DNA from: Hyphomonadaceae bacterium BRH_c29
GTDB taxonomy: Bacteria; Pseudomonadota; Alphaproteobacteria; Caulobacterales; Hyphomonadaceae
DNA length: 64,000 nucleotides
Assembly: GCA_000961695.1 (NCBI GenBank)
Contig: LADW01000068.1
Span: 1-64,000, forward strand
Direction: 5' to 3'
Within the stretch, counting starts at the first letter, position 1; each line of letters starts with the position of its first letter. The translations under genes and the position numbers were made by a program. Shown in pieces: positions 1-64,000 of the stretch. A model generated the notes under the pieces. That model was not told where the DNA came from. It ran no database searches and saw only the letters and a program-made list of their open reading frames with translations.

Positions 1-490
1 TGGAGGAAAGGCGTTGGCGGATCTGACGCCTGAGGAGTGGAGAGGTCAGGTTTTTCTCGCGATTCTTTGCCGCCGTCCGATCCTTGATGAGGGCTGTGCG
101 AGCCACATGCAGGTCCTTGAGATCACTGATGATCTTCGAAGGCGCCGGGCGCACATCCGGTTCGAGCAGGGCCCCGAAGTGGGCGAGCATCCCTGCGTCC
201 ATGCGGTCTGTCTTCGCCAGCTGACCGAGCGCCTCGCCAAAACGCTTGGCCTGGCGCGGATTGACCTTGCACAGTGGCAGGCCTGCCTCGCCCATCGCGC
301 GTTCGAAGGCGCGGTGATAAGGACCCGTCGCCTCGAAGACGAGGCGAGCGACGGGCCGGGCTGCAATCCATCTCACGATGGACCTGAAGCCCCTGGGATC
401 GTTTGAAAACTGGCGGTGGTCGCCGGCCGGGTGAAGGTGGACGTCGAGTGTGTCTTTCGAAACGTCAACACCGATGGTAAGCTTAATCAT
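1..490 (-). CDS. IS110-family transposase, N-terminal part (cut by window edge)
   Basis: The minus-strand frame starts at the ATG at 490-488, behind a GGAAAG ribosome site, and stays open to the window edge, giving about 163 residues. It opens with MIKLTIGVDVSKDTLDVHLH, carries FEATGPYHRA near residue 57 and KTDRMDAGMLA near residue 100, and continues with NPRQAKRFGEA. These are the DEDD-type (RuvC-like) catalytic blocks of IS110 transposases, with the first Asp in VDVSK, Glu in FEATG and Asp in KTDRMD. The C-terminal serine domain lies outside the window. IS110 enzymes move circular intermediates and, in the IS110/IS621 group, are guided by an RNA made from the non-coding end upstream of the gene. 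Whether the copy is intact cannot be seen here. Open frames on the plus strand here are shadows. Confidence 0.85.
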   Translation of the reverse strand, partial: MIKLTIGVDVSKDTLDVHLHPAGDHRQFSNDPRGFRSIVRWIAARPVARLVFEATGPYHRAFERAMGEAGLPLCKVNPRQAKRFGEALGQLAKTDRMDAGMLAHFGALLEPDVRPAPSKIISDLKDLHVARTALIKDRTAAKNREKNLTSPLLRRQIRQRLSS

Positions 491-849
491 CTTTCCTGCC
501 TCTGCTTGTCATGCGGGCCTCAAAGCCCCTGTATCCGTTCAGGCCGATGGGAAGGACGAGGGCGATCAAACTCCAGTGCGGAGCGTAAAACCTCCTGCGT
601 CACGACGATCCGACCCTCGCCGCCGTCCGGGAGCTCGTACTCTCGGCGGCGGTGCCAATATCTCCCAAACGGCACGAAAAGTCATAAGACAAGCATCACG
701 CCGTGCGGACGGGTGTTCATCACGTCGATTGACTGGATACCATCGCAGAAGGTCGAACGTGAATGGCTGAAGGCGCCCGCGCATTTGAGCGAGCGGCTTG
801 CGGCTGCGCTGGATGGATCAGCTTTTACGCCCGCATATTGCGGCATGAA

Positions 850-922
850 TCCCCTCTCCTTCGGGCTTGCGAGGAATCGCGAACGCACTGCGTTCGCCCG
901 AGCAAGGGTCGGGGTGAGAGGC
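850..922. repeat. Large imperfect palindrome
   Basis: An outer CCTCTC/GAGAGG pair and an inner CTTGC/GCAAG pair enclose a perfect 9-bp palindrome at 879-897 (GCGAACGCA, one base, TGCGTTCGC). The shape is that of a dispersed intergenic palindromic repeat. Copy number elsewhere in the genome cannot be seen. Confidence 0.5.
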
Positions 923-978
923 AACGGAATTTCTGCAGGCACTGTACACACGGAAAAGCCTTGGCCCCTCATCCCCAA

Positions 979-1002
979 CCCCTTCTCCCAAGGGAGAAGG
1001 GG
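979..1002. repeat. Perfect inverted repeat, 11-bp arms
   Basis: CCCCTTCTCCC, a two-base AA spacer, then its exact complement. It resembles common intergenic palindromic repeats. There is no T-run on either side, so it is not a typical intrinsic terminator. It lies 111 bases past the nth stop codon. Confidence 0.55.
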
Positions 1003-1112
1003 CTTAGAAATGCCCCTGCCGGAAATCTAACCCGCAATGACAACCTAAAACTCAGCCCCACCCCCAAGCGCCCTCACAGGCGCCGCATCTGCTGGCGAGA
1101 GTGTTCGCCCCC

Positions 1113-1844
1113 CTAGACCCGCTTGGGCGCCTTTGGTCCGAGCTTCGAAACAGTGGCCGGATCGGGTGTCTTCGGGGTGAACTTGCACCAGTCCGATATC
1201 ACACAGCGCCAGCATTCCGGCGTCCGCGCCTTGCAGACATAACGGCCATGAAGGATCAGCCAATGGTGCGCGCCCTTCTTCCACACGTCCGGCGTCACGC
1301 GTTCGAGCCCGGCCTCTACCTCGTCCGGCGTCTTTCCGGGGGCGAGCCCAGTCCGGTTCGACACCCGGAAGATATGTGTATCGACCGCGATGGTCGGCTC
1401 GCCGAAGACCTCGTTCATCACCACGTTCGCCGTCTTGCGGCCGACTCCCGGCAGCCGGGTCAGCTCTTCACGGGTCCGGGGCACGACGCCATCGAACTCG
1501 TCGATCAGGATCTGGCTGAGCGCGACGACATTCTTCGCCTTGTTGCGCCACAGGCCGATCGTCTTGACGTACTCGGCCACGCCCGCCTCGCCCAGCGCCA
1601 GCATCTTTTCAGGCGTGTCGGCAACAGCGAACAGTTTCCGCGTCGCCTTGTTGACCCCGACATCCGTCGCCTGGGCCGACAGCGCCACCGCAACCAGCAG
1701 AGTGAACGGGCTGGTATATTCCAGCTCGGTCTTCGGATCCGGCCGGTCATGAGCCAGCGCCGCGAAGATCGCCTGCGTCTTCTCGGGTCCGAGGGTTCTG
1801 GCGACCCGCTTCTTGCGGGGCTTTTTCTGCGTCGATTCGGTCAT
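1113..1844 (-). CDS. nth: Endonuclease III, DNA glycosylase/AP lyase
   Basis: Base-excision repair enzyme that removes oxidised pyrimidines and cleaves the abasic site by beta-elimination. The 243-residue protein has the helix-hairpin-helix LPGVGRKTA at 131-139 with the catalytic Lys at 137. The catalytic Asp is in VDTHIFR (155). The C-terminal [4Fe-4S] motif C-x6-C-x2-C-x5-C has cysteines at 204, 211, 214 and 220. Length and motifs are normal, and the N-terminus carries a short Lys/Arg-rich extension. It is divergent from the DUF2244 gene, a pairing common in alphaproteobacteria. Confidence 0.96.
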   Translation of the reverse strand: MTESTQKKPRKKRVARTLGPEKTQAIFAALAHDRPDPKTELEYTSPFTLLVAVALSAQATDVGVNKATRKLFAVADTPEKMLALGEAGVAEYVKTIGLWRNKAKNVVALSQILIDEFDGVVPRTREELTRLPGVGRKTANVVMNEVFGEPTIAVDTHIFRVSNRTGLAPGKTPDEVEAGLERVTPDVWKKGAHHWLILHGRYVCKARTPECWRCVISDWCKFTPKTPDPATVSKLGPKAPKRV

Positions 1845-1902
1845 ACAAATTGTCTGTCAGCCCGCTTCCTGCGGGGCAAGTCCATGCTAAGATTTGCTCT
1901 CC

Positions 1903-2391
1903 ATGCCCGACACCGACGAAATCATCTATTTCGACGCCGTCCTGACGCCGAACCGCTCCTTGTCAGAGCGTGGCTTCGCTATCGTGATGGGCATTGTCGG
2001 CCTTGTAAGCTTCGTGACCGGCATGGCTTTCCTGTCGATGGGCGCGGTGCCCGTGATCGGCTTCTTCGGCCTCGACGCGCTGGCCATCTGGCTGGCGTTC
2101 CGCTGGTCGTTCCGGAAGCAGAGCGAGCGGACCTTCATCCGCGTCACCGCGAGCCATCTGGACATGCTGCACCGCAAGGCCAACGGCGAGGAAAAGCGCG
2201 TCAGCGTGCCCGCTGGCTTTGCCCGGGTGGAACTGGAAGAGCCGCTGCGGCCCGATTCGTGGCTACGCATCGAACATGGCCGCACCGCCTGGATCATCGG
2301 CCGCTTCCTGACTGTGCCGGAGCGCAAATCCCTCGCCGAAGCCCTGAAAAGCGCCCTCTACCGGGCGAAGCTCGAGCGTCACACCTCATAA
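1903..2391 (+). CDS. DUF2244 family membrane protein
   Basis: A small inner-membrane protein of unknown function. From the ATG at 1903 (MPDTDEIIYFDAVL) it is about 162 residues. I prefer this ATG to the in-frame TTG at 1894. Two hydrophobic segments lie at roughly residues 22-42 and 46-63 (IVMGIVGLVSFVTGMAFLSM and VIGFFGLDALAIWLAF). They are followed by a soluble C-terminal half with the family-like strand pattern (LRPDSWLRIEH, AWIIGRFL). It is divergent from nth. A likely terminator overlaps its stop codon. Nothing in the sequence indicates a reaction. Confidence 0.8.
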   Translation: MPDTDEIIYFDAVLTPNRSLSERGFAIVMGIVGLVSFVTGMAFLSMGAVPVIGFFGLDALAIWLAFRWSFRKQSERTFIRVTASHLDMLHRKANGEEKRVSVPAGFARVELEEPLRPDSWLRIEHGRTAWIIGRFLTVPERKSLAEALKSALYRAKLERHTS

Positions 2392-2419
2392 AAAAGTGAC
2401 GCAAGCGTCATGGTTTTTT
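2391..2419 (+). terminator. Terminator-like hairpin after DUF2244
   Basis: An A-run, the stem TGACG/CGTCA around CAAG (within the perfect palindrome 2397-2410), two Gs and a run of six Ts. The A- and T-runs can extend the stem. It lies between the DUF2244 stop and the CYP153 start, so the palindrome need not be an operator. Confidence 0.5.
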
Positions 2420-2491
2420 AAAATCGGTCGTGATATACACGTGAAAAGCGAGCAGACCGGGACCCAGGGAGACCGGCACAAGGAGAAAAAC

Positions 2492-3826
2492 ATGGCTGCT
2501 GATACTGTACATCAAATTGACCATCCGGCCGTTCAGCGGCCGAAGATCACCCCGACAGAGCCCCTGCATCCGGGCTACCTGCGTCTGGGTGAAGAAGTGC
2601 CTCCGGCCAGCAGTCTCAACCTCGAAACCCTCGACCTGGTCGACGGCGAGGTCTGGCGCCAGAACAAGATGTGGGACCGTTTCGAACGCCTGCGCAAGGA
2701 AGATCCGGTCCACTTCACGCCAGACTCCTTTGTCGGCCCCTACTGGTCTGTGACCACGTATGAAGACATCATGGCCGTCGATACGGACCATAAGCGCTTC
2801 TCCTCCAGCTGGGAGCATGGCGGTATTACACTCGGCGAACCGCTCGAAGATTTCGAAATGCCGATGTTCATCGCAATGGATGAACCGCGTCACTCCGAAC
2901 AGCGGATCACGGTGCAGCCTGCTGTCGCGCCCAACATGCTCAAAATCTATGAGCCACTGATCCGCTCGCGGACGCAGGGCCTGCTGGATTCCCTTCCGGT
3001 CAACGAGCCCTTCGACTGGGTCGACAAGGTCTCGGTCGAGCTGACCACGATGATGCTCGCGACCCTGTTCGACTTCCCGTTCGAAAATCGCCGTCAGCTG
3101 ACCCGGTGGTCCGATGTTGTGACCAATATGAACAATCCGGACATCTGCCCGGGCGGGGAAGAGCAATGGAAGAAGGAGATGCTGGAATGTCTGACGACAT
3201 TCATGGGCATCTACCAGGAACGCCAGGCCATCCCCCAGCAAAATGACCTGATCAGCCTGCTCGCGCATGGCGAAAAGACCAGGAACATGGCGCCGATGGA
3301 ACTGCTCGGCAACGTCATCCTGCTGATCGTTGGCGGCAACGACACGACCCGCAACACGATGACAGCGTCGGTCTATGCCCTCAACAAATTCCCGGACCAG
3401 TACAAAAAACTGAAGGCTGACCAGTCGCTGATCCCGAACATGGTGTCGGAGACGATCCGCTGGCAGACGCCGCTGGCCTTCATGCGCCGTACCGCGCTGG
3501 AAGACGTGCAGCTGCGCGACAAGCTCATCAAGAAAGGCCAACAGATTGCCATGTGGTACATCTCTGGCAACCGCGATGAGAAGTTCTGGGACAAGCCCAA
3601 CGACTACATCATCGACCGCGAGAATGCCCGCCGTCACCTGTCGTTCGGCTTCGGCATCCACCGCTGCGTCGGCAATCGCCTGGGCGAGCTGCAGCTGCAG
3701 ATCCTGTGGCAGGAACTGATGGAGCGTTTCGAGCATATCGAAGTGCTGGACGAGCCGTCGTTCACCTCGGGCGCCTTCGTTCACGGCTACACCTGGATGC
3801 CGGTGATCCTGCACCCGAAGAAATAG
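2492..3826 (+). CDS. Cytochrome P450, CYP153-type alkane hydroxylase
   Basis: Soluble bacterial P450 that in the CYP153 family adds oxygen to the terminal carbon of medium-chain alkanes and related compounds, with ferredoxin and ferredoxin reductase as partners. The ATG at 2492 follows AAGGAG, giving 444 residues. The oxygen-activation helix is GGNDTTRN (281-288). The haem-binding loop is FGFGIHRCVGNRLGE with the thiolate Cys at 392. CYP153-like blocks include MFIAMDEPRHSEQR and PMELLGNVILLIVGGNDTTR. No ferredoxin or reductase gene is adjacent, so electron partners must be elsewhere. A strong hairpin terminator follows. Substrate is inferred from family resemblance only. Confidence 0.9.
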   Translation: MAADTVHQIDHPAVQRPKITPTEPLHPGYLRLGEEVPPASSLNLETLDLVDGEVWRQNKMWDRFERLRKEDPVHFTPDSFVGPYWSVTTYEDIMAVDTDHKRFSSSWEHGGITLGEPLEDFEMPMFIAMDEPRHSEQRITVQPAVAPNMLKIYEPLIRSRTQGLLDSLPVNEPFDWVDKVSVELTTMMLATLFDFPFENRRQLTRWSDVVTNMNNPDICPGGEEQWKKEMLECLTTFMGIYQERQAIPQQNDLISLLAHGEKTRNMAPMELLGNVILLIVGGNDTTRNTMTASVYALNKFPDQYKKLKADQSLIPNMVSETIRWQTPLAFMRRTALEDVQLRDKLIKKGQQIAMWYISGNRDEKFWDKPNDYIIDRENARRHLSFGFGIHRCVGNRLGELQLQILWQELMERFEHIEVLDEPSFTSGAFVHGYTWMPVILHPKK

Positions 3827-3872
3827 GTCCGGGCAAGAAGCCTGTTGGCTGACCCGGCGAAAAGCCATTAGA

Positions 3873-3904
3873 CCTCCCGTCATATCCTGACGGGAGGTTT
3901 TTTT
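3873..3904 (+). terminator. Intrinsic terminator after the P450 gene
   Basis: A 10-bp perfect stem (CCTCCCGTCA / TGACGGGAGG), a TATCC loop and seven Ts. It ends one base before the start codon of the next gene. The right arm contains GGGAGG at normal Shine-Dalgarno spacing from that start. Confidence 0.85.
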
Positions 3905-3905
3905 C

Positions 3906-4577
3906 ATGGACGTGACCAAGGCTGTCGACCAGCGCATCTCAACCCGCGCTTTCCTGCCCGATGCCCTGAGCGAGGCCGAAGTCCGCGAATGGCTGACGCA
4001 GGCCCAGCGCGCCCCTTCCGGCGGCAATGTCCAGCCCTGGCGCACAATTGCCGTCACGGGCCAGGCCAAGGACGACGTGATCAGCATGGCCGCGCCGATC
4101 CTCGCCGCTGACCCGCGCGGACAGAAAACCGACCGCCCCATCTACCCGAGAGACCTGTGGGAACCCTACGAAGCCCGCCGCCGCCGCGTTGGCGAAATGA
4201 TGTACGAAGCCCTCGACATTCCGCGCGAAGACCGCGCTGCGCGCCTCGCCTGGTTCGCAAACAATTTCCGCTTCTTCGGCGCCCCGCTCGCCCTGTTCAT
4301 CGTGATCGATGAGCGCATGGGCCACGGCCAGTGGGGCCATACCGGCATGTACCTGCAGACGCTGGCCCTGCTGGCGGAAGAGCGCGGCTGGGGCACTTGC
4401 TTCCAGGAATGCTGGGGCGTCCTGCGGCCTGCCCTGAAAGAGCATTTCAAGCTCGCTCCGACGGAAATGATCTGGTGCGGCGTCGCGGTTGGCAAGCCGG
4501 ACCCGGCCCACCCGGTCAACACGCTCCGCGCCGAACGCGCAGACCTGGACGAAATCGCCGAATTCCACGGTTTCTAG
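3906..4577 (+). CDS. Nitroreductase family oxidoreductase
   Basis: FMN-dependent NAD(P)H oxidoreductase of the nitroreductase fold, 223 residues. The N-terminal block is AVDQRISTRAFLPDALSEAE, with the FMN-phosphate contact region APSGGNVQPWR at about 37-47. The C-terminal part has the family's GWGTCFQECW and a Gly-rich WCGVAVGKPDP segment. The physiological substrate is unknown; relatives reduce nitroaromatics, quinones or enones. The start is the ATG at 3906, eight bases after GGGAGG, which is itself inside the hairpin of the preceding terminator. The gene therefore seems to depend on readthrough or on a promoter within that region. Confidence 0.85.
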   Translation: MDVTKAVDQRISTRAFLPDALSEAEVREWLTQAQRAPSGGNVQPWRTIAVTGQAKDDVISMAAPILAADPRGQKTDRPIYPRDLWEPYEARRRRVGEMMYEALDIPREDRAARLAWFANNFRFFGAPLALFIVIDERMGHGQWGHTGMYLQTLALLAEERGWGTCFQECWGVLRPALKEHFKLAPTEMIWCGVAVGKPDPAHPVNTLRAERADLDEIAEFHGF

Positions 4578-4620
4578 ATTCCGCCGTATTCCTGCCGGAA
4601 GTGCGTGGTGTGCTGACGGC

Positions 4621-5220
4621 ATGTTCACGCGACGGTCCATGCTCACGGCCACGCTGGCCTTGCCGCTCTTGCCGAATACGTTCGGCGAGACATCCCTGCC
4701 CTTTGCGACGCGGCTCGCCAAAGCAGCACGCCAGCAGATTGGCGTGACGCGGTCTTACGATGCCGCCTATGTCCGCCTCGACTATCCGATGGGCGACATA
4801 GACCGCGCCTCAGGCGTCTGCACCGATGTCGTGATCCGCGCCTATCGTGACGCGTTCGATGTGGACCTGCAAAAGCTGGTGCACGAAGACATGAAGGCGG
4901 CGTTCTCATCCTATCCGACGATCTGGGGCCTCACCCGGCCGGACAAGAACATCGACCATCGCCGCGTGCCAAACCTCGAGCGTTACTTCGAACGCCACAG
5001 CGGCGCGCTAATGCTGCCGCCGTCTCTGGACGGCTGGCAACCGGGTGATCTGTACACGATGCGCCTCGGAGGACGCCTGCCGCATATTGGCATCGTCTCA
5101 GACCGGCTGACCGATGCCGGCCACCCTTACGTCATTCACAATATTGGTGGCGGCACGCAGGAAGAGGACATTCTCGGCCTCTATGATGACGAGCGGCGAT
5201 ACCGGTTCGAAGTGGCTTAG
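4621..5220 (+). CDS. DUF1287 family exported protein
   Basis: A 199-residue protein of unknown function. It starts MFTRRSMLTATLALPLL, a short signal sequence with twin Arg, so export is likely (Tat or Sec not decided). The body carries the DUF1287 blocks GVCTDVVIRAYRDAF, LVHEDM, NIDHRRVPNL, DGWQPGDLYTMRL, PHIGIVSDR and VIHNIGGG. The Cys in GVCTD and the His in LPHIGIV are placed like an NlpC/P60-type Cys-His pair, which suggests but does not show a hydrolase. The ATG at 4621 was chosen because it begins the signal peptide. It converges on scpB. Confidence 0.8.
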   Translation: MFTRRSMLTATLALPLLPNTFGETSLPFATRLAKAARQQIGVTRSYDAAYVRLDYPMGDIDRASGVCTDVVIRAYRDAFDVDLQKLVHEDMKAAFSSYPTIWGLTRPDKNIDHRRVPNLERYFERHSGALMLPPSLDGWQPGDLYTMRLGGRLPHIGIVSDRLTDAGHPYVIHNIGGGTQEEDILGLYDDERRYRFEVA

Positions 5221-5222
5221 GC

Positions 5223-6245
5223 CTATTCGTCCTCGCCCCATTCGGACATCGGTTGCTCGGGCTTACGCTCTTCGCCGCGCAGGCGCATGACGGCCGCTTT
5301 GATATTGTCGCGGTCGAACTCGTCTTCTTCCTCAGCCGGACGGACCGGCGCGCGCGTATAGGCAAACACGCTGATGCCTTCATCGTCCTCGTCAACTTCG
5401 TCAGAGACGACCGCTTCATCCTCTTCCGGAACATCTTCCGCATAGGTTTCAGCTTCCGGCTCGGCATCCTCTTCCGGCGCCTCATCCATGAAGTCCGTCA
5501 CGAAGGATTCGATCTCTTCCGTGTCACCGCCGGCATCAGTGAGAAGGTCTTCCTCGCTCAACGCTTCTTCGTCCGGCATCTGGAAGCCAGCCGGGATCAC
5601 GTCAGACAGCAGACCTTCAGCTTCAAGGTCCACTTTGCCCGGCAGTGTATCCAGGCTTTCGAGGCCGAAATGTTCGAGGAATTTCTCGGTCGTGCCATAG
5701 GTCAGCGGCAGGCCGGGAGTCTTGCGGCGTCCCCGGATCTTGGTCCAGCCGGTTTCCATCAGCGTGTCGAGCACGGCCTTGGACACAGCCACGCCGCGCA
5801 CCGCTTCAATCTCTGCCCGTGTCACAGGCTGGCCGTAAGCGATGATCGCCAGCGTTTCCAGCGCCGCCTGGCTCAGCTTCTTCTGAACCTGGCGCTCTTC
5901 CACAAAAAGATAGGACAGGTCCTGCGCCGTCTGGAAGCGCCATTTGCCCGCCACTTCGACGAGGTTCACGCCGCGGTTCACGTACAGCGCACGCAGTGTC
6001 ATCAGAACTTCCGCGGCTTCGACGCCATGCGGCAGGATTTCGGCAATCTGTGTCGCCGACATCGGCTCCCCGGCAGCGAACAGAACGGCCTCGGCCCGGC
6101 GCACCCCTTCGGCCAGCGCTTCGTTCATATCGTCGTGCAATGTCTCTTCAGACCGGCGGAAGGCCAGCGCGAGCTGCGTCACCGCGCTCGGCTTCTTTTC
6201 GGCTGGCATGTCATCATCGGTCATAAGCGTCTCAAGCATCTGCAT
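5223..6245 (-). CDS. scpB: Segregation and condensation protein B
   Basis: Winged-helix subunit that binds ScpA in the SMC-ScpAB complex for chromosome compaction and segregation. The ScpB core is in the first two thirds (AEAVLFAAGEPMSATQIAEIL, QAALETLAIIAYGQPVTRAEIEAVRG, GRRKTPGLPLTYGTTEKFLEHFGL). The last third is an unusually acidic tail rich in Glu and Asp. The start is uncertain: I use the Met at 6245 (MQMLETL), which overlaps the scpA stop by 14 bases; the Met at 6224 is an alternative. The gene is the last of the dgt-SPOR-nagZ-scpA-scpB run. Confidence 0.9.
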   Translation of the reverse strand: MQMLETLMTDDDMPAEKKPSAVTQLALAFRRSEETLHDDMNEALAEGVRRAEAVLFAAGEPMSATQIAEILPHGVEAAEVLMTLRALYVNRGVNLVEVAGKWRFQTAQDLSYLFVEERQVQKKLSQAALETLAIIAYGQPVTRAEIEAVRGVAVSKAVLDTLMETGWTKIRGRRKTPGLPLTYGTTEKFLEHFGLESLDTLPGKVDLEAEGLLSDVIPAGFQMPDEEALSEEDLLTDAGGDTEEIESFVTDFMDEAPEEDAEPEAETYAEDVPEEDEAVVSDEVDEDDEGISVFAYTRAPVRPAEEEDEFDRDNIKAAVMRLRGEERKPEQPMSEWGEDE

Positions 6246-7065
6246 GGCTGCCCCCGTTCGGGTGGGTTTGCGCATTACGCAAGTAAAGTGGCGCAAAATG
6301 GGCGTCCTGGCGTACATCGACTTCGCCATCGCGGACGAGTTCGAGTGCAGCGGAAAACACGCTCGCGGTCACCGACCGGGTGGGCAACTCCGGGTCCACA
6401 TCCGTCATCGTCTGGCTGATTGCGTCAAGTGAAGACCACTGCGCCAGCTGCCCCCTGAGCTGTCGCAGCGTGGTCCGCGCGAGTTCCAGCGGCAGAACAA
6501 GCTGCTGCTGGATCACGTGCGGACGCTCTCTCTCACGCCGGTCCCTGATCGCGCCGAAGGCCTGCGTCAGCTCATAGAGGCTGGCATTCCAGTCCGTATG
6601 GCGGATCACCTTGGGCTGCTCGGGCGTGCCGCGCAGATAGACAACATTGTTGAGGATCGGGCCGGCTTCGAGCTCTTTTACAGCATCGCGCATCGCATCA
6701 AGGCGTTTCAGGCGGAACGCCAGCCTTTCGGCCATCTCTTCGCCCGTCGGTTCGTCTTCTTCAGGCTTTTCGGGCTTCGGCAGCAGCAGGCGCGACTTCA
6801 TGAAGGCCAGCCAGGACGCCATCAGCAGATAGTCTGCCGCCAGGTCCATCCGGCGCTTCTTCGCGTCCTCGATGAAGACGAGATACTGCTCGGCAAGGTC
6901 CAGAATGGAGAGGTGCAGCAGGTCCACCTTCTGGCGGCGAGCCAGTTCCAGCAGCAGATGCAGCGGGCCTTCATAGCCCCCGACATCGACGCGGAAGATG
7001 TCCTGAAGGTCGGCCTCATCCATGTCGGACGAGAGCGTCTCCATGGTGACAGACTCAGCGCTCAT
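6232..7065 (-). CDS. scpA: Segregation and condensation protein A
   Basis: Kleisin subunit bridging the SMC heads. The 277-residue protein has the N-terminal kleisin block FRVDVGGYEGPLHLLLELAR and the helix VDLLHLSILDLAEQYLVFIE. AADYLLMASWLAFMKSRLLL lies near residues 75-95, and a C-terminal winged-helix region follows. Its ATG overlaps the nagZ stop codon (ATGA), and its 3' end overlaps scpB, so nagZ, scpA and scpB are likely translated in step. Confidence 0.94.
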   Translation of the reverse strand: MSAESVTMETLSSDMDEADLQDIFRVDVGGYEGPLHLLLELARRQKVDLLHLSILDLAEQYLVFIEDAKKRRMDLAADYLLMASWLAFMKSRLLLPKPEKPEEDEPTGEEMAERLAFRLKRLDAMRDAVKELEAGPILNNVVYLRGTPEQPKVIRHTDWNASLYELTQAFGAIRDRRERERPHVIQQQLVLPLELARTTLRQLRGQLAQWSSLDAISQTMTDVDPELPTRSVTASVFSAALELVRDGEVDVRQDAHFAPLYLRNAQTHPNGGSHADA

Positions 7066-8099
7066 ATGCCTGCCCCCACTTGAGGGAGAAGCTCACGGAA
7101 GCGCTGCCAGGCCTTTGCAGGCTCCAGCGGCTCTGCCTGTTTGGCAATCGCATCGGCGACAGCAGCGCGTTCGGCAGCCCTGCCGGCCAGAACAGGTGCC
7201 GCTTCAGCGACTTCGGTCATCTCGGCGAGGATCCCATCCGAGGTTTTCACAAAGCCCGAGCAGTGCAACAGAACATCACAGCCCGCCTCGATCGACGCAT
7301 TCGCGCGATCAGTCAGGCTCCCGCCCAGTGCTTTCATACCCAAATCATCAGTCATCAGGAGCCCATCAAACCCGATTCGGTGCCTGATTATCTCTTGAAT
7401 CATGTAGGGTGAGACCGTCGCGGCCCGGCCGGGATCGTAGGCTTCGTAAGCAATATGCGCGGTCATCGCCATGGGCGCAGAGGCGACACGCGCAAACGCA
7501 TCGAAGTCTTTCGACAGTTCATTGTCACCCGCCGTCACCCTAGGCAGCTCCAGATGGCTGTCAGACATCGAGCGGCCGTGACCCGGGATATGCTTTATGA
7601 CGCCAGCCACACCACCCGCGCGCAGGCCGTCCAGTGCGGCTTGGGCAAGGTCGGCCACCTGCGCGGGCCCCGTCCCGAAAGCGCGGTCACCGATGATGTC
7701 ATGCGCACCTGCGACAGGCAAATCGACCACAGGAGCACAATCGGCATGGATAGACAGGCTTGCCAGTTCTGCCGCCATCAGGCGGTGTCCCAGCCAGCAG
7801 GCCTCGCGGCCGAGTTCAGGGTCCTGCGCATACAACGCAGCGTAATCGGCACCACGCGGAAAAAGCGGCCATTCCGGCGCTTTCAGGCGCGCCACGCGCC
7901 CACCTTCCTGGTCAATGAAGATCAGTGTTTCGCGACCTGTCGCGGTCCAGATGTCCGCCACGAGGCGGCGAACCTGGTCCCTTGAGACACAGGAACGACC
8001 CATGAGAATCACGCCCCAAGGGTTCTGCGCCTTGAAGAGCGCAGCCTCACCGGACGTCAGGACCGGTCCGGATACGCTGAGAATACAGGCCTTCGCCAC
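7062..8099 (-). CDS. nagZ: Beta-N-acetylhexosaminidase (cell-wall recycling)
   Basis: Cytosolic glycoside hydrolase family 3 enzyme that removes N-acetylglucosamine from imported anhydromuropeptides. The 345-residue protein shows the family motif KHIPGHG with its catalytic His, the nucleophile Asp in LLMTDDLGMKAL, and IDQEGGRVARL near the N-terminus. The start is the GTG at 8099-8097, sharing one base with the TAG of the SPOR gene (TAGTG). No signal peptide is seen, as expected. Confidence 0.94.
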   Translation of the reverse strand: MAKACILSVSGPVLTSGEAALFKAQNPWGVILMGRSCVSRDQVRRLVADIWTATGRETLIFIDQEGGRVARLKAPEWPLFPRGADYAALYAQDPELGREACWLGHRLMAAELASLSIHADCAPVVDLPVAGAHDIIGDRAFGTGPAQVADLAQAALDGLRAGGVAGVIKHIPGHGRSMSDSHLELPRVTAGDNELSKDFDAFARVASAPMAMTAHIAYEAYDPGRAATVSPYMIQEIIRHRIGFDGLLMTDDLGMKALGGSLTDRANASIEAGCDVLLHCSGFVKTSDGILAEMTEVAEAAPVLAGRAAERAAVADAIAKQAEPLEPAKAWQRFRELLPQVGAGI

Positions 8100-8920
8100 T
8101 ATCCAGTCACCACAATACAGTTGTCTCCGGTCGCCTTCAGGGCATCACAGAAAGCGGTCGCTTCCGATTTTTCGGCAAAGCCACCAACGCGCAAGCGGTA
8201 GAATACACCTTTGGCGCCCAGATCGGCCCGCTGGATGTGTTTTCCGGCCCCCCGGAACAGTTGTGGATGCTCGGCAGCAGACTTGCGCCATTCCGTCTCG
8301 GCGGCGTCCTGAGAGCGGAAAGCGGCCATCTGGACCAGGAATTGCCCGCCTTCACTGAAGGCGAATTGCGGGCTCACATCACGCGGCGCAGGCGCCGGTG
8401 CGCGCGGCGCAGGAATCGGCTCAAGCGCTGCCGAATCGAAGCCCCGGTCCGGTTTGCTGAGGTCAGCCAGTTCGGCCACTTCATCCGCCACCGAATTCGG
8501 CATGCCATTTTCAGGATCGCTACCCTCGTCATCGTCCGCCAAGCCCGGACGCAGCTCAATCGGTGGCCCGCCCTGCAGCATATCGGCCGGGTCCGCCTCG
8601 GCGACGGCAAGTTCACGCTCGGAGGCGTCCATCTGGTCATAGAACCGCTTGTCGGTATCACGCACTTCCAGCCCGCCCCGGTCTTCCGGCGTACGTTTGT
8701 AGGGCTGCGAATCGGCGATCACGCTGGGTAGACCGGCCCCATTGGACCGGACGCCCTGACGATACGTGTTCCAGACAACCGCGCCGAACACGAGCAAGAC
8801 CCCAACGGCGAGTGCCAGAATCAGCGGTCCACGCGCGGTTTCGTCATCGCGGACATCAAAGCCGCGGTAGTCATCCTCGAATGGCGAAGCCTCATCGGCG
8901 CTGTAACGATAGCGACTCAT
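8099..8920 (-). CDS. SPOR-domain membrane protein
   Basis: A 273-residue protein likely bound to denuded peptidoglycan at the division site. A short cytosolic N-terminus (MSRYRYSADEASPFEDDYRG) precedes one membrane helix (PLILALAVGVLLVFGAVVW). A long acidic, Pro/Ala-rich linker follows. The C-terminal SPOR domain is at about residues 190-273 (FLVQMAAFRSQDAAETEW, VFYRLRVGGFAEKSEATAFC). The Met at 8920 was preferred to one six codons upstream. It is directly upstream of nagZ with a one-base overlap; in relatives the same SPOR-nagZ-scpAB order is common. Confidence 0.88.
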   Translation of the reverse strand: MSRYRYSADEASPFEDDYRGFDVRDDETARGPLILALAVGVLLVFGAVVWNTYRQGVRSNGAGLPSVIADSQPYKRTPEDRGGLEVRDTDKRFYDQMDASERELAVAEADPADMLQGGPPIELRPGLADDDEGSDPENGMPNSVADEVAELADLSKPDRGFDSAALEPIPAPRAPAPAPRDVSPQFAFSEGGQFLVQMAAFRSQDAAETEWRKSAAEHPQLFRGAGKHIQRADLGAKGVFYRLRVGGFAEKSEATAFCDALKATGDNCIVVTG

Positions 8921-9051
8921 GAAACACCCCTTCAGCACTGTTTCCTGAGGTTAATTTTTAGGCGCGTTTCGTTAACGGCGATTGAACAGAGCCGCTTCCA
9001 GGCCCGTTGAGCGCAGTGAATTCTTCAATCTTTCAGCAGATTGCCCGTGTT

Positions 9052-10230
9052 TCAGCCAAGAGAGCTGAGATCGCAAAGGCGGCGGTGCTCTTCGATAGCG
9101 TAGCCGTCGGTCATGCCGGCAATGTAGTCACAGACAATACGGGCCCGGCGGAACGGTTCGGCCTGGGTCGCGTCCTGCCGCCACGGCGACGGCAAAGTCT
9201 GTGGCTCTGCGGTAAAGCCGTCGAACAGCTCGGCCAGGATCTTCTTGGCCTTCGAGCGCATCCGGTTGACCTTGTAATGCTTGTACATCCGCTCGAACAG
9301 GAAGGCCCTCAGGGCGCGCTGCTTGTCCGCCAGCTCCGGGCTGAACCCGACCAGCGGTTCGCCCAGCGCGCGCACTTCTGCCGCACTCGCAGGCCGCAGG
9401 CGCTTCACCCGGCTTTGCGTTTCATCGACCAGATCGTTGATCCAGATGCCAATCAGCCGGCGAACGGCTTCATAGGTCACCATCCGGTCGGTCAGATGCG
9501 GGTATTCGATCTTCACGCCCCGGAACACATCGCCGACAATCGGCAGCTCCATCAGCTCCTGAATCGTGAACAGGCCCGCCGCGATACCGTCGTCGATGTC
9601 GTGATTGTTGTAAGCAATATCATCCGCCAGAGCAGCAACCTGGGCTTCAGGACCGGCGAACTGGTCCAGTTCCAGATCTTCGATGTGGCGGAATTCCCGG
9701 AAAGCCGCAGGCAGGTCTGCGACGGACGTATCGGCGCCGATCAGCGGTCCATTGTGCTTCACCAGCCCTTCCAGCATCTCCCAGGTCAGGTTCAGCCCAT
9801 CGAAATTCGGGTAGCGCACCTCCAGCCGCGTCACGACGCGCAGGGTCTGGGCATTGTGGTCGAAGCCATCGAACGGCTCCATACAGGCGTCGAGTTGGTC
9901 CTCGCCAGCATGACCGAAGGGCGGGTGGCCCATATCGTGCGCCAGCGCGAGGGCCTCGGCGAGGTCTTCATCCAGCTTGAGCGTCCGCGCGATGCTGCGG
10001 GCAATCTGGGCCACTTCCAGCGAATGCGTCAGGCGCGTGCGGAAATGGTCGCCCTCGTGGGCCACAAAAACCTGCGTTTTCTGCTTCAGGCGCCGGAAAG
10101 CTGTGGAGTGGATGATGCGGTCGCGGTCCCGCTGGAACGGGGTCCGTGACGCCGAGGGAGCCTCGTCATGATACCTGCCGCGGCTGTCTTCATGACGCGT
10201 CGCGTACACGACTCTCTTTTCCATTGGCAC
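9052..10230 (-). CDS. dgt: dGTPase-like HD-domain phosphohydrolase
   Basis: Deoxyguanosinetriphosphate triphosphohydrolase-like protein, 392 residues, that hydrolyses dNTPs to the nucleoside and triphosphate. The metal-binding HD motif is LALAHDMGHPPFGHAGE. Other family blocks are ASRTPFQRDRDRIIHSTAFRRLKQKTQVF at the N-terminus, RTRLTHSLEVAQIARSIAR, and a later LADDIAYNNHDIDDG. Two start Mets (10230, 10224) are equally possible. It is divergent from the ErpA-type gene with only about 20 bases between starts, so the promoters must overlap coding DNA. Confidence 0.93.
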   Translation of the reverse strand: MPMEKRVVYATRHEDSRGRYHDEAPSASRTPFQRDRDRIIHSTAFRRLKQKTQVFVAHEGDHFRTRLTHSLEVAQIARSIARTLKLDEDLAEALALAHDMGHPPFGHAGEDQLDACMEPFDGFDHNAQTLRVVTRLEVRYPNFDGLNLTWEMLEGLVKHNGPLIGADTSVADLPAAFREFRHIEDLELDQFAGPEAQVAALADDIAYNNHDIDDGIAAGLFTIQELMELPIVGDVFRGVKIEYPHLTDRMVTYEAVRRLIGIWINDLVDETQSRVKRLRPASAAEVRALGEPLVGFSPELADKQRALRAFLFERMYKHYKVNRMRSKAKKILAELFDGFTAEPQTLPSPWRQDATQAEPFRRARIVCDYIAGMTDGYAIEEHRRLCDLSSLG

Positions 10231-10251
10231 AAACGTCCCTATCTAGTGGTC

Positions 10252-10593
10252 ATGAGCACGATAACCGCCCCTGATGTGACCCTTACCGCTTCGGCTGCCA
10301 AGCGCATTAATGCGATTCTGGCCAAACAGGACGGCGCAGACTTCCTGCGTGTGTCTGTCGAGGGCGGCGGCTGTTCCGGCTTCTCATACAAGTTCGATTT
10401 CGCCACAGAGGTGAATTCTGATGATCTTCTTGTCGAGCGCGATGGCGCCCGCGTGCTGATCGACGAGATGAGCCTCGAATTCCTGCGCGGGTCCGAAATC
10501 GACTTTTCGACCGAACTGATCGGCGCGGCCTTCAAGATCAGCAATCCGAACGCCACGGCGGCCTGCGGCTGCGGAACCAGTTTCTCGGTCTGA
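10252..10593 (+). CDS. erpA: A-type iron-sulfur carrier (ErpA/HesB/IscA family)
   Basis: Small Fe-S cluster carrier, 113 residues from the ATG at 10252 (MSTITAPDVTLTASAAKRIN). The three cluster-ligand cysteines of the family are present: Cys41 in GGGCSGFSY and Cys105/Cys107 in AACGCGTSF. A longer in-frame upstream extension is possible but has no family counterpart. It is divergent from dgt, an arrangement I know from other alphaproteobacteria. Assignment to ErpA rather than another A-type carrier rests on that context. Confidence 0.85.
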   Translation: MSTITAPDVTLTASAAKRINAILAKQDGADFLRVSVEGGGCSGFSYKFDFATEVNSDDLLVERDGARVLIDEMSLEFLRGSEIDFSTELIGAAFKISNPNATAACGCGTSFSV

Positions 10594-10657
10594 CGCCGCG
10601 TCACCGCTCGCGCCTGCCCGGCCTTCACGATAGAGTCCGCCGTACAGGAGGATCGTC

Positions 10658-11827
10658 ATGAGACAGGTACGTCCGTTCACCGTTTCCATTTCCGACGCGA
10701 AGATCTCCACCATCCACGAGCGCGTCGCCGCCTATCGCTGGTTCCCCGCCCCGGAAAACGAGCAGGGCTTTGCCTATGGCATGTCGACACCTGTGCTGCA
10801 GGACCTCTGCAAGTATTGGCAGAATGATTTCGACTGGCGCGCGCAGGAAGAGGTCCTCAACAAGTTCCCGAACTTCAAGGCTGATGTCGGTGGCATGGAG
10901 ATCCACTTCATCCATGTCGTGGGAGAGGCAGAAGGCAAACGTCCGCTGTTGCTGACGCATGGCTGGCCCGGATCATATTTCGAATTCTGGGATGCGATTG
11001 AGCCGTTGGCTTTCCCCTCGCGCCATGGCGGCGATCCGGCAGATGCGTTTGACCTCGTGATCCCCAGCCTGCCCGGTTACGCATTCTCGCAGAAACCCGC
11101 CTCACCGATTGGACAGCGTGCAACGGCAGCACTTTGGGACGAACTGATGCGCGAAGTTCTCGGCTACGAGACTTATCTGGCGCAGGGCGGCGACTGGGGC
11201 GGCCTCGTCACATCCTGGATCGGCTTCAATCATGGCCTGCACGACAAGAAAGGCGGTTGCCGCGGCATCCACCTCAACATGATTGGCCTGCGCCCAACAC
11301 CGCCTACTCCGACCACGGAGGAAGAGGGCAAATGGCTAACCCATATGGCTGGCGCGATGCAAGCCGAAGGCGCCTATTTCATGGAACAAGCGACCAAGCC
11401 GCAGACGCTGGCCATGGCGCTGATGGACTCGCCCGTTGGCACAGCGGCCTGGATTCTGGAGAAGTTCCACGGCTGGTCAGACCTGCGCGATGGCGATCTC
11501 TACAGCGTTTACACGCGCGACCAGCTGCTGACCAATGTGATGCTCTACCTCGTCAACGACGCCATCGCGACGAGCGTCTGGTACTATAACGCACTCTTCC
11601 AGGAAGGCGGCGTCCAGCTGCCGGAGGGCGAAAAATGCGAGACGCCGACAGGCTTCGCGAATTTCCCCGGCGAGAAAGTCTACACAGCCCCTCCGCGAAG
11701 CTGGGTCGAGCGCGCCTACAATCTCGTGCACTGGCGGGACATGCCCAAAGGCGGTCACTTCGCAGCCATGGAGAAGCCGTCGCTCTTCGTTGACGATGTC
11801 AGAAACTGGGCGCGCGCGCTGGACTAG
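10658..11827 (+). CDS. Epoxide hydrolase, microsomal (EHN) type
   Basis: Alpha/beta-hydrolase of 389 residues that opens epoxides to diols. The N-terminal EHN region begins VRPFTVSISDAKISTIHERV. The oxyanion motif HGWPGS is at 101-106, the nucleophile Asp179 is in AQGGDWGG, and the C-terminal catalytic His is in PKGGHFAAMEKP. The EHN-type lid and two Tyr-rich segments fit microsomal/juvenile-hormone epoxide hydrolases. It starts at the ATG at 10658 behind AGGAGG. Its stop overlaps the nusB stop by four bases on the other strand. The natural substrate is unknown. Confidence 0.9.
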   Translation: MRQVRPFTVSISDAKISTIHERVAAYRWFPAPENEQGFAYGMSTPVLQDLCKYWQNDFDWRAQEEVLNKFPNFKADVGGMEIHFIHVVGEAEGKRPLLLTHGWPGSYFEFWDAIEPLAFPSRHGGDPADAFDLVIPSLPGYAFSQKPASPIGQRATAALWDELMREVLGYETYLAQGGDWGGLVTSWIGFNHGLHDKKGGCRGIHLNMIGLRPTPPTPTTEEEGKWLTHMAGAMQAEGAYFMEQATKPQTLAMALMDSPVGTAAWILEKFHGWSDLRDGDLYSVYTRDQLLTNVMLYLVNDAIATSVWYYNALFQEGGVQLPEGEKCETPTGFANFPGEKVYTAPPRSWVERAYNLVHWRDMPKGGHFAAMEKPSLFVDDVRNWARALD

Positions 11828-12291
11828 GCGCGCAAGTCGCGGCCGACATTGTCCAGAACGGCATTGGCGAATTTCGCTTCGTTCTCGTCGAAGAAGTCGT
11901 GTGCCAGTGAAACATATTCGTCCATGATCACGGCATGCGAAAGATGCTGGTGGACGACGAACTCGCCTGCACCAGCCCGCAGAAGCGCGCGCATCGTCGC
12001 GTCGAGGCGGGTCAGTTTCCAGCCCGTTGCGAGGCGCTTCAGGATCGCTTTGTCGACGGTTGACTGATTGTCCACCACGCCATTGACGATGGACTTGAAC
12101 AGGTCCGGATCGGCCTCTTCGACCGGCTCCTCGTCCGGGCCAATGCCCAGCTTGTCTTCCATAAAGGCGCGGATCGTCTCGCGGGCAGACTTGCCGGTCT
12201 GCTCCATGGCGTAAAGCGCCTGGACAGCGGCAAGGCGCGCACCGGCACGGCGGGCACGCGTCACTTCAAACGGGAAGTTCTGATCGCTCAA
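11824..12291 (-). CDS. nusB: Transcription antitermination factor NusB
   Basis: RNA-binding partner of NusE (S10) in rRNA antitermination complexes. The 155-residue all-helical protein has ARLAAVQALYAMEQTGKSA at the N-terminus and LLRAGAGEFVVHQHLSHAVIMDEYVSLAHDF near the C-terminus, the usual NusB blocks. The start appears to be TTG overlapping the ribH stop (TTGA), which implies translational coupling. It is the last gene of the glyA-nrdR-rib-nusB run. Confidence 0.93.
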   Translation of the reverse strand: MSDQNFPFEVTRARRAGARLAAVQALYAMEQTGKSARETIRAFMEDKLGIGPDEEPVEEADPDLFKSIVNGVVDNQSTVDKAILKRLATGWKLTRLDATMRALLRAGAGEFVVHQHLSHAVIMDEYVSLAHDFFDENEAKFANAVLDNVGRDLRA

Positions 12292-12716
12292 CGAATGAGT
12301 TCCTTGCGGAATTTAATCATGGCGAGGCAGGCATTTGCCGCGTCCGCACCCTTGTTACCACGGGTACGTTCCGCGCGGGCCAGCGCCTGCGCTTCGTTCT
12401 CGACGGTGAGGATGCCAAAGCCGATGGCCTGACGGCGATGGACGATAAGGTCCATGAGGCCACGGGCACTCTCGCCGCAGACATAATCGTAATGGGTGGT
12501 TTCGCCGCGAATGACGCAGCCAAGTGCCACGGCGCCGTCGAAACGTCCGGAATCCGCTGCCATGGCGATGACGCCTGGCAGCTCGAACGCGCCCGGTACT
12601 TCCATCACGGTGATTTTCGCGCCGGCAGCTTCCAGCACTTCCGTCGCGCCAGCCAGCAGCTCCGCCGAGATATGCTTATAGTAGTGAGAAACCGCGATCA
12701 GAACCCGGTCAGCCAT
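12288..12716 (-). CDS. ribH: 6,7-dimethyl-8-ribityllumazine synthase
   Basis: Condenses 3,4-dihydroxy-2-butanone 4-phosphate with the ribityl-aminouracil to give lumazine, the riboflavin synthase substrate. The 142-residue protein shows VPGAFELPGVIAMAA, the loop ALGCVIRGETTHYDYVC with the catalytic His, and KGADAANACLAMI. The ATG at 12716 shares one base with the ribB(X) stop codon (TAATG). Length and motifs are normal. Confidence 0.95.
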   Translation of the reverse strand: MADRVLIAVSHYYKHISAELLAGATEVLEAAGAKITVMEVPGAFELPGVIAMAADSGRFDGAVALGCVIRGETTHYDYVCGESARGLMDLIVHRRQAIGFGILTVENEAQALARAERTRGNKGADAANACLAMIKFRKELIR

Positions 12717-13843
12717 TATTCCGTCTCCTCGTTGAGGCGGCGCCACCCCTCTATTGTCATACCGTATCCGTCAAGCCCTGCGACGCGGGTGGGCTGCGTA
12801 TTGGACAGGAACAGCATCTTGCGCACGCCCAGTTCACGCAAGATCTGCGCCCCGATGCCGTACTCGCGCAGCGGTGCAGTCGTGTCCTTTGGGACGGTCG
12901 TCTTCAACCCGAGCCGTTCGGCAATCGAGTTGGGCTGCATCGTATTCACAAACACGACCACGCCCGGCTCCTCGGCCTCAGCGATCATGCGCATGGCGCG
13001 CTCAACCAACCCTTGGCGCGGCCCTCGTTCACCCAGAATGTCGGCCAGGACATCGGTCCGGTGAACGCGCACCAACGTCGTCGAGTCCGGCTTGATCGTG
13101 CCGTGGACGATGGCGATATGCTCGGAATTGTCGAGAACATTGCGGAAGCAGACCGTCTTGAAGCCCTCGCCATAAGCAGACTCTAGCGGCGCCTCGACGC
13201 GGCGCTCAAGAAAGCGGTCATTCTGGCGGCGCCACGCGATCAGGTCTGCAATCGTGCCGATCTTCAGATTGTGCAGCTGTGCGAAAGCCACAAGATCCGG
13301 CAGGCGGGCCATCGAGCCGTCTTCGTTCATGATCTCGCAGATCACGCCAGCCGGATACAGCCCGGCCATACGCGAAATATCGACAGCCGCTTCCGTGTGG
13401 CCCGCGCGGACCAGCGTGCCGCCGTCTCTGGCGACCAGCGGGAAGACGTGTCCCGGCGAGACGATGTCGTCATGGTCCTTGGTCGGGTCGATGGCGACGG
13501 CAATCGTCTTCGCGCGGTCATGCGCTGAAATACCGGTCGTGACACCTTCCTTGGCCTCGATGGAAACCGTGAACGCCGTGCCCATGCTTTCCCGGTTGTT
13601 CCGGGTCATCATGTCGAGGTTCAGCGTGTGGGCACGCTCCTGCGACATGGCGAGGCAGATGAGGCCCCGGCCATGGCGGGCCATGAAGTTCACCTGTTCC
13701 GGTGTGGCGAAATTCGCCGGAATGATGAGGTCGCCCTCATTCTCCCGGTCTTCCGCGTCCACCAGAATGAACATCCGCCCGTTGCGGGCATCCTCGATGA
13801 TCTCGTCTATCGAGGAGATCGCGTACTTGAAGTCGTCTGACAT
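12716..13843 (-). CDS. ribB: DHBP synthase fused to a degenerate GTP cyclohydrolase II domain (RibBX type)
   Basis: The N-terminal half (about 1-205) is a normal 3,4-dihydroxy-2-butanone-4-phosphate synthase: EDRENEGDLIIPA, HGRGLICLAMS, TGISAHDRAKTI, RAGHTEAAVD. The C-terminal half aligns with GTP cyclohydrolase II but lacks its active site. Where active enzymes have VHSEC followed by the CDC pair for zinc, this protein has VHRTDVLADILGERG, with no cysteine. The RQEGRGIGL motif is replaced by MQPNSIAERL. It should therefore supply the four-carbon unit only, with GTP cyclohydrolase II encoded elsewhere. Such proteins are known as RibBX. Confidence 0.88.
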   Translation of the reverse strand: MSDDFKYAISSIDEIIEDARNGRMFILVDAEDRENEGDLIIPANFATPEQVNFMARHGRGLICLAMSQERAHTLNLDMMTRNNRESMGTAFTVSIEAKEGVTTGISAHDRAKTIAVAIDPTKDHDDIVSPGHVFPLVARDGGTLVRAGHTEAAVDISRMAGLYPAGVICEIMNEDGSMARLPDLVAFAQLHNLKIGTIADLIAWRRQNDRFLERRVEAPLESAYGEGFKTVCFRNVLDNSEHIAIVHGTIKPDSTTLVRVHRTDVLADILGERGPRQGLVERAMRMIAEAEEPGVVVFVNTMQPNSIAERLGLKTTVPKDTTAPLREYGIGAQILRELGVRKMLFLSNTQPTRVAGLDGYGMTIEGWRRLNEETE

Positions 13844-13847
13844 TGTT

Positions 13848-14468
13848 TCATTGCCCTTCCGGCGCGTCGGCGCCGATCATGCGGGCGACGTAACGTGCCA
13901 GCATGTCTATCTCAAGGTTCACGCGGCTGCCCGGCTGTAGTTCGGACAGGGTTGTGACCTCCCATGTGTGAGGAATCACGGCGACCTGGAAGTCGCCATT
14001 CGGCAAGGCATCAGCAACAGTGAGCGATACGCCATTGATCGCGGCTGAGCCCTTCGTGGCGAAGTATTTGGCGATTGCGGCCGGCGGACGGATCGTGATC
14101 CGGTAGCTCTGGCCTTCCGGCGTGATGGAGACGATCTCGCCGACGCCGTCGACATGACCGAACACGAAATGCCCGCCCAGTTCGTCGCCGAGCTTCAGGC
14201 TCTGCTCCAGATTGACCTTCGTGCCCTCGTTCCAGGCGCCGAGGACCGTCTTGTCGAGCGTCTCCGGAACAGCTTCGACGGCGAACCACGCGCCGCGTTC
14301 TCCCTGCCCCTTATCGACCACCGTCAGGCACACGCCGTTATGCAGGATAGAGGCACCCAAGGCGACCTGATCCAGCAGGAAGCCGCTCTCGACCTCGAAC
14401 AGAGTCAGGCCGTTGCGGTGCTCTGCCTTGCGGACAGTGCCGACATCGGTGACGAGACCAGTGAACAT
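13848..14468 (-). CDS. ribE: Riboflavin synthase, alpha chain
   Basis: Dismutates two lumazines to riboflavin. The 206-residue protein starts with the diagnostic MFTGLVTDVGTV. It has two tandem lumazine-binding barrels, the first with GASILHNGVCLTVV and the second with GSAAINGVSLTVADAL, and GHFVFGHVDGVGEI between them. Only five bases separate it from ribB(X). Symbol usage varies: ribE and ribC both occur for this enzyme. Confidence 0.95.
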   Translation of the reverse strand: MFTGLVTDVGTVRKAEHRNGLTLFEVESGFLLDQVALGASILHNGVCLTVVDKGQGERGAWFAVEAVPETLDKTVLGAWNEGTKVNLEQSLKLGDELGGHFVFGHVDGVGEIVSITPEGQSYRITIRPPAAIAKYFATKGSAAINGVSLTVADALPNGDFQVAVIPHTWEVTTLSELQPGSRVNLEIDMLARYVARMIGADAPEGQ

Positions 14469-14492
14469 GAGATGCCCTTCGAACGACTTTTG

Positions 14493-15140
14493 CTAAGAAC
14501 GAACATAAGTGTTCAGAACGTCATCCCCAATCCGTTCCGTCGCGACAGGCTTCCAGCGTGTCGCATCCCCCAGGTTCTGAAGTCCGAGACCACCCAGCGC
14601 CGGCAGGCCGTCGCCCCCGATCAGGATGGGCGCGACGAACCAGGCAATCTCGTCCACAAGGCCTGCCCGGATGAAGCTCGCAGCGACTGTTCCGCCGCCT
14701 TCGATCAGCAGCGATCCGATGCCCTCAGCTGCGGCCCTGCGCAACAGTCCCTGCACATCCATCCGCACGCCATTGCCACAGCGCCAGACTTCGATGCCAT
14801 TGCGCGACAGGAAATCCTGAGGCTGGCCATTCGTCGCCACCACGACCCGGCCACTGGAAACAGACTGAACGAGGCGCGAACTGATCGGCGTGCGACCGCT
14901 CGAGTCCGCGACGATCCGTATCGGCTGTTTCTTCGGCATCGGAACAGTGCGGGCCGTCAGAAGCGGGTCGTCCGCGAGAACAGTGCCGATGCCGACAAGA
15001 ATCGCATCATGGGCTGCGCGCAGCTCGTGTCCGCGTGCCCGGGAGTCACTGGACGTGATCCACTGGCTCGTGCCGTCGGCAAGAGCGATGCGCGCATCCA
15101 GCGATGTGGCGAGCTTCAGCGTGACGCGCACGCCGCTCAT
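14493..15140 (-). CDS. ribD: RibD reductase domain only (no deaminase domain)
   Basis: The 215-residue protein matches only the C-terminal half of bifunctional RibD, the NADPH-dependent reductase: [79 protein letters not shown]. The zinc deaminase half, with its HAE and PCxxxxxxC motifs, is absent, and there is no room for it because the start overlaps the nrdR stop (ATGA). The deaminase step of riboflavin synthesis must be done by another gene. It otherwise sits in the usual nrdR-ribD-ribE order. Confidence 0.88.
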
Positions 15141-15610
15141 TCGTCTTCCAGATCTTCTTCTTCGAGAGCTGCTTTCTCGATGAACTGGGCGAAGTCACTG
15201 GGATCCCTGAAGTCGCGATATACGCTGGCAAAGCGCACATAGCCGACCGGGTCGACCATGCGGAGGGCCTCCATGGCCAGTTCACCGACATCGTTGGAGC
15301 TGACTTCCGGCTCGCCGGCGCTCTCGAGCTTCCGCGCGATACCCGATACCATCTGGTCGATCTGCTCGCGGTCGACGGGCCGCTTTCGCAGCGCAATCGT
15401 AATCGAACGTGCAAGGCGCTCACGGTCAAACGGAACGCGCTTACCGTCGCGTTTGACCACAGTGATTTCGCGCAACTGAACGCGTTCGAATGTGGTGAAA
15501 CGGGCGCCGCAGCTCTCGCAGACCCTGCGGCGGCGCACGGCCGTATCGTCTTCAGCCGAACGGCTGTCCTTTACCGATGTGTTCTCGGAACCACAGAATG
15601 GACAGCGCAA
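15137..15610 (-). CDS. nrdR: Ribonucleotide reductase repressor NrdR
   Basis: Nucleotide-sensing repressor of ribonucleotide reductase genes. The 157-residue protein has an N-terminal zinc ribbon (MRCPFCGS then [15 protein letters not shown], four Cys) and an ATP-cone domain ([35 protein letters not shown]). It lies six bases after glyA and overlaps ribD by four bases, the standard alphaproteobacterial arrangement. The acidic C-terminal tail is short. Confidence 0.96.
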
Positions 15611-15616
15611 ACCGGA

Positions 15617-16924
15617 TCAGCCTCCAAGACCACCATAGATCGGGAACTGAGCCGTCAGCGCCTTCACGTCCGCGCGGATACGATCTTCCGTAGACGCACT
15701 GTCGCCGCTGGCGACTGCGTCGACGATTTCGCCGATCCAGGAACCGATCTGCGTGAACTCTTCTTCGCCGAAACCACGGGTCGTACCGGCCGGTGAACCG
15801 ACGCGGATACCCGACGTAATGGTCGGCTTCTGCGGATCGAACGGCACGCCGTTCTTGTTGCAGGTGATGTAGGCACGGCCGAGCGCGGCTTCCGCATCCT
15901 TGCCGGTCACCTGTTTCGGACGCAGGTCGATCAGCGCGAGGTGCGTGTCGGTGCCACCAGACACGACGTCCAGACCGCTTGCCTTGGCAGCGGCGGCCAT
16001 GGCGCGGGCGTTGATGACGATCTGCGCTGCGTATTGCTTGAAGGAAGGCCGAAGGGCCTCACCAAACGCCACGGCTTTCGCCGCGATGACATGCATCAGC
16101 GGGCCGCCCTGGATGCCAGGGAAAATGGCCGAATTGATCTTCTTGGCCAGCGCCTCGTCATTGGTGAGGATCATGCCGCCGCGCGGGCCGCGCAGCGTCT
16201 TGTGCGTCGTCGTGGTCGCGACATGCGCATGGTCGAGCGGGTTCGGGTGCGCCCCACCGGCCACGAGGCCAGCGAAGTGCGCCATGTCGACCATGAAGAC
16301 GGCGCCAACTTCATCCGCAATCGCGCGGAAACGGGCAAAGTCGATCTCACGCGGATAGGCAGAGCCACCGGCAATGATCATCTGCGGCCGGTGCGCCTTG
16401 GCGAGACGCTCAACCTGTTCGAAGTCAATCCGCTCGTCTTCACGGCGCACCCCGTACTGGACCGCATTGAACCATTTTCCAGACTGGTTGGGTGGTGCGC
16501 CGTGGGTCAGGTGGCCACCAGCATCGAGGCTCATGCCGAGGATGGTGTCGCCTGGCTTCAGGACCGCTTGAAAGACGCCCTGGTTGGCCTGGCTGCCGGA
16601 GTTCGGCTGGACGTTGGCAAATCCGCAATTGAACAGCTGCTTGGCGCGCTCGATCGCGAGGTTCTCGGCGATGTCCACAAATTCGCAGCCGCCATAGTAA
16701 CGCCGGCCCGGATAGCCTTCAGCATACTTGTTCGTCAGAACCGATCCTTGCGCTTCCAGCACAGCTTTGGAGACGATGTTCTCCGAAGCAATCAGTTCAA
16801 TCTCGTGCTGCTGGCGCCCCTGCTCCTTGGAGATCGCGGCAAAGATTTCCGGATCTGCAGCGGCCAGGTCGGTACCGAAGAAGCCGCTGGTATCGAACTG
16901 TTGCGACGGGGCGGTATCTGCCAT
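15617..16924 (-). CDS. glyA: Serine hydroxymethyltransferase
   Basis: PLP enzyme interconverting serine and glycine with tetrahydrofolate, the main one-carbon source. The start used is the Met at 16924 ([10 protein letters not shown]) behind AGGAG, giving 435 residues; an upstream Met is in frame but has no ribosome site. The PLP lysine is in [15 protein letters not shown]. Other blocks are [38 protein letters not shown] and [12 protein letters not shown]. It leads the nrdR-rib-nusB run on the minus strand. Confidence 0.96.
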
Positions 16925-17135
16925 GGGAATCTCCTGCTTTCGAGCGCTGTTTACGCCGACTGGCCCGCCCTCGCAACCGCCCAATCCTGCGTATGACGCA
17001 GCAGATTTGACCTCACTTATTAGATGTTATCCTGCCACATCGGAGGGAATACTTCAGATTTTCTGGTTTTCCTCTACGCAACATGAGAATATAGATCCCA
17101 ATACCGTAACAATATAAAAATAACGGTGGGGTGAG

Positions 17136-17537
17136 ATGGGTGAATCTAATCAAGTAGATGTACTTGGGATGACGACAGGAATCGTCTCGTCCTTTGTTTC
17201 AAACAATACAGTTCCCGCGTCAGACCTCCCCGACCTTATCCGCTCGGTGCATGATGCTATTTCTCACCTTTCGGCGGGCAGTGATCATGAGGCCGAATCC
17301 CTGTCGCCAGCTGTGCCTGTGGCGAAGTCGATCACGCCGGATTTCCTGATCTGCCTTGAAGATGGCCGCAAGCTGAAGATGCTTCGCCGTTACTTGCGGT
17401 CGCGCTATTCCATGACGCCTGAAGAATATCGGGACCGCTGGAACCTGCCGGCAGATTATCCGATGGTCGCGCCGAACTACGCCAAGCTGCGCTCCAAACA
17501 CGCCAAAAACATTGGCCTGGGCAAGAAAAAGAAATAG
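17136..17537 (+). CDS. mucR: MucR/Ros-family regulator with altered zinc-finger residues
   Basis: DNA-binding regulator of the Ros/MucR family, 133 residues. The C-terminal domain has the usual frame (KSITPDFLICLEDGRKLKMLRRYL, SMTPEEYRDRWNLPADYPMVAPNYA). Of the four zinc ligands of Ros (C-x2-C...H...H), only Cys73 is kept. The others are Asp76, Tyr86 and Tyr91, so zinc binding is doubtful; some family members are known to fold without zinc. MucR proteins bind AT-rich promoter DNA and often repress their own gene, and the 210-bp upstream region is AT-rich. Confidence 0.88.
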   Translation: MGESNQVDVLGMTTGIVSSFVSNNTVPASDLPDLIRSVHDAISHLSAGSDHEAESLSPAVPVAKSITPDFLICLEDGRKLKMLRRYLRSRYSMTPEEYRDRWNLPADYPMVAPNYAKLRSKHAKNIGLGKKKK

Positions 17538-17552
17538 GCGCCGAAGCGCCTA
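17523..17552 (-). terminator. Terminator of hemA, overlapping the mucR stop
   Basis: Read on the minus strand: a perfect 7-bp stem TAGGCGC/GCGCCTA with a TTCG tetraloop, followed by a T-rich stretch (TTTCTTTTTCTT). The stem includes the mucR stop codon. On the plus strand there is no T-run, so it serves hemA better than mucR. Confidence 0.65.
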
Positions 17553-17583
17553 TTCCGACAAATACTCAAAAACCCCGAAGACC

Positions 17584-18801
17584 TCAGGCCGCCTTGTCGA
17601 GGCCCAGCTGTTTCCAGACAGCCAAGATCGCCGCGACCAGTTCGTCCATCATCACCGCATCGTGCACAGGGCTCGGCGTGAAGCGCAGGCGCTCGGTTCC
17701 GCGCGGCACGGTCGGATAGTTGATCGGTTGGACGTAGATCCCGAAGTCGAACAGCAGCGTATCGGAGAGCGCCTTGCAGCGTTCCGGATCGCCCACCAGA
17801 AGCGGCACGATGTGCGATGGCGAATCCATAACCGGCAGGCCAGCATCACGGAACTTCTGCTTCAATTCAGCGGCCTTCGCTTGATGGATCGCCCGCAGCT
17901 TGCGGCCTTCATCGGTACGAAGCTTCTGGATGGAAGCCAGCGCGCCGGCTGCCATCACCGGGCAAGTCGAGGTGCTGAAGATGAAACCGGAGGCCATCGA
18001 GCGGATCGCATCGACCACCGTCGCCTTGGAGGCGATATAGCCGCCCATCACGCCGAACGCTTTGGCCAGTGTGCCTTCGATAATGTCGATACGGTCAGCC
18101 AAGCCCAGCATCTGCGCAACACCAGCACCTTCGTGGCCGTACATGCCGACGGCGTGCACTTCGTCCAGATAGGTGATGGCATTGAACTCGTCAGCCAGAT
18201 CGCAGATCTCTTCCATGCGGCCAAAGTCGCCATCCATGGAATAGACGCTTTCAAAGGCAATGACCTTCGCGCGGGCCGGGTCGTCATTTTCCAGCAGCGA
18301 GCGGAGATGATCAACGTCGTTGTGGCGGAAAACACGGTAGTCGGCGCCGGAGCGGCGAATGCCTTCGATCATTGAAGCGTGGTTCAGCGCATCGGAATAG
18401 ATGATCAGGTCCGGCATGATCTTGCCGAGCGTCGACAGGGTCGCATCGTTCGACACATAGCCGGACGTGAACAGCAGCGCGGCTTCTTTCTGGTGATTGT
18501 CGGCGAGTTCGCGCTCAAGATCGACGTGATAGCGCGTCGTGCCGGAAATGTTGCGCGTCCCGCCGGAACCGGCGCCAAAACTGTCAATTGCCTCGTGCAT
18601 GGCGTTGATGACGTCGTCATCCTGACCCATGCCGAGATAGTCGTTGGAACACCAGATCGTCACCTCCCGCTCGCCATCTTCGAAGCGCGCGGAGGCCTTC
18701 GGAAAACGGCCTTTATGGCGATGAAGGTCAATAAAGACCCGATAACGTCCCTCGCTGTGAATGGCGCCGAGGGCGTCTTCAAAGGCCTTAAGGTGTTTCA
18801 T
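17584..18801 (-). CDS. hemA: 5-aminolevulinate synthase
   Basis: PLP enzyme joining glycine and succinyl-CoA to 5-aminolevulinate, the first step of haem synthesis in alphaproteobacteria. The 405-residue protein has [23 protein letters not shown], the Asp/His PLP contacts in [12 protein letters not shown], and the PLP lysine in [16 protein letters not shown]. Length is typical. The ATG at 18801 begins [13 protein letters not shown] hairpin terminator follows. No regulatory motif was recognised upstream. Confidence 0.96.
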
Positions 18802-18907
18802 TTGCTTATCCTTAGTACGCTTTGCGTGCGCCTACTTAGTTCGTTCCGGCGCGACATTTAATGGGCTGATAGCCCTTTCGCTGATTATGTCGCATCCGGG
18901 ACAATAC

Positions 18908-19699
18908 TTAGGAGTCGTAGCCCGGATATTCACGGTCCAGTTTGCGCAGCAGGGCTGGCCAGACCAGTTTCTGCGTCAGCATGGACATGCCAGAGCTGTG
19001 CTCGGTCATGCCGCCCTGCCCGGCCACCTTGTCCTGAAGCGGTTCATCGCACTCCAGAACGCCATCGCGGCCAGCCGTCAGAGCCATGATCTGCATCTTG
19101 CAGGCGCGCTCCAGGAAGAACATGCGCGTAAAGGTCAGTGCGGCGCTTTCGCCGCAGGTCAGCGTACCGTGATTGCGGAGCAGCATGGAGTGTTTCTTGG
19201 GGCCAAGGTCAGCCACGAGGCGCTCACGCTCGTCCAGATCGAGGGCGATGCCTTCGTAATCATGGTAAGCAATATCCTCACGGATCGCCATCGCCGTCTG
19301 GCTGATCGGCAGCAGGCCTTCCTTCTGAGCAGACACGGCAACTCCCTGATCGGTATGCACATGCATCACGACCAGCGCATCCTCACGTGCGGCATGAATG
19401 GCAGAGTGAATGGTAAACCCCGCCGGATTGATCATGGACTCGGTTTCCTGGACGACATTGCCCTCCAGATCGACCTTCACAAGGGAAGAGGCCGTGATCT
19501 CTTCGAAGAAATAGCCATACGGGTTGATCAGGAAGTGGTGTTCCGGCCCCGGGACGCGGTGCGAGATGTGGGTGAAGATCATGTCATCCCAGCCATACAT
19601 GGCCGTCAGACGGTAAAGCGCCGCCAGATCGACGCGAGCCTGCCACTCCTCCGCACTCACGGAATTGCGGATATCGATCTGCTGGTTACCGTCGGCCAT
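18908..19699 (-). CDS. Class II aldolase/adducin family protein
   Basis: A 263-residue protein of the class II aldolase/adducin fold (fuculose-phosphate aldolase, ribulose-phosphate epimerase and adducin-head relatives). The fold's metal-binding histidines are present in VVMHVHTDQGVAV (HxH) and in LLRNHGTLTCGES. GWDDMIFTHISHRVPG is the N-terminal block. The usual aldolase substrate motifs are not specific enough to name a reaction. It stands alone between hemA and the divergent nadK gene. Confidence 0.82.
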   Translation of the reverse strand: MADGNQQIDIRNSVSAEEWQARVDLAALYRLTAMYGWDDMIFTHISHRVPGPEHHFLINPYGYFFEEITASSLVKVDLEGNVVQETESMINPAGFTIHSAIHAAREDALVVMHVHTDQGVAVSAQKEGLLPISQTAMAIREDIAYHDYEGIALDLDERERLVADLGPKKHSMLLRNHGTLTCGESAALTFTRMFFLERACKMQIMALTAGRDGVLECDEPLQDKVAGQGGMTEHSSGMSMLTQKLVWPALLRKLDREYPGYDS

Positions 19700-19845
19700 G
19701 TCTTATTCTCCCTGTGTTTTGCGGCTGAACCTAACCGAAAACCTGATGCTTCGCCACTCCAAAGCTGACGGCGGCGTCACGCTTGGCAATTCCCTTGCAA
19801 GTCTACGCCTTGACGCCGCAACGTAACCTCAACCACATGGGCCCC

Positions 19846-20613
19846 ATGAGCACGCTTCGTTTTGCCTTTTTCGCGTCCAAACGCCCTGAAGCCCAAGCTG
19901 CATTGCCCCTGCTTGCGCAACGCTATGGACAGGTGAGCGAGGAAGAGGCCGACGTTGTCGTGGCGCTGGGCGGCGATGGGGCCATGCTGGATTCCCTGCG
20001 GCGCCGCTTTGGCGATTCCAAGCCGGTCTATGGCATGAACCGTGGCACGGTCGGCTTCCTGATGAACGAATATCGCGAGGATGGCCTGATCGAGCGCGTG
20101 AACGCGGCCGAGCGCGCCACAATCGTACCGCTCAGCATGATCGCCACCGACATTCACGGCACCGAGCACCGGGCTCTCGCCATCAACGAAGTGTCCCTTT
20201 TCCGTCAAACGGCACAGACGGCCCGTTTGCGCATCACTGTCGACGGCAAGGTGCGGATGGAAGAGCTGTCCTGCGACGGCGTCATGGTGGCAACGCCAGC
20301 TGGCTCGACGGCCTACAACCTCTCAACCCATGGCCCGATCCTGCCGATTGGCGCCAATTTGCTGGCCCTGACACCTGTCAGCGCCTTCCGCCCGCGCCGG
20401 TGGCGCGGCGCCCTGCTCCGCCACGACGCAAAAGTGCTGGTGGAAGTCATTTCGCCCACGCTCCGCCCCGTCGCTGCTGCGGCAGACAACCAGGAAGTGC
20501 GCGACATTGCGACGGTGCGGGTCGAGGCCGACCGGAAGCAGCCGCTGACCATGCTGTTCGATCCCGGCCACGCCCTGGACGAACGCATCCTGCGTGAACA
20601 GTTCGGCTTCTGA
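19846..20613 (+). CDS. nadK: NAD kinase
   Basis: Phosphorylates NAD to NADP. The diagnostic ALGGDGAML motif is near residue 45. It is followed by [22 protein letters not shown], the Asp/Gly-rich [24 protein letters not shown], and a C-terminal [12 protein letters not shown] segment. At about 255 residues it is the short proteobacterial form. I start it at the ATG at 19846 ([11 protein letters not shown]); an in-frame Met three codons earlier is possible. Confidence 0.93.
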
Positions 20614-20668
20614 TTTCCTAGTATTTTTTTAAGGCTTCGGCGGTCAATTGGGCTCTCTGGAGAGACCC

Positions 20669-21238
20669 ATGTTCAAGAATCTTCTGTCTGCCCTGCCGAC
20701 GCTCCGAAAATCTGCACATACCGACACGACCGAAGTCACCATCGACATCAGCCGTGTGATCAAGCCAGCGCGGCATGCAATGCCGGATTCAGACGTCACG
20801 ACCGGACAGGATTCCTTTATCGGCTGGGACTCGCCGGAAACGCTCGGAAGCCTCGCTGAAGACGCCGTCGATTCCCTTTCCGGCCAGTTCGAAGCCTGGA
20901 TGCAATCTGATCTCACAGCGCTGTACAGCGCCTGGAAGATCGCCCAGCAGCCAGATGCAACCGCTGAAGACTATCGCGCGGTCTTTACCGTCGCCCATAA
21001 CATCAAAGGCGCCGCCAATTCCTACGGCTATCCGGCGATCGCACGTCTCAGCGGATCCCTCAGCCGCCTGTTGACGGAAACACGACCGGGCGAGAATTCC
21101 GCCCTGATCAATCTTCATGTCGAAGCCTGCCGCGCGGCGTTCAAATCCATCGGCCAGGGCAGTGACGGACAGTCGATTGCAGAAGCCGTCTGCGAAGCCC
21201 TCGAAGATCGTGTAGAAATGAAAGTCGCTCAGGCCTGA
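20669..21238 (+). CDS. Hpt-domain phosphotransfer protein
   Basis: A 189-residue protein with one histidine phosphotransfer domain in its C-terminal two thirds. The phosphoacceptor is likely His110 in VFTVAHNIKGAANSYGYPAI, the H-x2-KG-x4 signature. The N-terminal 45 residues look disordered. The start at 20669 follows GGAGAG; the frame extends seven codons upstream. No cognate histidine kinase or response regulator is adjacent except the distant phoB, so its partner is unknown. It probably relays phosphate in a multistep pathway. Confidence 0.82.
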   Translation: MFKNLLSALPTLRKSAHTDTTEVTIDISRVIKPARHAMPDSDVTTGQDSFIGWDSPETLGSLAEDAVDSLSGQFEAWMQSDLTALYSAWKIAQQPDATAEDYRAVFTVAHNIKGAANSYGYPAIARLSGSLSRLLTETRPGENSALINLHVEACRAAFKSIGQGSDGQSIAEAVCEALEDRVEMKVAQA

Positions 21239-21244
21239 CGCGGG

Positions 21245-22075
21245 TCAGGCAGCAGCAGCGGCCTCTTCATCCTCATCCAGGAACCCCCGGATAACCAAAG
21301 CTGTTTCCTGAGCACGCGTCACCAGGAACAGGTGCCCGCCCCCTTCAACCACATGCATGCGCGCATTCGGCAGGCCCATCCGCAAGATGTGGCCGTTCGC
21401 TAAGGGGACAATCGTGTCCGCATCTCCCATGATGACCAGGGACGGCATCTTCAGGAAGCGGATGAAGGGCAAGCTCGACCACCCGATGAAGGCCAGAAGC
21501 TGGTAGAAATATCCGCGCGGGTCCGGAGGCAACAGATTGTCGATATGACGTCCGACTTCTCCGTCGACGGCATCACCGTACAGCGTGCTGAAGCTCTCGC
21601 GCATAAAGTCCGGGTCTGTGTAGCGGCGCGCATCGACCATCTTGGACAGCGACTTCGGCCGCCCCGGAATCATCGTCATACCAGCCGTGGTTGCGCACAG
21701 GATCAGACGACCAACGCGGTTGCGGTACTGGAAGGCATATTGCTGCGCCAAAGCCCCGCCCCAGGACACGCCCATCACATCAACGGACTCAATGCCGAAC
21801 TTGTCCAGCAGCTTGCGTGCCCAACGTGCTACCATCCAGGGCCGGTAAGGCAATTGCGTCACCGGGCTCTTGCCGACGCCGGGTACGTCGAACGTGATGA
21901 TATCCCGATCCGGAAACATCTCTCCAAGACCAGCCGTTAATTCGAGATTCGCCCCGATGCCATTGAAGAACAGGAGCGGCAGGTTGTCATTGGCCTCCTG
22001 CGCGCGCCAGTAGGCCGTGCGCAGGACGACGCCATCGACATCTTCCATGGTGATTTGCGGGCGTTGCTCGGCCAT
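21245..22075 (-). CDS. phaZ: Intracellular PHA depolymerase (medium-chain type), alpha/beta hydrolase
   Basis: Releases hydroxyacids from stored polyhydroxyalkanoate. The 276-residue alpha/beta hydrolase shows NLPLLFFNGIGANLEL, ITFDVPGVGKS, the nucleophile Ser in VDVMGVSWGGALAQQYA, an Asp in MGDADTIVPL, and the His in VVEGGGHLFLV. These blocks match the PhaZ that sits next to class II synthases in pseudomonads. It is downstream of phaC on the same strand with a 32-base gap, so the two are probably cotranscribed. Confidence 0.9.
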   Translation of the reverse strand: MAEQRPQITMEDVDGVVLRTAYWRAQEANDNLPLLFFNGIGANLELTAGLGEMFPDRDIITFDVPGVGKSPVTQLPYRPWMVARWARKLLDKFGIESVDVMGVSWGGALAQQYAFQYRNRVGRLILCATTAGMTMIPGRPKSLSKMVDARRYTDPDFMRESFSTLYGDAVDGEVGRHIDNLLPPDPRGYFYQLLAFIGWSSLPFIRFLKMPSLVIMGDADTIVPLANGHILRMGLPNARMHVVEGGGHLFLVTRAQETALVIRGFLDEDEEAAAAA

Positions 22076-22107
22076 GCCTGAACCTTCCAGATTTCTTCTG
22101 CCGGATG

Positions 22108-23796
22108 CTATTCGTCGAACACGTAGCGACCGGGCGCAGCATAAAGAGGCTGGAAAGCCTCACTCCCGCAAGCCTTTGGTGCAGTTTTGAGTGTTCCGGC
22201 ACGCGCTTTCAGCCACTCGGCCCAGACCGGCCACCAGCTGCCCACCTCTTCCGTGGCACCCGCCGCCCACTCATCTGCTGTTGGAGCAATCGTCGGATTG
22301 CGGAACATTTTCGCCTTGGGGTTTCCAGGTGGGTTCAACAGTGACTGAATATGCCCGCTGGAGGACAGAACAAACTCGACATTCTTTGAGCCCAGCAAGC
22401 CTGTGGTGCGATAGCAGGCCTTCCATGGCGTAATGTGATCCGTGAGTCCGGCCACGACAAAGGCGTCCGCCTTCACTTTCGACATGTCCAGCATATGCCC
22501 GGCGACTTCGTATTCGCCGGGATTATCGAACGGCTGGTTCAGACCGAGGTCGAGATAATCCGAGTGCAACTGCGCCGGAAGGTTCGTGGAGTCGTTATTC
22601 CAGAACAGCACGTCGAACGGCGCCGGATCTTCGCCCATCAGATAATTGTTGACGACATAGTTCCAGATCAGATCGTTCGGACGCATCCAGGCGAACATGC
22701 GCGCCAGATCATCGCCTTTCAGGATGCCCTTCTTTTTCGAATACTTGCGCGCAAGTTCGAGACTGCCATCCGAAACCATCTGGCCAAGCTCGCTGTCTTC
22801 CTTCTGCGGATTGAGGACGCAGACCATGAACGTGATCGCATTGATGCGGTCATCATCTGCAGCAGCCAGAAGGCTCGCCAGCGTCGCGGTCGTGATCCCG
22901 CCAGAGCAGGCACCGGAAACGTTGATCTTCTTGGACTTCGTTACCTGCCGGATCACTTCGCTCGCCTGAATCAGGCTGTCGATGTAATCGTCCAGCCCCC
23001 AGTCACGATGTTCCTTGGTCGGATTACGCCACGACACAACGAAGGTCTGCTGTTCCATCGCCAGAAGGAACTGGACCATAGAGGTCATCGGCGACAGATC
23101 CATCGCATAATATTTGTTGATCTGAGGCGGAATGATCATCAGCGGTGTGCGGTACACCTTGTCCGTCTTCGGCGCATACTGGATCAGCTCCATCATCTCG
23201 TTCTTCCAGATGACTTGCCCCTCGCTCGTCGCGAGGTTTCCGCCAACCTTGAACGGGCGCTTGTCCACCTGGCTTGGCAGACCGCCATTCTTGGTCATGT
23301 CCGTATAGGCGTTCTTCAAACCCTTGAGCAGAGACAAGCCGCCGGAGTCCAGCACTCGCTTGGTTGCAGCCGGATTGCCGACCAGCGTGTTGGTCGGCGC
23401 CAGCGCATCGGTGATCATGCCCATCACGAATTTTGCGCGCGCATGCTCAAGCTCGGTCATCTTGAGGTCAGCGACCCATTCGTTGAGATGCTCCTGCGTC
23501 GCCAGATAGGTCTGCATGCCGCGCCGGTAGAACGGATTGTGTTCCCAGGCAGCATCCTTGAAACGCCGGTCTTTCGGATTGGCTTTGCGGTCAGACTTGC
23601 CGAGCAGGATCTTGGTATTCTCTGCGGCGATCTTTGATGCGGCCTTGGCCGATGTGACCGGGTTTGTCACGGTGGACCGCAGCATCATGGCCACGGCGCC
23701 CAGCAATTCTTCCCGGTTAATTCCCCCCATCAGCGGATTGAGCGCCAACGTGGTCTCGGCCGCATTCCTGGCAATCTCGTCTTTCGGCGTCGTCAT
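22108..23796 (-). CDS. phaC: Poly(hydroxyalkanoate) synthase, class II-like
   Basis: Polymerises hydroxyacyl-CoA into storage polyester at the granule surface. It starts at the ATG at 23796 (MTTPKDEIARN) behind GGGAGG, giving 562 residues. The nucleophile Cys is in the lipase-box-like SGACSGGITTATL at about residue 295. The catalytic Asp is in AGLTDHITPWKACYR and the His in SSSGHIQSLLNPPGNP. Long blocks such as FAWMRPNDLIWNY and DVLFWNNDSTNLPAQLH are those of Pseudomonas class II (medium-chain) synthases, not the short-chain class I. With phaZ, a PhaD-like regulator and a phasin alongside, this resembles a compact medium-chain PHA cluster. Monomer specificity is inferred. Confidence 0.93.
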   Translation of the reverse strand: MTTPKDEIARNAAETTLALNPLMGGINREELLGAVAMMLRSTVTNPVTSAKAASKIAAENTKILLGKSDRKANPKDRRFKDAAWEHNPFYRRGMQTYLATQEHLNEWVADLKMTELEHARAKFVMGMITDALAPTNTLVGNPAATKRVLDSGGLSLLKGLKNAYTDMTKNGGLPSQVDKRPFKVGGNLATSEGQVIWKNEMMELIQYAPKTDKVYRTPLMIIPPQINKYYAMDLSPMTSMVQFLLAMEQQTFVVSWRNPTKEHRDWGLDDYIDSLIQASEVIRQVTKSKKINVSGACSGGITTATLASLLAAADDDRINAITFMVCVLNPQKEDSELGQMVSDGSLELARKYSKKKGILKGDDLARMFAWMRPNDLIWNYVVNNYLMGEDPAPFDVLFWNNDSTNLPAQLHSDYLDLGLNQPFDNPGEYEVAGHMLDMSKVKADAFVVAGLTDHITPWKACYRTTGLLGSKNVEFVLSSSGHIQSLLNPPGNPKAKMFRNPTIAPTADEWAAGATEEVGSWWPVWAEWLKARAGTLKTAPKACGSEAFQPLYAAPGRYVFDE

Positions 23797-23860
23797 TGTT
23801 CCCTCCCTGGGACCGCCGAATACCTGAAAAACAGGGCCCAACGGCTGTTTTATCTTGTTT

Positions 23861-23881
23861 CTCTTTCATTCGAGGAAAGAG
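23861..23881. promoter_or_regulatory. Palindrome in the phaC-phaD divergent promoter region
   Basis: Perfect 7-bp arms CTCTTTC and GAAAGAG separated by seven bases (ATTCGAG). It sits between the divergent starts of phaC (23796) and the TetR gene (23952). The position and size suit a TetR-family operator controlling both genes. Binding is inferred. Confidence 0.4.
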
Positions 23882-23951
23882 TTACTTGTAAACTTTGAAA
23901 GAAAATTCGTTTCATAGTCAGAATTGCGTGTCAAACTCCGTCTTGAAGCCA

Positions 23952-24584
23952 ATGAAGACACGCGACCGCATCCTTCACGTCAGCCTGCTCCTCTTCAACG
24001 AAGAAGGGGAAGCGCAGCAAACGGCTGTCGACATCTCGAACGCGCTGGGCATCAGCCCGGGCAATCTTTACTACCATTTCAAGGGCAAGGACGCGATTAT
24101 CCGGGCTCTTTTCGACAGTTTCGAAGAAGAGATGCGGGTCATCCTCAGAGGCTCCCGCGGCAAGGTGACCTCAATTGAGGACAACTGGGTCTATCTCTAT
24201 ATCATCCTTGAGGAAGTCTACGATTTCCGGTTCTTCTACCGGAACCTCGGCGTTCTGTTGGATCGCTACCCCGACCTTGCCAGCCGCTTCCGTTCACTTG
24301 TGGCCGAACAGCGGACCACGATCCGGAACGTGCTGGCTGATCTCAGCAAAGTCGATGTCCTGACCATTGACCCGCGCCTCACCGAAGCCCTGACCGATCA
24401 GATCATGATGTCCCTGACATTCTGGCTCGAAGCCGACGCCATGAACCGGACAAACCTCGACGGGGCGGCCCTGATCCACAAGACTGTGTTCCAGGTCATG
24501 TGCCTGATCGTGCCCTATATGGGCGATACGGGCTTCGATGCGCTCTCCCATATGATCGAGCACTATGAAGCCCACAAGCCGTAG
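23952..24584 (+). CDS. phaD: TetR-family regulator, PhaD-like
   Basis: A 210-residue TetR-family protein. The N-terminal helix-turn-helix is MKTRDRILHVSLLLFNEEGE...VDISNALGISPGNLYYHFKGKDAIIRALFD, closest in pattern to PhaD and related acyl-CoA-responsive regulators. The C-terminal domain has the matching FRFFYRNLGVLLDRYPDL segment. It is divergent from phaC. In pseudomonads PhaD activates PHA genes and senses an acyl-CoA-type signal; the same role is inferred from position. The ATG at 23952 has only a weak GAAG site; a TTG further upstream is less likely. Confidence 0.83.
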   Translation: MKTRDRILHVSLLLFNEEGEAQQTAVDISNALGISPGNLYYHFKGKDAIIRALFDSFEEEMRVILRGSRGKVTSIEDNWVYLYIILEEVYDFRFFYRNLGVLLDRYPDLASRFRSLVAEQRTTIRNVLADLSKVDVLTIDPRLTEALTDQIMMSLTFWLEADAMNRTNLDGAALIHKTVFQVMCLIVPYMGDTGFDALSHMIEHYEAHKP

Positions 24585-24625
24585 CGGCGGGCAGCTCACC
24601 AGCCACCCGCCTGCCCCGTTTGCCC

Positions 24626-25462
24626 TTACTTCTTGGCCAGGGCCTTGGCTTGCTTGACCCAGCCATCGCGGACCATGCGGCCACGCGTACCGATCTTCGC
24701 ATCCAGGGCTTCAGCCTCGGATTTCTTCAGAGCAGCGATCTGGGCAAAACGTGTGATGCCTTCGGCATGCAGCTTCTTCACCATGGCCGGGCCGACGCCG
24801 GTGATCTGCGAAAGATCATCGGTGGCGGCTTCAGGCATGGCAACAGCAGCTTTCATCGCCTTCGAGGTTTTGCCAGCCGCCTTCTTGGCGGTTTTAGCAA
24901 TATCTGCACCAGCTTCACCGGCAACCGTTTCAATCTCGGTCGACAGGCGCGCGATGCGGGCCTTCAGGTCGACCTTGCTGACGCGGTCTTTCGCCTTGGC
25001 GACGGTCTCAGCGACTTCGTCTTCCAGCTTGTCCAGCTTTGCTGCGAGGCCAGCGCCTTTCGCCGTAAACTGTTTCACGCCAAGCACGTCGCGCATGCGC
25101 TCCATACGGGCTTCGAAACGGTCATAGGCTTCAGCCTGAAACTCGCGTGCAGCCGTGTTGGCTTTCGCAACAGCGCCAGCCGCCTTGGTCACGCGGGTAT
25201 CGGCCGCAAAACGTGCCTTCACGTCAGTTTCGATTTCTTCGCCGCGCTTCACCAGCTCGTCGAACAGTTCGGTCGACTGCTTGTTGAAGGTCGCAGCATT
25301 GGCGAGGGCCTTGTCGTAGGCTTTGCCATAGGCGCCGACGCCAGCAAGCCATATCTTGTGGGCCATTTCAGCAGATTGGGCTTCGATTGCCTTGCCGACT
25401 TTTTCCGCTTTCACGCGGGCATCCGACTTCTTGGCTTTTTTGGCTTTTTTATCTTTTGCCAT
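24626..25462 (-). CDS. Phasin-like granule protein with C-terminal helix-hairpin-helix domain
   Basis: A 278-residue Ala/Lys-rich protein. Residues 1-15 are a basic cluster (MAKDKKAKKAKK). About 30-135 is a phasin-type amphipathic helical region (MAHKIWLAGVGAYGKAYDKAL, STELFDELVKRGEEIETDVKARF). About 135-210 is Ala/Lys-rich coiled coil. The last 60 residues (DLSQITGVGPAMVKKLHAEGITRFAQIAALKK) form a helix-hairpin-helix domain of the kind that binds DNA. PhaF of pseudomonads ends in a histone-like DNA-binding tail that ties granules to the nucleoid; here a different domain may do that. It converges on the TetR gene. Confidence 0.82.
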   Translation of the reverse strand: MAKDKKAKKAKKSDARVKAEKVGKAIEAQSAEMAHKIWLAGVGAYGKAYDKALANAATFNKQSTELFDELVKRGEEIETDVKARFAADTRVTKAAGAVAKANTAAREFQAEAYDRFEARMERMRDVLGVKQFTAKGAGLAAKLDKLEDEVAETVAKAKDRVSKVDLKARIARLSTEIETVAGEAGADIAKTAKKAAGKTSKAMKAAVAMPEAATDDLSQITGVGPAMVKKLHAEGITRFAQIAALKKSEAEALDAKIGTRGRMVRDGWVKQAKALAKK

Positions 25463-25604
25463 GGGAATTACTCCTTCGTGAGTTTGTCCATGGCACCAGA
25501 GATAAGGAAAAAGTCTAGAATCCGCATACTAATCACCAAAGGCCTTGCTTGCTGTGGCGCCGCTTCTCTATGAAAGCGCCACACAGCCAAGAGAGGATCC
25601 GAAC

Positions 25605-26309
25605 ATGAGCACCGTCGAATATACCGTGGATGGCCAGACCTATGAGGGCTACTTCCTGGCGCCGGAAGGCAAGACGAACGTTCCTGTCGTCGCCATCGCG
25701 CACGCCTGGGCTGGCCTCGCAGAGAACGAGATCCAGAAAGCCGGCCGCGTCGCAAATGAGCTCGGCTATGCCGCCTTCGCCATGGACGTCTATGGCAAGG
25801 GAAAGCGCGGCACGACCGTCGAGGAAAACCAGGCCCTGATGAACCCGCTGGTCGGCAACCGCGCCGAACTGCAAAAGCGCCTCGCAGGCGGTCTCGCCGC
25901 CGCCAAGGCTCAGCCAGGCGTCAATGCATCGAAGGCGGCTGCAATCGGCTTCTGCTTCGGCGGCCTCTGCGCGCTGGACATGGCCCGTGCAGGCATGGAC
26001 CTTCTCGGTGTTGCGGCCTTCCATGGCCTCTTCAACCCGGCCGACAATATTCCGTCCCCGAAGATCAGCGCCAAGGTTTTGATCGAGCATGGCTGGCTCG
26101 ACCCGATGGCCCCGCCTGCCGATGTGCTCGCAATCGCCAAGGAAATGGTTGATGCCGGCGCAGACTGGCAGATGCACGCGCATGGCCAATCCTATCATGC
26201 TTTCACGACGCTCGGCGCAAACAACATGGACATGGGCACGGTCTATAATGCCGATGCCGACCGGCGCAGCTTCGCCAGCCTGAAACTGTTCCTGGAAGAA
26301 CTCTTCTAG
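25605..26309 (+). CDS. Dienelactone hydrolase family protein
   Basis: Alpha/beta hydrolase of 234 residues from the ATG at 25605, behind AGAGAGGA. The nucleophile is Cys117 in AAAIGFCFGGLCALD, the hallmark of dienelactone hydrolases, and the His is in QMHAHGQSYHAFT near residue 198. Family members open dienelactones in chlorocatechol breakdown, but many act on other esters. No catabolic operon surrounds it, so the substrate is unknown. Its stop overlaps the phoB stop on the other strand by four bases. Confidence 0.88.
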   Translation: MSTVEYTVDGQTYEGYFLAPEGKTNVPVVAIAHAWAGLAENEIQKAGRVANELGYAAFAMDVYGKGKRGTTVEENQALMNPLVGNRAELQKRLAGGLAAAKAQPGVNASKAAAIGFCFGGLCALDMARAGMDLLGVAAFHGLFNPADNIPSPKISAKVLIEHGWLDPMAPPADVLAIAKEMVDAGADWQMHAHGQSYHAFTTLGANNMDMGTVYNADADRRSFASLKLFLEELF

Positions 26310-26992
26310 TCGGCGCGCAACGCATACCCGGCAGAGCGGACGGTACGGATCGGGTCGTCACCACCGCTTTGCCGGAGCGCTTTGCGCAGGCGCCCGACAT
26401 GTACGTCGACGGTACGCAGCTCGACATAGACATCAGACCCCCAGACCGTATCCAGCAACTGCTCGCGTGAGAAGACACGTCCTGGGTGCTGCATGAAATA
26501 GTCCAGCAGGCGGAACTCCGTCGGACCGAGATGGATGTCTTCGCCATTACGGTTTACGCGGTGCTCCACACGGTCAATCTCGATATCACCGACCGTCACC
26601 TTATCGTCCCGAAGACCCGGACGGATACGACGCAACACGGCGCGCACCCGCGCCATCAGCTCGGTCGTGGAAAACGGCTTGGTAACGTAATCATCCGCAC
26701 CCGTATCAAGCCCGCGGATGCGGTCACTTTCCTCACCGCGCGCCGTCAGCATAATGATCGGCATGTTCGGGTTCGCCCCTCCACTGCGGATCCTGCGGCA
26801 AACCTCGATTCCGCTCACCTTTGGCAACATCCAGTCCAGCAAGAGCAGGTCCGGCGCGCGCTCATCGATCATGAGGAGCGCCTCCTCACCATCATGGGCA
26901 ATCGCGACTTCATAATCCTCGCGCTTCAGATTGTATTGAAGCAGCTCCGAGACAGCGCTTTCGTCTTCTGCGATCAGCACGTAAGGTTTCAT
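26306..26992 (-). CDS. phoB: Phosphate-regulon response regulator PhoB
   Basis: OmpR/PhoB-type transcription factor. The receiver domain (1-120) has Asp10, the phosphoacceptor Asp53 in LLLLDWMLP, and the conserved Lys in DDYVTKPFS. The winged-helix DNA-binding domain (about 130-228) has LGPTEFRLLDYFMQHPGRVFSREQLLDTVWG and RTVDVHVGRLRKAL. It closes the pstCAB-phoU-phoB run. The sensor kinase phoR is not next to it in this window. Confidence 0.95.
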   Translation of the reverse strand: MKPYVLIAEDESAVSELLQYNLKREDYEVAIAHDGEEALLMIDERAPDLLLLDWMLPKVSGIEVCRRIRSGGANPNMPIIMLTARGEESDRIRGLDTGADDYVTKPFSTTELMARVRAVLRRIRPGLRDDKVTVGDIEIDRVEHRVNRNGEDIHLGPTEFRLLDYFMQHPGRVFSREQLLDTVWGSDVYVELRTVDVHVGRLRKALRQSGGDDPIRTVRSAGYALRAD

Positions 26993-27023
26993 GTCATACT
27001 CCTGGAAAGTACCGTTCAGGCAC

Positions 27024-27701
27024 TCAAAACTTCGGACGTTCTTGGGGGGTCAGGTTTTCACCGGTGATCTGGAAATAGACGAATTCGGCAATATTAGTGC
27101 AATGGTCGCCGATCCGTTCCAAATTCTTGGCCATGAAGAGCATATGCGCTCCATCGCTGATCGAACGCGGATCTTCGATCATGTAGGTCAGCATTTCGCG
27201 AAACAACGCATTGTAGTGCTGGTCGATTTCATCATCACTTTCCCAAACGGCTTTTGCTTCGGCCGCATTAGCTGAAGCGTACGCGTTTAGCACTTGGTGC
27301 AATTGTCGCGACACGGGCTGCGCCATCCGGGCAACACCGCTGCGCATGGCGGGGGACACAGCTGTATCCAGGCTCAGGGCGCGCTTGCCGATATTCTTGG
27401 AAAGATCACCGATCCGTTCCAGCTCGCCCACCACCTTCAGGGCGGCAAACACAGAGCGCAGATCGTGCGCCATGGGTTGACGACGGGCAATCAGGCTGAC
27501 GATCTGCCGCTCAAGCTCAGCCTCCATCCGGTCGACCTCAGGGTCCCGGTCGATGACTTCGGCGGCAAGGTCGAGATCATTATGAAGCACGGCCTTACAG
27601 GAATCGACGATCATCATCTCAACGATCCCGCCCATGCGCAGAATATCTGCAGACAGACGGTCCAGTTCTTCAGTGAAGGCGGAAACAATATGGTCTGACA
27701 T
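27024..27701 (-). CDS. phoU: Phosphate transport/signalling regulator PhoU
   Basis: Links the Pst transporter to PhoR and keeps the Pho regulon off when phosphate is plentiful. The 225-residue protein is two PhoU three-helix repeats: VDRMEAELERQIVSLIARRQPMAHDLRSVFAALKVVGELERIGDLSKNI and MIEDPRSISDGAHMLFMAKNLERIGDHCTNIAE, both with the E-R-I-G-D metal-binding helix. It lies six bases after pstB and 31 bases before phoB. Confidence 0.95.
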   Translation of the reverse strand: MSDHIVSAFTEELDRLSADILRMGGIVEMMIVDSCKAVLHNDLDLAAEVIDRDPEVDRMEAELERQIVSLIARRQPMAHDLRSVFAALKVVGELERIGDLSKNIGKRALSLDTAVSPAMRSGVARMAQPVSRQLHQVLNAYASANAAEAKAVWESDDEIDQHYNALFREMLTYMIEDPRSISDGAHMLFMAKNLERIGDHCTNIAEFVYFQITGENLTPQERPKF

Positions 27702-27707
27702 GATCTT

Positions 27708-28535
27708 TTACCCGAAACGTCCCGTGATATAGTCTTCCGTGCGGCGCTCACGCGGACTGGTGAAAATTTGATCCGTATCGCCCACTTCCACCAGGGCGCC
27801 CAGATGGAAGAAGGCTGTGCGCTGAGACACGCGGGCCGCCTGTTGCATGGAGTGGGTCACGATAATGATACAGTATCGCTTGCGCAGGTCATCGATCAGC
27901 TCCTCGATCCGCGCGGTCGCAATCGGGTCAAGCGCAGAGCACGGCTCGTCCATCAGGATGACTTCCGGGCGCACGGCGATGGCGCGCGCGATACAGAGGC
28001 GCTGTTGCTGCCCTCCGGACAGGCTGGTTCCGGCCGCAGTCAGGCGGTCCTTCACCTCTTCCCAGAGGCCCGCCCGCTTCAGGCTTTTCTCGACGATCTC
28101 GTCCATGTCTTCGCGCCCTTCGGCCAGGCCATGGATGCGCGGGCCGTAAGCGATGTTCTCGTAGATGGATTTCGGGAAAGGGTTCGGCTTCTGGAACACC
28201 ATGCCGACGCGGGAGCGTAGCAGGACCGGATCGATGGAAGGCGAATTGATGTCCTTCCCTTCCATCAGGATCTCGCCTTCCACGCGGCAGCCTTCGATTG
28301 TGTCGTTCATCCGGTTCAGACAGCGCAGGAAAGTGGACTTGCCACACCCCGAAGGTCCGATCAGGGCGGTCACCGAACGGTCGGCAATATTCAGAGAGAC
28401 GTCATAGATCGCCTGTTTGCCGCTGTAAAAGACATTGATGTGGCGGCAGGACATCCGCACGGACGCGTCCGGCGCATCTGGCAGGACACCCGTGCCCATA
28501 GCCGCATTCTCTGCGCGTGTACCGTCCATCATCAT
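27708..28535 (-). CDS. pstB: Phosphate ABC transporter ATPase PstB
   Basis: ATP-binding subunit of the high-affinity phosphate importer, 275 residues. Walker A is [12 protein letters not shown], the signature [14 protein letters not shown], Walker [14 protein letters not shown], and the switch His is in [10 protein letters not shown]. The ATG overlaps the pstA stop (ATGA). The N-terminus has about 25 extra residues before the ABC core. Confidence 0.96.
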
Positions 28536-30097
28536 CTCCGCTCGAACTGGCGCCGCAGGAACACGACCACGATATTCATCGCTATCAGGAAGGTGAGCAG
28601 GATCAAAATGACCGCGCCCGTCATCGGCTCCCAGGCCCGCTCGGCCTGCGTCGCCCAGGAATAGATAAGGACGGGCAGCGCGGTGGCCTCATCAGTGGGG
28701 CTGCGCGGGACTTCCGCGACAAAGGCGACCATACCGATCAGCAGGAGCGGCGCCGTCTCGCCGAGCGCCCTCGCCATGCCGAGAATGGCCCCGGTCAGCA
28801 TACCCGGCGCGGCCAGCGGCAGCACATGGTGGAAAACCGTCTGCATCCGCGATGCGCCGATGGCGAGCGCTGCGTCACGCACCGATTGCGGCACCGATTT
28901 CAACGCCGAGCGGGACGCAATGATCACCACAGGCAGGATCAGCAAAGCCAGGACCAGCCCGCCCACAACTGGCGCCGAACGCGGCAATCCGAACGCCCCA
29001 AGGAACACGGCTGCCCCCAACAGGCCGAACACAATCGAAGGCACAGCCGCGAGATTGTTGATGTTGACCTCGATCAGACCGGTCACCCGGTTCCGCGGCG
29101 CAAATTCTTCCAGATAGATCGACGCGAGTATCCCGACCGGGATCGCCAGTGCGGCCGTTACAAGAAGCGTCAGTAATGAACCGACAATCGCCGCCAGCGC
29201 GCCCGCAAGCTCGGGTTGAGTGCTGTCTGTATGGGTCAGCAGGCTCCAATGCGGCACCCGCGCGATGCGGCCATCTGCTTTCAACGCGAGCAGCCAGGCG
29301 ATCTGCTGATCCGTGACGGGACGCTCAGACTCTGGTGCCAGGATCAGCTGAGCCCGAACCGGGTGCGTGCGGAAATCCTGCAGAGTTCCGGTCAGCAGCG
29401 TGCCGCTGGCACCAGAACTGTCGAGGCTGCTTGCCTTGAGGGTCGACAAACCCGCGCTCAACAGCACCGATCCCCCGCCCAGCATACCCGGCGACGGCAC
29501 GCCCTCCAGAGATGTGGCGGTGAGCAAGCGAGTGAACGCGCCCTCTCCGGTCAGGCTGATCGTCCCGGTCTCGACATCCTGCACGGCATCCACCCGGCCG
29601 ACAGGCACGGTCAGGTGCCGCGCAATGGCCCCTTTCAGATAGAGATCAAGATCGTCCGAAAGCGGCAGCCGGACATGGCGAACAGCCCCCACCGCTCGCC
29701 GATCGCGCACAATGGCCCGAGCCTCAGGCAGCACCGCCAGGCGGGTGATCAGGCCGTTCAGCGCATGCCGCTTCGCCGGGTCATCAATCGCTTCCGGGAA
29801 CCGTGCCAGCAGGTCCTCGTGCACACGCCGGTAAACCTCGTCCACCGGCGGCAGCGCATCGGGCGTCACATTGCCAAAGGTTTCACGGTCGACATCCAGA
29901 TCAAAGGCGACCACATGATAGCTCGCTGCCGACACGGCCTGTGTCGCAATCGACGCCAGCAACAATGCCAGCGCAGACAGCGCAAACCCAATGGCCAGGC
30001 GGCCATACCATTTGAAACGCCGGTCAGCCGCCCGCCGCCGGCGCAGCCGCTTCAGCGCCTTCTCACTGGCGAATGGAGGGGAGGACGACTCACTCAT
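28532..30097 (-). CDS. pstA: Phosphate ABC transporter permease PstA (long form)
   Basis: Membrane subunit of the phosphate importer. At 521 residues it is much longer than E. coli PstA (about 300). After a first membrane helix (about residues 30-55) there is a long periplasmic region of about 230 residues. The usual permease domain occupies the last 240 residues, with [49 protein letters not shown] and further helices. It overlaps pstC by eight bases and pstB by four. Confidence 0.92.
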
Positions 30098-31520
30098 ATT
30101 TTTCCCGGAACCGTTTTACCACAGTGATGGCGACAAGGTTGAACACGAGCGTGACGAGAAACAGCACAAGCCCCAGCGCGAAGGCCGACAGCGTTTTCGG
30201 ACTGTCGAATTCGGATTCGCCGGTCAGCAGCGACACGATCTGAACCGTGATCGTGGTTAGGTCAGAGGTCGGATCCGGAGATATCCGCGCACGCTGGCCT
30301 GCCGCCATGACCACGATCATGGTCTCGCCGATGGCGCGGGAGACTGCCAGCAGAAGCGCCGCGATAATCCCCGGCAGCGCTGCCGGCACCACGACCTGAC
30401 GGATCGCCTCGGACTTGGTCGCCCCCATCGCGAAGGCTCCGTCGCGCAAGGACTGCGGCACCGCACGGATCACATCGTCTGACAGCGAGGACACGAACGG
30501 GATCACCATGATCCCCATGACAATCCCCGCGGCGAGCGCACTTGTGGGCTGGGCCGCGAGGAGCGCGCCATCTGCCAGCCCCCAGGCGATCAGCTGAGCA
30601 TTGATCCACAGCGCCACCGTTCGAACGGTCGGCGCAATCACAAGCAGGGCGAAGAAGCCGTACACAACGGTCGGGATGCCCGCCAGGATCTCCAGCAAGG
30701 GCTTGATGATCGCGCGCACCCGCCCACTCGCATATTCGGACAGGTAAATCGCGGCGAACAGGCCGACGGGCGCCGCCACCACCATCGCCAGGAACGATAT
30801 CATGAACGTGCCGAAGAACAGCGGCAGCGCCCCGAACTCCGCGCTTGTCTGCGCATTCCAGCGCGTTCCGAACAGGAAGTCCCACACCGGCACTTCGGCA
30901 AAGAAGCGCATGCTCTCGAACACGAGCGAGGCGACGATGCCTACCGTCGTCGCGATGGCCAGTGCGGCGCACAGGAACAGGAACCATTCGATCCCGCTCT
31001 CGACATGCTGGCGCGCGCGGAAGGCTGGAGACAAGCTCCGCCTCGCCAGCACCATACCGCCGAAAGACAGGACGCAGGCAAGCAGCAGCGTCAAGAGGTT
31101 CAGCGTGCCACGAATCTCGCCATAGCGATCGGTCACCGTGTCGAACACACGCTCCCCACTCAGGAAGTCCGGCATCCGGGCCGCACGGGCCACCGTTTCG
31201 ATATAGGTGGTCAGCTCGCCGGGCGAGAGGATCGAGAAGCCAGCCGGCAATTCGCTGCGCAGAATCGCTCGTGACGTGCCCTCCCCAAAAAATGTATACC
31301 CCAGCCCCACCAGCACAACCGGCACCAGGCTCCACATCAGAACGAAGTAGCCATGCGCGTTCGGGCGTGAGTTCGGGTGCTCGTCTCCATTGAACGAAAA
31401 CTGCTCAGCCCGCAGGCGCCCTGCAATGAATCCAAGGGATGCAAGAGTCACCGCTGCCGCGAGGAGCAGGAAGTCCATTGGCAGGTGGCCCAATTCCGAG
31501 AGCATCCAGTCCCCGTTCAA
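30090..31520 (-). CDS. pstC: Phosphate ABC transporter permease PstC (long form)
   Basis: Partner permease of PstA, 476 residues; E. coli PstC is about 320. The extra N-terminal half has several membrane helices and a periplasmic segment (SILSPGELTTYIETVARAARMPDF). The permease core follows with MVVAAPVGLFAAIYLSEYASGRVRAIIKPLLEILAGIPTVVYGF and SLRDGAFAMGATKSEAIRQVVVPAALPGI. A Met at 31505 is an alternative start. A Pho box lies 31 bases upstream. No pstS (binding protein) is found in the window. Confidence 0.93.
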   Translation of the reverse strand: MNGDWMLSELGHLPMDFLLLAAAVTLASLGFIAGRLRAEQFSFNGDEHPNSRPNAHGYFVLMWSLVPVVLVGLGYTFFGEGTSRAILRSELPAGFSILSPGELTTYIETVARAARMPDFLSGERVFDTVTDRYGEIRGTLNLLTLLLACVLSFGGMVLARRSLSPAFRARQHVESGIEWFLFLCAALAIATTVGIVASLVFESMRFFAEVPVWDFLFGTRWNAQTSAEFGALPLFFGTFMISFLAMVVAAPVGLFAAIYLSEYASGRVRAIIKPLLEILAGIPTVVYGFFALLVIAPTVRTVALWINAQLIAWGLADGALLAAQPTSALAAGIVMGIMVIPFVSSLSDDVIRAVPQSLRDGAFAMGATKSEAIRQVVVPAALPGIIAALLLAVSRAIGETMIVVMAAGQRARISPDPTSDLTTITVQIVSLLTGESEFDSPKTLSAFALGLVLFLVTLVFNLVAITVVKRFREKYE

Positions 31521-31550
31521 CCGTCAGCTGTGCACCCCTTACTGGAGTGC

Positions 31551-31569
31551 AGCGACACTTATGTGACAA
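31551..31569 (-). promoter_or_regulatory. Pho box upstream of pstC
   Basis: On the minus strand the sequence TTGTCACATAAGTGTCGCT holds two TGTC[A/G] half sites 11 bases apart, the exact spacing of the PhoB consensus (CTGTCAT-A4-CTGTCA). It ends about 30 bases before the pstC start and also lies in the promoter region of the divergent hslV. PhoB, its expected ligand, is encoded at the end of the same operon. Confidence 0.7.
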
Positions 31570-31635
31570 TTCGTGCCGACAAAGCGGCCCAGCCGACTCC
31601 TTGCACCTGAGCACCTGATCGTCCACATCTCTGGC

Positions 31636-32196
31636 ATGACTGGCGCACCCGATCCCACTTCACCCGGCTGGCATGGAACCACCATCCTGGCCGTTCGCAA
31701 GAACAATAAACTTGTCATGCTCTCGGATGGGCAGGTCTCGATGGGCCAGACCATCATGAAGGGCAATGCGAGGAAGGTCCGGCGACTGGCCGATGGCAAG
31801 ATCCTCGCCGGATTTGCTGGGGCGACGGCGGATGCCTTCACCCTGTTCGAGCGGCTTGAGGTCAAGCTGGAGCGCCATGCTGGCCAGCTCTCGCGCGCCG
31901 CTGTGGAACTCGCCAAAGACTGGCGGACCGAGAAATACCTCCAGAAACTGGAAGCCCTGCTGATCGTGGCCGACAAGGAGGTCACGCTGGTCCTGACAGG
32001 CGCGGGAGACGTGCTGGAGCCCGAACACCATGTCGTGGCCGTCGGCTCCGGCGGCAATTACGCCCTGTCTGCAGCCCGCGCCCTCTATGAATACGAGGAA
32101 GATGCCGAAGTGCTCGGTCGCAAGGCAATGCAGATCGCCGCCGACATCTGCGTTTATACCAACGGCCATTTCACGGTCGAAACCCTCGACATCTGA
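31636..32196 (+). CDS. hslV: ATP-dependent protease peptidase subunit HslV
   Basis: Proteolytic subunit of the HslUV protease. From the ATG at 31636 it is 186 residues with a short propeptide ([14 protein letters not shown]). The catalytic Thr15 in [11 protein letters not shown] becomes the new N-terminus after processing. Proteasome-beta-type blocks follow: [56 protein letters not shown]. The frame is open further upstream but lacks family similarity there. hslU follows 18 bases later. Confidence 0.94.
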
Positions 32197-32214
32197 TCAG
32201 GCGCTGCATTTTTC

Positions 32215-33522
32215 ATGACTGAACTTACCCCCCGCGAAATTGTTGTTGAACTCGACCGCCACATCGTTGGCCAGACCGGTGCCAAGCGCGCAGTGGCCAT
32301 TGCCCTGCGCAATCGCTGGCGCCGCAAGCAGACCCCGGAAAACCTTCAAGGCGAGATCACACCCAAGAACATCCTGATGATCGGGCCGACCGGCGTCGGC
32401 AAGACGGAAGTCTCGCGCCGCCTCGCCCGTCTCGCCAACGCCCCCTTCCTGAAGGTTGAGGCCACCAAGTTCACCGAGGTCGGCTATGTCGGGCGTGACG
32501 TGGAACAGATCATCCGCGACCTGGTCGAAACCGCCGTCGGCATGGTACGCGAGCAAAAGCGCGCTGGTGTGCAGCAAAAGGCCCAGGACGCCGCCGAGGA
32601 ACGCCTGCTTGACGCCCTCGTCGGCGCAGAGGCCCAGTCCTCCACCCGCGAAGTCTTCCGCCGCAAGCTGCGAGACGGCGACCTCGACGACAAGGAAGTC
32701 GACATCGACATGCCCGAATCCGGCAGTCCGATGGAAATGTTCGACATACCCGGCCAGGGCGGCTCCATGGGCATGATCAATCTGTCCGACATGCTGGGCA
32801 AGGCCATGGGCGGCAATCGCACCAAGCGCGTCCGCACCACCGTGAAAGAGGCCTACAAGCCCCTCCTGGACGAAGAAGCCGACAAGATGATCGACGAGGA
32901 AGCGATCGTCCGCGAAGCCGTGAACGCGGTCGAACAGGACGGCATCGTCTTCCTAGACGAGATCGACAAGATCGCCGCCAAGTCAGAACGCGGCGGCGCC
33001 GATGTCAGCCGCGAGGGCGTGCAGCGTGACCTCCTGCCCCTGATCGAAGGCACGACCGTCTCCACCAAACGCGGCGCGATCAAGACGGACCACATCCTCT
33101 TCATCGCCTCTGGCGCATTCCATGTGTCCAAACCGTCAGACCTGCTGCCCGAACTTCAGGGCCGCCTGCCGATCCGTGTGGAGCTGGAAGCCCTCTCCCG
33201 CGATGACCTGCGCCGCATCCTGGTCGAACCGGAAGCCAGCCTGATCCGCCAGTACGAGGCCCTGATGGCCGCCGAGGGCGTCACGCTCGTCTTCGAGGAC
33301 GCTGCCATCGACCGCCTGGCAGACCTCGCCGAAGCCGTGAATAACAGCGTCGAGAATATCGGCGCCCGCCGCCTGCAAACCGTTCTGGAACGCCTGCTGG
33401 ACGAGATCAGCTTCGAAGCGCCCGAGCGAACGGGCGAGACAATCACGATCACGGCGGACTATGTGAACGAACGCGTCAGCGGCCTCGCCGCCGATGCGGA
33501 CCTGTCGAAATTCATCCTGTAA
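32215..33522 (+). CDS. hslU: ATP-dependent protease ATPase subunit HslU
   Basis: AAA+ unfoldase that feeds substrates to HslV, 435 residues. It starts [20 protein letters not shown]. Walker A is GPTGVGKTE (57-65), followed by the pore motif [14 protein letters not shown]. The I-domain insert is about 110-230, Walker B is [14 protein letters not shown], and sensor 2 is [20 protein letters not shown]. Its 3' end is ten bases from the converging Nudix gene. Confidence 0.96.
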
Positions 33523-33531
33523 CGGAAGGTC

Positions 33532-34338
33532 TCAGACCTTGACGTTGGAGAGCAGCTCCACCGTCTGGCCATAGCCTTCCACGTCCGGAATGAAGAGACA
33601 GGGATTGCCGTTCTCATCCTTGCCGGCTTTGGGCAGCACGGTCGGTACGTCCATTGCTCCGAAGCGAGCCATAGCGTCGCTGACAGATGTTGCCAGCGTC
33701 AGGCGCTTCAGGTTCATCCGTGTCGGGAAGATAATCGTGGCGCGGCCATCGGCTTCCTGGGCCAACGCCTCTTCAGCTGACAGCCAGACTGCATCGGTCG
33801 TCTCACGGCCATCGTGTGCCGCAATCTGTTCCGGCGGGGCGGGCGCGAGATAGAAATGCGTGTCGAACCGTTTCGGCATCATGGTTGGCGTGATCCAGTG
33901 GCCAAACTGGATCAGGCTGTCGAGTGCCAGGACAAGGTCATGCGCGCGCAGCAGGTCCAGGAAGCTCATCTCGCCCCGGTCAACGGCATGACGGTGCGGG
34001 GCCAGCTTGTCCGCGATGTCCGCGCCAACCAGCGGCGCACCCGTGCCGCGGGCTGAGGCCGGACGGACCAGCAGCAAGCCACTCTCCTCAAACGCCTCCC
34101 TCAGGGCTGCGATGCGAGCATCCTGCTGCACCGGACCATAGTCACCATCGGTGTAAGCATCCCAGTCTGTCCGGGAGTCATCTCCACTGGCCTTGCCGCC
34201 CGGAAACACCAGCGCACCCGCCGCGAAATCAATCTCGTAGTGGCGCTTGACCATGAGCACTTCCGGCGGGCCTTCGGCCGCGTCGCGTAGCATCAAGATT
34301 GTGGCGGACAGGCGTGGCTCGGACGGCGTCTTTTCCAT
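33532..34338 (-). CDS. Nudix hydrolase
   Basis: A 268-residue pyrophosphohydrolase. It starts at the Met at 34338 (MEKTPSEPRLSATILML) behind GGGGGAG. The Nudix motif is split: FPGGKASGDDS is followed by a roughly 20-residue insert and then AALREAFEESGLLLVRP, which holds the R-E-x2-E-E metal ligands. This long-spaced form resembles NUDT19/CoA-diphosphatase relatives. The C-terminal half has WITPTMMPKRFDTHFYLAPAP and TDAVWLSAEEAL. The substrate is not determined. Confidence 0.85.
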   Translation of the reverse strand: MEKTPSEPRLSATILMLRDAAEGPPEVLMVKRHYEIDFAAGALVFPGGKASGDDSRTDWDAYTDGDYGPVQQDARIAALREAFEESGLLLVRPASARGTGAPLVGADIADKLAPHRHAVDRGEMSFLDLLRAHDLVLALDSLIQFGHWITPTMMPKRFDTHFYLAPAPPEQIAAHDGRETTDAVWLSAEEALAQEADGRATIIFPTRMNLKRLTLATSVSDAMARFGAMDVPTVLPKAGKDENGNPCLFIPDVEGYGQTVELLSNVKV

Positions 34339-34451
34339 TTTACTCCCCCTATCGGGCAAATTTCATCGAAATGTGCCTCTGTTCTTACGCGTGATCTTCA
34401 GCCTCCACCCTTAGGGAAGGCAAGACCAACAAGGAAGATGAGCGGAACACA

Positions 34452-35126
34452 ATGAAACAGACTTGGGCAGCCACCTCCGTCCAAACCCTTCCGGCACCGA
34501 ACGTTCGCTTTGAGCCGGTTCTGGATCTTGCCACGGGCGACGCGCTCGGCATGGCGGCGGAACTGCCTTTCTGCTTCGAAGATGGCCCCTCTTTCGGCCC
34601 GGCACGCGCCCGCCAGAGCGAATCCAACTCAGCCAAATGGGTTGCAGACCGGATCGGCGAAGTCGCCTGCGTCGCGCATGAATTCCGCCAGGACCACCGC
34701 CCGATCATCCTGCCGGCCCCGGTTGCCGCCTTGGCAAACCCGGACACGGCTCTGGCCTGCGATGCCCGCGTGCGTCGCTCCACTTTCTGCCAGCAGGAAT
34801 TCTGCCTCGAATTCACGGATACCGCGTTTGCCGGCGATCCTGCCGACTGCACCAGCCGCGTCGCGCACTTCCGCCGCCATGGCTTCCGCGTCTCTGTCGA
34901 CATGCGCAAGTCCTGGTCGACGCCGCTCGCTGAAGGCATGCGCCTTCTGATCGACACGCTGCGGGTGGATGCCCGCAACCTGGACTGCGAAGACCTTATG
35001 GAAACCTGCGAAGTGGCTGCCACTGCGGGCATTCTGGTCATCGCCGAGAATGCTCACTGGCGTGATGCCGACGAACTCGGCCGCCTCGGCATTTCAGCCG
35101 GCACACGCCTGCGCGCGGACGCTTAA
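34452..35126 (+). CDS. Degenerate EAL-domain protein
   Basis: A 224-residue protein whose layout follows a c-di-GMP phosphodiesterase EAL domain: FEPVLDLATGDALGMAAELPF at the N-terminus; FCLEFTDTAF; GFRVSVDMRKSWSTPLAEG where active enzymes have the DDFG loop; LRVDARNLDC in place of the KID strand; and ILVIAENAHWRDADELGRLGI in place of AEGVET. The catalytic EAL, DDFG and later Glu residues are all replaced. It should not hydrolyse c-di-GMP; a binding or protein-contact role is inferred. It starts at 34452 and converges with the DUF2336 gene, overlapping by four bases. Confidence 0.65.
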   Translation: MKQTWAATSVQTLPAPNVRFEPVLDLATGDALGMAAELPFCFEDGPSFGPARARQSESNSAKWVADRIGEVACVAHEFRQDHRPIILPAPVAALANPDTALACDARVRRSTFCQQEFCLEFTDTAFAGDPADCTSRVAHFRRHGFRVSVDMRKSWSTPLAEGMRLLIDTLRVDARNLDCEDLMETCEVAATAGILVIAENAHWRDADELGRLGISAGTRLRADA

Positions 35127-36286
35127 GCGGCGTCGCCGTCCGCGACGGCTTTTTCTTCGGCCGCCGCCATTTCGGAATAATAATCGAGCTTTTCGAGCAG
35201 GTATTCGAGGTCATCTTTCGGGATGGCCTGGAACTGCGTCAGCACACGCTCGATCATGCGGGCCCGGAAGCGGGCCCGGTCGTTCGTGCCGCCGTCATAG
35301 CTCGTCTCGTGGAACACGCCCACCGCCGCCTTGAAGGCCGGCAACATCTTGCGCGGCAGTCCGGCCCGGTCGAACACGGCCTGCAGGCCCAGAGGGCCAG
35401 CATCGTGGATCATGAGCCAGACACGCTGGTGTGCGACGCCTGACAGTTCCGCCAGTGCGTGCTCCACAAACGGCATCTGACCACAGCAGAGCGCACGCAT
35501 GATCAGGGAATGGCTGAGCCGCCCATTCAGGTTCAGCTGGCCGACAAAGCGCGGCAGGTCATTCGTGCGGCCCGCCTGCTCAACCAGGTCGACGGTCGCC
35601 CGCTCGCGCGCCCCGGCAGCCAGATCAATCGCCATCTGCGCTGGTAATTCATGACGGTTCACCAGCATGTCGAACAGCTGGCCCGAGACGAGCGCAACCA
35701 TCTTCTCGGCGATATGCATCGGGATAAAGTCGCGCCGGATCAGGCCCGTCTGGACGATCTCATCGCTGCCAAAGCGGCGCAACGTCTCATCATAGGCCCG
35801 GTCAGTGTAATCGGCATTCGTATTGGCGGCGAGCGCGCGGACAGCTTCGACTGCGCCATGCTCTGAAATCACTTCGGTCAGCGTCACGGTGATACTGTCG
35901 CGCGCCGCAATCGCGGCCTGCTTCGCCGCTGTCACAGACAGGACCAGCTCGATCAGGTCTTCCTCAGTGAAAACGGGCGAATCCTGCAGCACCGGAATGG
36001 CCACGGCCTCGATGTCCTGCGCCAGTTTCAGCGCAATGGCACGCGGCAGGATCGGCGAATTGCGCAGCGTGACCGACAGCGTGCGCCGCACGAGGTCCGC
36101 CGCGTCATCCGCGAGAATCGCCATGATCTCTTCGGCGTATTTCCGCTCGTCATCGCTCAGTACGTCCAGCGCGATACGGCGGCACAGTCTGTGCGCCACC
36201 GAAGCGCGCTGCTCCGGCGTTTCGCCCTTCATCAGGCGGTGGATGTCCTGCTCGGTCAGTTGCGGCCGGATGGCTTGTACGCTCAT
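35123..36286 (-). CDS. DUF2336 domain protein
   Basis: A 387-residue soluble, all-helical protein of the alphaproteobacterial DUF2336 family. It has HEAT-like helical repeats (VRRTLSVTLRNSPILPRAIALKLAQDIEAVAIPVLQ; ELVLSVTAAKQAAIAARDSI; GLIRRDFIPMHIAEKMVALVSGQLFDMLV). The function is unknown. No catalytic motif is visible. It is alone between the EAL-like gene (convergent) and trigger factor (same strand, upstream). Confidence 0.82.
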   Translation of the reverse strand: MSVQAIRPQLTEQDIHRLMKGETPEQRASVAHRLCRRIALDVLSDDERKYAEEIMAILADDAADLVRRTLSVTLRNSPILPRAIALKLAQDIEAVAIPVLQDSPVFTEEDLIELVLSVTAAKQAAIAARDSITVTLTEVISEHGAVEAVRALAANTNADYTDRAYDETLRRFGSDEIVQTGLIRRDFIPMHIAEKMVALVSGQLFDMLVNRHELPAQMAIDLAAGARERATVDLVEQAGRTNDLPRFVGQLNLNGRLSHSLIMRALCCGQMPFVEHALAELSGVAHQRVWLMIHDAGPLGLQAVFDRAGLPRKMLPAFKAAVGVFHETSYDGGTNDRARFRARMIERVLTQFQAIPKDDLEYLLEKLDYYSEMAAAEEKAVADGDAA

Positions 36287-36380
36287 AGGAACCGAAACCC
36301 CTCATTAACGATTCGAGGCACCATCGCCTGCGACGGTTAATAGGCGGTTTACCAACTGGCTCACACCCGGACTGAACAGC

Positions 36381-36408
36381 AAAACGCCGGACCCTGGGGC
36401 CCGGCGTC
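36381..36408 (-). terminator. Intrinsic terminator after tig
   Basis: Read on the minus strand: stem ACGCCGG/CCGGCGT around a GC-rich loop, followed by TTTT. It lies 27 bases past the tig stop. Confidence 0.75.
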
Positions 36409-36434
36409 ATGAAATTTCTGTCAGGAAAGAAAGA

Positions 36435-37784
36435 CTATTCGTCGTCTTCCTTCAGCAGCTCCTCGCGGGAGACCGTCGTGTCGGTCACTTGGGCCTCGCC
36501 GAGGATGTAATCGACGACCTTGTCCTCATAGATCGGGGCGCGCAGCTGGGCCATCGCACCGGCGTTCTTCTGGAAGAACTCGATCACTTCGCGTTCCTGG
36601 CCCGGATACTGACGAGCTTCGCGGATCAGGGCCTGCTGGACCTCCTGCTCGGTGATGCGCACGTCATTAACGCGGCCGATCTCTGCCAGGACGAGGCCGA
36701 GGCGCACGCGGCGCTCAGCGATGTCGTGATATTCTTTTTTCAGGTCTTCTTCCGGCTTGTCCTTGTCGTCATCCGTGAGGCGGCCGGCATCCATTTCCTG
36801 CTGCAGCTGGCCCCAGATCTGCTGGAACTCTGCTTCCACCATATTCGGCGGCAGGTCGAAGCTGTGCGCTTCGTCCAGACGGTCGAGCAGGTCACGCTTC
36901 GCTTTGTTGCGTGATGCCTGGCTGAGTTCGCCCTTAAGCTGCTCGCTGATCAGACCCTTGAGCTGTTCGAGAGATTCGAGGCCAAGGCCCTTGGCGAACT
37001 CGTCGTCGATCTCGGCAACCTTCGGCGCGCGCACTTCGTGCACCTTGGTTTCGAACACGGCAGCTTTGCCGGCGAGGTCAGCGGACGGGTAATCTTCCGG
37101 GAAGCTGACTTCCAGGTTCTTCTCTTCACCGGTTTTCACGCCGACGAGCTGTTCTTCAAAGCCCGGGATGAAACGGTTGGAGCCCAGCACGATGGTCTGC
37201 TGTTCAGCCGAACCGCCGTCAAAGGCCTCGCCGTCAATCTTGCCGACAAAGTCGATCACGACTGCGTCGCCGTCTTTTGCCTTCGCAGTTTTCGCGCGCG
37301 GCTCGTACTGTTTGTTCTGCTCGGCGAGGTTCTTGAGCGCCTCGTCGACCTGCTCGTCAGCCACTTCGGCGACCGGGCGGGTGACTTTCAGCGTCTTCAC
37401 GTCAACCGGGGTGAACTCCGGCATCACGTCGACATGCATGTGATAAGCAAGGTCAGCCTCGCCTTTCACGACGTCTTCCATATCCCCGTCCACGTGGACA
37501 TTGGGCTGGCCCGCCGGGCGCAGTTCTGCGTCTTCCAAGGCCTTCTGGTTGGTCTCGTTGACCAGTTTGTCGATGATCTCGCCCATCAGGTCGCGGCCGA
37601 ACATCTTGCGGACGTGCGCGGCAGGCACTTTGCCGGGGCGGAAGCCCTTGAGGTTCATATTCGGGCGGATTTCCTCGATGCGGGCGTCGAGTTTCGACTG
37701 CAGCTCGCTCGCAGGCACCTTCACTTCGAAGGTACGGCTGAGCCCTTCTGCCTTCGTCTGGGTCACTTCCATCGGTTCATTCAT
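36435..37784 (-). CDS. tig: Trigger factor (ribosome-bound chaperone)
   Basis: Peptidyl-prolyl isomerase/chaperone that meets nascent chains at the ribosome exit, 449 residues. The ribosome-binding signature is in the N-terminal domain (RPNMNLKGFRPGKVPAAHVRKMFG). The PPIase domain is at about 150-240 (AKDGDAVVIDFVGKIDGEAFDGGSAE, LEVSFPEDYPSADLAGKAAVF). The C-terminal helical arms follow. The acidic tail and length are normal. A hairpin terminator follows. No clp gene is next to it in this window. Confidence 0.96.
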   Translation of the reverse strand: MNEPMEVTQTKAEGLSRTFEVKVPASELQSKLDARIEEIRPNMNLKGFRPGKVPAAHVRKMFGRDLMGEIIDKLVNETNQKALEDAELRPAGQPNVHVDGDMEDVVKGEADLAYHMHVDVMPEFTPVDVKTLKVTRPVAEVADEQVDEALKNLAEQNKQYEPRAKTAKAKDGDAVVIDFVGKIDGEAFDGGSAEQQTIVLGSNRFIPGFEEQLVGVKTGEEKNLEVSFPEDYPSADLAGKAAVFETKVHEVRAPKVAEIDDEFAKGLGLESLEQLKGLISEQLKGELSQASRNKAKRDLLDRLDEAHSFDLPPNMVEAEFQQIWGQLQQEMDAGRLTDDDKDKPEEDLKKEYHDIAERRVRLGLVLAEIGRVNDVRITEQEVQQALIREARQYPGQEREVIEFFQKNAGAMAQLRAPIYEDKVVDYILGEAQVTDTTVSREELLKEDDE

Positions 37785-38027
37785 CCGTTCTGGCGATCAC
37801 GGCCGGCATTGCCCTTCAGGCAGCCTGCTGATCTGTGTCTGAAGGGGCGGCTTATGTCATACGGCAAACGCCCTGTCCACGCGGGTTCTGCGGGATTTTC
37901 AGTGGGGCCGGAGGGGCCATTGTGACGGGCCGCGCAGGGTCTGTTGGACAAAGCGATCCTAACTCTCCCGGCTGGCATACCAGACGTCGTTCAGGCTGGA
38001 AGAACCAAGACGCCCCTTCCGCGGCAA

Positions 38028-38249
38028 TCACTTCGCTCCGGACATCAGATGCATCTTGCAGGAAAGGCCTCCGAATTCCCGTCTAACGTATGGCTTGTAA
38101 GGCGCAAACTCCTGGAAAGACTTGAACGACTTGAATGGTTCGAATTTCGTTGATTGCATCGCGTCGGCCGTCGCGCAGGCCACATAGCCGTCGTTGTTCA
38201 CGATAACGTCCTGATCGAACCAGCCCAGATGCGTACCGGAGCGGGACAT
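38028..38249 (-). pseudogene. Remnant of a small beta-flower-type repeat protein
   Basis: A 73-codon minus-strand frame reading THLGWFDQDVIVNNDGYV and then FEPFKSFKSFQEFAPYKPY. The pattern (HLGWF, short beta turn, then a tail of regular P/F-K repeats) is that of the C-terminal part of 4-fold beta-flower proteins. Their normal N-terminal repeats are missing, and no ribosome site precedes the first Met. I read it as a truncated remnant, possibly cut by the rearrangement that brought in the IS3 fragment. It could still be a short functional gene. Confidence 0.35.
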
Positions 38250-38311
38250 AATAAGTTCATTCGATCGCGAGGCGGCTGGCTCTCGCTTGCACTTCGAGCA
38301 TTCGGCCGTTC

Positions 38312-38350
38312 AAATCGATCCACTGTATCGATTTGTGCCGCGCAGCGGCA
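38312..38350. repeat. Two adjacent inverted repeats
   Basis: AAATCGAT and ATCGATTT (8-bp arms, 7-base loop, 38312-38334), followed at once by TGCCGC/GCGGCA (6-bp arms, 3-base loop, 38336-38350). There is no T-run, so they are not a clear terminator. Confidence 0.5.
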
Positions 38351-38433
38351 CCTCGGTCGAATGGTGCGGATGACGCACCCCAATTTTAACTTAATCCTTT
38401 AATTACAAGCTTCTATGAAATTTCAACAACCGT

Positions 38434-38467
38434 TTTGTAGCACATTTTGTGCGCAATTTGTAGCACA
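38434..38467. repeat. Duplicated 11-mer TTTGTAGCACA
   Basis: Two exact copies (38434-38444, 38457-38467) 23 bases apart, about two helical turns. The first overlaps a small GCACA/TGTGC palindrome. They lie 146-179 bases upstream of the IS3 orfA start and could be protein-binding sites or traces of the element end. Confidence 0.45.
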
Positions 38468-38612
38468 AATGGTGCGGCCAAAGATCAATCGGATATGCAC
38501 TATTTATAGAAGGAAACCCGCTCAACTGTTCCCCGTCAGCGACCATGAGACAGATCGGGCAAATTGCTTAAGGAGGATTTCTGGCACATCGTAGCCCATC
38601 AAGGGGACGAAG

Positions 38613-38984
38613 ATGAGACAGAAATCCGGGCCGGACGGATCGGCCGAACGACATGTAAAAGAAATCCGCCGGAAGACCCGGCGCAAGTTCTCGGCTGAAG
38701 AGAAGATCCGGATTGTCCTTGAAGGCCTTCGCGGCGAGTACTCGATCGCCGAGCTGTGCCGGCGCGAGGGGATCGCGCAGGGCCTGTACTACACCTGGTC
38801 GAAGGAGTTCCTGGAAGCCGGCAAGCGGCGGCTCTCCGGCGATACCGAGCGCCAGGCGGCGTCCGGCGAGGTGAGCGGCCTGAAGCGTGAGATGCGCGAT
38901 CTGAAGGAGGTCGTGGCCGACCTGACGCTGGAAAACCGCATCCTCAAAAAAAGCGTGACCGGGGATGGGGAGTCCGAAGAATGA
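38613..38984 (+). CDS. IS3-family transposase OrfA
   Basis: A 123-residue first frame of an IS3-family element: basic N-terminus, helix-turn-helix (KFSAEEKIRIVLEGLRGEYSIAELCRREGIAQGLYYTWSKEFLEAGKRRL), then a leucine-zipper-like helix (VSGLKREMRDLKEVVADLTLENRILKKS). It recognises element ends and partners with OrfB. It overlaps the orfB remnant by four bases (ATGA-type). The downstream half of the element is missing, so it is probably immobile. Confidence 0.9.
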   Translation: MRQKSGPDGSAERHVKEIRRKTRRKFSAEEKIRIVLEGLRGEYSIAELCRREGIAQGLYYTWSKEFLEAGKRRLSGDTERQAASGEVSGLKREMRDLKEVVADLTLENRILKKSVTGDGESEE

Positions 38985-39085
38985 GATACCCCGCCTCCGA
39001 GAAACTGGAGATCATCCGGCTGGTCGAGAACTCGCACCAGCCCGTGAAGAAGACGCTCGATCAGATCGGCGTGTCGCGCCAGGCG
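38981..39085 (+). pseudogene. IS3-family OrfB, truncated after about 34 codons
   Basis: The frame starts MRYPASEKLEIIRLVENSHQ and continues to LDQIGVSR, the N-terminal end of an IS3 OrfB. Similarity stops near 39085. The usual continuation (an A-T-F-Y-x-W-type segment and the DDE catalytic core) is absent, and unrelated DNA leading to the next gene follows. The break marks a deletion or insertion boundary. Confidence 0.8.
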
Positions 39086-39140
39086 CGAATGTCATTGCCT
39101 TGCTCGCCCCGAAGTCCCACCCAACCTTGGGGAGCGACGC

Positions 39141-42100
39141 ATGTTAGACCAACACACGCTGGAAGATGCTATCAGGACCGGCACCAAGTTGAGTGGCGCC
39201 AAGTACCTTGTCCCGGGGATCGCGCCGCCGGCATGGTACCACGACCCGCACGATCCCGCGTCGCCTCCTGGGAACGGCGACAGTTCGCTACCGCCCTTCC
39301 TGCTCGCCTTCTTCCAGCAAGAAGGCAGCGACGATGCTGCGAGCGCCTTGCTCGGGTTCGAACTATTGAGCCTCGCTGTCCGGCACCATTTCTTGGTAGG
39401 GCATGGCGAACGGCAGGAGACGATGCTCCACCGGAAGACTTGGGGGACTTTCGACGGGAAGAACACCTGCAAGGCCAGTGACCTCGCCAACGCGCTGCGC
39501 AAGGTCGCGAACGAAATCGCTTCCTCCGGTTCCCTCACCGGGACGCCTTCAAGGATTCCAGGATTGAAGCTGGTCGGGATCCGCATCGAAGGCGACCTGG
39601 ACCTCTCCAAGCTCGACCTGCCTTTCTCGGTCCGCCTTGTTGGGTGCTGGATCGACGGGGCCTTGCTCATGGACCGGACCAAGTTGGTTACCCTGGACCT
39701 GTCCGGGTCTGTCATATCGTTTGGTGCCAGCTGCAACTTCATGGAAGCAAAAGGCGCCCTACGCATCCGGCGCACCGTGCTCGGCGGGCCACTGGACCTC
39801 GGAGGCGCAACGATCCATGCAACCCTTGATGCCTCTGACTGTATTATCGTCCCAAAATTCCTGCCGCCATCAAGTGTCGCCTTCGTGGGGGACCGAAACG
39901 CCCTGAACCTTTCCCAAGCAAGGATTGACAAGGAGGCGAGGCTAAACAGGGTACGGATTTATGGCGGCTTGAATCTCCGCAGCACGAACATAGGCGGGGC
40001 ATTTTTCCTTGATGATGCGATTGTGTATTCCCCGATCGCCCTCGTGGAACTCATCGTCTTTGAAGAAAAAGGGTTGCGCCCTCCATCCGGCCCCCAGGTT
40101 ACAGGTAGCGCGCCGTCCCAAGCAACCGGCAAGCCAGGCCAGTCCGGGCCAGGCAACCAGGACCCCAGTAGCGAAGCCCTCGGGAAACAGCAACAATATG
40201 CAGCCGCGTGGAATGAATGGGAAGCCTGCAAGGACAAGGAGGCTTCCATCGTGTGGCTCTTGCGAGGCCGCGATCCCGCACCCTATGCGTTGGAAGGGCT
40301 TGAACTCGAGCGCCTAGATGGCCTTGCAGCGTGGAGGGCGTCGATCGCAACACCAACCCACGGCAATCATGCCTTGTTGAAATTGGTCAAGGAACATCCG
40401 GCATCGGCCTATTCAGCATTGAGAGGGTCAGGGTGCCACGTGAGCGGTGTTTGGTTCGCCCGCTCGTCGCTCTTTCTCGGGAGTGTCGTCTTGAAGAGCG
40501 CGACGATCGGTGACCGGGTCACGATGAATGGAAGCTGGTTCAGGCGCCATTCCATCGGCAAGCTGATTGAATTGTCGGGCATGAGCACGACAGACAAGGC
40601 GCTCGACCAATTCCTCCACAGCATGCAGCGCGCCCTCACCGAGGCTGGCCATGTGGATCCTGTGGACAGGCCAGGACTCGCCTTGGACCTGAGGGATTCC
40701 GAAATCAATGGAACCATAGACTTTCGCAAGGATTTCCGCGAGCTCCAGGACCCTCGACGCAAGGCCAACCCTTGGCGTGAGAAACTCATTGCCCCGCTCG
40801 TCAAGGTATTACTCGACGGCGACAGTGATGCCCTCAAGGCGGTAGCCCTGTTCAACCCCGTCCAAGAGGACATTTTCAAGTACTGGAGCCGGACCCGTAT
40901 CGTTGACCCGGACGGCGCCCAGGCACAACACGGAGCCGATCCAGGCCAAAAAGAACTCCTCACGCGCGCAGCATCATTTTCCGAAAGCATGGATCCGGGG
41001 AATTTCAAGTACCTCAGGGATATCGGCTACCTAGAACTCAAGAAGCAATCGGAACTGAGGCAAAGCCCCGGAGGCCCTTGGACAACCTGGCGATTGCAAA
41101 TAATGCAATCGCTCGACCGGCCGCCAGCACGGCCCGCCAGCTACATCGACTCCCCCGAGCAGGTTGCGCTCGTCGGACAACTCCTGCCCAAGCTAGGAAA
41201 AGACACAGCGAGCATTGGCCGTCTCGCCTCCACCATCATTTCAGGCGAGATGGACATGTCCGGCGCCAAGGTCGGGGGGGGAATCCGGGCGAGGTTCGCC
41301 ATCATGAATGTTTCGGGCGGGCGCCAGCACGACCGGGAGTTCAAGTTGGTAAACGCCACGGTCGCCGGCAACCTGGACCTGAGGAACACTGTCGGCTTTT
41401 GCAACATCGACGCCAAGCAACTCACCCTCGGCGGAAGCGTCCGCCTCACCGAGGACGCCTCGGACGACCCCTTCATTGGCCGGACACGCCCCCAGCGAGA
41501 GCGAGCAAGCTTGGTGTTCTTGGCCCCGGGCAGCTTTGTCCCACGCCAAGCCACTAACAACCTCGAACACAAGTGGATCACACGCCACAGGTTCCAAGGA
41601 GCCACCATCGGGGGGGACGCCTATATGCTGTTTGACGACCAGCTCGGGCCATCCTTGGACTTCAGGTCCGCGACGATTGGAGGCCGCTTGTCTATCTTGC
41701 CAGCCCTTGGCGGCGTCGAACTGACAAGCCGTGAATATGCAGGCGAACGAACGGAAGACAGGAAACACCGTCATTTCACGCCCGATCCGGGAACGCTGCC
41801 CGCCTGGGCATCCTGGCTCGCACGCGTGGCATGGCCCTTCCCAGGACAGCTGCGGCGCCTCCCCCTTCGCTTGGCCTCGGCACTCGGACTGGCTATCTCG
41901 CCATCCGCGCAAGCAGGCCAGCACCCAGCCTCCAAGCCGGCCAGCAGGTCCATGCCCAGCCGCTACTGGTTGGAGCGGATGGAAGGAACACTTGCCCGGG
42001 CGTCCTTGGAACCTCCAGCGCCTTACGCCAAGCCTCGCCGGCGAGACCGCTCAGCCCCCGGACGTTTCCCGTCCGTCGATTTGAGGTCTGCCGCTTCGAG

Positions 42101-43169
42101 CAGTTTCGAACACCCCCCATCGGCCTGGCCGGTACAAGACCATCTTCGCGTCGAGGGCTTCACCTATAAGTCAACCGCGCAACTCGGCCCACTCGTGCCT
42201 GCCAGGAGGATACTGCTCGACATGGTCGCCGACCGGTCAAGAAACAGCTTTAACCTCAGCATTTGGGCCTTCTTGGCGGCCATCCTGTCTTTTGTCGCAC
42301 TTCTCAACTTGGATTGGTTGGAGCAGCTCATGCAGGCTGCCGGGCCTGTGAACAGTTTCTTGGTTGTCGTGACGTTCCTGCCCTGGTTCGCGCTCCTGCT
42401 CGTGAGCAGCGTCACGCAACCACCGGCCAACAGGTCTGTGATCCGCGCAACCGATTGGCTCATGCTCCAGCGTAGGAGGCTTAACACTGGCCGGCAGAAC
42501 GCCACGCTCTATCCGTTCCAACCCTTCATACACGCGGCCGAATCCCTTCGGGTGGCCGGTCGTATCCGCGCGGCCAATACTGTAGAATTGGAGCGCCTTC
42601 GCCTTCGCCGGAAAATGCTATCCCGGCGACGTGACTTGCCCTTGATCGCCGCGCTCAAGGCTGCCGACCTTGCCATGGAGTACGGCTACCGGCCGATGAG
42701 GTTGGTCATGCTGTTGTGGATCTTGGTCATTTTCGGCTCGCTGGTCGCGACAACGGCTGGAAAACGGGGAGGCGTCTCGAGGCAACTGCCCGCCTGTGTC
42801 AGCATGGGCCCAGCGCATGTGTTCAAGGCAGCCCCTCCTTGCGAGAATACGGATTTTGTTGTCGCAGCGCCGGAGTTCAGCCCCTTCTTGTATTCCATCG
42901 ATGCATCGCTGCCCTTGGTTGACCTCGGGCAAGAAAAACACTGGACGGTTACGACGAACGGCTTGGCGCCCGTAAAGGGCGACATCTTGGAATGGATGGG
43001 CCAGGCGGCCCTTGGCCGTTGGCTCCTTGCAAGGCTCACCCCCATTTGGCAATGGTTCGGGCCTTGGTACTTTGGCCTTGCCCGCCTCGTCGGGTGGGCA
43101 CTGACTGCCATTGTCTCTGTCGCGATCGTGGCGCGCCTCGAAGCCTTGATTGCCCGCAACGAAGCATAG
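39141..43169 (+). CDS. Large beta-helix-like protein with C-terminal membrane domain
   Basis: A 1342-residue protein I cannot name by function. Blocks of short, regularly spaced repeats recur at about 135-290, 430-470 and 700-830 (IEGDLDLSKLDLPFSVRLVG, GALRIRRTVLGGPLDLGGAT, GLNLRSTNIGGAFFLDDA, VAGNLDLRNTVGFCNIDAKQ). This is a quasi-pentapeptide pattern typical of right-handed beta-helices. The last 300 residues carry about four membrane helices (FLAAILSFVALLNL, SFLVVVTFLPWFALLLV, LVMLLWILVIFGSLVA, LVGWALTAIVSVAIVARL). Between the last two is FLYSIDASLPLVDLGQEKHW, a motif I associate with uncharacterised membrane proteins. There is no signal peptide. It sits beside a truncated IS3 element and uses AGG, TTG and GGG codons more than the core genes, suggesting transfer. 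Confidence 0.7.
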   Translation: MLDQHTLEDAIRTGTKLSGAKYLVPGIAPPAWYHDPHDPASPPGNGDSSLPPFLLAFFQQEGSDDAASALLGFELLSLAVRHHFLVGHGERQETMLHRKTWGTFDGKNTCKASDLANALRKVANEIASSGSLTGTPSRIPGLKLVGIRIEGDLDLSKLDLPFSVRLVGCWIDGALLMDRTKLVTLDLSGSVISFGASCNFMEAKGALRIRRTVLGGPLDLGGATIHATLDASDCIIVPKFLPPSSVAFVGDRNALNLSQARIDKEARLNRVRIYGGLNLRSTNIGGAFFLDDAIVYSPIALVELIVFEEKGLRPPSGPQVTGSAPSQATGKPGQSGPGNQDPSSEALGKQQQYAAAWNEWEACKDKEASIVWLLRGRDPAPYALEGLELERLDGLAAWRASIATPTHGNHALLKLVKEHPASAYSALRGSGCHVSGVWFARSSLFLGSVVLKSATIGDRVTMNGSWFRRHSIGKLIELSGMSTTDKALDQFLHSMQRALTEAGHVDPVDRPGLALDLRDSEINGTIDFRKDFRELQDPRRKANPWREKLIAPLVKVLLDGDSDALKAVALFNPVQEDIFKYWSRTRIVDPDGAQAQHGADPGQKELLTRAASFSESMDPGNFKYLRDIGYLELKKQSELRQSPGGPWTTWRLQIMQSLDRPPARPASYIDSPEQVALVGQLLPKLGKDTASIGRLASTIISGEMDMSGAKVGGGIRARFAIMNVSGGRQHDREFKLVNATVAGNLDLRNTVGFCNIDAKQLTLGGSVRLTEDASDDPFIGRTRPQRERASLVFLAPGSFVPRQATNNLEHKWITRHRFQGATIGGDAYMLFDDQLGPSLDFRSATIGGRLSILPALGGVELTSREYAGERTEDRKHRHFTPDPGTLPAWASWLARVAWPFPGQLRRLPLRLASALGLAISPSAQAGQHPASKPASRSMPSRYWLERMEGTLARASLEPPAPYAKPRRRDRSAPGRFPSVDLRSAASSSFEHPPSAWPVQDHLRVEGFTYKSTAQLGPLVPARRILLDMVADRSRNSFNLSIWAFLAAILSFVALLNLDWLEQLMQAAGPVNSFLVVVTFLPWFALLLVSSVTQPPANRSVIRATDWLMLQRRRLNTGRQNATLYPFQPFIHAAESLRVAGRIRAANTVELERLRLRRKMLSRRRDLPLIAALKAADLAMEYGYRPMRLVMLLWILVIFGSLVATTAGKRGGVSRQLPACVSMGPAHVFKAAPPCENTDFVVAAPEFSPFLYSIDASLPLVDLGQEKHWTVTTNGLAPVKGDILEWMGQAALGRWLLARLTPIWQWFGPWYFGLARLVGWALTAIVSVAIVARLEALIARNEA

Positions 43170-43197
43170 GCCTTCCGGGACAGGCTGGTCCAAGAGG

Positions 43198-44226
43198 CTA
43201 GGGACACGAGGCAGGCCGCCCCTTGGCGCCGGGGCCAAGCAGGTCATAGGCATCCGCGAGGCCCAGCCCCGGCCAAGGTTTCGGCCATACGACCGGATAA
43301 TCTGCAGAAAACAGGCGGTCTCCATCTTCCAAGTCCCGCGAAACACCGACTTGCTGGATTGCGCCTGCACGGTCGAGGTAGCGGACCTCGTCCCCGCAAT
43401 AGCGGAATGAGACGGCCCGGCGCCATTGGTCGGACCGGTTTCCGCCGGCCCCATGGACGGTCTTTACATGATGGATGATGACATCGCCTGGCTGGACATC
43501 AAAAGAGACAATGTCGAAATTGCCTGGGTTCGCTTCGATGTCCGGGCAACGGTTTTCCGGCGAAGACCGGATCGGGGTCTGGGACACAAACACATTCGGC
43601 GCATAGGTCTCGCCCCATTTATGAGAGCCGCGGACATATTGCATCACACCGCTTTCCAGTGTGGCCGGGTCGAGCGGGATCCAGACGATGACACACTGAT
43701 CGCCTTCGATCTGAAAATAGGCAAGATCCTGATGGAAGGCGGTCTTCTGGCGGGTATGCGGCGCCTTCACGAAGGTCGTGTCCTCCCAGAAATTGAGATA
43801 CCGGGATCCAAGCAGGTTTGCGACGAGTCCGGGTAGCTGTGAATCGAAGGCGACTTCCCGCACGCCCCGATCGGATTTCCAGGCGGCCACGTCATAGAAG
43901 AACAGTCCGGTCTCGGACGATGCATCCTCCTCCAGCAGCGGGCGCGCAGCCTCGTCGCTGCGGACAATCTCCTTCATCATCTTCATGTCGAACCGCTCGG
44001 CTGCGCCGGTATCGACCGGGCGTTCCGGGTCCCAGACCTGACGGGCGAGTTCCTCAAAATCATAACCGGTCTTCGATGTCCTGAGGCCCTCCATCTGACG
44101 CGCAACAGCGTTCCTGAGATGGTCCAACTCCCTGCTCGTCAGGACATGTCTCAGGCAGACGACACCGTCGGTCTCGAACGCCTCGCGTGCCTCTGGCGTC
44201 AGGTGCTTCAGTCGATCCTGGATCAT
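43198..44226 (-). CDS. PhyH-family Fe(II)/2-oxoglutarate dioxygenase
   Basis: A 342-residue phytanoyl-CoA dioxygenase-like protein. The iron facial triad is His165-x-Asp167 in TAFHQDLAYF and His258 in HHVKTVHGAGG, and an Arg about 12 residues on in QWRRAVSFRY is placed to bind 2-oxoglutarate. Such enzymes hydroxylate fatty acyl or small-molecule substrates. Its ATG at 44226 overlaps the luxI stop codon (ATGA) with GGGAGG just upstream, so it is translated with the AHL synthase. A substrate related to the acyl-homoserine lactone or its acyl donor is a reasonable inference. An in-frame extension upstream only reads through luxI. Confidence 0.87.
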   Translation of the reverse strand: MIQDRLKHLTPEAREAFETDGVVCLRHVLTSRELDHLRNAVARQMEGLRTSKTGYDFEELARQVWDPERPVDTGAAERFDMKMMKEIVRSDEAARPLLEEDASSETGLFFYDVAAWKSDRGVREVAFDSQLPGLVANLLGSRYLNFWEDTTFVKAPHTRQKTAFHQDLAYFQIEGDQCVIVWIPLDPATLESGVMQYVRGSHKWGETYAPNVFVSQTPIRSSPENRCPDIEANPGNFDIVSFDVQPGDVIIHHVKTVHGAGGNRSDQWRRAVSFRYCGDEVRYLDRAGAIQQVGVSRDLEDGDRLFSADYPVVWPKPWPGLGLADAYDLLGPGAKGRPASCP

Positions 44227-44873
44227 GCGATCCTCCCGGCTGAAGCTTTGTATTTTGGCGCCATGTATTGGGCGACAATCGCTTCGGCATCGCGATAGCG
44301 ATCCATTTGGAGGTCGAGCGTTTCCTTGTCGATCTGGGAGACGGCCGGGATCCAGGCCCAATTATCGCCCTCGCGCTTTGGCAGGCCAAGCGGCTCGGTT
44401 TTCCAGACCCGCTGAACGAGGTTGTAGAACTTCTGATGTGTCAGCCAGCTGAGACGGGTAATGCCATTGTCGAGGCAGAAGACCGTCAGTCCGAGCCCCA
44501 ACCGGCAACGTATCCGAAAATCCTCCACCGGATCGGACATGAGAGACCGGTCGGTCACGAACCGCGAGCATTCCCAGACATCCCCAGCGACCGGGTAGGG
44601 CTGCAGGTCGCAATAGTCTGCAAACAGCTCACTCAGCATATGGGGACCGGTCGTCGGGTTCATGCGTGAGCTTGCGACAACCTCGCCATTGTCAGCCAGC
44701 ACGACGACGTAAATCGTCTCGTCGGTATCAAACTGATCCTTGTCATAGCCTTTCTGGATACCCGGGATGTCCCACCCCCATTCGTCCACGACAATGCGGT
44801 AGCGCATCCGGAACATCTCATCGAGCACGTCCCTATACGCCTCCCGGTTCCCGGCTGTGATGATCTTGAACAT
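44223..44873 (-). CDS. luxI: Acyl-homoserine-lactone synthase, LuxI family
   Basis: Makes an N-acyl homoserine lactone from S-adenosylmethionine and an acyl donor. The 216-residue protein has the family's conserved residues at canonical positions: Arg24 (FRMRYRIV), Trp34 (EWGWDIPG), Asp46/Asp49 (YDKDQFDTDE), Arg70 (ASSRMNP), Phe84 (SELF), and Glu101 and Arg104 (WECSRFVTD). Acyl length cannot be read from the sequence. luxR lies 76 bases upstream and phyH overlaps downstream. A 20-bp dyad about 60 bases upstream is a possible lux box. Confidence 0.93.
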   Translation of the reverse strand: MFKIITAGNREAYRDVLDEMFRMRYRIVVDEWGWDIPGIQKGYDKDQFDTDETIYVVVLADNGEVVASSRMNPTTGPHMLSELFADYCDLQPYPVAGDVWECSRFVTDRSLMSDPVEDFRIRCRLGLGLTVFCLDNGITRLSWLTHQKFYNLVQRVWKTEPLGLPKREGDNWAWIPAVSQIDKETLDLQMDRYRDAEAIVAQYMAPKYKASAGRIA

Positions 44874-44927
44874 GCACCCTGCTCCTGCAATTCAGGCGCA
44901 AGTCTCGTTCTGATGGACCTTCGGGTA

Positions 44928-44947
44928 ATGTCCCCTTTCGGGGACTT
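44928..44947. promoter_or_regulatory. 20-bp dyad between luxR and luxI
   Basis: ATGTCCCCTTTCGGGGACTT: perfect 6-bp arms GTCCCC/GGGGAC around TTTC, centred about 64 bases upstream of the luxI ATG and starting just after the luxR stop. Size and position suit a lux-box; it could instead be a hairpin ending the luxR transcript, but no T-run follows. Confidence 0.4.
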
Positions 44948-44949
44948 GA

Positions 44950-45678
44950 TCAGGGAAATATCTGGCTTTTCGCGATCGCGGTCGCCACGAGGTGAGCCCG
45001 GTTTACGGTCTGCATCTTGTCGCTGGCCCGGCGCAGCGTTTTCTTGACCGTGTCTTCCTGGATGCCGAGGATCTGGGCGATTTCCCAATTGGACTTACCG
45101 GCCGCAGCGAACTGGACGCATTGGGTTTCCCGGTGGGTCAGTTCGGCAACCTTCTGGTACGGGAAAGGCCCGAGCATGTTTTCGAGATGGTAATAGACAG
45201 TCTGGCAGACGATCTCGAGTTCAGCGATTTGTGTCTGCGAGAGACTCAACTTGTTGCCGCCTCCGAGCGACACACCGCCAGACACGCTGTGCAGGGCATG
45301 CATCGGAAACATGATGCCATCCGTGATGCCGTAATCATGCACCATGTCGACAACCATCCTGCCGGCCCGGGAAGCGTGTTCACGCGCTTCAGCCCAGCTG
45401 AAGGGCCGCTTCGATCTCAGGGCACATATGGCGATCGGATCGTGCAGGATCGCCATCTGGCTACGCCGGTGCTCTTTCAGCTCTTCCGGCCAGTCCGAGA
45501 CATAGAGGATATCCTTGATGGGAACATTTGCCGGGTTTACCAGCTGACCTAAAAAGATACGTTCGAGCCCGTATTGTTCGATGAAGCGGGACAGCTCGGA
45601 AATCGTCTCATTCGCAGTCTCAGTGACCTGAACCGCGCGGATTGCTTCAAGAACTTTGGAGCCATTATAGTCACGCAT
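44950..45678 (-). CDS. luxR: LuxR-family AHL-responsive regulator (copy 1)
   Basis: A 242-residue regulator. The N-terminal autoinducer-binding domain (about 20-160) shows the Trp of DWPEELKEH, the Asp-Pro pair of ILHDPIAI (80-81), and Trp95 of FSWAEAREH, equivalent to LuxR W57, D70/P71 and W85. The C-terminal GerE-type helix-turn-helix is LTHRETQCVQFAAAGKSNWEIAQILGIQEDTVKKTLRRASDKM. It is very similar over its whole length to the LuxR at 46714-47442. The start at 45678 (MRDYNGSK) matches the start of that paralogue. Confidence 0.92.
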   Translation of the reverse strand: MRDYNGSKVLEAIRAVQVTETANETISELSRFIEQYGLERIFLGQLVNPANVPIKDILYVSDWPEELKEHRRSQMAILHDPIAICALRSKRPFSWAEAREHASRAGRMVVDMVHDYGITDGIMFPMHALHSVSGGVSLGGGNKLSLSQTQIAELEIVCQTVYYHLENMLGPFPYQKVAELTHRETQCVQFAAAGKSNWEIAQILGIQEDTVKKTLRRASDKMQTVNRAHLVATAIAKSQIFP

Positions 45679-46022
45679 GAATAGGCTCCGCTGGAATGGC
45701 CAGAGACTAGATTCTTCATGACTAGCGCGCAATAATTTGTCTTGAATCCCGAGAATTTACCGCCTTTGGTTGAGCAAAAGGGGCCAATCAGGGGTAAATT
45801 CCGCTTTGCGCGCAATTTAAGGTTTTCAGGCAACTTCGCGGAGGGTCAACGACCAGGAGTGTCTTCGCTTACGAGCATCCCAGTCGGCCTGAAGATATGG
45901 GAGGAGAGCCACTGCACTGGCAAGCCTCCGGGCAGGCATATCCCCTGGGACCAGATGACCGGCCTTCTCATGGGGCCTGTGAAAGTCCCTGCGAAATTCG
46001 CATGTTCGCGAACCGGCCGATG
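45679..46022. other. Intergenic region between luxR copy 1 and the XRE gene
   Basis: No gene is seen. It holds the luxR promoter region and a widely spaced inverted repeat with 9-bp arms, GAATTTACC (45753-45761) and GGTAAATTC (45793-45801). A short direct repeat GCGCGCAAT flanks it. These may be regulator sites; no T-rich terminator follows the XRE stop. Confidence 0.45.
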
Positions 46023-46421
46023 TCAGGGCGCAGTCGACAAGGCTTTCAGGATCCTGGCCATGTCCTTCAGTGTCCTGGCAGACTGTGCCTTCTCCACCCA
46101 GAAACGGCATTCCCGGCGCAAGTCATCGCTGGCGGAGCCTTCGACTTTTTTCTTCGGCGCAGAGCCGTCCTGGAACAGGCTCTCTACCGGCACGCACAAG
46201 ACTTCGTTCAAACTGAACAGCATGCCTGCGCTGACCCGATTGGTGCCGGTTTCATATTTCTGGAGTTGCTGGTGGGTAATCCCAAGGGAGCTTCCGAGGT
46301 CTGCCAGGGTCAGGCCTCTCTCCAGGCGGAAGTTTCGGACATTCTCTCCGACGGTCCGGTCGGCGTCATTGGGGGCGCGGGATGTGTGCTTGAATTTCCT
46401 CGCCGGTTTCGGTTTTGCCAT
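46023..46421 (-). CDS. XRE-family helix-turn-helix regulator
   Basis: A 132-residue protein. A basic N-terminal arm (MAKPKPARKFKHTSR) precedes a Cro/CI-type HTH at about 24-80 (VGENVRNFRLERGLTLADLGSSLGITHQQLQKYETGTNRVSAGMLFSLNEVL). A helical C-terminal tail (LRRECRFWVEKAQSARTLKDMARIL) may be for dimerisation. It lies between two luxR paralogues on the same strand. A palindromic site about 140 bases upstream may be its operator. Role in the quorum-sensing module is inferred from position. Confidence 0.85.
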   Translation of the reverse strand: MAKPKPARKFKHTSRAPNDADRTVGENVRNFRLERGLTLADLGSSLGITHQQLQKYETGTNRVSAGMLFSLNEVLCVPVESLFQDGSAPKKKVEGSASDDLRRECRFWVEKAQSARTLKDMARILKALSTAP

Positions 46422-46537
46422 CTTCGACGCGCCCTCCTGAATTATACGTTTCTTTGTAGGGTAGCATATCGACAGGCCGAATGGACGTCGAGTGAAATGC
46501 TCTGGGTGGTGATGGGCCCGGTCAGCGACCGTAGTGT

Positions 46538-46576
46538 TTATCCCGCATATTTCACATATCCCTCTACGTGGGATAA
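46538..46576. promoter_or_regulatory. TATCCC/GGGATA operator-like repeats upstream of the XRE gene
   Basis: Two TATCCC copies (46539-46544, 46557-46562) and one GGGATA (46570-46575). The second and third make a 19-bp palindrome with a 7-base spacer. They lie upstream of the XRE gene (start 46421). Similar TATCC/GGATA palindromes serve HipB-type XRE repressors. Confidence 0.4.
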
Positions 46577-46713
46577 TCTTTCCAAGATCAATGCGATAAG
46601 AGACTCCTCAACAAGAAGATTGAGGCAACCGGGACCGCCTTGTCGAAAGCCCGCACCCTTTGTTCATGGCGTATCCCAGTTCCGTCATCCTAGGCCTCCT
46701 GATCAACGGCCCG

Positions 46714-47442
46714 TTAAGGAAAAATCTGGCTTTTTGCGATCGCTGTGGCAACGAGATGTGCCCGGTTCACGGCATCGAGCTTGTCGCTGGCCCGGCGCAG
46801 GGTCTTCTTGACCGTGTCTTCCTTAATCCCGAGGATCTGGGCGATTTCCCAATTAGACTTGCCGGCCGCTGCGAACTGCACGCACTCAGTTTCCCGGCAC
46901 GTGAGCTCAGCGACTATCTGGTAGGGGAATGGCCCGAGCATCGCTTCGAGGTGGTAATACACAGCCTGGCAGACGATCTCGAGCTCGGCGATATGTGTCG
47001 GTGTAAGGTCAAGTTTCTTGCTCGTGCCGAGTGAGACACCGCCACTGACACTGTGGAGAGCATGCATCGGGAACATCATGCCTTCGCGAAGGCCATAATC
47101 ATGGACCATGTCCACGACCATCCTGCCGGCCCTTGAGGCATGTTCACGGGCCTCGGCCCAACTGAACGGGCGCTTGGACCGTAGGGCGCAGATGGCGACC
47201 GGGTCATGCAGGATCGCCATTTGGTTCTGCCGGTGCGCCTTGAGCTCGTGCGGCCAGTCGGAAACATAGAGGATGTCCTTCAAGGGCACGTTGGCGGGAT
47301 TGACCAACTGGCCCAGGAAGATCCGCTCAAATCCGTACCGCCCTATAAACTCGGCCAGAATGCCGATTGCCTCCTCCACGGCTCGCGTCGCCTGGACCGA
47401 GCGGATCGCGGCAAGGACTGAAGATCCATCATAATCGCGCAT
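46714..47442 (-). CDS. luxR: LuxR-family AHL-responsive regulator (copy 2)
   Basis: A 242-residue paralogue of the regulator at 44950-45678. By eye about three quarters of residues are identical, with long identical stretches in both domains (IFLGQLVNPANVP, ILHDP, ALRSKRPFSWAEAREHASRA, CVQFAAAGKSNWEIAQILGI). Differences cluster in the first 35 residues and at DYGLREGMM versus DYGITDGIM. All autoinducer-domain Trp/Asp residues and the GerE helix-turn-helix are kept, so both copies look functional. It is divergent from the LicD-type gene at 47684 across a 241-base region. Confidence 0.92.
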   Translation of the reverse strand: MRDYDGSSVLAAIRSVQATRAVEEAIGILAEFIGRYGFERIFLGQLVNPANVPLKDILYVSDWPHELKAHRQNQMAILHDPVAICALRSKRPFSWAEAREHASRAGRMVVDMVHDYGLREGMMFPMHALHSVSGGVSLGTSKKLDLTPTHIAELEIVCQAVYYHLEAMLGPFPYQIVAELTCRETECVQFAAAGKSNWEIAQILGIKEDTVKKTLRRASDKLDAVNRAHLVATAIAKSQIFP

Positions 47443-47511
47443 GCGAGGACTCCACGGGTCCGCCAGACACTCTTTTTACCGAAGGGCGCGAGACCCACTC
47501 CACGTCGCCCC

Positions 47512-47551
47512 AAGATTGAATCTTAGGTTGTTTTCTAATTCTACCTATAAT
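47512..47551 (+). promoter_or_regulatory. Putative promoter with overlapping palindrome, upstream of the LicD-type gene
   Basis: TTAGGT (47523-47528), a 17-base spacer and a perfect TATAAT (47546-47551) in an AT-rich stretch. A 13-bp palindrome AAGATTGAATCTT (47512-47524) overlaps the -35 box, a usual place for a repressor or activator. It lies about 135 bases before the LicD-type start and also upstream of the divergent luxR copy 2. Confidence 0.5.
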
Positions 47552-47683
47552 ATTTTTTGGCGCAAGCTTTCTGGCAAGGCCCGTGACGCTCCGCCTCAGA
47601 TGAGGCGGCCCCGGAGACGAGCGACCCGGGCTCCGGAAAGAGCGCTGTCGCGAGACAGGAAACAAGATTCACTGGAGCCCTCT

Positions 47684-49096
47684 ATGTCCCGTCGCCCCCA
47701 AGGACCGCCTGCCGCCAACCCACCTGCAAGCCCGCCTGGTACAGTTGAGCCAGGCACGCGTTGGGAGCATTGTATGCGCGCCGGCTTGACCTTGATGAAC
47801 AAGGGCACCCCTGCCGAAGGACTGGAGTTTCTTCGCCGGGCCGAAAGCTTGCGCCCGACGCACCTTTCCACGCTCCAGGCCGTGGCCACCGCTTTCCTGA
47901 GGACGGGCGATGCCGCCTCAGCGCTCGAACGTTTCGGCAAGGCATTGGCAGTCGAACCTGCATGTAGCGCCGCCCTGCATGGCAAGGGCCTGGCACTCCA
48001 TGCGCTCGGGGACCGGTTTGGCGCCCTGACGGCTTTTCGCGCGATGGCCGCGCAAGACCCTGACGCGTGGAAGGCGTGGCAATCGATCGCCGACATTACC
48101 GACGACGAGGGGGAACGTTTGGTCGCAATCGACCAAGCTGCGGTCATCCTCGCAAGGCTGTGCGCAGGCCCGGCAGCACCGGCCCAGCTCTTGCCGGTTT
48201 GCGCCGACAGCCTCGTCCAAGCGCACCGACATGAAGATGCACGGGAATTCATTACATTGAATGCCGCCCGGTTCAGGACGCCCGCAGATGCCTGCAACAG
48301 GCTTGCGGATGCCCATTACCAAGCTGGTGCCTTCCGCGAGGCGTTCTTCCATAAGGCCCGGGCGCTCGACCTGCTGACACCGGAAGATATCCCGCCACCG
48401 CGCCCGGCGCAGCTATTCGATACCGTCGCCGCCATGCTCGCCCTGGAGGGTATCTCAGCCATCCTCCGCGCCCGAGGGATCCGCTTCTTCCTTGTGGCAG
48501 GCACCCTGCTCGGCTTGGTGCGTGATGGCGCGCTCCTCACCAGTGACCGGGATGTGGATATCGGGGTTTTCCGGTCCAGGGCGGGAACGCCAGACATTGC
48601 CGGATTGGTCCGGACACATCCGGACTTGTTCCTTCGCCGCGATGCCCGGCCCGGCGAGCGCTACTATGCCATCCTCTATAAGGGGACCGGCATCGATATC
48701 TTTCTGCATGATACCACGGATGATGGGCACGTAACGTGCGGGGTCGGCGACCATCCAGGCGACATCCAATGGAGGTATGACCGGTTTGGCCTGGCCGATG
48801 CCCACCTTGCCGGTAAGGCCTGGCAAGTACCGGAAGATCCGAGCTCTTACCTGCGCCAGACCTATGGCCAGGGCTGGCAAGACCCAGATCCCGGCTTTGC
48901 CTCCGCGATCAGCTCTCCCGCGCTCTACCAGGTCGATCCGTATGCCCGCGCTTACTATTCTGTTGCCCGGGCGCGCAAGGCGCTCCTGACCGGTGACAGG
49001 GACAAGGCAAGGGCGCTCCTCTCACAATCTCCCATCCCTATGGGTGAGCTTTCCCTATTCTCCGCTGCGCCGCCACATGGCAACAGCCAGGCCTAA
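47684..49096 (+). CDS. TPR protein with LicD/fukutin-type transferase domain, lasso-cluster neighbour
   Basis: A 470-residue protein from the ATG at 47684 (GGAG upstream). Residues about 30-160 are tetratricopeptide repeats (AGLTLMNKGTPAEGLEFLRRAESLRPTHLSTLQ; AVATAFLRTGDAASALERFGKALAVEP; GKGLALHALGDRFGALTAFRAM). The C-terminal half has the LicD-type nucleotidyltransferase fold: GTLLGLVRDGALLTSDRDVDIGV at 273-295, with the Asp288/290/292 cluster, then GTGIDIFLHD. LicD enzymes transfer phosphocholine or similar groups. It is on the same strand as, and 135 bases before, the lasso precursor gene, so peptide tailoring is possible; a surface-glycan role cannot be excluded. Confidence 0.75.
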   Translation: MSRRPQGPPAANPPASPPGTVEPGTRWEHCMRAGLTLMNKGTPAEGLEFLRRAESLRPTHLSTLQAVATAFLRTGDAASALERFGKALAVEPACSAALHGKGLALHALGDRFGALTAFRAMAAQDPDAWKAWQSIADITDDEGERLVAIDQAAVILARLCAGPAAPAQLLPVCADSLVQAHRHEDAREFITLNAARFRTPADACNRLADAHYQAGAFREAFFHKARALDLLTPEDIPPPRPAQLFDTVAAMLALEGISAILRARGIRFFLVAGTLLGLVRDGALLTSDRDVDIGVFRSRAGTPDIAGLVRTHPDLFLRRDARPGERYYAILYKGTGIDIFLHDTTDDGHVTCGVGDHPGDIQWRYDRFGLADAHLAGKAWQVPEDPSSYLRQTYGQGWQDPDPGFASAISSPALYQVDPYARAYYSVARARKALLTGDRDKARALLSQSPIPMGELSLFSAAPPHGNSQA

Positions 49097-49190
49097 GGGA
49101 AACCCTGCCGCACACGGACACCCCACTATTACGCGCTTTACTTTTCAATTTTTGGTTGACTCTCGAAAATGATGAGCGCATCCTCCCTAG

Positions 49191-49207
49191 GTCACCAACA
49201 AGGTGAC
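49191..49207. promoter_or_regulatory. Inverted repeat in the lasso precursor leader region
   Basis: GTCACC and GGTGAC arms around AACAA, 25 bases before the precursor ATG. A TTGACT box lies upstream at 49156-49161, with no good -10 match at 17 bases. The repeat could be an operator or an mRNA hairpin. Confidence 0.35.
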
Positions 49208-49231
49208 GACAGGACCAAAAGGAGACTCTCA

Positions 49232-49363
49232 ATGAAACAGGAAAAGCTGATCCCGGAAGAATTCGAGCCCGTTGAACTCGGTTCCGTCTCGGAAGAAACG
49301 CGCGGTTCGTTCGGACTCGCCCAGGAAAACGGCGAACTGCCGTTCACCCGGCAGATCGTCTGA
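49232..49363 (+). CDS. Lasso peptide precursor
   Basis: A 43-residue precursor, start at 49232 behind AAAAGGAGA. The leader (1-24) reads MKQEKLIPEEFEPVELGSVS then EETR, with the Thr at the penultimate leader position that lasso enzymes require. The core (25-43) is GSFGLAQENGELPFTRQIV. Gly1 and Glu8 would form the 8-residue macrolactam ring, since no other Asp or Glu is at positions 7-9, leaving an 11-residue tail that threads the ring. The maturation genes B and C follow directly. The layout resembles caulosegnin-type peptides (Gly1-Glu8 ring, 19 residues), but the core matches none I know. The calculated monoisotopic mass of the cyclised core is about 2044.04 Da. Confidence 0.92.
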   Translation: MKQEKLIPEEFEPVELGSVSEETRGSFGLAQENGELPFTRQIV

Positions 49364-49422
49364 ACCCGGACCATCGGAAGGGCGCGGCAGGGTCCGCGTC
49401 CCTCCACCTCTCGAGGCAACTC

Positions 49423-50106
49423 ATGCCTGCCGACACCCGACTTCATCCAAGCCTCTCGTATTGCTGCCATTCTGGCACGCTTGTCTTCCTGGATGCTGCC
49501 CGGGACCGCTATTTTTGCCTCAAGGACGATCAAGCAGGTTTGTTCCGTGAAATTGCCCGCACACAAGCGGGCGAGAGCCTGCCGCCCAAGGTTTCCGCCT
49601 TCCGGGACGAACTCATCCTGTCTGGGATCTTCACCAAGGCACAAGGGGCGGGCAACGTCATCGCCCCGTGCGCTCACCCAGCCCCCACCGCGTCGGTGTT
49701 TGACGCAACAACCAGGCCGCGGGCCACGCTTCGCGACACAGCGCGCTTTTTGTCAGCCTGGGCTGCCTGCGCGCCCTTCCAGCGCAACCGCAAGATCCAG
49801 TCGCTCCTCGACACGGCCCGCCAGTGGAGGGCGCCCCTTCCTCCCTGCGAAAGTCCCGATGAAGCCTGCCGCCTCGCCGGGACCTTCCATGCGCTCGCGC
49901 CCTATTTCATCACCTTGCACGATGCCTGCCTGTTCCGGAGTTACCTGCTGATCCGCTACCTTGCCAGCGCGGGCGTGGCCGCCGACTGGATTTTCGGGAT
50001 CCGGCTTTCGCCCTTCGCCGCGCATTGCTGGGTTGAACAGGACGGCCACGTCCTCAACGAGCACCTCGACACGGTCCAGGAATTCCAACCCATCCTGTGT
50101 GCCTGA
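49423..50106 (+). CDS. Lasso peptide maturation protein B (leader recognition plus protease)
   Basis: A 227-residue McjB-type protein with both parts fused. Residues 1-85 are the PqqD-like leader-recognition element (LSYCCHSGTLVFLDAARDRYFCLKDDQAGLF). Residues about 100-227 are the transglutaminase-like leader peptidase, with Cys169 in LHDACLFRSYLLIRYL and His201 in FAAHCWVEQDGHVLNEHLD. The third catalytic residue, usually Asp in VLND, appears to be Glu213. It cuts the precursor before core Gly1. The gene is 59 bases after the precursor and 11 bases before C. Confidence 0.9.
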   Translation: MPADTRLHPSLSYCCHSGTLVFLDAARDRYFCLKDDQAGLFREIARTQAGESLPPKVSAFRDELILSGIFTKAQGAGNVIAPCAHPAPTASVFDATTRPRATLRDTARFLSAWAACAPFQRNRKIQSLLDTARQWRAPLPPCESPDEACRLAGTFHALAPYFITLHDACLFRSYLLIRYLASAGVAADWIFGIRLSPFAAHCWVEQDGHVLNEHLDTVQEFQPILCA

Positions 50107-50117
50107 GGACAACGGCC

Positions 50118-51926
50118 ATGCGATCCTTCTTCGCCATGCTCTGGAACTCAGATGATCCGGATGCGGCCGAAGCCGCCCGCAGGATCCGGTCGCGCCTTCT
50201 TGTCGAGCCAGGCCATGAGGCCAGCTGCCTCGACGCTCCGGGACTTTTTCTTGCGGACCTGTCAATCGACCAGGCGACGGCATCCATCGTGCCGGTTGAA
50301 TGCCCCCAATCCCATTCTGGGTCGGCTGCAATCTTCGGGACATTCTTCAAGCCAGCGCTCTCCGGCGCGGGTATGGCACGCATCACGACGCTCGACGGGC
50401 TGGACGCCGCGCGCATGCTGGACTCAGGCGGCCGGTCGCTTCTCACCGATGGCTGGGGCAGCTATGTCGGCCTCGTCGCGTCCGGCGCCAACATGTCCAT
50501 CACCTGCGATCCCACCTCCTCCCTGCCATGCTACTACACCCAGCAAGACGGGGTCACCCTTGCCTTCTCGCACCTCGAACGCTGCCCCTTTATCGACACG
50601 CGCCAGTTCACCCTAAACCTTGGCTTCCTGGCACGCTTGCTTGCCTATGACCGGCTCCAGACCGGGGAAACAGGCTTCAATGAGGTGCGCGAGCTCCTTG
50701 GCGGCGAGGGCCTCTTCCTAACCGCTGGCACCTGTGTCACCGAACAGGTCTGGGATCCCAGGACCATCGCAGAAAGGCCATTGCGGGCGCGCCCGGAAGA
50801 GGCTGCCGAAATGCTCAGGCAAACGGCACAAGGTGTGGTCGCGAGCTGGAGCCGGCTGTTCGACCCGGTCCATGTCGACCTGTCGGGCGGGTTTGATTCC
50901 TCTGCCCTGTGCGGCCTCCTTGCCCGCGTGAACGGATCGCAAGCCACGATTGCCGTTCATCAATGCCTCCAGTCGGGCGATCCGCCGGAGGCTGGCTACG
51001 CACGCGAGGCTGCGGCCCATGCCGACATGCCATACAAGGGAATCCAGCTTGACCCGGCGCGGCCTGTCCCGCCCGCTGGCAGCCATCCCCTTTCCGCGCG
51101 TCCCCATAGACAATTTATCGGCATGGACCTTTCCGGGCCGCGCGCTGCAGCCGACCTCCCGATTGCCGATGCGACCTTTACCGGCCAAGGCGGTGACCAC
51201 CTCTTCCTCGCCGACAAGAGCCCGCTTGGCTTCTGCGATTTCCTGACACTGGAAGGCATCAATGCCCGCACCGGAGAGGAACTGCTCAATGCGGCAAGGC
51301 TCTCAGGCCGTTCGGCCTGGTCCGTTCTGGCAACCTGCTTGCCACGCCTGGTGGCGCGCAGCGGGCAAAGCGACCTAGCTCGCGCGATTGCCGCGCGCCG
51401 CGCCGGGAGCCCTGACCGTTCGATGACAGACTTACCATCCTGGATGCAGGATCCTGCAGGGCTCCCGCCGGCAAAGTTCAACCAGGCCTGCAACCTCATG
51501 CACATGGTCCAAGTGCGAGAACAGTTCGACCGTCCGTGGACACATAATGTTGTCCATCCGTTTATATCCCAGCCGCTGGTCAGCCTCTGCCTGCAAATCC
51601 CAGCCTACATGCTCACCCTGGGCGGCGAGAACCGGGGCCTCGCCCGAATGGCCTTCAAGGGCCTGCTTCCCGAAAGGATCCGGCGGCGCATGACCAAAGG
51701 GACATCGACGGGTTATTTCATGGACTACCTCTTAGCCAATCACGACACGGTCATCGGCGCCCTGCGGGGGGGCGCCTTGGAAAAGGCCGGGCTCATCCAC
51801 CCGAGCGACCTTGATACCCTGGTTTCAAAGGACTTGTACAAGCTCGCCCATACGGGCCGACGGCTGTTGGTCTGGTACACGATCGAGGCGTGGTTGCGGG
51901 CCTGGAACCAGCATCTCGGGCCGTAA
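50118..51926 (+). CDS. Lasso cyclase C (asparagine-synthetase-like)
   Basis: A 602-residue McjC-type enzyme that adenylates the ring Glu side chain and joins it to Gly1. The N-terminal part resembles a class II glutamine-amidotransferase domain but lacks a catalytic Cys at position 2 (MRSFFAMLW). The synthetase half has the ATP-pyrophosphatase loop VDLSGGFDSSALCGLL near residue 255 and a C-terminal MTKGTSTGYFMDYLLA segment. I start it at 50118; an in-frame start at 50097 would overlap B. No ABC exporter (D) follows. Confidence 0.92.
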   Translation: MRSFFAMLWNSDDPDAAEAARRIRSRLLVEPGHEASCLDAPGLFLADLSIDQATASIVPVECPQSHSGSAAIFGTFFKPALSGAGMARITTLDGLDAARMLDSGGRSLLTDGWGSYVGLVASGANMSITCDPTSSLPCYYTQQDGVTLAFSHLERCPFIDTRQFTLNLGFLARLLAYDRLQTGETGFNEVRELLGGEGLFLTAGTCVTEQVWDPRTIAERPLRARPEEAAEMLRQTAQGVVASWSRLFDPVHVDLSGGFDSSALCGLLARVNGSQATIAVHQCLQSGDPPEAGYAREAAAHADMPYKGIQLDPARPVPPAGSHPLSARPHRQFIGMDLSGPRAAADLPIADATFTGQGGDHLFLADKSPLGFCDFLTLEGINARTGEELLNAARLSGRSAWSVLATCLPRLVARSGQSDLARAIAARRAGSPDRSMTDLPSWMQDPAGLPPAKFNQACNLMHMVQVREQFDRPWTHNVVHPFISQPLVSLCLQIPAYMLTLGGENRGLARMAFKGLLPERIRRRMTKGTSTGYFMDYLLANHDTVIGALRGGALEKAGLIHPSDLDTLVSKDLYKLAHTGRRLLVWYTIEAWLRAWNQHLGP

Positions 51927-52187
51927 TCCGGGAGCGGTTCGCCCGCTCCGCCGCCCCCTGTTTGCAGGAATGGTGGCATTCGCTGCGCCCAAGCATAGTC
52001 GAATATTCCAAAATGTTCTTATTCAACCCCGCAATCGACAGCCAAGATATATTCATATTTCCAATGAATACTGGTCGTTAGGATTATACGGGGCGGTATT
52101 TTTTTAAGTGAAGTGCATGAATTTTCAATAAGATATGTTGCAGAATGTGGAACATCATCCCTACATTGGCGGCGAAGGAAATCTCAG
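51927..52187. other. AT-rich gap between the cyclase and abiEi genes
   Basis: No gene is seen. It contains a 7-bp-arm inverted repeat TATTCAT/ATGAATA (52050-52070, 7-base loop) and a T7 run at 52099-52105. AbiEi antitoxins bind inverted repeats in their own promoters, so the repeat may be such a site. The base composition is clearly more AT-rich than the flanks. Confidence 0.4.
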
Positions 52188-52778
52188 ATGACCGCGCTCA
52201 ACGCCCTGAAAAAAAGACTGCGTCCGGGACAGGTGTACCGGCGCAAGGAGCTTGCCCGCTGGTCGAATGCGGTCGACCGCCATCTGCGTCTGCTGCTCGA
52301 AGAAGGCCGCCTAGAGAAAGTCGGCCCCGGTCTTTACATGGCGCCACGGAAGACCCGCTTCGGTTCCGCGCCTGCGCGGCCGGAAAAACTGGTTGAGAGC
52401 TTTCTCGGGGACGACCGCTTCCTGCTGGTCTTGCCGAACGCTTATAACAGTCTCGGGCTCGGCACGACGCAACTCTATAACGAGCCGGTGGTCTACAACC
52501 GAAAACGCCATGGACGCTTCGAACTGGATGGACGTCCTTATGATTTCCGGATGCGGGGATCTGTGCCGTCCGGTCTCAGCGAGGAATTCCTGCTTGTGGA
52601 CCTGCTGCACAATCTCGACCGGCTGCCGGAGGACAAAGCAGCCGTCCTGCCGAAGGCGCTAAAGCGCGCAGGAGGCATGGATCGGACGCGTCTTGTACGC
52701 GCGGTCCGGGATTACGGTTCAGCGCGGGCAAGACGGCTGCTTGAACCTGTCCTGGCCGAACCGCTTGCGGCTGCGTGA
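52188..52778 (+). CDS. abiEi: AbiEi-type antitoxin
   Basis: A 196-residue type IV antitoxin/transcription repressor of the AbiEi family. The N-terminal winged helix is LKKRLRPGQVYRRKELARWSNAVDRHLRLLLEEGRLEKVGPGLYMAP. The C-terminal domain includes FLLVLPNAYNSLGLGTTQLYNEPVVYNRKRHG. In the intact system it represses its operon and counters AbiEii. The start at 52188 follows GAAGGAA. Its stop overlaps the abiEii remnant (TGATG). The toxin is broken, so this antitoxin is probably an orphan. Confidence 0.83.
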   Translation: MTALNALKKRLRPGQVYRRKELARWSNAVDRHLRLLLEEGRLEKVGPGLYMAPRKTRFGSAPARPEKLVESFLGDDRFLLVLPNAYNSLGLGTTQLYNEPVVYNRKRHGRFELDGRPYDFRMRGSVPSGLSEEFLLVDLLHNLDRLPEDKAAVLPKALKRAGGMDRTRLVRAVRDYGSARARRLLEPVLAEPLAAA

Positions 52779-52915
52779 TGCTGTTGCATGAGCTGCCCGA
52801 CTTCAATGACCTCATCGCCGTCGCGGCGAGACGCGAAGGCATCGATCCAGGCCTTGTGGAAAAGGACGACTGGATCATGCACTGCCTTTTGGGGCCTGCA
52901 GCAGCAGTGTCGCAG
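52778..52915 (+). pseudogene. abiEii: AbiEii nucleotidyltransferase toxin, N-terminal remnant
   Basis: The frame starts MLLHELPDFNDLIAVAARRE and continues GIDPGLVEKDDWIMHCL, the typical AbiEii N-terminus (usually VEKDYWI). A one-base slip in the T-run near 52890 shifts the expected continuation (WGLQQQ) into the next frame, which then ends at a stop near 52970. The nucleotidyltransferase core (GGTSLSK, D-x-D) is absent, and the isopeptidase gene starts its 3' end at 53001. The toxin is frameshifted and truncated. Confidence 0.75.
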
Positions 52916-53000
52916 CCGTGTGCCGGAGATGGACCTCCAAGGCGCCCAGCGCGGTCTGGCTTGTTTTTAGTCCGCTCCTGCAGCGGCCATGTCCTTCCAG

Positions 53001-55640
53001 CTATCCTTTCCCATCGTCCCGCAGGATACCGGACTCCAGGAGTAATCGGTCCATCCGGTTCCATATGTCCCGGATATTGGCCGGGCTGGAAGGACCATGT
53101 CCTTCGCCCCAATAGCGGACATAACGGGCTTCCTTGCCCGCCCGGCAGAGGGCCCCGAACATTTCGTCGAATTGAGTCATGCCGATATAGTCCATGTCCG
53201 AATGGACAAGCAGGACCGGGATCTCAATATCCGGGGCAAGGATGACGGGACTCGTCGCCGCATAGGCAGATGGGTCCTCGAATGGTGTTTCGCCGAACCC
53301 GAACGGGCACCGGTTCTGGGCGCCCTCGCCGACACAGTCATAACGCCAGCGATTGTCGCCGCCATTCTGGTCAAGATGCAGGTAGGTGGCGATGCCGCGC
53401 GCTCCAAAATAGTGGCTGATATAGTCCGCCCACCCATTTATGGCGATCACCGCCGCAAACCGGTCAGACTTTGCAGCGATGTATAATGCTGCCACCGCGC
53501 CCTGGCTGACGCCGAGCAGGACGATCCGGTCCGGGTCGGCATAGCCCTGCTCGACGAGTGCCTTTGCTGCCTGTTCGACGAGGTCCGGCATCCCGCCGAT
53601 CGGTGCCTCGGCCGTCCGGGCAAAATCGAGCTGCATGGCCGGGCGAAAATAGATGGCCCCCCGGCTTGTCCAGAGATCGGAGGCGAACGCTTCCGGCCGT
53701 GGCATGTCCCGTACATGGGTGCAACGCCCCGGGAGCCCGATCGGATAGATGTCCAGGACGACCGGGTATCGCTGGCCGGGCCGGTAATCCGGCGGCAAGC
53801 TCAGGCAGCCTTCCACTGTCCTGTCGGGTTGGTCCCCCTTAGGATCCGAGAGCGTGTAGTGCAGGCTTGTTTCCGGGACCGACAGGGTCTGGTCCAGGCC
53901 GCCATTAATGCGCGCAAACAGCTGGGATTGACGGCCCTCCCGAAGCAGGACGAGCTCTGTCGCGCTTCCTGCTCGCCGCGTCACTAGCGCTGCGGAGGCG
54001 GATGCCGAGGCGGCGAGCAGGCGGGCATCTGTGAGATCGATATCGACCTTTCCGGTTTCCCGGCTCCCCCAACTGGGGCCAATGAACCGGACGGCGCGGT
54101 CGGCGCCATCCGCGCTGCGCACAAGGACCGAGCGCGCGGCTGGGTCTGTCGGTGTACGCCTTTCCTGTGAGCTGAACCGGAACTCCCCCGACCAGCTATG
54201 TGCCGGGACAATTTCGTAGGGCGGAGCGTAGGCCCCCTCCTCTAATGCGGGTGTCAGGCGCCGGGACTTCCCGTCAGATCCCGTGCGGAAAACCCCATCC
54301 GGGGAAAGCACTGTGAGGTGATTTTCATCCGCGCCGAGCAATTGCGGGGAGACCGCCTTGAGGCCGCTCGTGAGGCGTTTCGGTCCTTCTTCCAACAGCG
54401 CATACCAACCATAGGATCCGCCCGAAGCCGACCGGGCATAAACGACCGGACCGTCATCCAGAAGTGCCCCCGCAACCGGGCCAGAAAAGCCTGCCGGGTC
54501 CGGGGTCAGGTTCCGGTCGGCAAGCTGCAGGCCGTCATGCGCAGCGAGGACAGGCTTCAGCGTCGCGGCATCAAACACGTAATAGTCGCCATCCGCCACC
54601 GTCTTGCCTTTTGCCCAGCCGAAGACGGAAACCCGGTCTCTCCTTGCTGACCAAGTAATCGAACCGGGATCCACCGTATACGGCACCGCCGCGTCCCGCG
54701 CTTCGCCGCTGTCCCGGTCAATGACACGGAACGCATACCGGCGGTCGAACCTTGGATGCGTGAGCGCGGTTTCGAGCGGCACGTCGGCGGGAGGACGGAC
54801 CCGCTCCCCAACGCGGGCGGCGGCAACATATTGACCGTCCGGGGAGGCTTTCGGGGCGGCATGGCGCCCAGCTGCGACGGGCCGCGCCGTGCCCGCCGCA
54901 AGATCAAACGCCATGAGCGTGCCCTCAGCCCAGTCCTCCGACCGGTCACGCCCCGTACTGGACATTTCAGAGGCGGTCGTCTCCTTCCCTCGCCAGGCTG
55001 CATTCCAGTCCTGCCAGAGCATCTGACCGATAAGACCGCGAGCATGACGCTCTGAACCTGGAAGGTCATCCGGCCGCACCGGCATCAGGAACGCATGCTC
55101 GGACACCCACTCGATCCGCTCATTCCAGCTGAACAGGGTGAAATAGCCATCCCGGAAATCCGGCTCTCCGTCGAACCGGACGCAGTCGTTCTTTCCAAGC
55201 TGGCACCCGACGAAGCGGAGACGCCCGGCCTTGTGCTCGAGCACCAGAACCCAGCGGCTGTCAGGGGAAATGCCCGCCAGGTAATTCGTTGCGTCGATAT
55301 CAAGGCCGGGCTGGAGGCGCGGCGGCCCGTCCGCTGCGACCTCCTTGACCCAGAGCTGGTGACCGGAGAGGCCATAAGCATAGAGCCAGTAGGAATAGTC
55401 CCCAAGATGGTCATAAGGCGGGGTGACATTGTAGGCGAGCCATTTGCCATCCGGGCTGAACTGCGCTTGCCCATAGACGGCAAGGCCTAGCACGTCCTCG
55501 ACGCTTATCTTGTGTTGCGCCAGCCCCTCGGGCGCTGCACCGGCCGACGCCAGGCCCACCAGGCCTAACGCCCCCGCAAGGACGGCCGCGATCATGACCC
55601 GCCAAGCTTGCACCAGGCACGATCCTGTTTCCCGGCCCAT
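53001..55640 (-). CDS. Lasso peptide isopeptidase (AtxE type, S9-like)
   Basis: Predicted to open the macrolactam of the imported lasso peptide. The 879-residue protein has an N-terminal signal sequence (VMIAAVLAGALGLVGLASAGAA), a seven-bladed beta-propeller region (FSPDGKWLAYNV, ASPDGQYVAAARVG and others), and a C-terminal prolyl-oligopeptidase-like alpha/beta hydrolase. The nucleophile Ser is in VLLGVSQGAVAALYIA, an Asp in LLVHSDMDYIG, and the His in RYWGEGHGPSSPANI. These features match the isopeptidases of astexin-type clusters. It begins two bases after the TonB receptor gene, as in those clusters. The signal points to a periplasmic location. Confidence 0.88.
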   Translation of the reverse strand: MGRETGSCLVQAWRVMIAAVLAGALGLVGLASAGAAPEGLAQHKISVEDVLGLAVYGQAQFSPDGKWLAYNVTPPYDHLGDYSYWLYAYGLSGHQLWVKEVAADGPPRLQPGLDIDATNYLAGISPDSRWVLVLEHKAGRLRFVGCQLGKNDCVRFDGEPDFRDGYFTLFSWNERIEWVSEHAFLMPVRPDDLPGSERHARGLIGQMLWQDWNAAWRGKETTASEMSSTGRDRSEDWAEGTLMAFDLAAGTARPVAAGRHAAPKASPDGQYVAAARVGERVRPPADVPLETALTHPRFDRRYAFRVIDRDSGEARDAAVPYTVDPGSITWSARRDRVSVFGWAKGKTVADGDYYVFDAATLKPVLAAHDGLQLADRNLTPDPAGFSGPVAGALLDDGPVVYARSASGGSYGWYALLEEGPKRLTSGLKAVSPQLLGADENHLTVLSPDGVFRTGSDGKSRRLTPALEEGAYAPPYEIVPAHSWSGEFRFSSQERRTPTDPAARSVLVRSADGADRAVRFIGPSWGSRETGKVDIDLTDARLLAASASASAALVTRRAGSATELVLLREGRQSQLFARINGGLDQTLSVPETSLHYTLSDPKGDQPDRTVEGCLSLPPDYRPGQRYPVVLDIYPIGLPGRCTHVRDMPRPEAFASDLWTSRGAIYFRPAMQLDFARTAEAPIGGMPDLVEQAAKALVEQGYADPDRIVLLGVSQGAVAALYIAAKSDRFAAVIAINGWADYISHYFGARGIATYLHLDQNGGDNRWRYDCVGEGAQNRCPFGFGETPFEDPSAYAATSPVILAPDIEIPVLLVHSDMDYIGMTQFDEMFGALCRAGKEARYVRYWGEGHGPSSPANIRDIWNRMDRLLLESGILRDDGKG

Positions 55641-55642
55641 GG

Positions 55643-58408
55643 TCAGAACGCCTTGCGAAGCTCAACGGCGACGAACCGCCCGACCGGCGAAGCATTCGCC
55701 GGATCGTAGCCCGAGACCAGGTTGGCGCCGAGGGTCGGGGTCGCCGGTGGGGCCTTGTCGAACAGGTTTGTGACCGAGAGCGTGGTTTGCACGCCTTTCA
55801 GCCAGGAGTGCCCGGATGGATCGAACGCATAGGAAAAGGTTGCGTCCGCTGTCGTCCAGGATGAAATCGGCTCGGAGGCTGCGGTCGTATCCGTGCGGTA
55901 GCTGCCTGTATGGTTGACGAACAGGTTCCCGGTAAAGCCGCCCCGGGCAAAGCCGGCGCTGGCCCGCAATTTCAAGCTGGCCGGGTTCAGGAATGTGTCC
56001 AGCACACTGACTTCGGGCGTCGTGGACGATGCTTGACGGGTAAAGTCCAGGATCTTGTTGGCATTCACCCCTGCCGTCCAACGGCCTGCGTCTGTCTCGA
56101 CGGAATAGTCGAGCTGGAAGTCGATCCCCCGCGTCTTGGTCGAGGCAAGATTGCGGACAAGGTTCACCTTGTTGATGATGCCGACATTTTCCAGCGACCC
56201 GCCAAGGTACAGGATCGGCGCCTGCGACAGCGAGGCGGCCGTCTCGGCGACCTCGTCCGCATCCGGAAAAAAGACGATTGTCCCGTCCGGGAAGGCGGAT
56301 GAATCGGCCCAGGCTATATTTGGGGCGACATACCAGCTGGTGCCGCCCGGCACGGGTGACTGGCCAAGGCGCCCATCGAAGGAGATGTCGTAAAAGGTCG
56401 AATGCACAGCCCAGTCATGGGGTCCGCGCGACAGAGAGTAATCCAGCCCCGCTGTGAAGGTCCGCGATTCTTCTGGCTGCAGGTTCTCTCCCGTCCCCGA
56501 CACAAACATCATATCGACATCAAGCGAAGGGTCCGGCAAGGCGACACCATAGGCGGCTGCCATGTAGGCATACGGCACCACGATCGCGCCGCGGTCGAGC
56601 GCACCAACATAGCCCAGAGCCGGCGGGGCGAACGAGGTACTGTAGGAACTCCGGAGATTGAGATCGGAAACAGGCGACCACAGCAAGCCCACCTTCGGAT
56701 TGGAGGACGTTCCAAAATCGGAATAATCGTCCAATCGCCCCGACAGGCTGAGTTCGAACCGCTCGATCCCGGGCACGGCATTGCCCGCCCCCACAACCGG
56801 CACAAGGAGTTCGGCATAGGCCGACGCGACCCGCCGATTCCCGTCCCTCGTGGGCGCAGATCCTGCAACCCGGCTTTCGAGGCCCTCCTCGCGGTAATGA
56901 GCGCCAAAGGCAACACTCAGCTCGCCGCCCGGTAGGCGAGCCAGCGTCCCATTGGTGAGCAGGTCAAGGGACCAGACATCCGAATTTGTTCGGACCTCAT
57001 AGGAAGTTCCAGACGCGCCGGTTAGAGGGGCCTGCAGGAAATCCTGATCATTGCGGATCTCGCTATAGGCGCCTTTCAAGCGCACTGACCAGTTTGTCGA
57101 CAGATCATAGGCGAGATCGCCCGCAAGTGACAGAGTGTCCGATTTCGACCCGGACGTCTGAAGGAGGCTTGTCGCCCCAGCCAGAATCGCTGTGCTCTCG
57201 GCTTTACGGCTAGAATAGAGCCCGGAACCGGAGAGTTTCAGTCCGGGCGCGAGATCCTGACTGAAGGCAAGGAGTGCGCTATCGCGTCTCTGGCCCGGAA
57301 GCAGGTCGAACCTGTCCCGATCGGAGATCGCAACCCCGCTGTTGAGCGTCGGCGCGGCAATGTCCGGCCGGTCGGCGAGGGTCAGGTTCCCCCGGTCGAA
57401 ATATTCATACGTAGCGAGAATGCTCCCACTGTCCCATGCCGTGCCAAGTGTCTGGCTCGCGCGCGTCTCTGCAAGGCCGCCATCCGTGACGCGGCCATAA
57501 TGGAGCATGGTTTCGGCGCCGTCGAAATCTTCGCGCAGAACGAAGTTGATGACGCCTGCGACAGCATCGCCACCATAGATGGCCGATGCCCCGTCAGTCA
57601 GGACATCCACACGCTCAAGGGCCGAGACCGGGATCATGGAAAGGTCGACGAAATCGCCAACTGTGGACGTTGGCGCGACCCGGTTTCCATTCAGAAGCAC
57701 GAGTGTCCCGCCGGATCCGAGCCCCCTCAGGTTTCCGCCCGTGCCAAGCGTATTGTTCTTCGCAGAACTGAAATCCTCAGGCAGCCCGCCCGGTGCGAAT
57801 TCGGTCGACCCGCCCCCGAAATTTTGCGGCAGAGACCGGATGAATTGCTCGGTCGTCGACGCTCCGGAATTCAGAATGTCCTCGCGCCCATAGATGAACA
57901 GCGGTGAACTCTCAGGTGTAATTCCCCGCAGGCTGGTGCCCGTGACGGTTATCTTTTCAGCGCGCAAAGTGTCACTGTATGCGTCTGCCGGATCCGGCTC
58001 CGGCGTTACAGGTGTCTTTTCAATCCTTTCCGGTTCAGGCGCCGGAGGTGAAGGGGCCTCAGCTTGCGTGGCTTCCTCACGAATAAGGAAGGCCTGCCCC
58101 TCACCCCGGACGGCTTTGAACCCTGTGCCTTTCAACAATTGATCAAGCGCCGTCCCGGGATCGAAACGTCCGGATACACCCTTTGTCCCGTGACCGGAGA
58201 CCCGTGCCTTGGAGAAGAGCAATGGCGCGCCCGACTGGGCCGAGAACTGCTGCAATGCGGCGTCGAGCGAAGTCGCCTCGATCTGGAATTCGACGACCTG
58301 CCCCTTTGTTGCTTCGTCTGCCTGAACCTCTGCAGCGCCTGCTGCGAAGACAACCGCCATAGCAGCCGCCCGCATCAGAATCTGGCGATCATATCTTGTC
58401 GAATTCAT
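55643..58408 (-). CDS. TonB-dependent receptor with N-terminal signalling (STN) domain
   Basis: A 921-residue outer-membrane transporter. It starts at the Met at 58408 (MNSTRYDRQILMRAAAMAVVFAAGAA, signal peptide). It then has an STN domain (LDAALQQFSAQSGAPLLFSKARVSG), which signals to FecR; a Pro/Glu-rich linker; a plug (EDILNSGASTTEQFIRSLPQNFGGG, LGSGGTLVLLNGNRVAP); and a 22-strand-type barrel ending in VAVELRKAF with the expected C-terminal aromatic. With the adjacent isopeptidase it probably imports the lasso peptide. FecR and FecI lie upstream on the same strand. Confidence 0.9.
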   Translation of the reverse strand: MNSTRYDRQILMRAAAMAVVFAAGAAEVQADEATKGQVVEFQIEATSLDAALQQFSAQSGAPLLFSKARVSGHGTKGVSGRFDPGTALDQLLKGTGFKAVRGEGQAFLIREEATQAEAPSPPAPEPERIEKTPVTPEPDPADAYSDTLRAEKITVTGTSLRGITPESSPLFIYGREDILNSGASTTEQFIRSLPQNFGGGSTEFAPGGLPEDFSSAKNNTLGTGGNLRGLGSGGTLVLLNGNRVAPTSTVGDFVDLSMIPVSALERVDVLTDGASAIYGGDAVAGVINFVLREDFDGAETMLHYGRVTDGGLAETRASQTLGTAWDSGSILATYEYFDRGNLTLADRPDIAAPTLNSGVAISDRDRFDLLPGQRRDSALLAFSQDLAPGLKLSGSGLYSSRKAESTAILAGATSLLQTSGSKSDTLSLAGDLAYDLSTNWSVRLKGAYSEIRNDQDFLQAPLTGASGTSYEVRTNSDVWSLDLLTNGTLARLPGGELSVAFGAHYREEGLESRVAGSAPTRDGNRRVASAYAELLVPVVGAGNAVPGIERFELSLSGRLDDYSDFGTSSNPKVGLLWSPVSDLNLRSSYSTSFAPPALGYVGALDRGAIVVPYAYMAAAYGVALPDPSLDVDMMFVSGTGENLQPEESRTFTAGLDYSLSRGPHDWAVHSTFYDISFDGRLGQSPVPGGTSWYVAPNIAWADSSAFPDGTIVFFPDADEVAETAASLSQAPILYLGGSLENVGIINKVNLVRNLASTKTRGIDFQLDYSVETDAGRWTAGVNANKILDFTRQASSTTPEVSVLDTFLNPASLKLRASAGFARGGFTGNLFVNHTGSYRTDTTAASEPISSWTTADATFSYAFDPSGHSWLKGVQTTLSVTNLFDKAPPATPTLGANLVSGYDPANASPVGRFVAVELRKAF

Positions 58409-58634
58409 GCTTGTTCCCCCTGCCGAACAGATTGGTGAGGACACGCGAACGATTTCAGCGCGTCTGTTCCCACCAACGAGCGCTTTTGGATTACTGGCAG
58501 AGAAATATCTGGCCGCAGGAAATTGGATCATCCGGGCGACAAATTTTCCTGGCGCTCGCGGCCTGGCACTTCATCCCGGAACGGATGTTCTGGAAAGCCC
58601 GGCCGAACGCTTTGATCAGAAAAGGTGTGCCGGC

Positions 58635-59669
58635 TTAATGGCGGGGTTCCGGATCGGGCAGCAGCAGGATCTCCTGCCCGGACCGTTCGGTGCGAACCGG
58701 CAGGATGTATTGGAGATTGGCGGCAAACGCTTCCTGCGCACCGGCAGGAAACGCGCCGCTTAGTCGCTCATTCGCAAGCGCCGGGTCTGCCAGGATCAAT
58801 CTTGTTTCAGAATACCGGTTCAGTTCGGCGACGACATCGCCCAGCAGCGCATCGTCGAACTGGAGAATACCCGACCGCCAGCTCGATGCTGCAACCGGAT
58901 CGACGGCCCTGACCGAGACGTCAGTGCTTCCGCCCATCAGGAGCTGCTCGCCCGGAACCAGGACATGTGTCCCGATCGGCTTGCGCGGCGCCTGGAACAG
59001 GCCGCGTCGTTTCTCTTCAGAGGCAAAAGCGTCAACAGAAACCGAGCCTTCCAGCAGCGTCACACGAGTCACATCGCCTTCCGCGAAGACATCGAACTCG
59101 GTTCCAAGAGCTTCGGTCTGGCTGACACGCGTTTTCACGATAAAAGGCCGGCCATCCCGGGTCACCTCGAACAGGGCCTCGCCAGATTGCAGCATGACGA
59201 TCCGGCGTGATTTCGAATAGCGAACCTCCGCGCTTGTGCGCGTATTGAGGGTCATGACCGTCCCATCGGGGAGATCAATGCTGCGCTGCTCGCCAAGGGC
59301 CGTCTGATAGGTGTCGACAGGCGCGTCAGCCCGGAAGAGCGGCAGGATGATGATCGCAGTCGGTAACGCGAGAATGGCTGCAAGGGCCGCGACCGCCCAG
59401 GTCACCAGGCGCTTTGCCTTACCTGGGCGGGGGCCTGTCGCCTGATTGGACAGGTTTGGTCTGCCGAAGGTTCTGGCGCCCTGCTGGAGGCTCCTGTCGA
59501 CCAGGCTCAGAGCGGACTGGACGTCCTGGAACGCCGAAGCATTTACGGAATCTGATTCCCAGGCATCAAAGGCATCCCATGTCTCCAATGACACATCGGG
59601 ATCCTGCAGGGCCGTATGCCAGCGCGCGGCCGCCTCCAGCCTGCGCTCATAGTCTTTCTTGTCACCCAT
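58635..59669 (-). CDS. FecR-type anti-sigma regulator
   Basis: A 344-residue inner-membrane protein. The cytosolic N-terminus has the DUF4880-like AARWHTALQDPDVSLETWDAFDAWESDS. A single membrane helix is at about 90-112 (LVTWAVAALAAILALPTAIIIL). The periplasmic FecR domain includes ALGEQRSIDLPDGTVMTLNTRTSAEVRYSKSRRIVMLQSGEALFEV and a C-terminal STN-like part. It passes the receptor signal to FecI. It starts nine bases after the fecI stop and is followed by a 226-base gap before the receptor gene. Confidence 0.93.
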   Translation of the reverse strand: MGDKKDYERRLEAAARWHTALQDPDVSLETWDAFDAWESDSVNASAFQDVQSALSLVDRSLQQGARTFGRPNLSNQATGPRPGKAKRLVTWAVAALAAILALPTAIIILPLFRADAPVDTYQTALGEQRSIDLPDGTVMTLNTRTSAEVRYSKSRRIVMLQSGEALFEVTRDGRPFIVKTRVSQTEALGTEFDVFAEGDVTRVTLLEGSVSVDAFASEEKRRGLFQAPRKPIGTHVLVPGEQLLMGGSTDVSVRAVDPVAASSWRSGILQFDDALLGDVVAELNRYSETRLILADPALANERLSGAFPAGAQEAFAANLQYILPVRTERSGQEILLLPDPEPRH

Positions 59670-59678
59670 GGTTCAAGC

Positions 59679-60353
59679 TCACCCGGTCCTGCCTGGCCGG
59701 CTGCGTTCAGCCCGGGCAAGGCCCTTCGTGATCGCCGCCAGCGCCTCGGCAATATCATTTCTGACAGTTCGGGGCGATACTTCAAGGCGCGCGGCGATCT
59801 CGTCATGGGTCAGGCGTTCCAGCCGGTGCAGGAGCAATGCCTGCTTTTGCCGAGGCTTCACGGCTTCCAGAATGGCAATGACAAGCTGGAGTGTTTCTGC
59901 GTCGATCAGTTTCTGTTCCGGGGGCACAGTGCGCATGCAGGCAAGCGTGTCGCCCTGGGAGCTGATCTCGGATGTGACCTGACGGCTACGGACACGGCTG
60001 GATTTCAGGTAATCGCGTGTCAGGTTGCGCAGGCTCGTAAAGAGCAGCGCCTGCACCTCATCGCCGTCCTTGTCCGGATAGGCCCGGCGAACAGACAGGA
60101 ATGCCTCCTGGACGAGATCTTCGGCGTCGGCATCATTCAAAATCCGCATCCGGCAGAAGCGCAGCAGCCGGTCATAAGTCTGGCGGTAGATCTGGGCAAA
60201 ACCAGCGGCGGTGGGATGTGGATTTATGGGGGATGCAGAACCTGCCGGCCCTGGCTTCCGGACCGGGTAACCGCGTTCTACGCCGGAAGGCTCAGCCCCC
60301 AGCCCTGGCCCGCCTTGCCCCGTGCTGGCATCAGACATGGCCGCACCTGGCAA
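59679..60353 (-). CDS. FecI-type ECF sigma factor
   Basis: A 224-residue extracytoplasmic-function sigma factor. Region 2 is FAQIYRQTYDRLLRFCRMRILNDADAEDLVQEAFLSVRRAY. Region 4 is LEAVKPRQKQALLLHRLERLTHDEIAARLEVSPRTVRNDIAEAL. The first 50 residues are an extra Gly/Pro-rich stretch without similarity, so the true start may be further in. Together with FecR and the STN receptor it completes a cell-surface signalling system for the lasso peptide. Confidence 0.92.
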   Translation of the reverse strand: MPGAAMSDASTGQGGPGLGAEPSGVERGYPVRKPGPAGSASPINPHPTAAGFAQIYRQTYDRLLRFCRMRILNDADAEDLVQEAFLSVRRAYPDKDGDEVQALLFTSLRNLTRDYLKSSRVRSRQVTSEISSQGDTLACMRTVPPEQKLIDAETLQLVIAILEAVKPRQKQALLLHRLERLTHDEIAARLEVSPRTVRNDIAEALAAITKGLARAERSRPGRTG

Positions 60354-60491
60354 ACCTGCCTTTTATGCGTCCCGAGCGATCAAAGCCTGCCGGGGTCATC
60401 TGTCCTGCCATTTCCGTTCCTCGTCCTGGCGTCGGATGGAATCGGCAAGGCTCCGGCAGCGAGACACCAAAAGGCGCGCAACAGGCAGACA

Positions 60492-60638
60492 TCATGCTTC
60501 AATCGGGGTTTCCGACGCCCCCTGGTCAAACCCGGATTGGCCCTGGATGCCGGACAGAATCCTTTAGCGAAGAGGTCGCGATGACGCCGCTTGCTCAGGA
60601 CTTCTGATGTCATGCTCTGACAGGGTTTCCGACGCCCC
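60492..60638 (-). promoter_or_regulatory. Duplicated GGAAACC motif upstream of fecI
   Basis: Two imperfect copies of a 29-30-base element (60492-60521 and 60610-60638, 118 bases apart), nearly identical over GGGGCGTCGGAAACC when read on the minus strand towards fecI. GGAAAC is a usual ECF -35 box, and ATGATGTC / ATGACATC follows at roughly -10 distance. They may be two autoregulated promoters. Confidence 0.4.
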
Positions 60639-60803
60639 GAGCATCCTTCGGGAAGGACACTAGGAGGAATCCTACCCCGCACGATCCGGATTGCAACCTT
60701 TTATTGAAAATTAGGTGGGCCGTCGGAAAACCGCGAAGCATGGGCAACGGGGCGCGGGTTTTGGAAAAACCTTATCGCCGCGCCGGCCCACCCGGATCCA
60801 ACT

Positions 60804-60929
60804 ATGCAGGCGCGTTCCTCAGAATTCAATTCCCGATGGGAAGTTGCGTTGCGCTGCTTCAAACCACTCATCCCGGCGGTGATCGTGCGCTCCCTTTTGG
60901 AGCAAGGATTTCGCACGTTTTACGAATGA
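60804..60929 (+). CDS. Possible 41-residue small protein
   Basis: ATG at 60804 to TGA at 60927. The product has a basic/hydrophobic centre (VALRCFKPLIPAVIVRSLLE). No clear ribosome site and no family recognised. It is listed only because it lies in a long empty stretch and looks protein-like; it may well be chance. Confidence 0.15.
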   Translation: MQARSSEFNSRWEVALRCFKPLIPAVIVRSLLEQGFRTFYE

Positions 60930-61096
60930 ATATTCAACGTCTTGTACGAACAAATATCGGAGGCGTTTTCTGAGGCTGACATGATCAGCCGAAACCCGTC
61001 CAGACAGTTTTCTGGCATTCCGATTGGCCTTAGCAACAACGTCTCGTCACCAGAATTAGGCATGCCCCCCCGAAAACGCCCGCCCACTCATGCCGG

Positions 61097-61166
61097 TTTT
61101 ACCGCTTTCGGTAAAAATCATCGCTCTGAAGCGCCTCCAGCTCCATATTTACCGAATTCGATAAAA
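61097..61166. promoter_or_regulatory. Two operator-like palindromes upstream of the decayed hipB
   Basis: TTTTACCGCTTTCGGTAAAA (61097-61116, perfect 8-bp arms) and a second copy at 61148-61165 (TTTACCG, AATT, CGATAAA, one mismatch), 50 bases apart. The second touches the start of the XRE remnant. Paired palindromes like these are typical autoregulatory operators of HipB-type antitoxins. Confidence 0.6.
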
Positions 61167-61167
61167 T

Positions 61168-61434
61168 GCACAGCTCACCGAGACTGGCGGCCGGATTCGC
61201 AGGACCCGCGACAAACGCGGGCTTCACCTGCATAAACTCGCGCGCCTGTCCGGCATTAGCGCGCCAGCCCTGTCGCTGATCGAAACAGGCAAGCGCGATC
61301 TGCGTCTGACAACACTGATCCGGATTGCCACTGCCCTGCGTGTCGCGCCAGGCGAGCTCCTGCAGGACCGGCCGGACAAGACGGCGCCCACTGGGCGGGG
61401 GCCTGAGGGCTATGATCTCGGAGATTACCGGTGA
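61168..61434 (+). pseudogene. XRE (HipB-like) antitoxin with frameshifted start
   Basis: The frame reads QLTETGGRIRRTRDKRGLHL and then HKLARLSGISAPALSLIETGKRDL, RIATALRVAPGELL, a clear Cro/CI HTH. It has no in-frame start: the ATG at 61166-61168 is followed by CACAGC, and one extra G (ATG GCA CAG) would restore M-A-Q-L-T. So a one-base loss has probably disabled the gene. It ends at 61434, overlapping the GTG of the hipA remnant. Translation from an unusual start cannot be excluded. Confidence 0.65.
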
Positions 61435-61529
61435 ACACGGACGTTCCGGTCTGATTCGACGCGCTCCATGTCGGCGACGTGTCTGCCCGCGTCAATGGCA
61501 CCCTCGCCTGGGCCCGCGACGCGGCTTAG
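61431..61529 (+). pseudogene. HipA N-terminal remnant with nonsense codon
   Basis: Starting at the GTG that overlaps the XRE stop, the frame reads VNTDVPV, stop (TGA at 61452), FDALHVGDVSARVNGTLAW, then ends at TAG 61527-61529. HipA proteins have Trp at the place of the TGA and the same W-x5-VG-x-L pattern, so the TGA is probably a mutated TGG. About 400 codons of toxin are missing; the stop overlaps the 3' end of the intact hipA on the other strand. Confidence 0.6.
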
Positions 61530-62752
61530 CCCCCCATCGCGCGTGCGGCCTCACCATGGACGAACGCATCCTGGTAAGCGCGCGCTTCGTTCGCGGACAT
61601 GCCCTCATCAAGCAGGGCCTGTTTCCAGTTCAAGGAGACCGTCTCAGCCATGTCCTTCGCTTGACGCTGCGCATCCTCTCGCTTCAGCTCGAAGAATTCG
61701 CAAGCGTCCAGTGCAATCTCGAACGAAGCTTCGAACGATCCGCCCTCGGCGATCCCGGTTTCAAGCAAGCGCTGACGTGACGGAGACGGGTTGATGTCGA
61801 AAGCAGGCGACAAGCGCCATCGGTCGCCACCGGCATAGAGGAACCCATGATTCTGCAAATGGTCGTCCTTGTTAGACACAAGAATTGTGAAGACTATCCG
61901 GCGCCAGAGTTCATGGAGGTCATCGATCGGCTTTGCTGATATCTGCCGGATGACATCGCCGATATCGGTGTAGAATGCCCCCTCCTCGCTTTGCCAGTCG
62001 AGCGCCGTGCGGGCCGAAATATAGGGAATTCTTGTCGCACCGCGACGGTCGAACCGGCGAATGAGTGCTATGGGACTGTCGCTCGCCTTGAGTTCAAGCC
62101 TTGCTTCGGGAACGCGCAGGCCGCACCGCTGCGCAAGCCTGAGCGTTGCAATCTCGGCCCGCTCGACCGGCTTGGTGTCCTGGACAGACGTAAACTTCGC
62201 AATCCAGAGATGACCGTCACGCTCGGCGATGTTCGCTTTTGGCCGCGCGCCGCCAAGCGAACCGCCGGCGCCAGCGAGGGCGCGCGCTTCGGCTTCTGCG
62301 CCCTCCGGGTCGAGTTCGAAGCGATGTGCGAGGGCGCGCAGCTCTTCCAGTTCGACGAGCCGCGGAATGGGCGGGTTGAGCGCCGACAAAGGTTCCAGGT
62401 CTTCGCCGAGAAGGCGCAGGGCGCCCTGACGGGTCCTGTCGTCGGAAAGCACGAGATAGTCGAATTCGGTGAGGCCGCCGCTAAGGGCCCTGCGCATGAG
62501 GGCTCTGCCCCAGGAGTCTGGCGCGACGTCTGCGAAACACCCGGACAAAGCGGACGTCTTATCGTCCCGTCCGGAATTGAAGTAACCGCCGGTCCGCAAG
62601 GGAAGCGCAGGCGAGAGCGCGAAGCGGTCCGGTTCGGCCAGCCATTCGGGTGCGTATTCGAACTGCGAATGCTGGCGCCGACCGTCAGCTTCGAAGCGCA
62701 GGCGTCCGACAATACGTTTGCTTTCGCCCAGCGCGACGATGGCTTCGGGCAT
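61526..62752 (-). CDS. hipA: HipA-family Ser/Thr kinase toxin
   Basis: A 408-residue HipA-type kinase. The N-terminal domain has VGRLRFEADGRRQHSQFEYAPEWL and GCFADVAPDSWGRALMRRA. The Gly-rich phosphate loop is GGSLGGARPKA (163-173). The catalytic segment is SNKDDHLQNHGF with Asp296/Asp297, and the metal-binding Asp319 is in SPAFDINP. HipA phosphorylates glutamyl-tRNA synthetase in E. coli; the target here is unknown. Its start overlaps the hipB stop by one base. Length is slightly short of E. coli HipA (440) but all kinase motifs are present, so it looks intact. Confidence 0.9.
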   Translation of the reverse strand: MPEAIVALGESKRIVGRLRFEADGRRQHSQFEYAPEWLAEPDRFALSPALPLRTGGYFNSGRDDKTSALSGCFADVAPDSWGRALMRRALSGGLTEFDYLVLSDDRTRQGALRLLGEDLEPLSALNPPIPRLVELEELRALAHRFELDPEGAEAEARALAGAGGSLGGARPKANIAERDGHLWIAKFTSVQDTKPVERAEIATLRLAQRCGLRVPEARLELKASDSPIALIRRFDRRGATRIPYISARTALDWQSEEGAFYTDIGDVIRQISAKPIDDLHELWRRIVFTILVSNKDDHLQNHGFLYAGGDRWRLSPAFDINPSPSRQRLLETGIAEGGSFEASFEIALDACEFFELKREDAQRQAKDMAETVSLNWKQALLDEGMSANEARAYQDAFVHGEAARAMGG

Positions 62753-63126
62753 CAGAAGCCAACTCCACCGGCGTCGTCCTCGTCCGTCGCGATTGCAGGA
62801 ACGGTGGATGGCCGGTCGCCACGCCTGCGATCGATCCGCTTGGGAAGCGCTTCCCTGTCCATAAGCAGGCCGGTGTCGTCCGATCCGGGGTCGAGCAAAT
62901 CCGATATCCGGCTGAGTTCGCCGAGAACGAGACAGGCCATGGTCAGCGCGCCGATGCTGACCCCTTCATCGCCTTTTTCGAGCCGGATAAGGGTGCTTTC
63001 CGAAACGCCAATCCGTTCGGCGAAATCCTTGAGGGAAATCCGCCGTTTCAGCCGGGCGGTCTTGAGGTTCGCGCCGAGTGACTTGAGCGCCCGCCGAGCG
63101 CTGAGAGATGCTATTCTAGTCGTCAT
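62752..63126 (-). CDS. hipB: HipB-type XRE antitoxin
   Basis: A 124-residue partner of HipA. The Cro/CI helix-turn-helix is at about 17-75 (LGANLKTARLKRRISLKDFAERIGVSESTLIRLEKGDEGVSIGALTMACLVLG), with an unstructured C-terminal tail. It precedes hipA with overlapping stop/start codons, the normal order. An inverted repeat covers its start codon and upstream region, consistent with autorepression. Confidence 0.9.
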   Translation of the reverse strand: MTTRIASLSARRALKSLGANLKTARLKRRISLKDFAERIGVSESTLIRLEKGDEGVSIGALTMACLVLGELSRISDLLDPGSDDTGLLMDREALPKRIDRRRGDRPSTVPAIATDEDDAGGVGF

Positions 63127-63164
63127 ATTTGAAAGCCAATATGTCTTTAATTTTCATATATGAC
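63122..63164. promoter_or_regulatory. Inverted repeat at the hipB start
   Basis: GTCATATTTGAAA (63122-63134) faces TTTTCATATATGAC (63151-63164), one mismatch in 13. It spans the hipB start and promoter region, as expected for a HipB operator. It differs in sequence from the palindromes of the decayed module at 61.1 kb. Confidence 0.5.
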
Positions 63165-63389
63165 AGTTAGTGTTTCTGGAGGCTTAATGCAAGGCAGCTC
63201 TTCCGGGGGCGCCAGAAGCGATTGCCAATCCAACGCCCGCAGGGCCGGCGTCCGCTCCGTGAATGGATTGCGGAGGTTTTAGCAGCCAGCAGCAGATTGA
63301 GCTGTCCGCCCTGGGATAGACCTCTGATCCGGCTGATCAGGCTGCAGTTACAATGAGCAGTAAAAAAGCCGATGAAATTGCGGCGAATA

Positions 63390-64000
63390 TCAGGGACCGG
63401 ACTGGGCGAGCACGCTCAATTGCCCCCTGTCCGCTGTGATTTTATTGCGCAGACCCAAAACGATCAGGATCAGAGCCGTCATCACCCAGCCGATATTCAC
63501 GGCGCCACCGGAGACTGTCATTGCATCGGAGTCGAAGCGGATAATATGCGCCACCGGAAGGACGAGAGTTGCCAAACCCGCAATCAGAGGTGCGATCCAA
63601 TGGAGCCGCTGCTGCGGCACCCAGATGCCCCCAAGGCTGATGACGAGCAATCCGGTCCAGAAGACAGGCTCAGGAGGAATACGCCAGAGCATGTAAAGCG
63701 ATGCTGCCATTGCGAGCATCGCAGGCGTGGCCCATACGAAACTTGTCCAGGCAGATTGTATTCCGGGATGGTCGCGCCCACGTGAAGCAGCCTTTGCAAG
63801 CCAGATGTCGACACCGGTTGTGCAAATGAAGCTCAACCCGAGCCCCAGGGCGAGATAGATACACTTCACCACAATGCCGCCAAACGCGCCGGCATGGACG
63901 CGGAACATGCTGGCAAGGACCTGTTTGCCTGCTTCGCCGTCGGCGTAGCCGTCCGTGCTCATCAGCCCACCCGCGCTGTCGAAGCGATAGGTTTCACCGT
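63390..64000 (-). CDS. PepSY-type membrane protein, C-terminal part (cut by window edge)
   Basis: The minus-strand frame is open from the window edge to 63390, giving about 203 residues. It begins inside a PepSY-like segment (ETYRFDSAGGLMSTDGYADG). A periplasm-to-membrane transition (VHAGAFGGIVVKCIYLALGLGLSFICTTGVDIWLAKAA) follows, then about four more membrane helices (WATPAMLAMAASLYMLW, VFWTGLLVISLGG, WIAPLIAGLATLVLPVAHII, WVMTALILIVLGLR). This matches the C-terminal end of PepSY-associated TM proteins, often linked to iron-siderophore uptake. The start lies outside the window. The 260 bases to hipB hold no gene I can see. Confidence 0.8.
   Translation of the reverse strand, partial: GETYRFDSAGGLMSTDGYADGEAGKQVLASMFRVHAGAFGGIVVKCIYLALGLGLSFICTTGVDIWLAKAASRGRDHPGIQSAWTSFVWATPAMLAMAASLYMLWRIPPEPVFWTGLLVISLGGIWVPQQRLHWIAPLIAGLATLVLPVAHIIRFDSDAMTVSGGAVNIGWVMTALILIVLGLRNKITADRGQLSVLAQSGP

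What the first reader, a model, noticed from the sequence alone, without database searches (positions are those of the whole stretch)
49232..51926. Complete lasso-peptide biosynthesis genes with an apparently undescribed 19-residue core
The precursor at 49232-49363 has the penultimate leader Thr, and its core GSFGLAQENGELPFTRQIV has Gly1 and a single suitable ring acid, Glu8. B (leader recognition plus Cys protease) and C (asparagine-synthetase-like cyclase) follow in order. The 8-residue ring and 19-residue length resemble caulosegnin-type peptides, but I know no described peptide with this core. The calculated mass of the cyclised core is 2044.04 Da monoisotopic ([M+H]+ about 2045.05).
Basis: partly seen in the sequence, partly recalled or inferred. 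Interest (0 to 1): 0.9.

Follow-up and report, generated by a model that had tools for sequence, protein, structure and literature searches.

The report
Quorum-linked lasso peptide cluster, Hyphomonas
A bacterium of the genus Hyphomonas carries genes for a knotted "lasso" peptide, and in its relatives these genes almost always travel with a predicted peptide-decorating enzyme and often with a cell-to-cell signalling system, a combination I did not find described.

Summary
In detail: precursor 49232-49363, B 49423-50106 and C 50118-51926 form a lasso-peptide operon with core GSFGLAQENGELPFTRQIV, cyclised mass 2044.04 Da. The cluster runs on into a convergent S9 peptidase, TonB receptor, FecR and sigma factor (53001-60353), the architecture of known isopeptidase-type alphaproteobacterial clusters. 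Upstream lies a TPR-LicD protein; divergent from it, LuxR/LuxI and a PhyH dioxygenase. In 105 family genomes, TPR-LicD accompanies the cyclase in 20 of 20 Hyphomonas/Henriciella carriers (not in 3 remoter ones). In the genus (42 genomes) LuxI occurs in 16 of 18 carriers and 0 of 24 others. All 26 distinct cores of this clade, the window's included, have ring acid Glu8 and a Ser/Thr-Arg/Lys/Gln dipeptide (25 with Arg/Lys; 3 of 30 cores picked from distant clusters). By sequence profile the LicD domain's only credible solved relative is fukutin-related protein, a phospho-alcohol transferase. I propose that TPR-LicD decorates Thr15 and that production is tied to AHL signalling; both are inferences. 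If so, the mature mass is not 2045.05. The core alone is an ordinary new member; the linked module is a new variant of a known kind, not described in the searches made.

The parts
43198..44268 (-). PhyH-type dioxygenase (phytanoyl-CoA dioxygenase family), end of the luxR-luxI-phyH group; start uncertain
   Evidence: Pfam PhyH 115 bits; 16 of 42 genus genomes at E<=1e-60, 15 of them cyclase carriers
44223..44873 (-). LuxI acyl-homoserine-lactone synthase
   Evidence: Pfam Autoind_synth 91.4 bits, cut-off 24; at E<=1e-40 in 16 of 18 cyclase-carrying and 0 of 24 other genus genomes
44930..44945 (.). perfect inverted repeat GTCCCC-N4-GGGGAC between luxR and luxI: candidate lux box or transcript hairpin
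   Evidence: the only site without mismatch in the window; a copy with 0-2 mismatches at the same place in all 16 relatives' luxR-luxI gaps read
44950..45687 (-). LuxR-type regulator, copy beside luxI
   Evidence: Autoind_bind 74.3 and GerE 57.7 bits
46023..46421 (-). XRE-type helix-turn-helix regulator between the two luxR copies
   Evidence: Pfam HTH_3 39.4 bits; a relative somewhere in 13 of 24 loci
46714..47442 (-). second LuxR-type regulator, divergent from TPR-LicD; 199 identities in 245 aligned columns with the first copy
   Evidence: Autoind_bind 79.5 bits; pairwise identity
47684..49096 (+). TPR-LicD protein: N-terminal TPR repeats, C-terminal LicD/FKRP-like phosphotransferase domain; proposed tailoring enzyme; start uncertain (ORF open from 47441)
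   Evidence: LicD domain 24.1 bits, cut-off 22.6; fukutin-related protein the best PDB hit, E 7.8e-6; invariant GTxLGxxR and DRDxDxG; model pLDDT 89.2
49232..49363 (+). precursor A: leader 49232-49303, core 49304-49360
   Evidence: translation; Glu8 and Ser/Thr-Arg/Lys conserved
49423..50106 (+). B: leader-binding domain (inferred from position) plus cysteine protease, fused
   Evidence: NCBIfam lasso_biosyn_B2 68.7 bits over residues 103-225; Transglut_core3 64.6 bits
50118..51926 (+). C: asparagine-synthetase-like macrolactam cyclase
   Evidence: Asn_synthase 72 bits; homologues in 23 of 105 family genomes, own included
53001..55640 (-). E: S9 peptidase with secretion-type N-terminus, candidate lasso isopeptidase (divergent)
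   Evidence: NF033523 50 bits, cut-off 400; S9 fold; Ser712, Asp815, Asp817, His848 invariant; convergent with C in 22 of 24 loci
55643..58408 (-). TonB-dependent receptor with STN signalling domain; start uncertain
   Evidence: TonB_dep_Rec 116, Plug 48.8, STN 31.4 bits
58635..59669 (-). FecR-type anti-sigma factor
   Evidence: Pfam FecR 77.1 bits
59679..60353 (-). FecI/ECF-type sigma factor; start uncertain
   Evidence: TIGR02937 84.8 bits, cut-off 42.9

Best explanation
This is a complete isopeptidase-type lasso-peptide cluster of a Hyphomonas subtype. B removes the leader after Thr-Arg and C closes Gly1 onto Glu8, giving an 8-residue ring with the tail threaded (inferred from the families). 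Arg16, or its Lys/Gln counterpart, probably helps hold the thread, and the neighbouring Ser/Thr15 hydroxyl is the proposed site at which the TPR-LicD enzyme attaches a phosphate-linked group, the TPR part docking the peptide or B/C (inferred). The peptide or its bound cargo is retrieved through the TonB receptor, which signals through STN-FecR-FecI, and the S9 enzyme opens the ring in the periplasm (inferred from related clusters). In most Hyphomonas carriers the cluster is tied to an adjacent AHL system, so production probably depends on cell density (inferred from linkage and co-occurrence only). Shown here: the genes, their conservation, synteny and co-occurrence. Not shown: any product, modification or regulation. 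Own odds: lasso product 0.93, E is an isopeptidase 0.7, AHL control 0.5, LicD decoration of Ser/Thr15 0.4.
For: A-B-C. Same order A-B-C then convergent E-TonB-FecR-sigma in the annotated Caulobacter FWC26 cluster and in review passages (PMC9266682). TPR-LicD upstream of the precursor in 23 of 24 relatives' loci, the exception (L059) starting at a contig end. It is in 20 of 20 Hyphomonas/Henriciella genomes with C; the only other hit in 105 family genomes is one LicD-only match (66 bits, G003). In a class-wide draw it is in 1 of 385 genomes, the window's own, a draw with only 3 carriers of any C relative. LicD: Pfam 18 of 20 members, fukutin-related protein E 7.8e-6. Ser/Thr-Arg/Lys/Gln in 26 of 26 clade cores against 3 of 30 cores picked from distant clusters. 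LuxI 16 of 18 against 0 of 24 (Fisher p 9e-10, phylogeny not corrected). LuxI homologues also near 8 of 51 distant cyclase loci (Pfam-checked for 4 of the 8).
Against: Two of 18 carrier Hyphomonas genomes and both Henriciella carriers lack this LuxI, so AHL signalling is not essential to the module. The luxI-proximal inverted repeat has no copy at up to 2 mismatches upstream of TPR-LicD or the precursor, so direct LuxR control is unproven. The 3 family carriers of genus g10 (26-30% identical C) have no TPR-LicD, and in Luteimonas L115 TPR-LicD is present but I found no precursor. E is far from an annotated AtxE2-family enzyme (21% over 175 residues) and its model resembles general S9 peptidases at least as well. 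The Ser/Thr-Arg dipeptide may be conserved for threading, not for modification; shared ancestry of the 26 cores inflates the contrast. The LicD match is confined to about 50 residues around the catalytic motif. L042 and L043 have no E or TonB nearby; in a longer stretch of L042's contig (L090) an E relative lies about 8 kb downstream.
Confidence: 0.55

Rival explanations
1. An ordinary isopeptidase-type lasso cluster whose only product is the unmodified 2045.05 peptide; TPR-LicD acts on something else, such as an envelope glycan or lipid used for export or immunity, and LuxRI is a hitch-hiking neighbour.
For: Known isopeptidase clusters as described have no LicD gene (PMC9266682 passages). LicD relatives act on glycans and lipids (recalled; GGPL_Ptran_Mf1 28.3 bits). 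Henriciella and two Hyphomonas carriers lack LuxI. No copy of the luxI-proximal repeat at the lasso promoter.
Against: TPR-LicD goes with the cluster in 20 of 20 Hyphomonas/Henriciella carriers and was found in no non-carrier of the family at a comparable score; LuxI is confined to carriers within the genus (16 of 18 against 0 of 24).
Confidence: 0.33
2. A decayed cluster: the AbiEi insertion between C and E and the duplicated luxR mark a locus losing function, and no peptide is made.
For: AbiEi plus a truncated AbiEii lie between C and E only here among the 24 loci compared; G047 carries a second locus (L169) with A and B but no detectable C.
Against: The cluster genes in the window are open and keep their catalytic residues; the core fits the family constraints.
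Confidence: 0.07
3. The conserved Ser/Thr-Arg/Lys dipeptide is simply the threading plug, or a recognition point for E or TonB, and has nothing to do with TPR-LicD.
For: Bulky lock residues are usual in lasso peptides (PMC13352647 passage); isopeptidases recognise the loop (PMC9266682 passage); L122 has Glu8 and Ser-Arg without TPR-LicD.
Against: A plug needs one bulky residue; it does not by itself explain Ser/Thr before it in 26 of 26 cores (inference).
Confidence: 0.35

Closest known systems
Isopeptidase-type alphaproteobacterial lasso clusters (astexin, benenodin, sphingopyxin I in PMC9266682 passages; caulosegnin recalled; Caulobacter sp. FWC26 p1 as annotated example)
   Same: A-B-C followed by convergent S9 peptidase, TonB receptor, FecR, sigma factor; 8-residue ring as in benenodin-1 and caulosegnin I (PMC13352647 passages)
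   Different: TPR-LicD and, in most Hyphomonas carriers, LuxR/LuxI/PhyH stand where a GntR regulator stands in the known type; cyclase 25-30% identical to plasmid-borne relatives; E below the AtxE2 model's cut-off (50 against 400 bits)
Kinase/nucleotidyltransferase-tailored lasso peptides (paeninodin PadeK; pseudomycoidin PsmK/PsmN; PMC9266682 passages)
   Same: a phosphate-chemistry tailoring gene in the cluster and a conserved hydroxyl residue in the core
   Different: LicD/FKRP-like domain fused to TPRs rather than a kinase; no comparison with PsmN was run; the conserved Ser/Thr is internal, before Arg/Lys, not C-terminal
LicD / fukutin-related protein phosphotransferases (6kaj)
   Same: GTxLGxxR-like and DxDxDxG catalytic region
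   Different: similarity covers about 50 residues; TPR fusion; proposed substrate is a RiPP rather than a glycan

Membership tests
Lasso peptides (RiPP class) | precursor with Thr at -2 of the leader, Gly1, acid at 7-9 | tested here: met
Lasso peptides (RiPP class) | B protein: cysteine protease with Cys/His | tested here: met
   NF033537 above cut-off; Cys169 and His201 invariant
Lasso peptides (RiPP class) | leader-binding (RRE/B1) domain | tested here: inconclusive
   residues 1-102 of B match no model; assigned by position only
Lasso peptides (RiPP class) | C protein: Asn-synthetase-like cyclase | tested here: met
   PF00733 72 bits; below the cut-offs of the lasso-cyclase models
Lasso peptides (RiPP class) | threaded lariat product | not testable with these tools
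   needs MS, ion mobility or NMR of the product
Isopeptidase-type lasso clusters | A-B-C with convergent S9 peptidase, TonB receptor, FecR, FecI | tested here: met
Isopeptidase-type lasso clusters | GntR-like regulator before the precursor gene (PMC9266682 passage) | tested here: not met
   TPR-LicD occupies that place; the upstream regulators tested are LuxR and XRE types
AtxE2-type lasso isopeptidase | score above the NF033523 cut-off | tested here: not met
   50 against 400 bits
AtxE2-type lasso isopeptidase | S9 fold with Ser/Asp/His triad | tested here: met
   this is S9-general, not specific to isopeptidases
Benenodin family precursor (NF033522) | score above cut-off 33 | tested here: not met
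   22.0 bits
LicD / FKRP superfamily | Pfam LicD score above gathering cut-off | tested here: met
   domain alone 24.1 against 22.6; whole protein 21.3, below it
LicD / FKRP superfamily | structural match over the whole domain | tested here: inconclusive
   TPR proteins filled the structure-search lists; the domain was not folded alone
LuxI/LuxR quorum sensing | Autoind_synth and Autoind_bind+GerE proteins adjacent | tested here: met
LuxI/LuxR quorum sensing | AHL made and sensed; controls the neighbouring operon | not testable with these tools
   needs a bioassay and a luxI deletion

The most novel reading that the evidence does not exclude
Hyphomonas makes a quorum-controlled family of lasso peptides carrying a phosphate-linked group (choline-, ribitol- or glycerol-phosphate-like) put on a conserved Ser/Thr by a TPR-LicD transferase: a new lasso modification and a first AHL-gated lasso signalling or scavenging system.
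Probability: 0.25. Interest if true: 0.75.

Novelty: new variant of a known kind. Interest (0 to 1): 0.5.

Why it matters
The natural role of isopeptidase-type lasso peptides is open (PMC9266682 passages). A subtype physically and phylogenetically linked to AHL signalling gives a testable handle on when they are made, and a LicD-type transferase would be a tailoring chemistry not listed among the modifications in the review passages seen. It also changes what to look for by mass spectrometry: not only 2045.05.

Tried and rejected
Single-sequence cyclase scans of viral contigs and genome contigs found no relative; the genome-contig scan with alignment A1 worked. Plasmid search with the precursor: no match; PDB search with the precursor: none. 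A lux-box-like repeat shared by luxI and the lasso promoter was sought and not found; at 3 mismatches the motif is below chance in the window (27 found, 47 expected). A second precursor in the window was sought by pattern: by eye the other hits lack a lasso leader, so I judged them chance. The promoter/terminator scan is near chance. The rows shown for TPR-LicD in the structure searches were TPR-type proteins; no LicD-fold match appeared in them, which says nothing either way. For the Luteimonas locus L115, TPR-LicD nearly abuts B and I found no precursor. No background rate was computed for LuxI near distant lasso loci, and those 8 loci are not independent (L151 and L166 share three-quarters or more of their cores; L142, L149 and L162 are all Sphingomonas).

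Paper searches: lasso/isopeptidase/Sphingo/caulosegnin; core strings (0 papers); lasso with LicD/nucleotidyltransferase/tetratricopeptide; lasso with quorum sensing/homoserine lactone/LuxI/Hyphomonas; lasso with LuxR/TonB-dependent receptor/Caulobacter/Sphingomonas/autoinducer; 'lasso peptide' with 'Hyphomonas' (0 papers); LicD/phosphotransferase/fukutin/RiPP; lasso with luxI, gene cluster and quorum sensing; lasso with PhyH/phosphocholine/AHL synthase. What I saw of papers: the listings with abstract starts, and passages (term finds) of PMC9266682, PMC13352647 (0 occurrences of quorum, LuxR or nucleotidyltransferase), PMC7549694, PMC6963729 and PMC11006600 (0 of LuxR); no paper was read whole. 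None of this described a LicD gene or an adjacent luxI in a lasso cluster. The listings are capped (10-40 rows) and the library is open-licence only.

Rows dropped: in the core counts identical cores were merged (30 loci to 24 cores, window included); L098 and L172 were then added by hand; L115 has no core. The 30 distant cores are those I picked by eye as having a lasso-like leader, not a complete set. The rules required an acid at 7-9; one search repeated the search without that for 24 loci, with the same cores. Alignments A1-A5 used 18, 21, 20, 13 and 20 sequences, near-duplicates and partial copies left out. The class-wide searches scored at most 4 and 3 candidates per genome.
Full report
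What is there. The window lies in G000:C73 of a 3.7 Mb genome. Around them I find more: downstream and convergent, an S9 peptidase, a TonB receptor with STN domain, FecR and an ECF sigma factor; upstream on the same strand, a TPR-LicD protein; divergent from it LuxR, an XRE regulator, a second LuxR, LuxI and a PhyH dioxygenase.

Relatives. The cyclase occurs in 23 of 105 family genomes at E<=1e-20: 18 of 42 of genus g1 (Hyphomonas), two of g3 (Henriciella) and three of g10, the last at only 26-30% identity. I read 24 relatives' loci of g1/g3 with B and C. TPR-LicD lies upstream in 23 of 24 (L059 starts at a contig end). E is convergent in 22 of 24 (part of it in L031 and L044; none in L042 or L043, though a longer stretch of L042's contig, L090, shows an E relative about 8 kb downstream). 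LuxI is divergent in 16 of 24. The named-genome scan with the cyclase alignment kept 79 loci; besides records of the same genomes it adds Marinicaulis flavus, two alphaproteobacterial MAGs (L098/L103, L102) and Luteimonas sp. XNQY3 with TPR-LicD. The 51 more distant loci (L118-L168) have none by profile search at E<=1e-3.

Co-occurrence. TPR-LicD: 20 of 20 g1/g3 carriers, none of the 3 g10 carriers, and one LicD-only hit (66 bits, G003) among the non-carriers of the 105 genomes; 1 of 385 genomes drawn from the class, the window's own, where only 3 genomes have a C relative. LuxI at E<=1e-40: 16 of 18 carriers and 0 of 24 non-carriers in the genus, plus a 39% hit in Henriciella G029, which has no C (Fisher p 9e-10, not corrected for phylogeny). 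PhyH at E<=1e-60: 15 of 18 against 1 of 24. G047 and G054 have a second luxI-PhyH pair elsewhere.

The peptide family. The 24 distinct cores (window included), with L098 and L172, all have Gly1 and Glu8, and all have Ser/Thr followed by Arg, Lys or Gln near the C-terminus (only Gln in L102). In 30 distinct cores picked by eye from distant clusters, 3 have that dipeptide at the equivalent place and 6 have Glu8. The window's core has T15-R16. Lengths run from 16 to 21 residues. In the 13 precursors aligned the leader pattern L-G-x-x-S-x-E-T is invariant; L095 departs from it at the Glu.

The LicD domain. Residues 245-462 of the TPR-LicD reading frame used (from 47660) give Pfam LicD at 24.1 bits (cut-off 22.6) and 18 of 20 members match. 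A profile of the domain finds a single credible solved structure, fukutin-related protein (E 7.8e-6, 48 residues around the GTxLGxxR and DRDxDxG motifs; next hit E 0.41). The predicted model is good (pLDDT 89.2), but the structure-search lists were filled by TPR-type proteins. From the family (recalled: LicD moves phosphocholine, fukutin-related protein ribitol phosphate, from CDP donors to hydroxyls) I infer a phospho-alcohol transferase, and from the conserved hydroxyl I infer its site. Neither is shown.

The peptidase. E has an N-terminal helix of secretion type by my reading, the S9 fold and invariant Ser712, Asp815, Asp817 and His848. Against the annotated AtxE2-family enzyme of Caulobacter FWC26 it is 21% identical over 175 residues (profile comparison probability 92), and the isopeptidase SpI-IsoP is only 23rd by Foldseek, behind general S9 peptidases. 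Its role as isopeptidase rests on synteny.

Regulation. Reviewed isopeptidase clusters have a GntR-like regulator before the precursor (PMC9266682, passages), as in FWC26. Here that place is taken by TPR-LicD, and the nearest regulators are LuxR and XRE types. A perfect inverted repeat sits between luxR and luxI (44930-44945), present with 0-2 mismatches in all 16 relatives' luxR-luxI gaps, but not at the lasso or TPR-LicD promoters. LuxI homologues also lie within 10 kb of the cyclase in 8 of 51 distant loci (four checked by Pfam). That is suggestive of a wider functional link, but the loci are partly related to one another and no background rate was computed. The one AHL-lasso connection I met in passages is indirect, capistruin repression through ScmR in Burkholderia (PMC6963729).

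Judgement. As a lasso peptide with a new core it is an ordinary new member, of which genome mining has found many (recalled). As a conserved module of lasso genes, TPR-LicD and AHL system it is a new variant of the isopeptidase-type cluster; I found no description in the searches named under Tried and rejected.

Noticed in passing
52113-53245 (+): AbiEi antitoxin-type gene (272 bits) followed by an AbiEii fragment (about the first 40 residues, 19.7 bits) between C and the convergent peptidase; absent from this place in the 24 other loci, a 70% AbiEi relative lies elsewhere in L035.
   Followed up: partly
L124, L125, L142, L149, L151, L162, L163, L166: LuxI homologues (30-42% identical) within 10 kb of the cyclase in distant lasso loci of Sphingomonas-type and other bacteria: AHL-lasso linkage may be wider than Hyphomonas (four checked by Pfam).
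   Followed up: partly
L169 (G047:C5), 6211-11621: A second luxRI-PhyH-TPR-LicD-precursor-B locus without a detectable cyclase; its precursor core equals that of L058.
   Followed up: no
L176 (Sphingopyxis indica pMC4), 16265-17587: A PhyH-family gene and a GntR regulator beside another lasso cluster on a plasmid typed as conjugative, recalling the PhyH gene next to the Hyphomonas clusters.
   Followed up: no
L115 (Luteimonas sp. XNQY3): A Hyphomonas-type cluster in a record named as a gammaproteobacterium, with a much more distant TonB receptor (29%) and no precursor found: horizontal transfer or mis-assembly.
   Followed up: partly
39141-43169 (+): 1342-residue ORF with only a weak pentapeptide-repeat match (21.8 bits, below cut-off); function unknown.
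   Followed up: no
61526-62752 (-): HipA-type kinase (HipA_C 160 bits) just beyond the sigma factor; weaker HipA relatives lie near two other clusters, L033 and L061.
   Followed up: no
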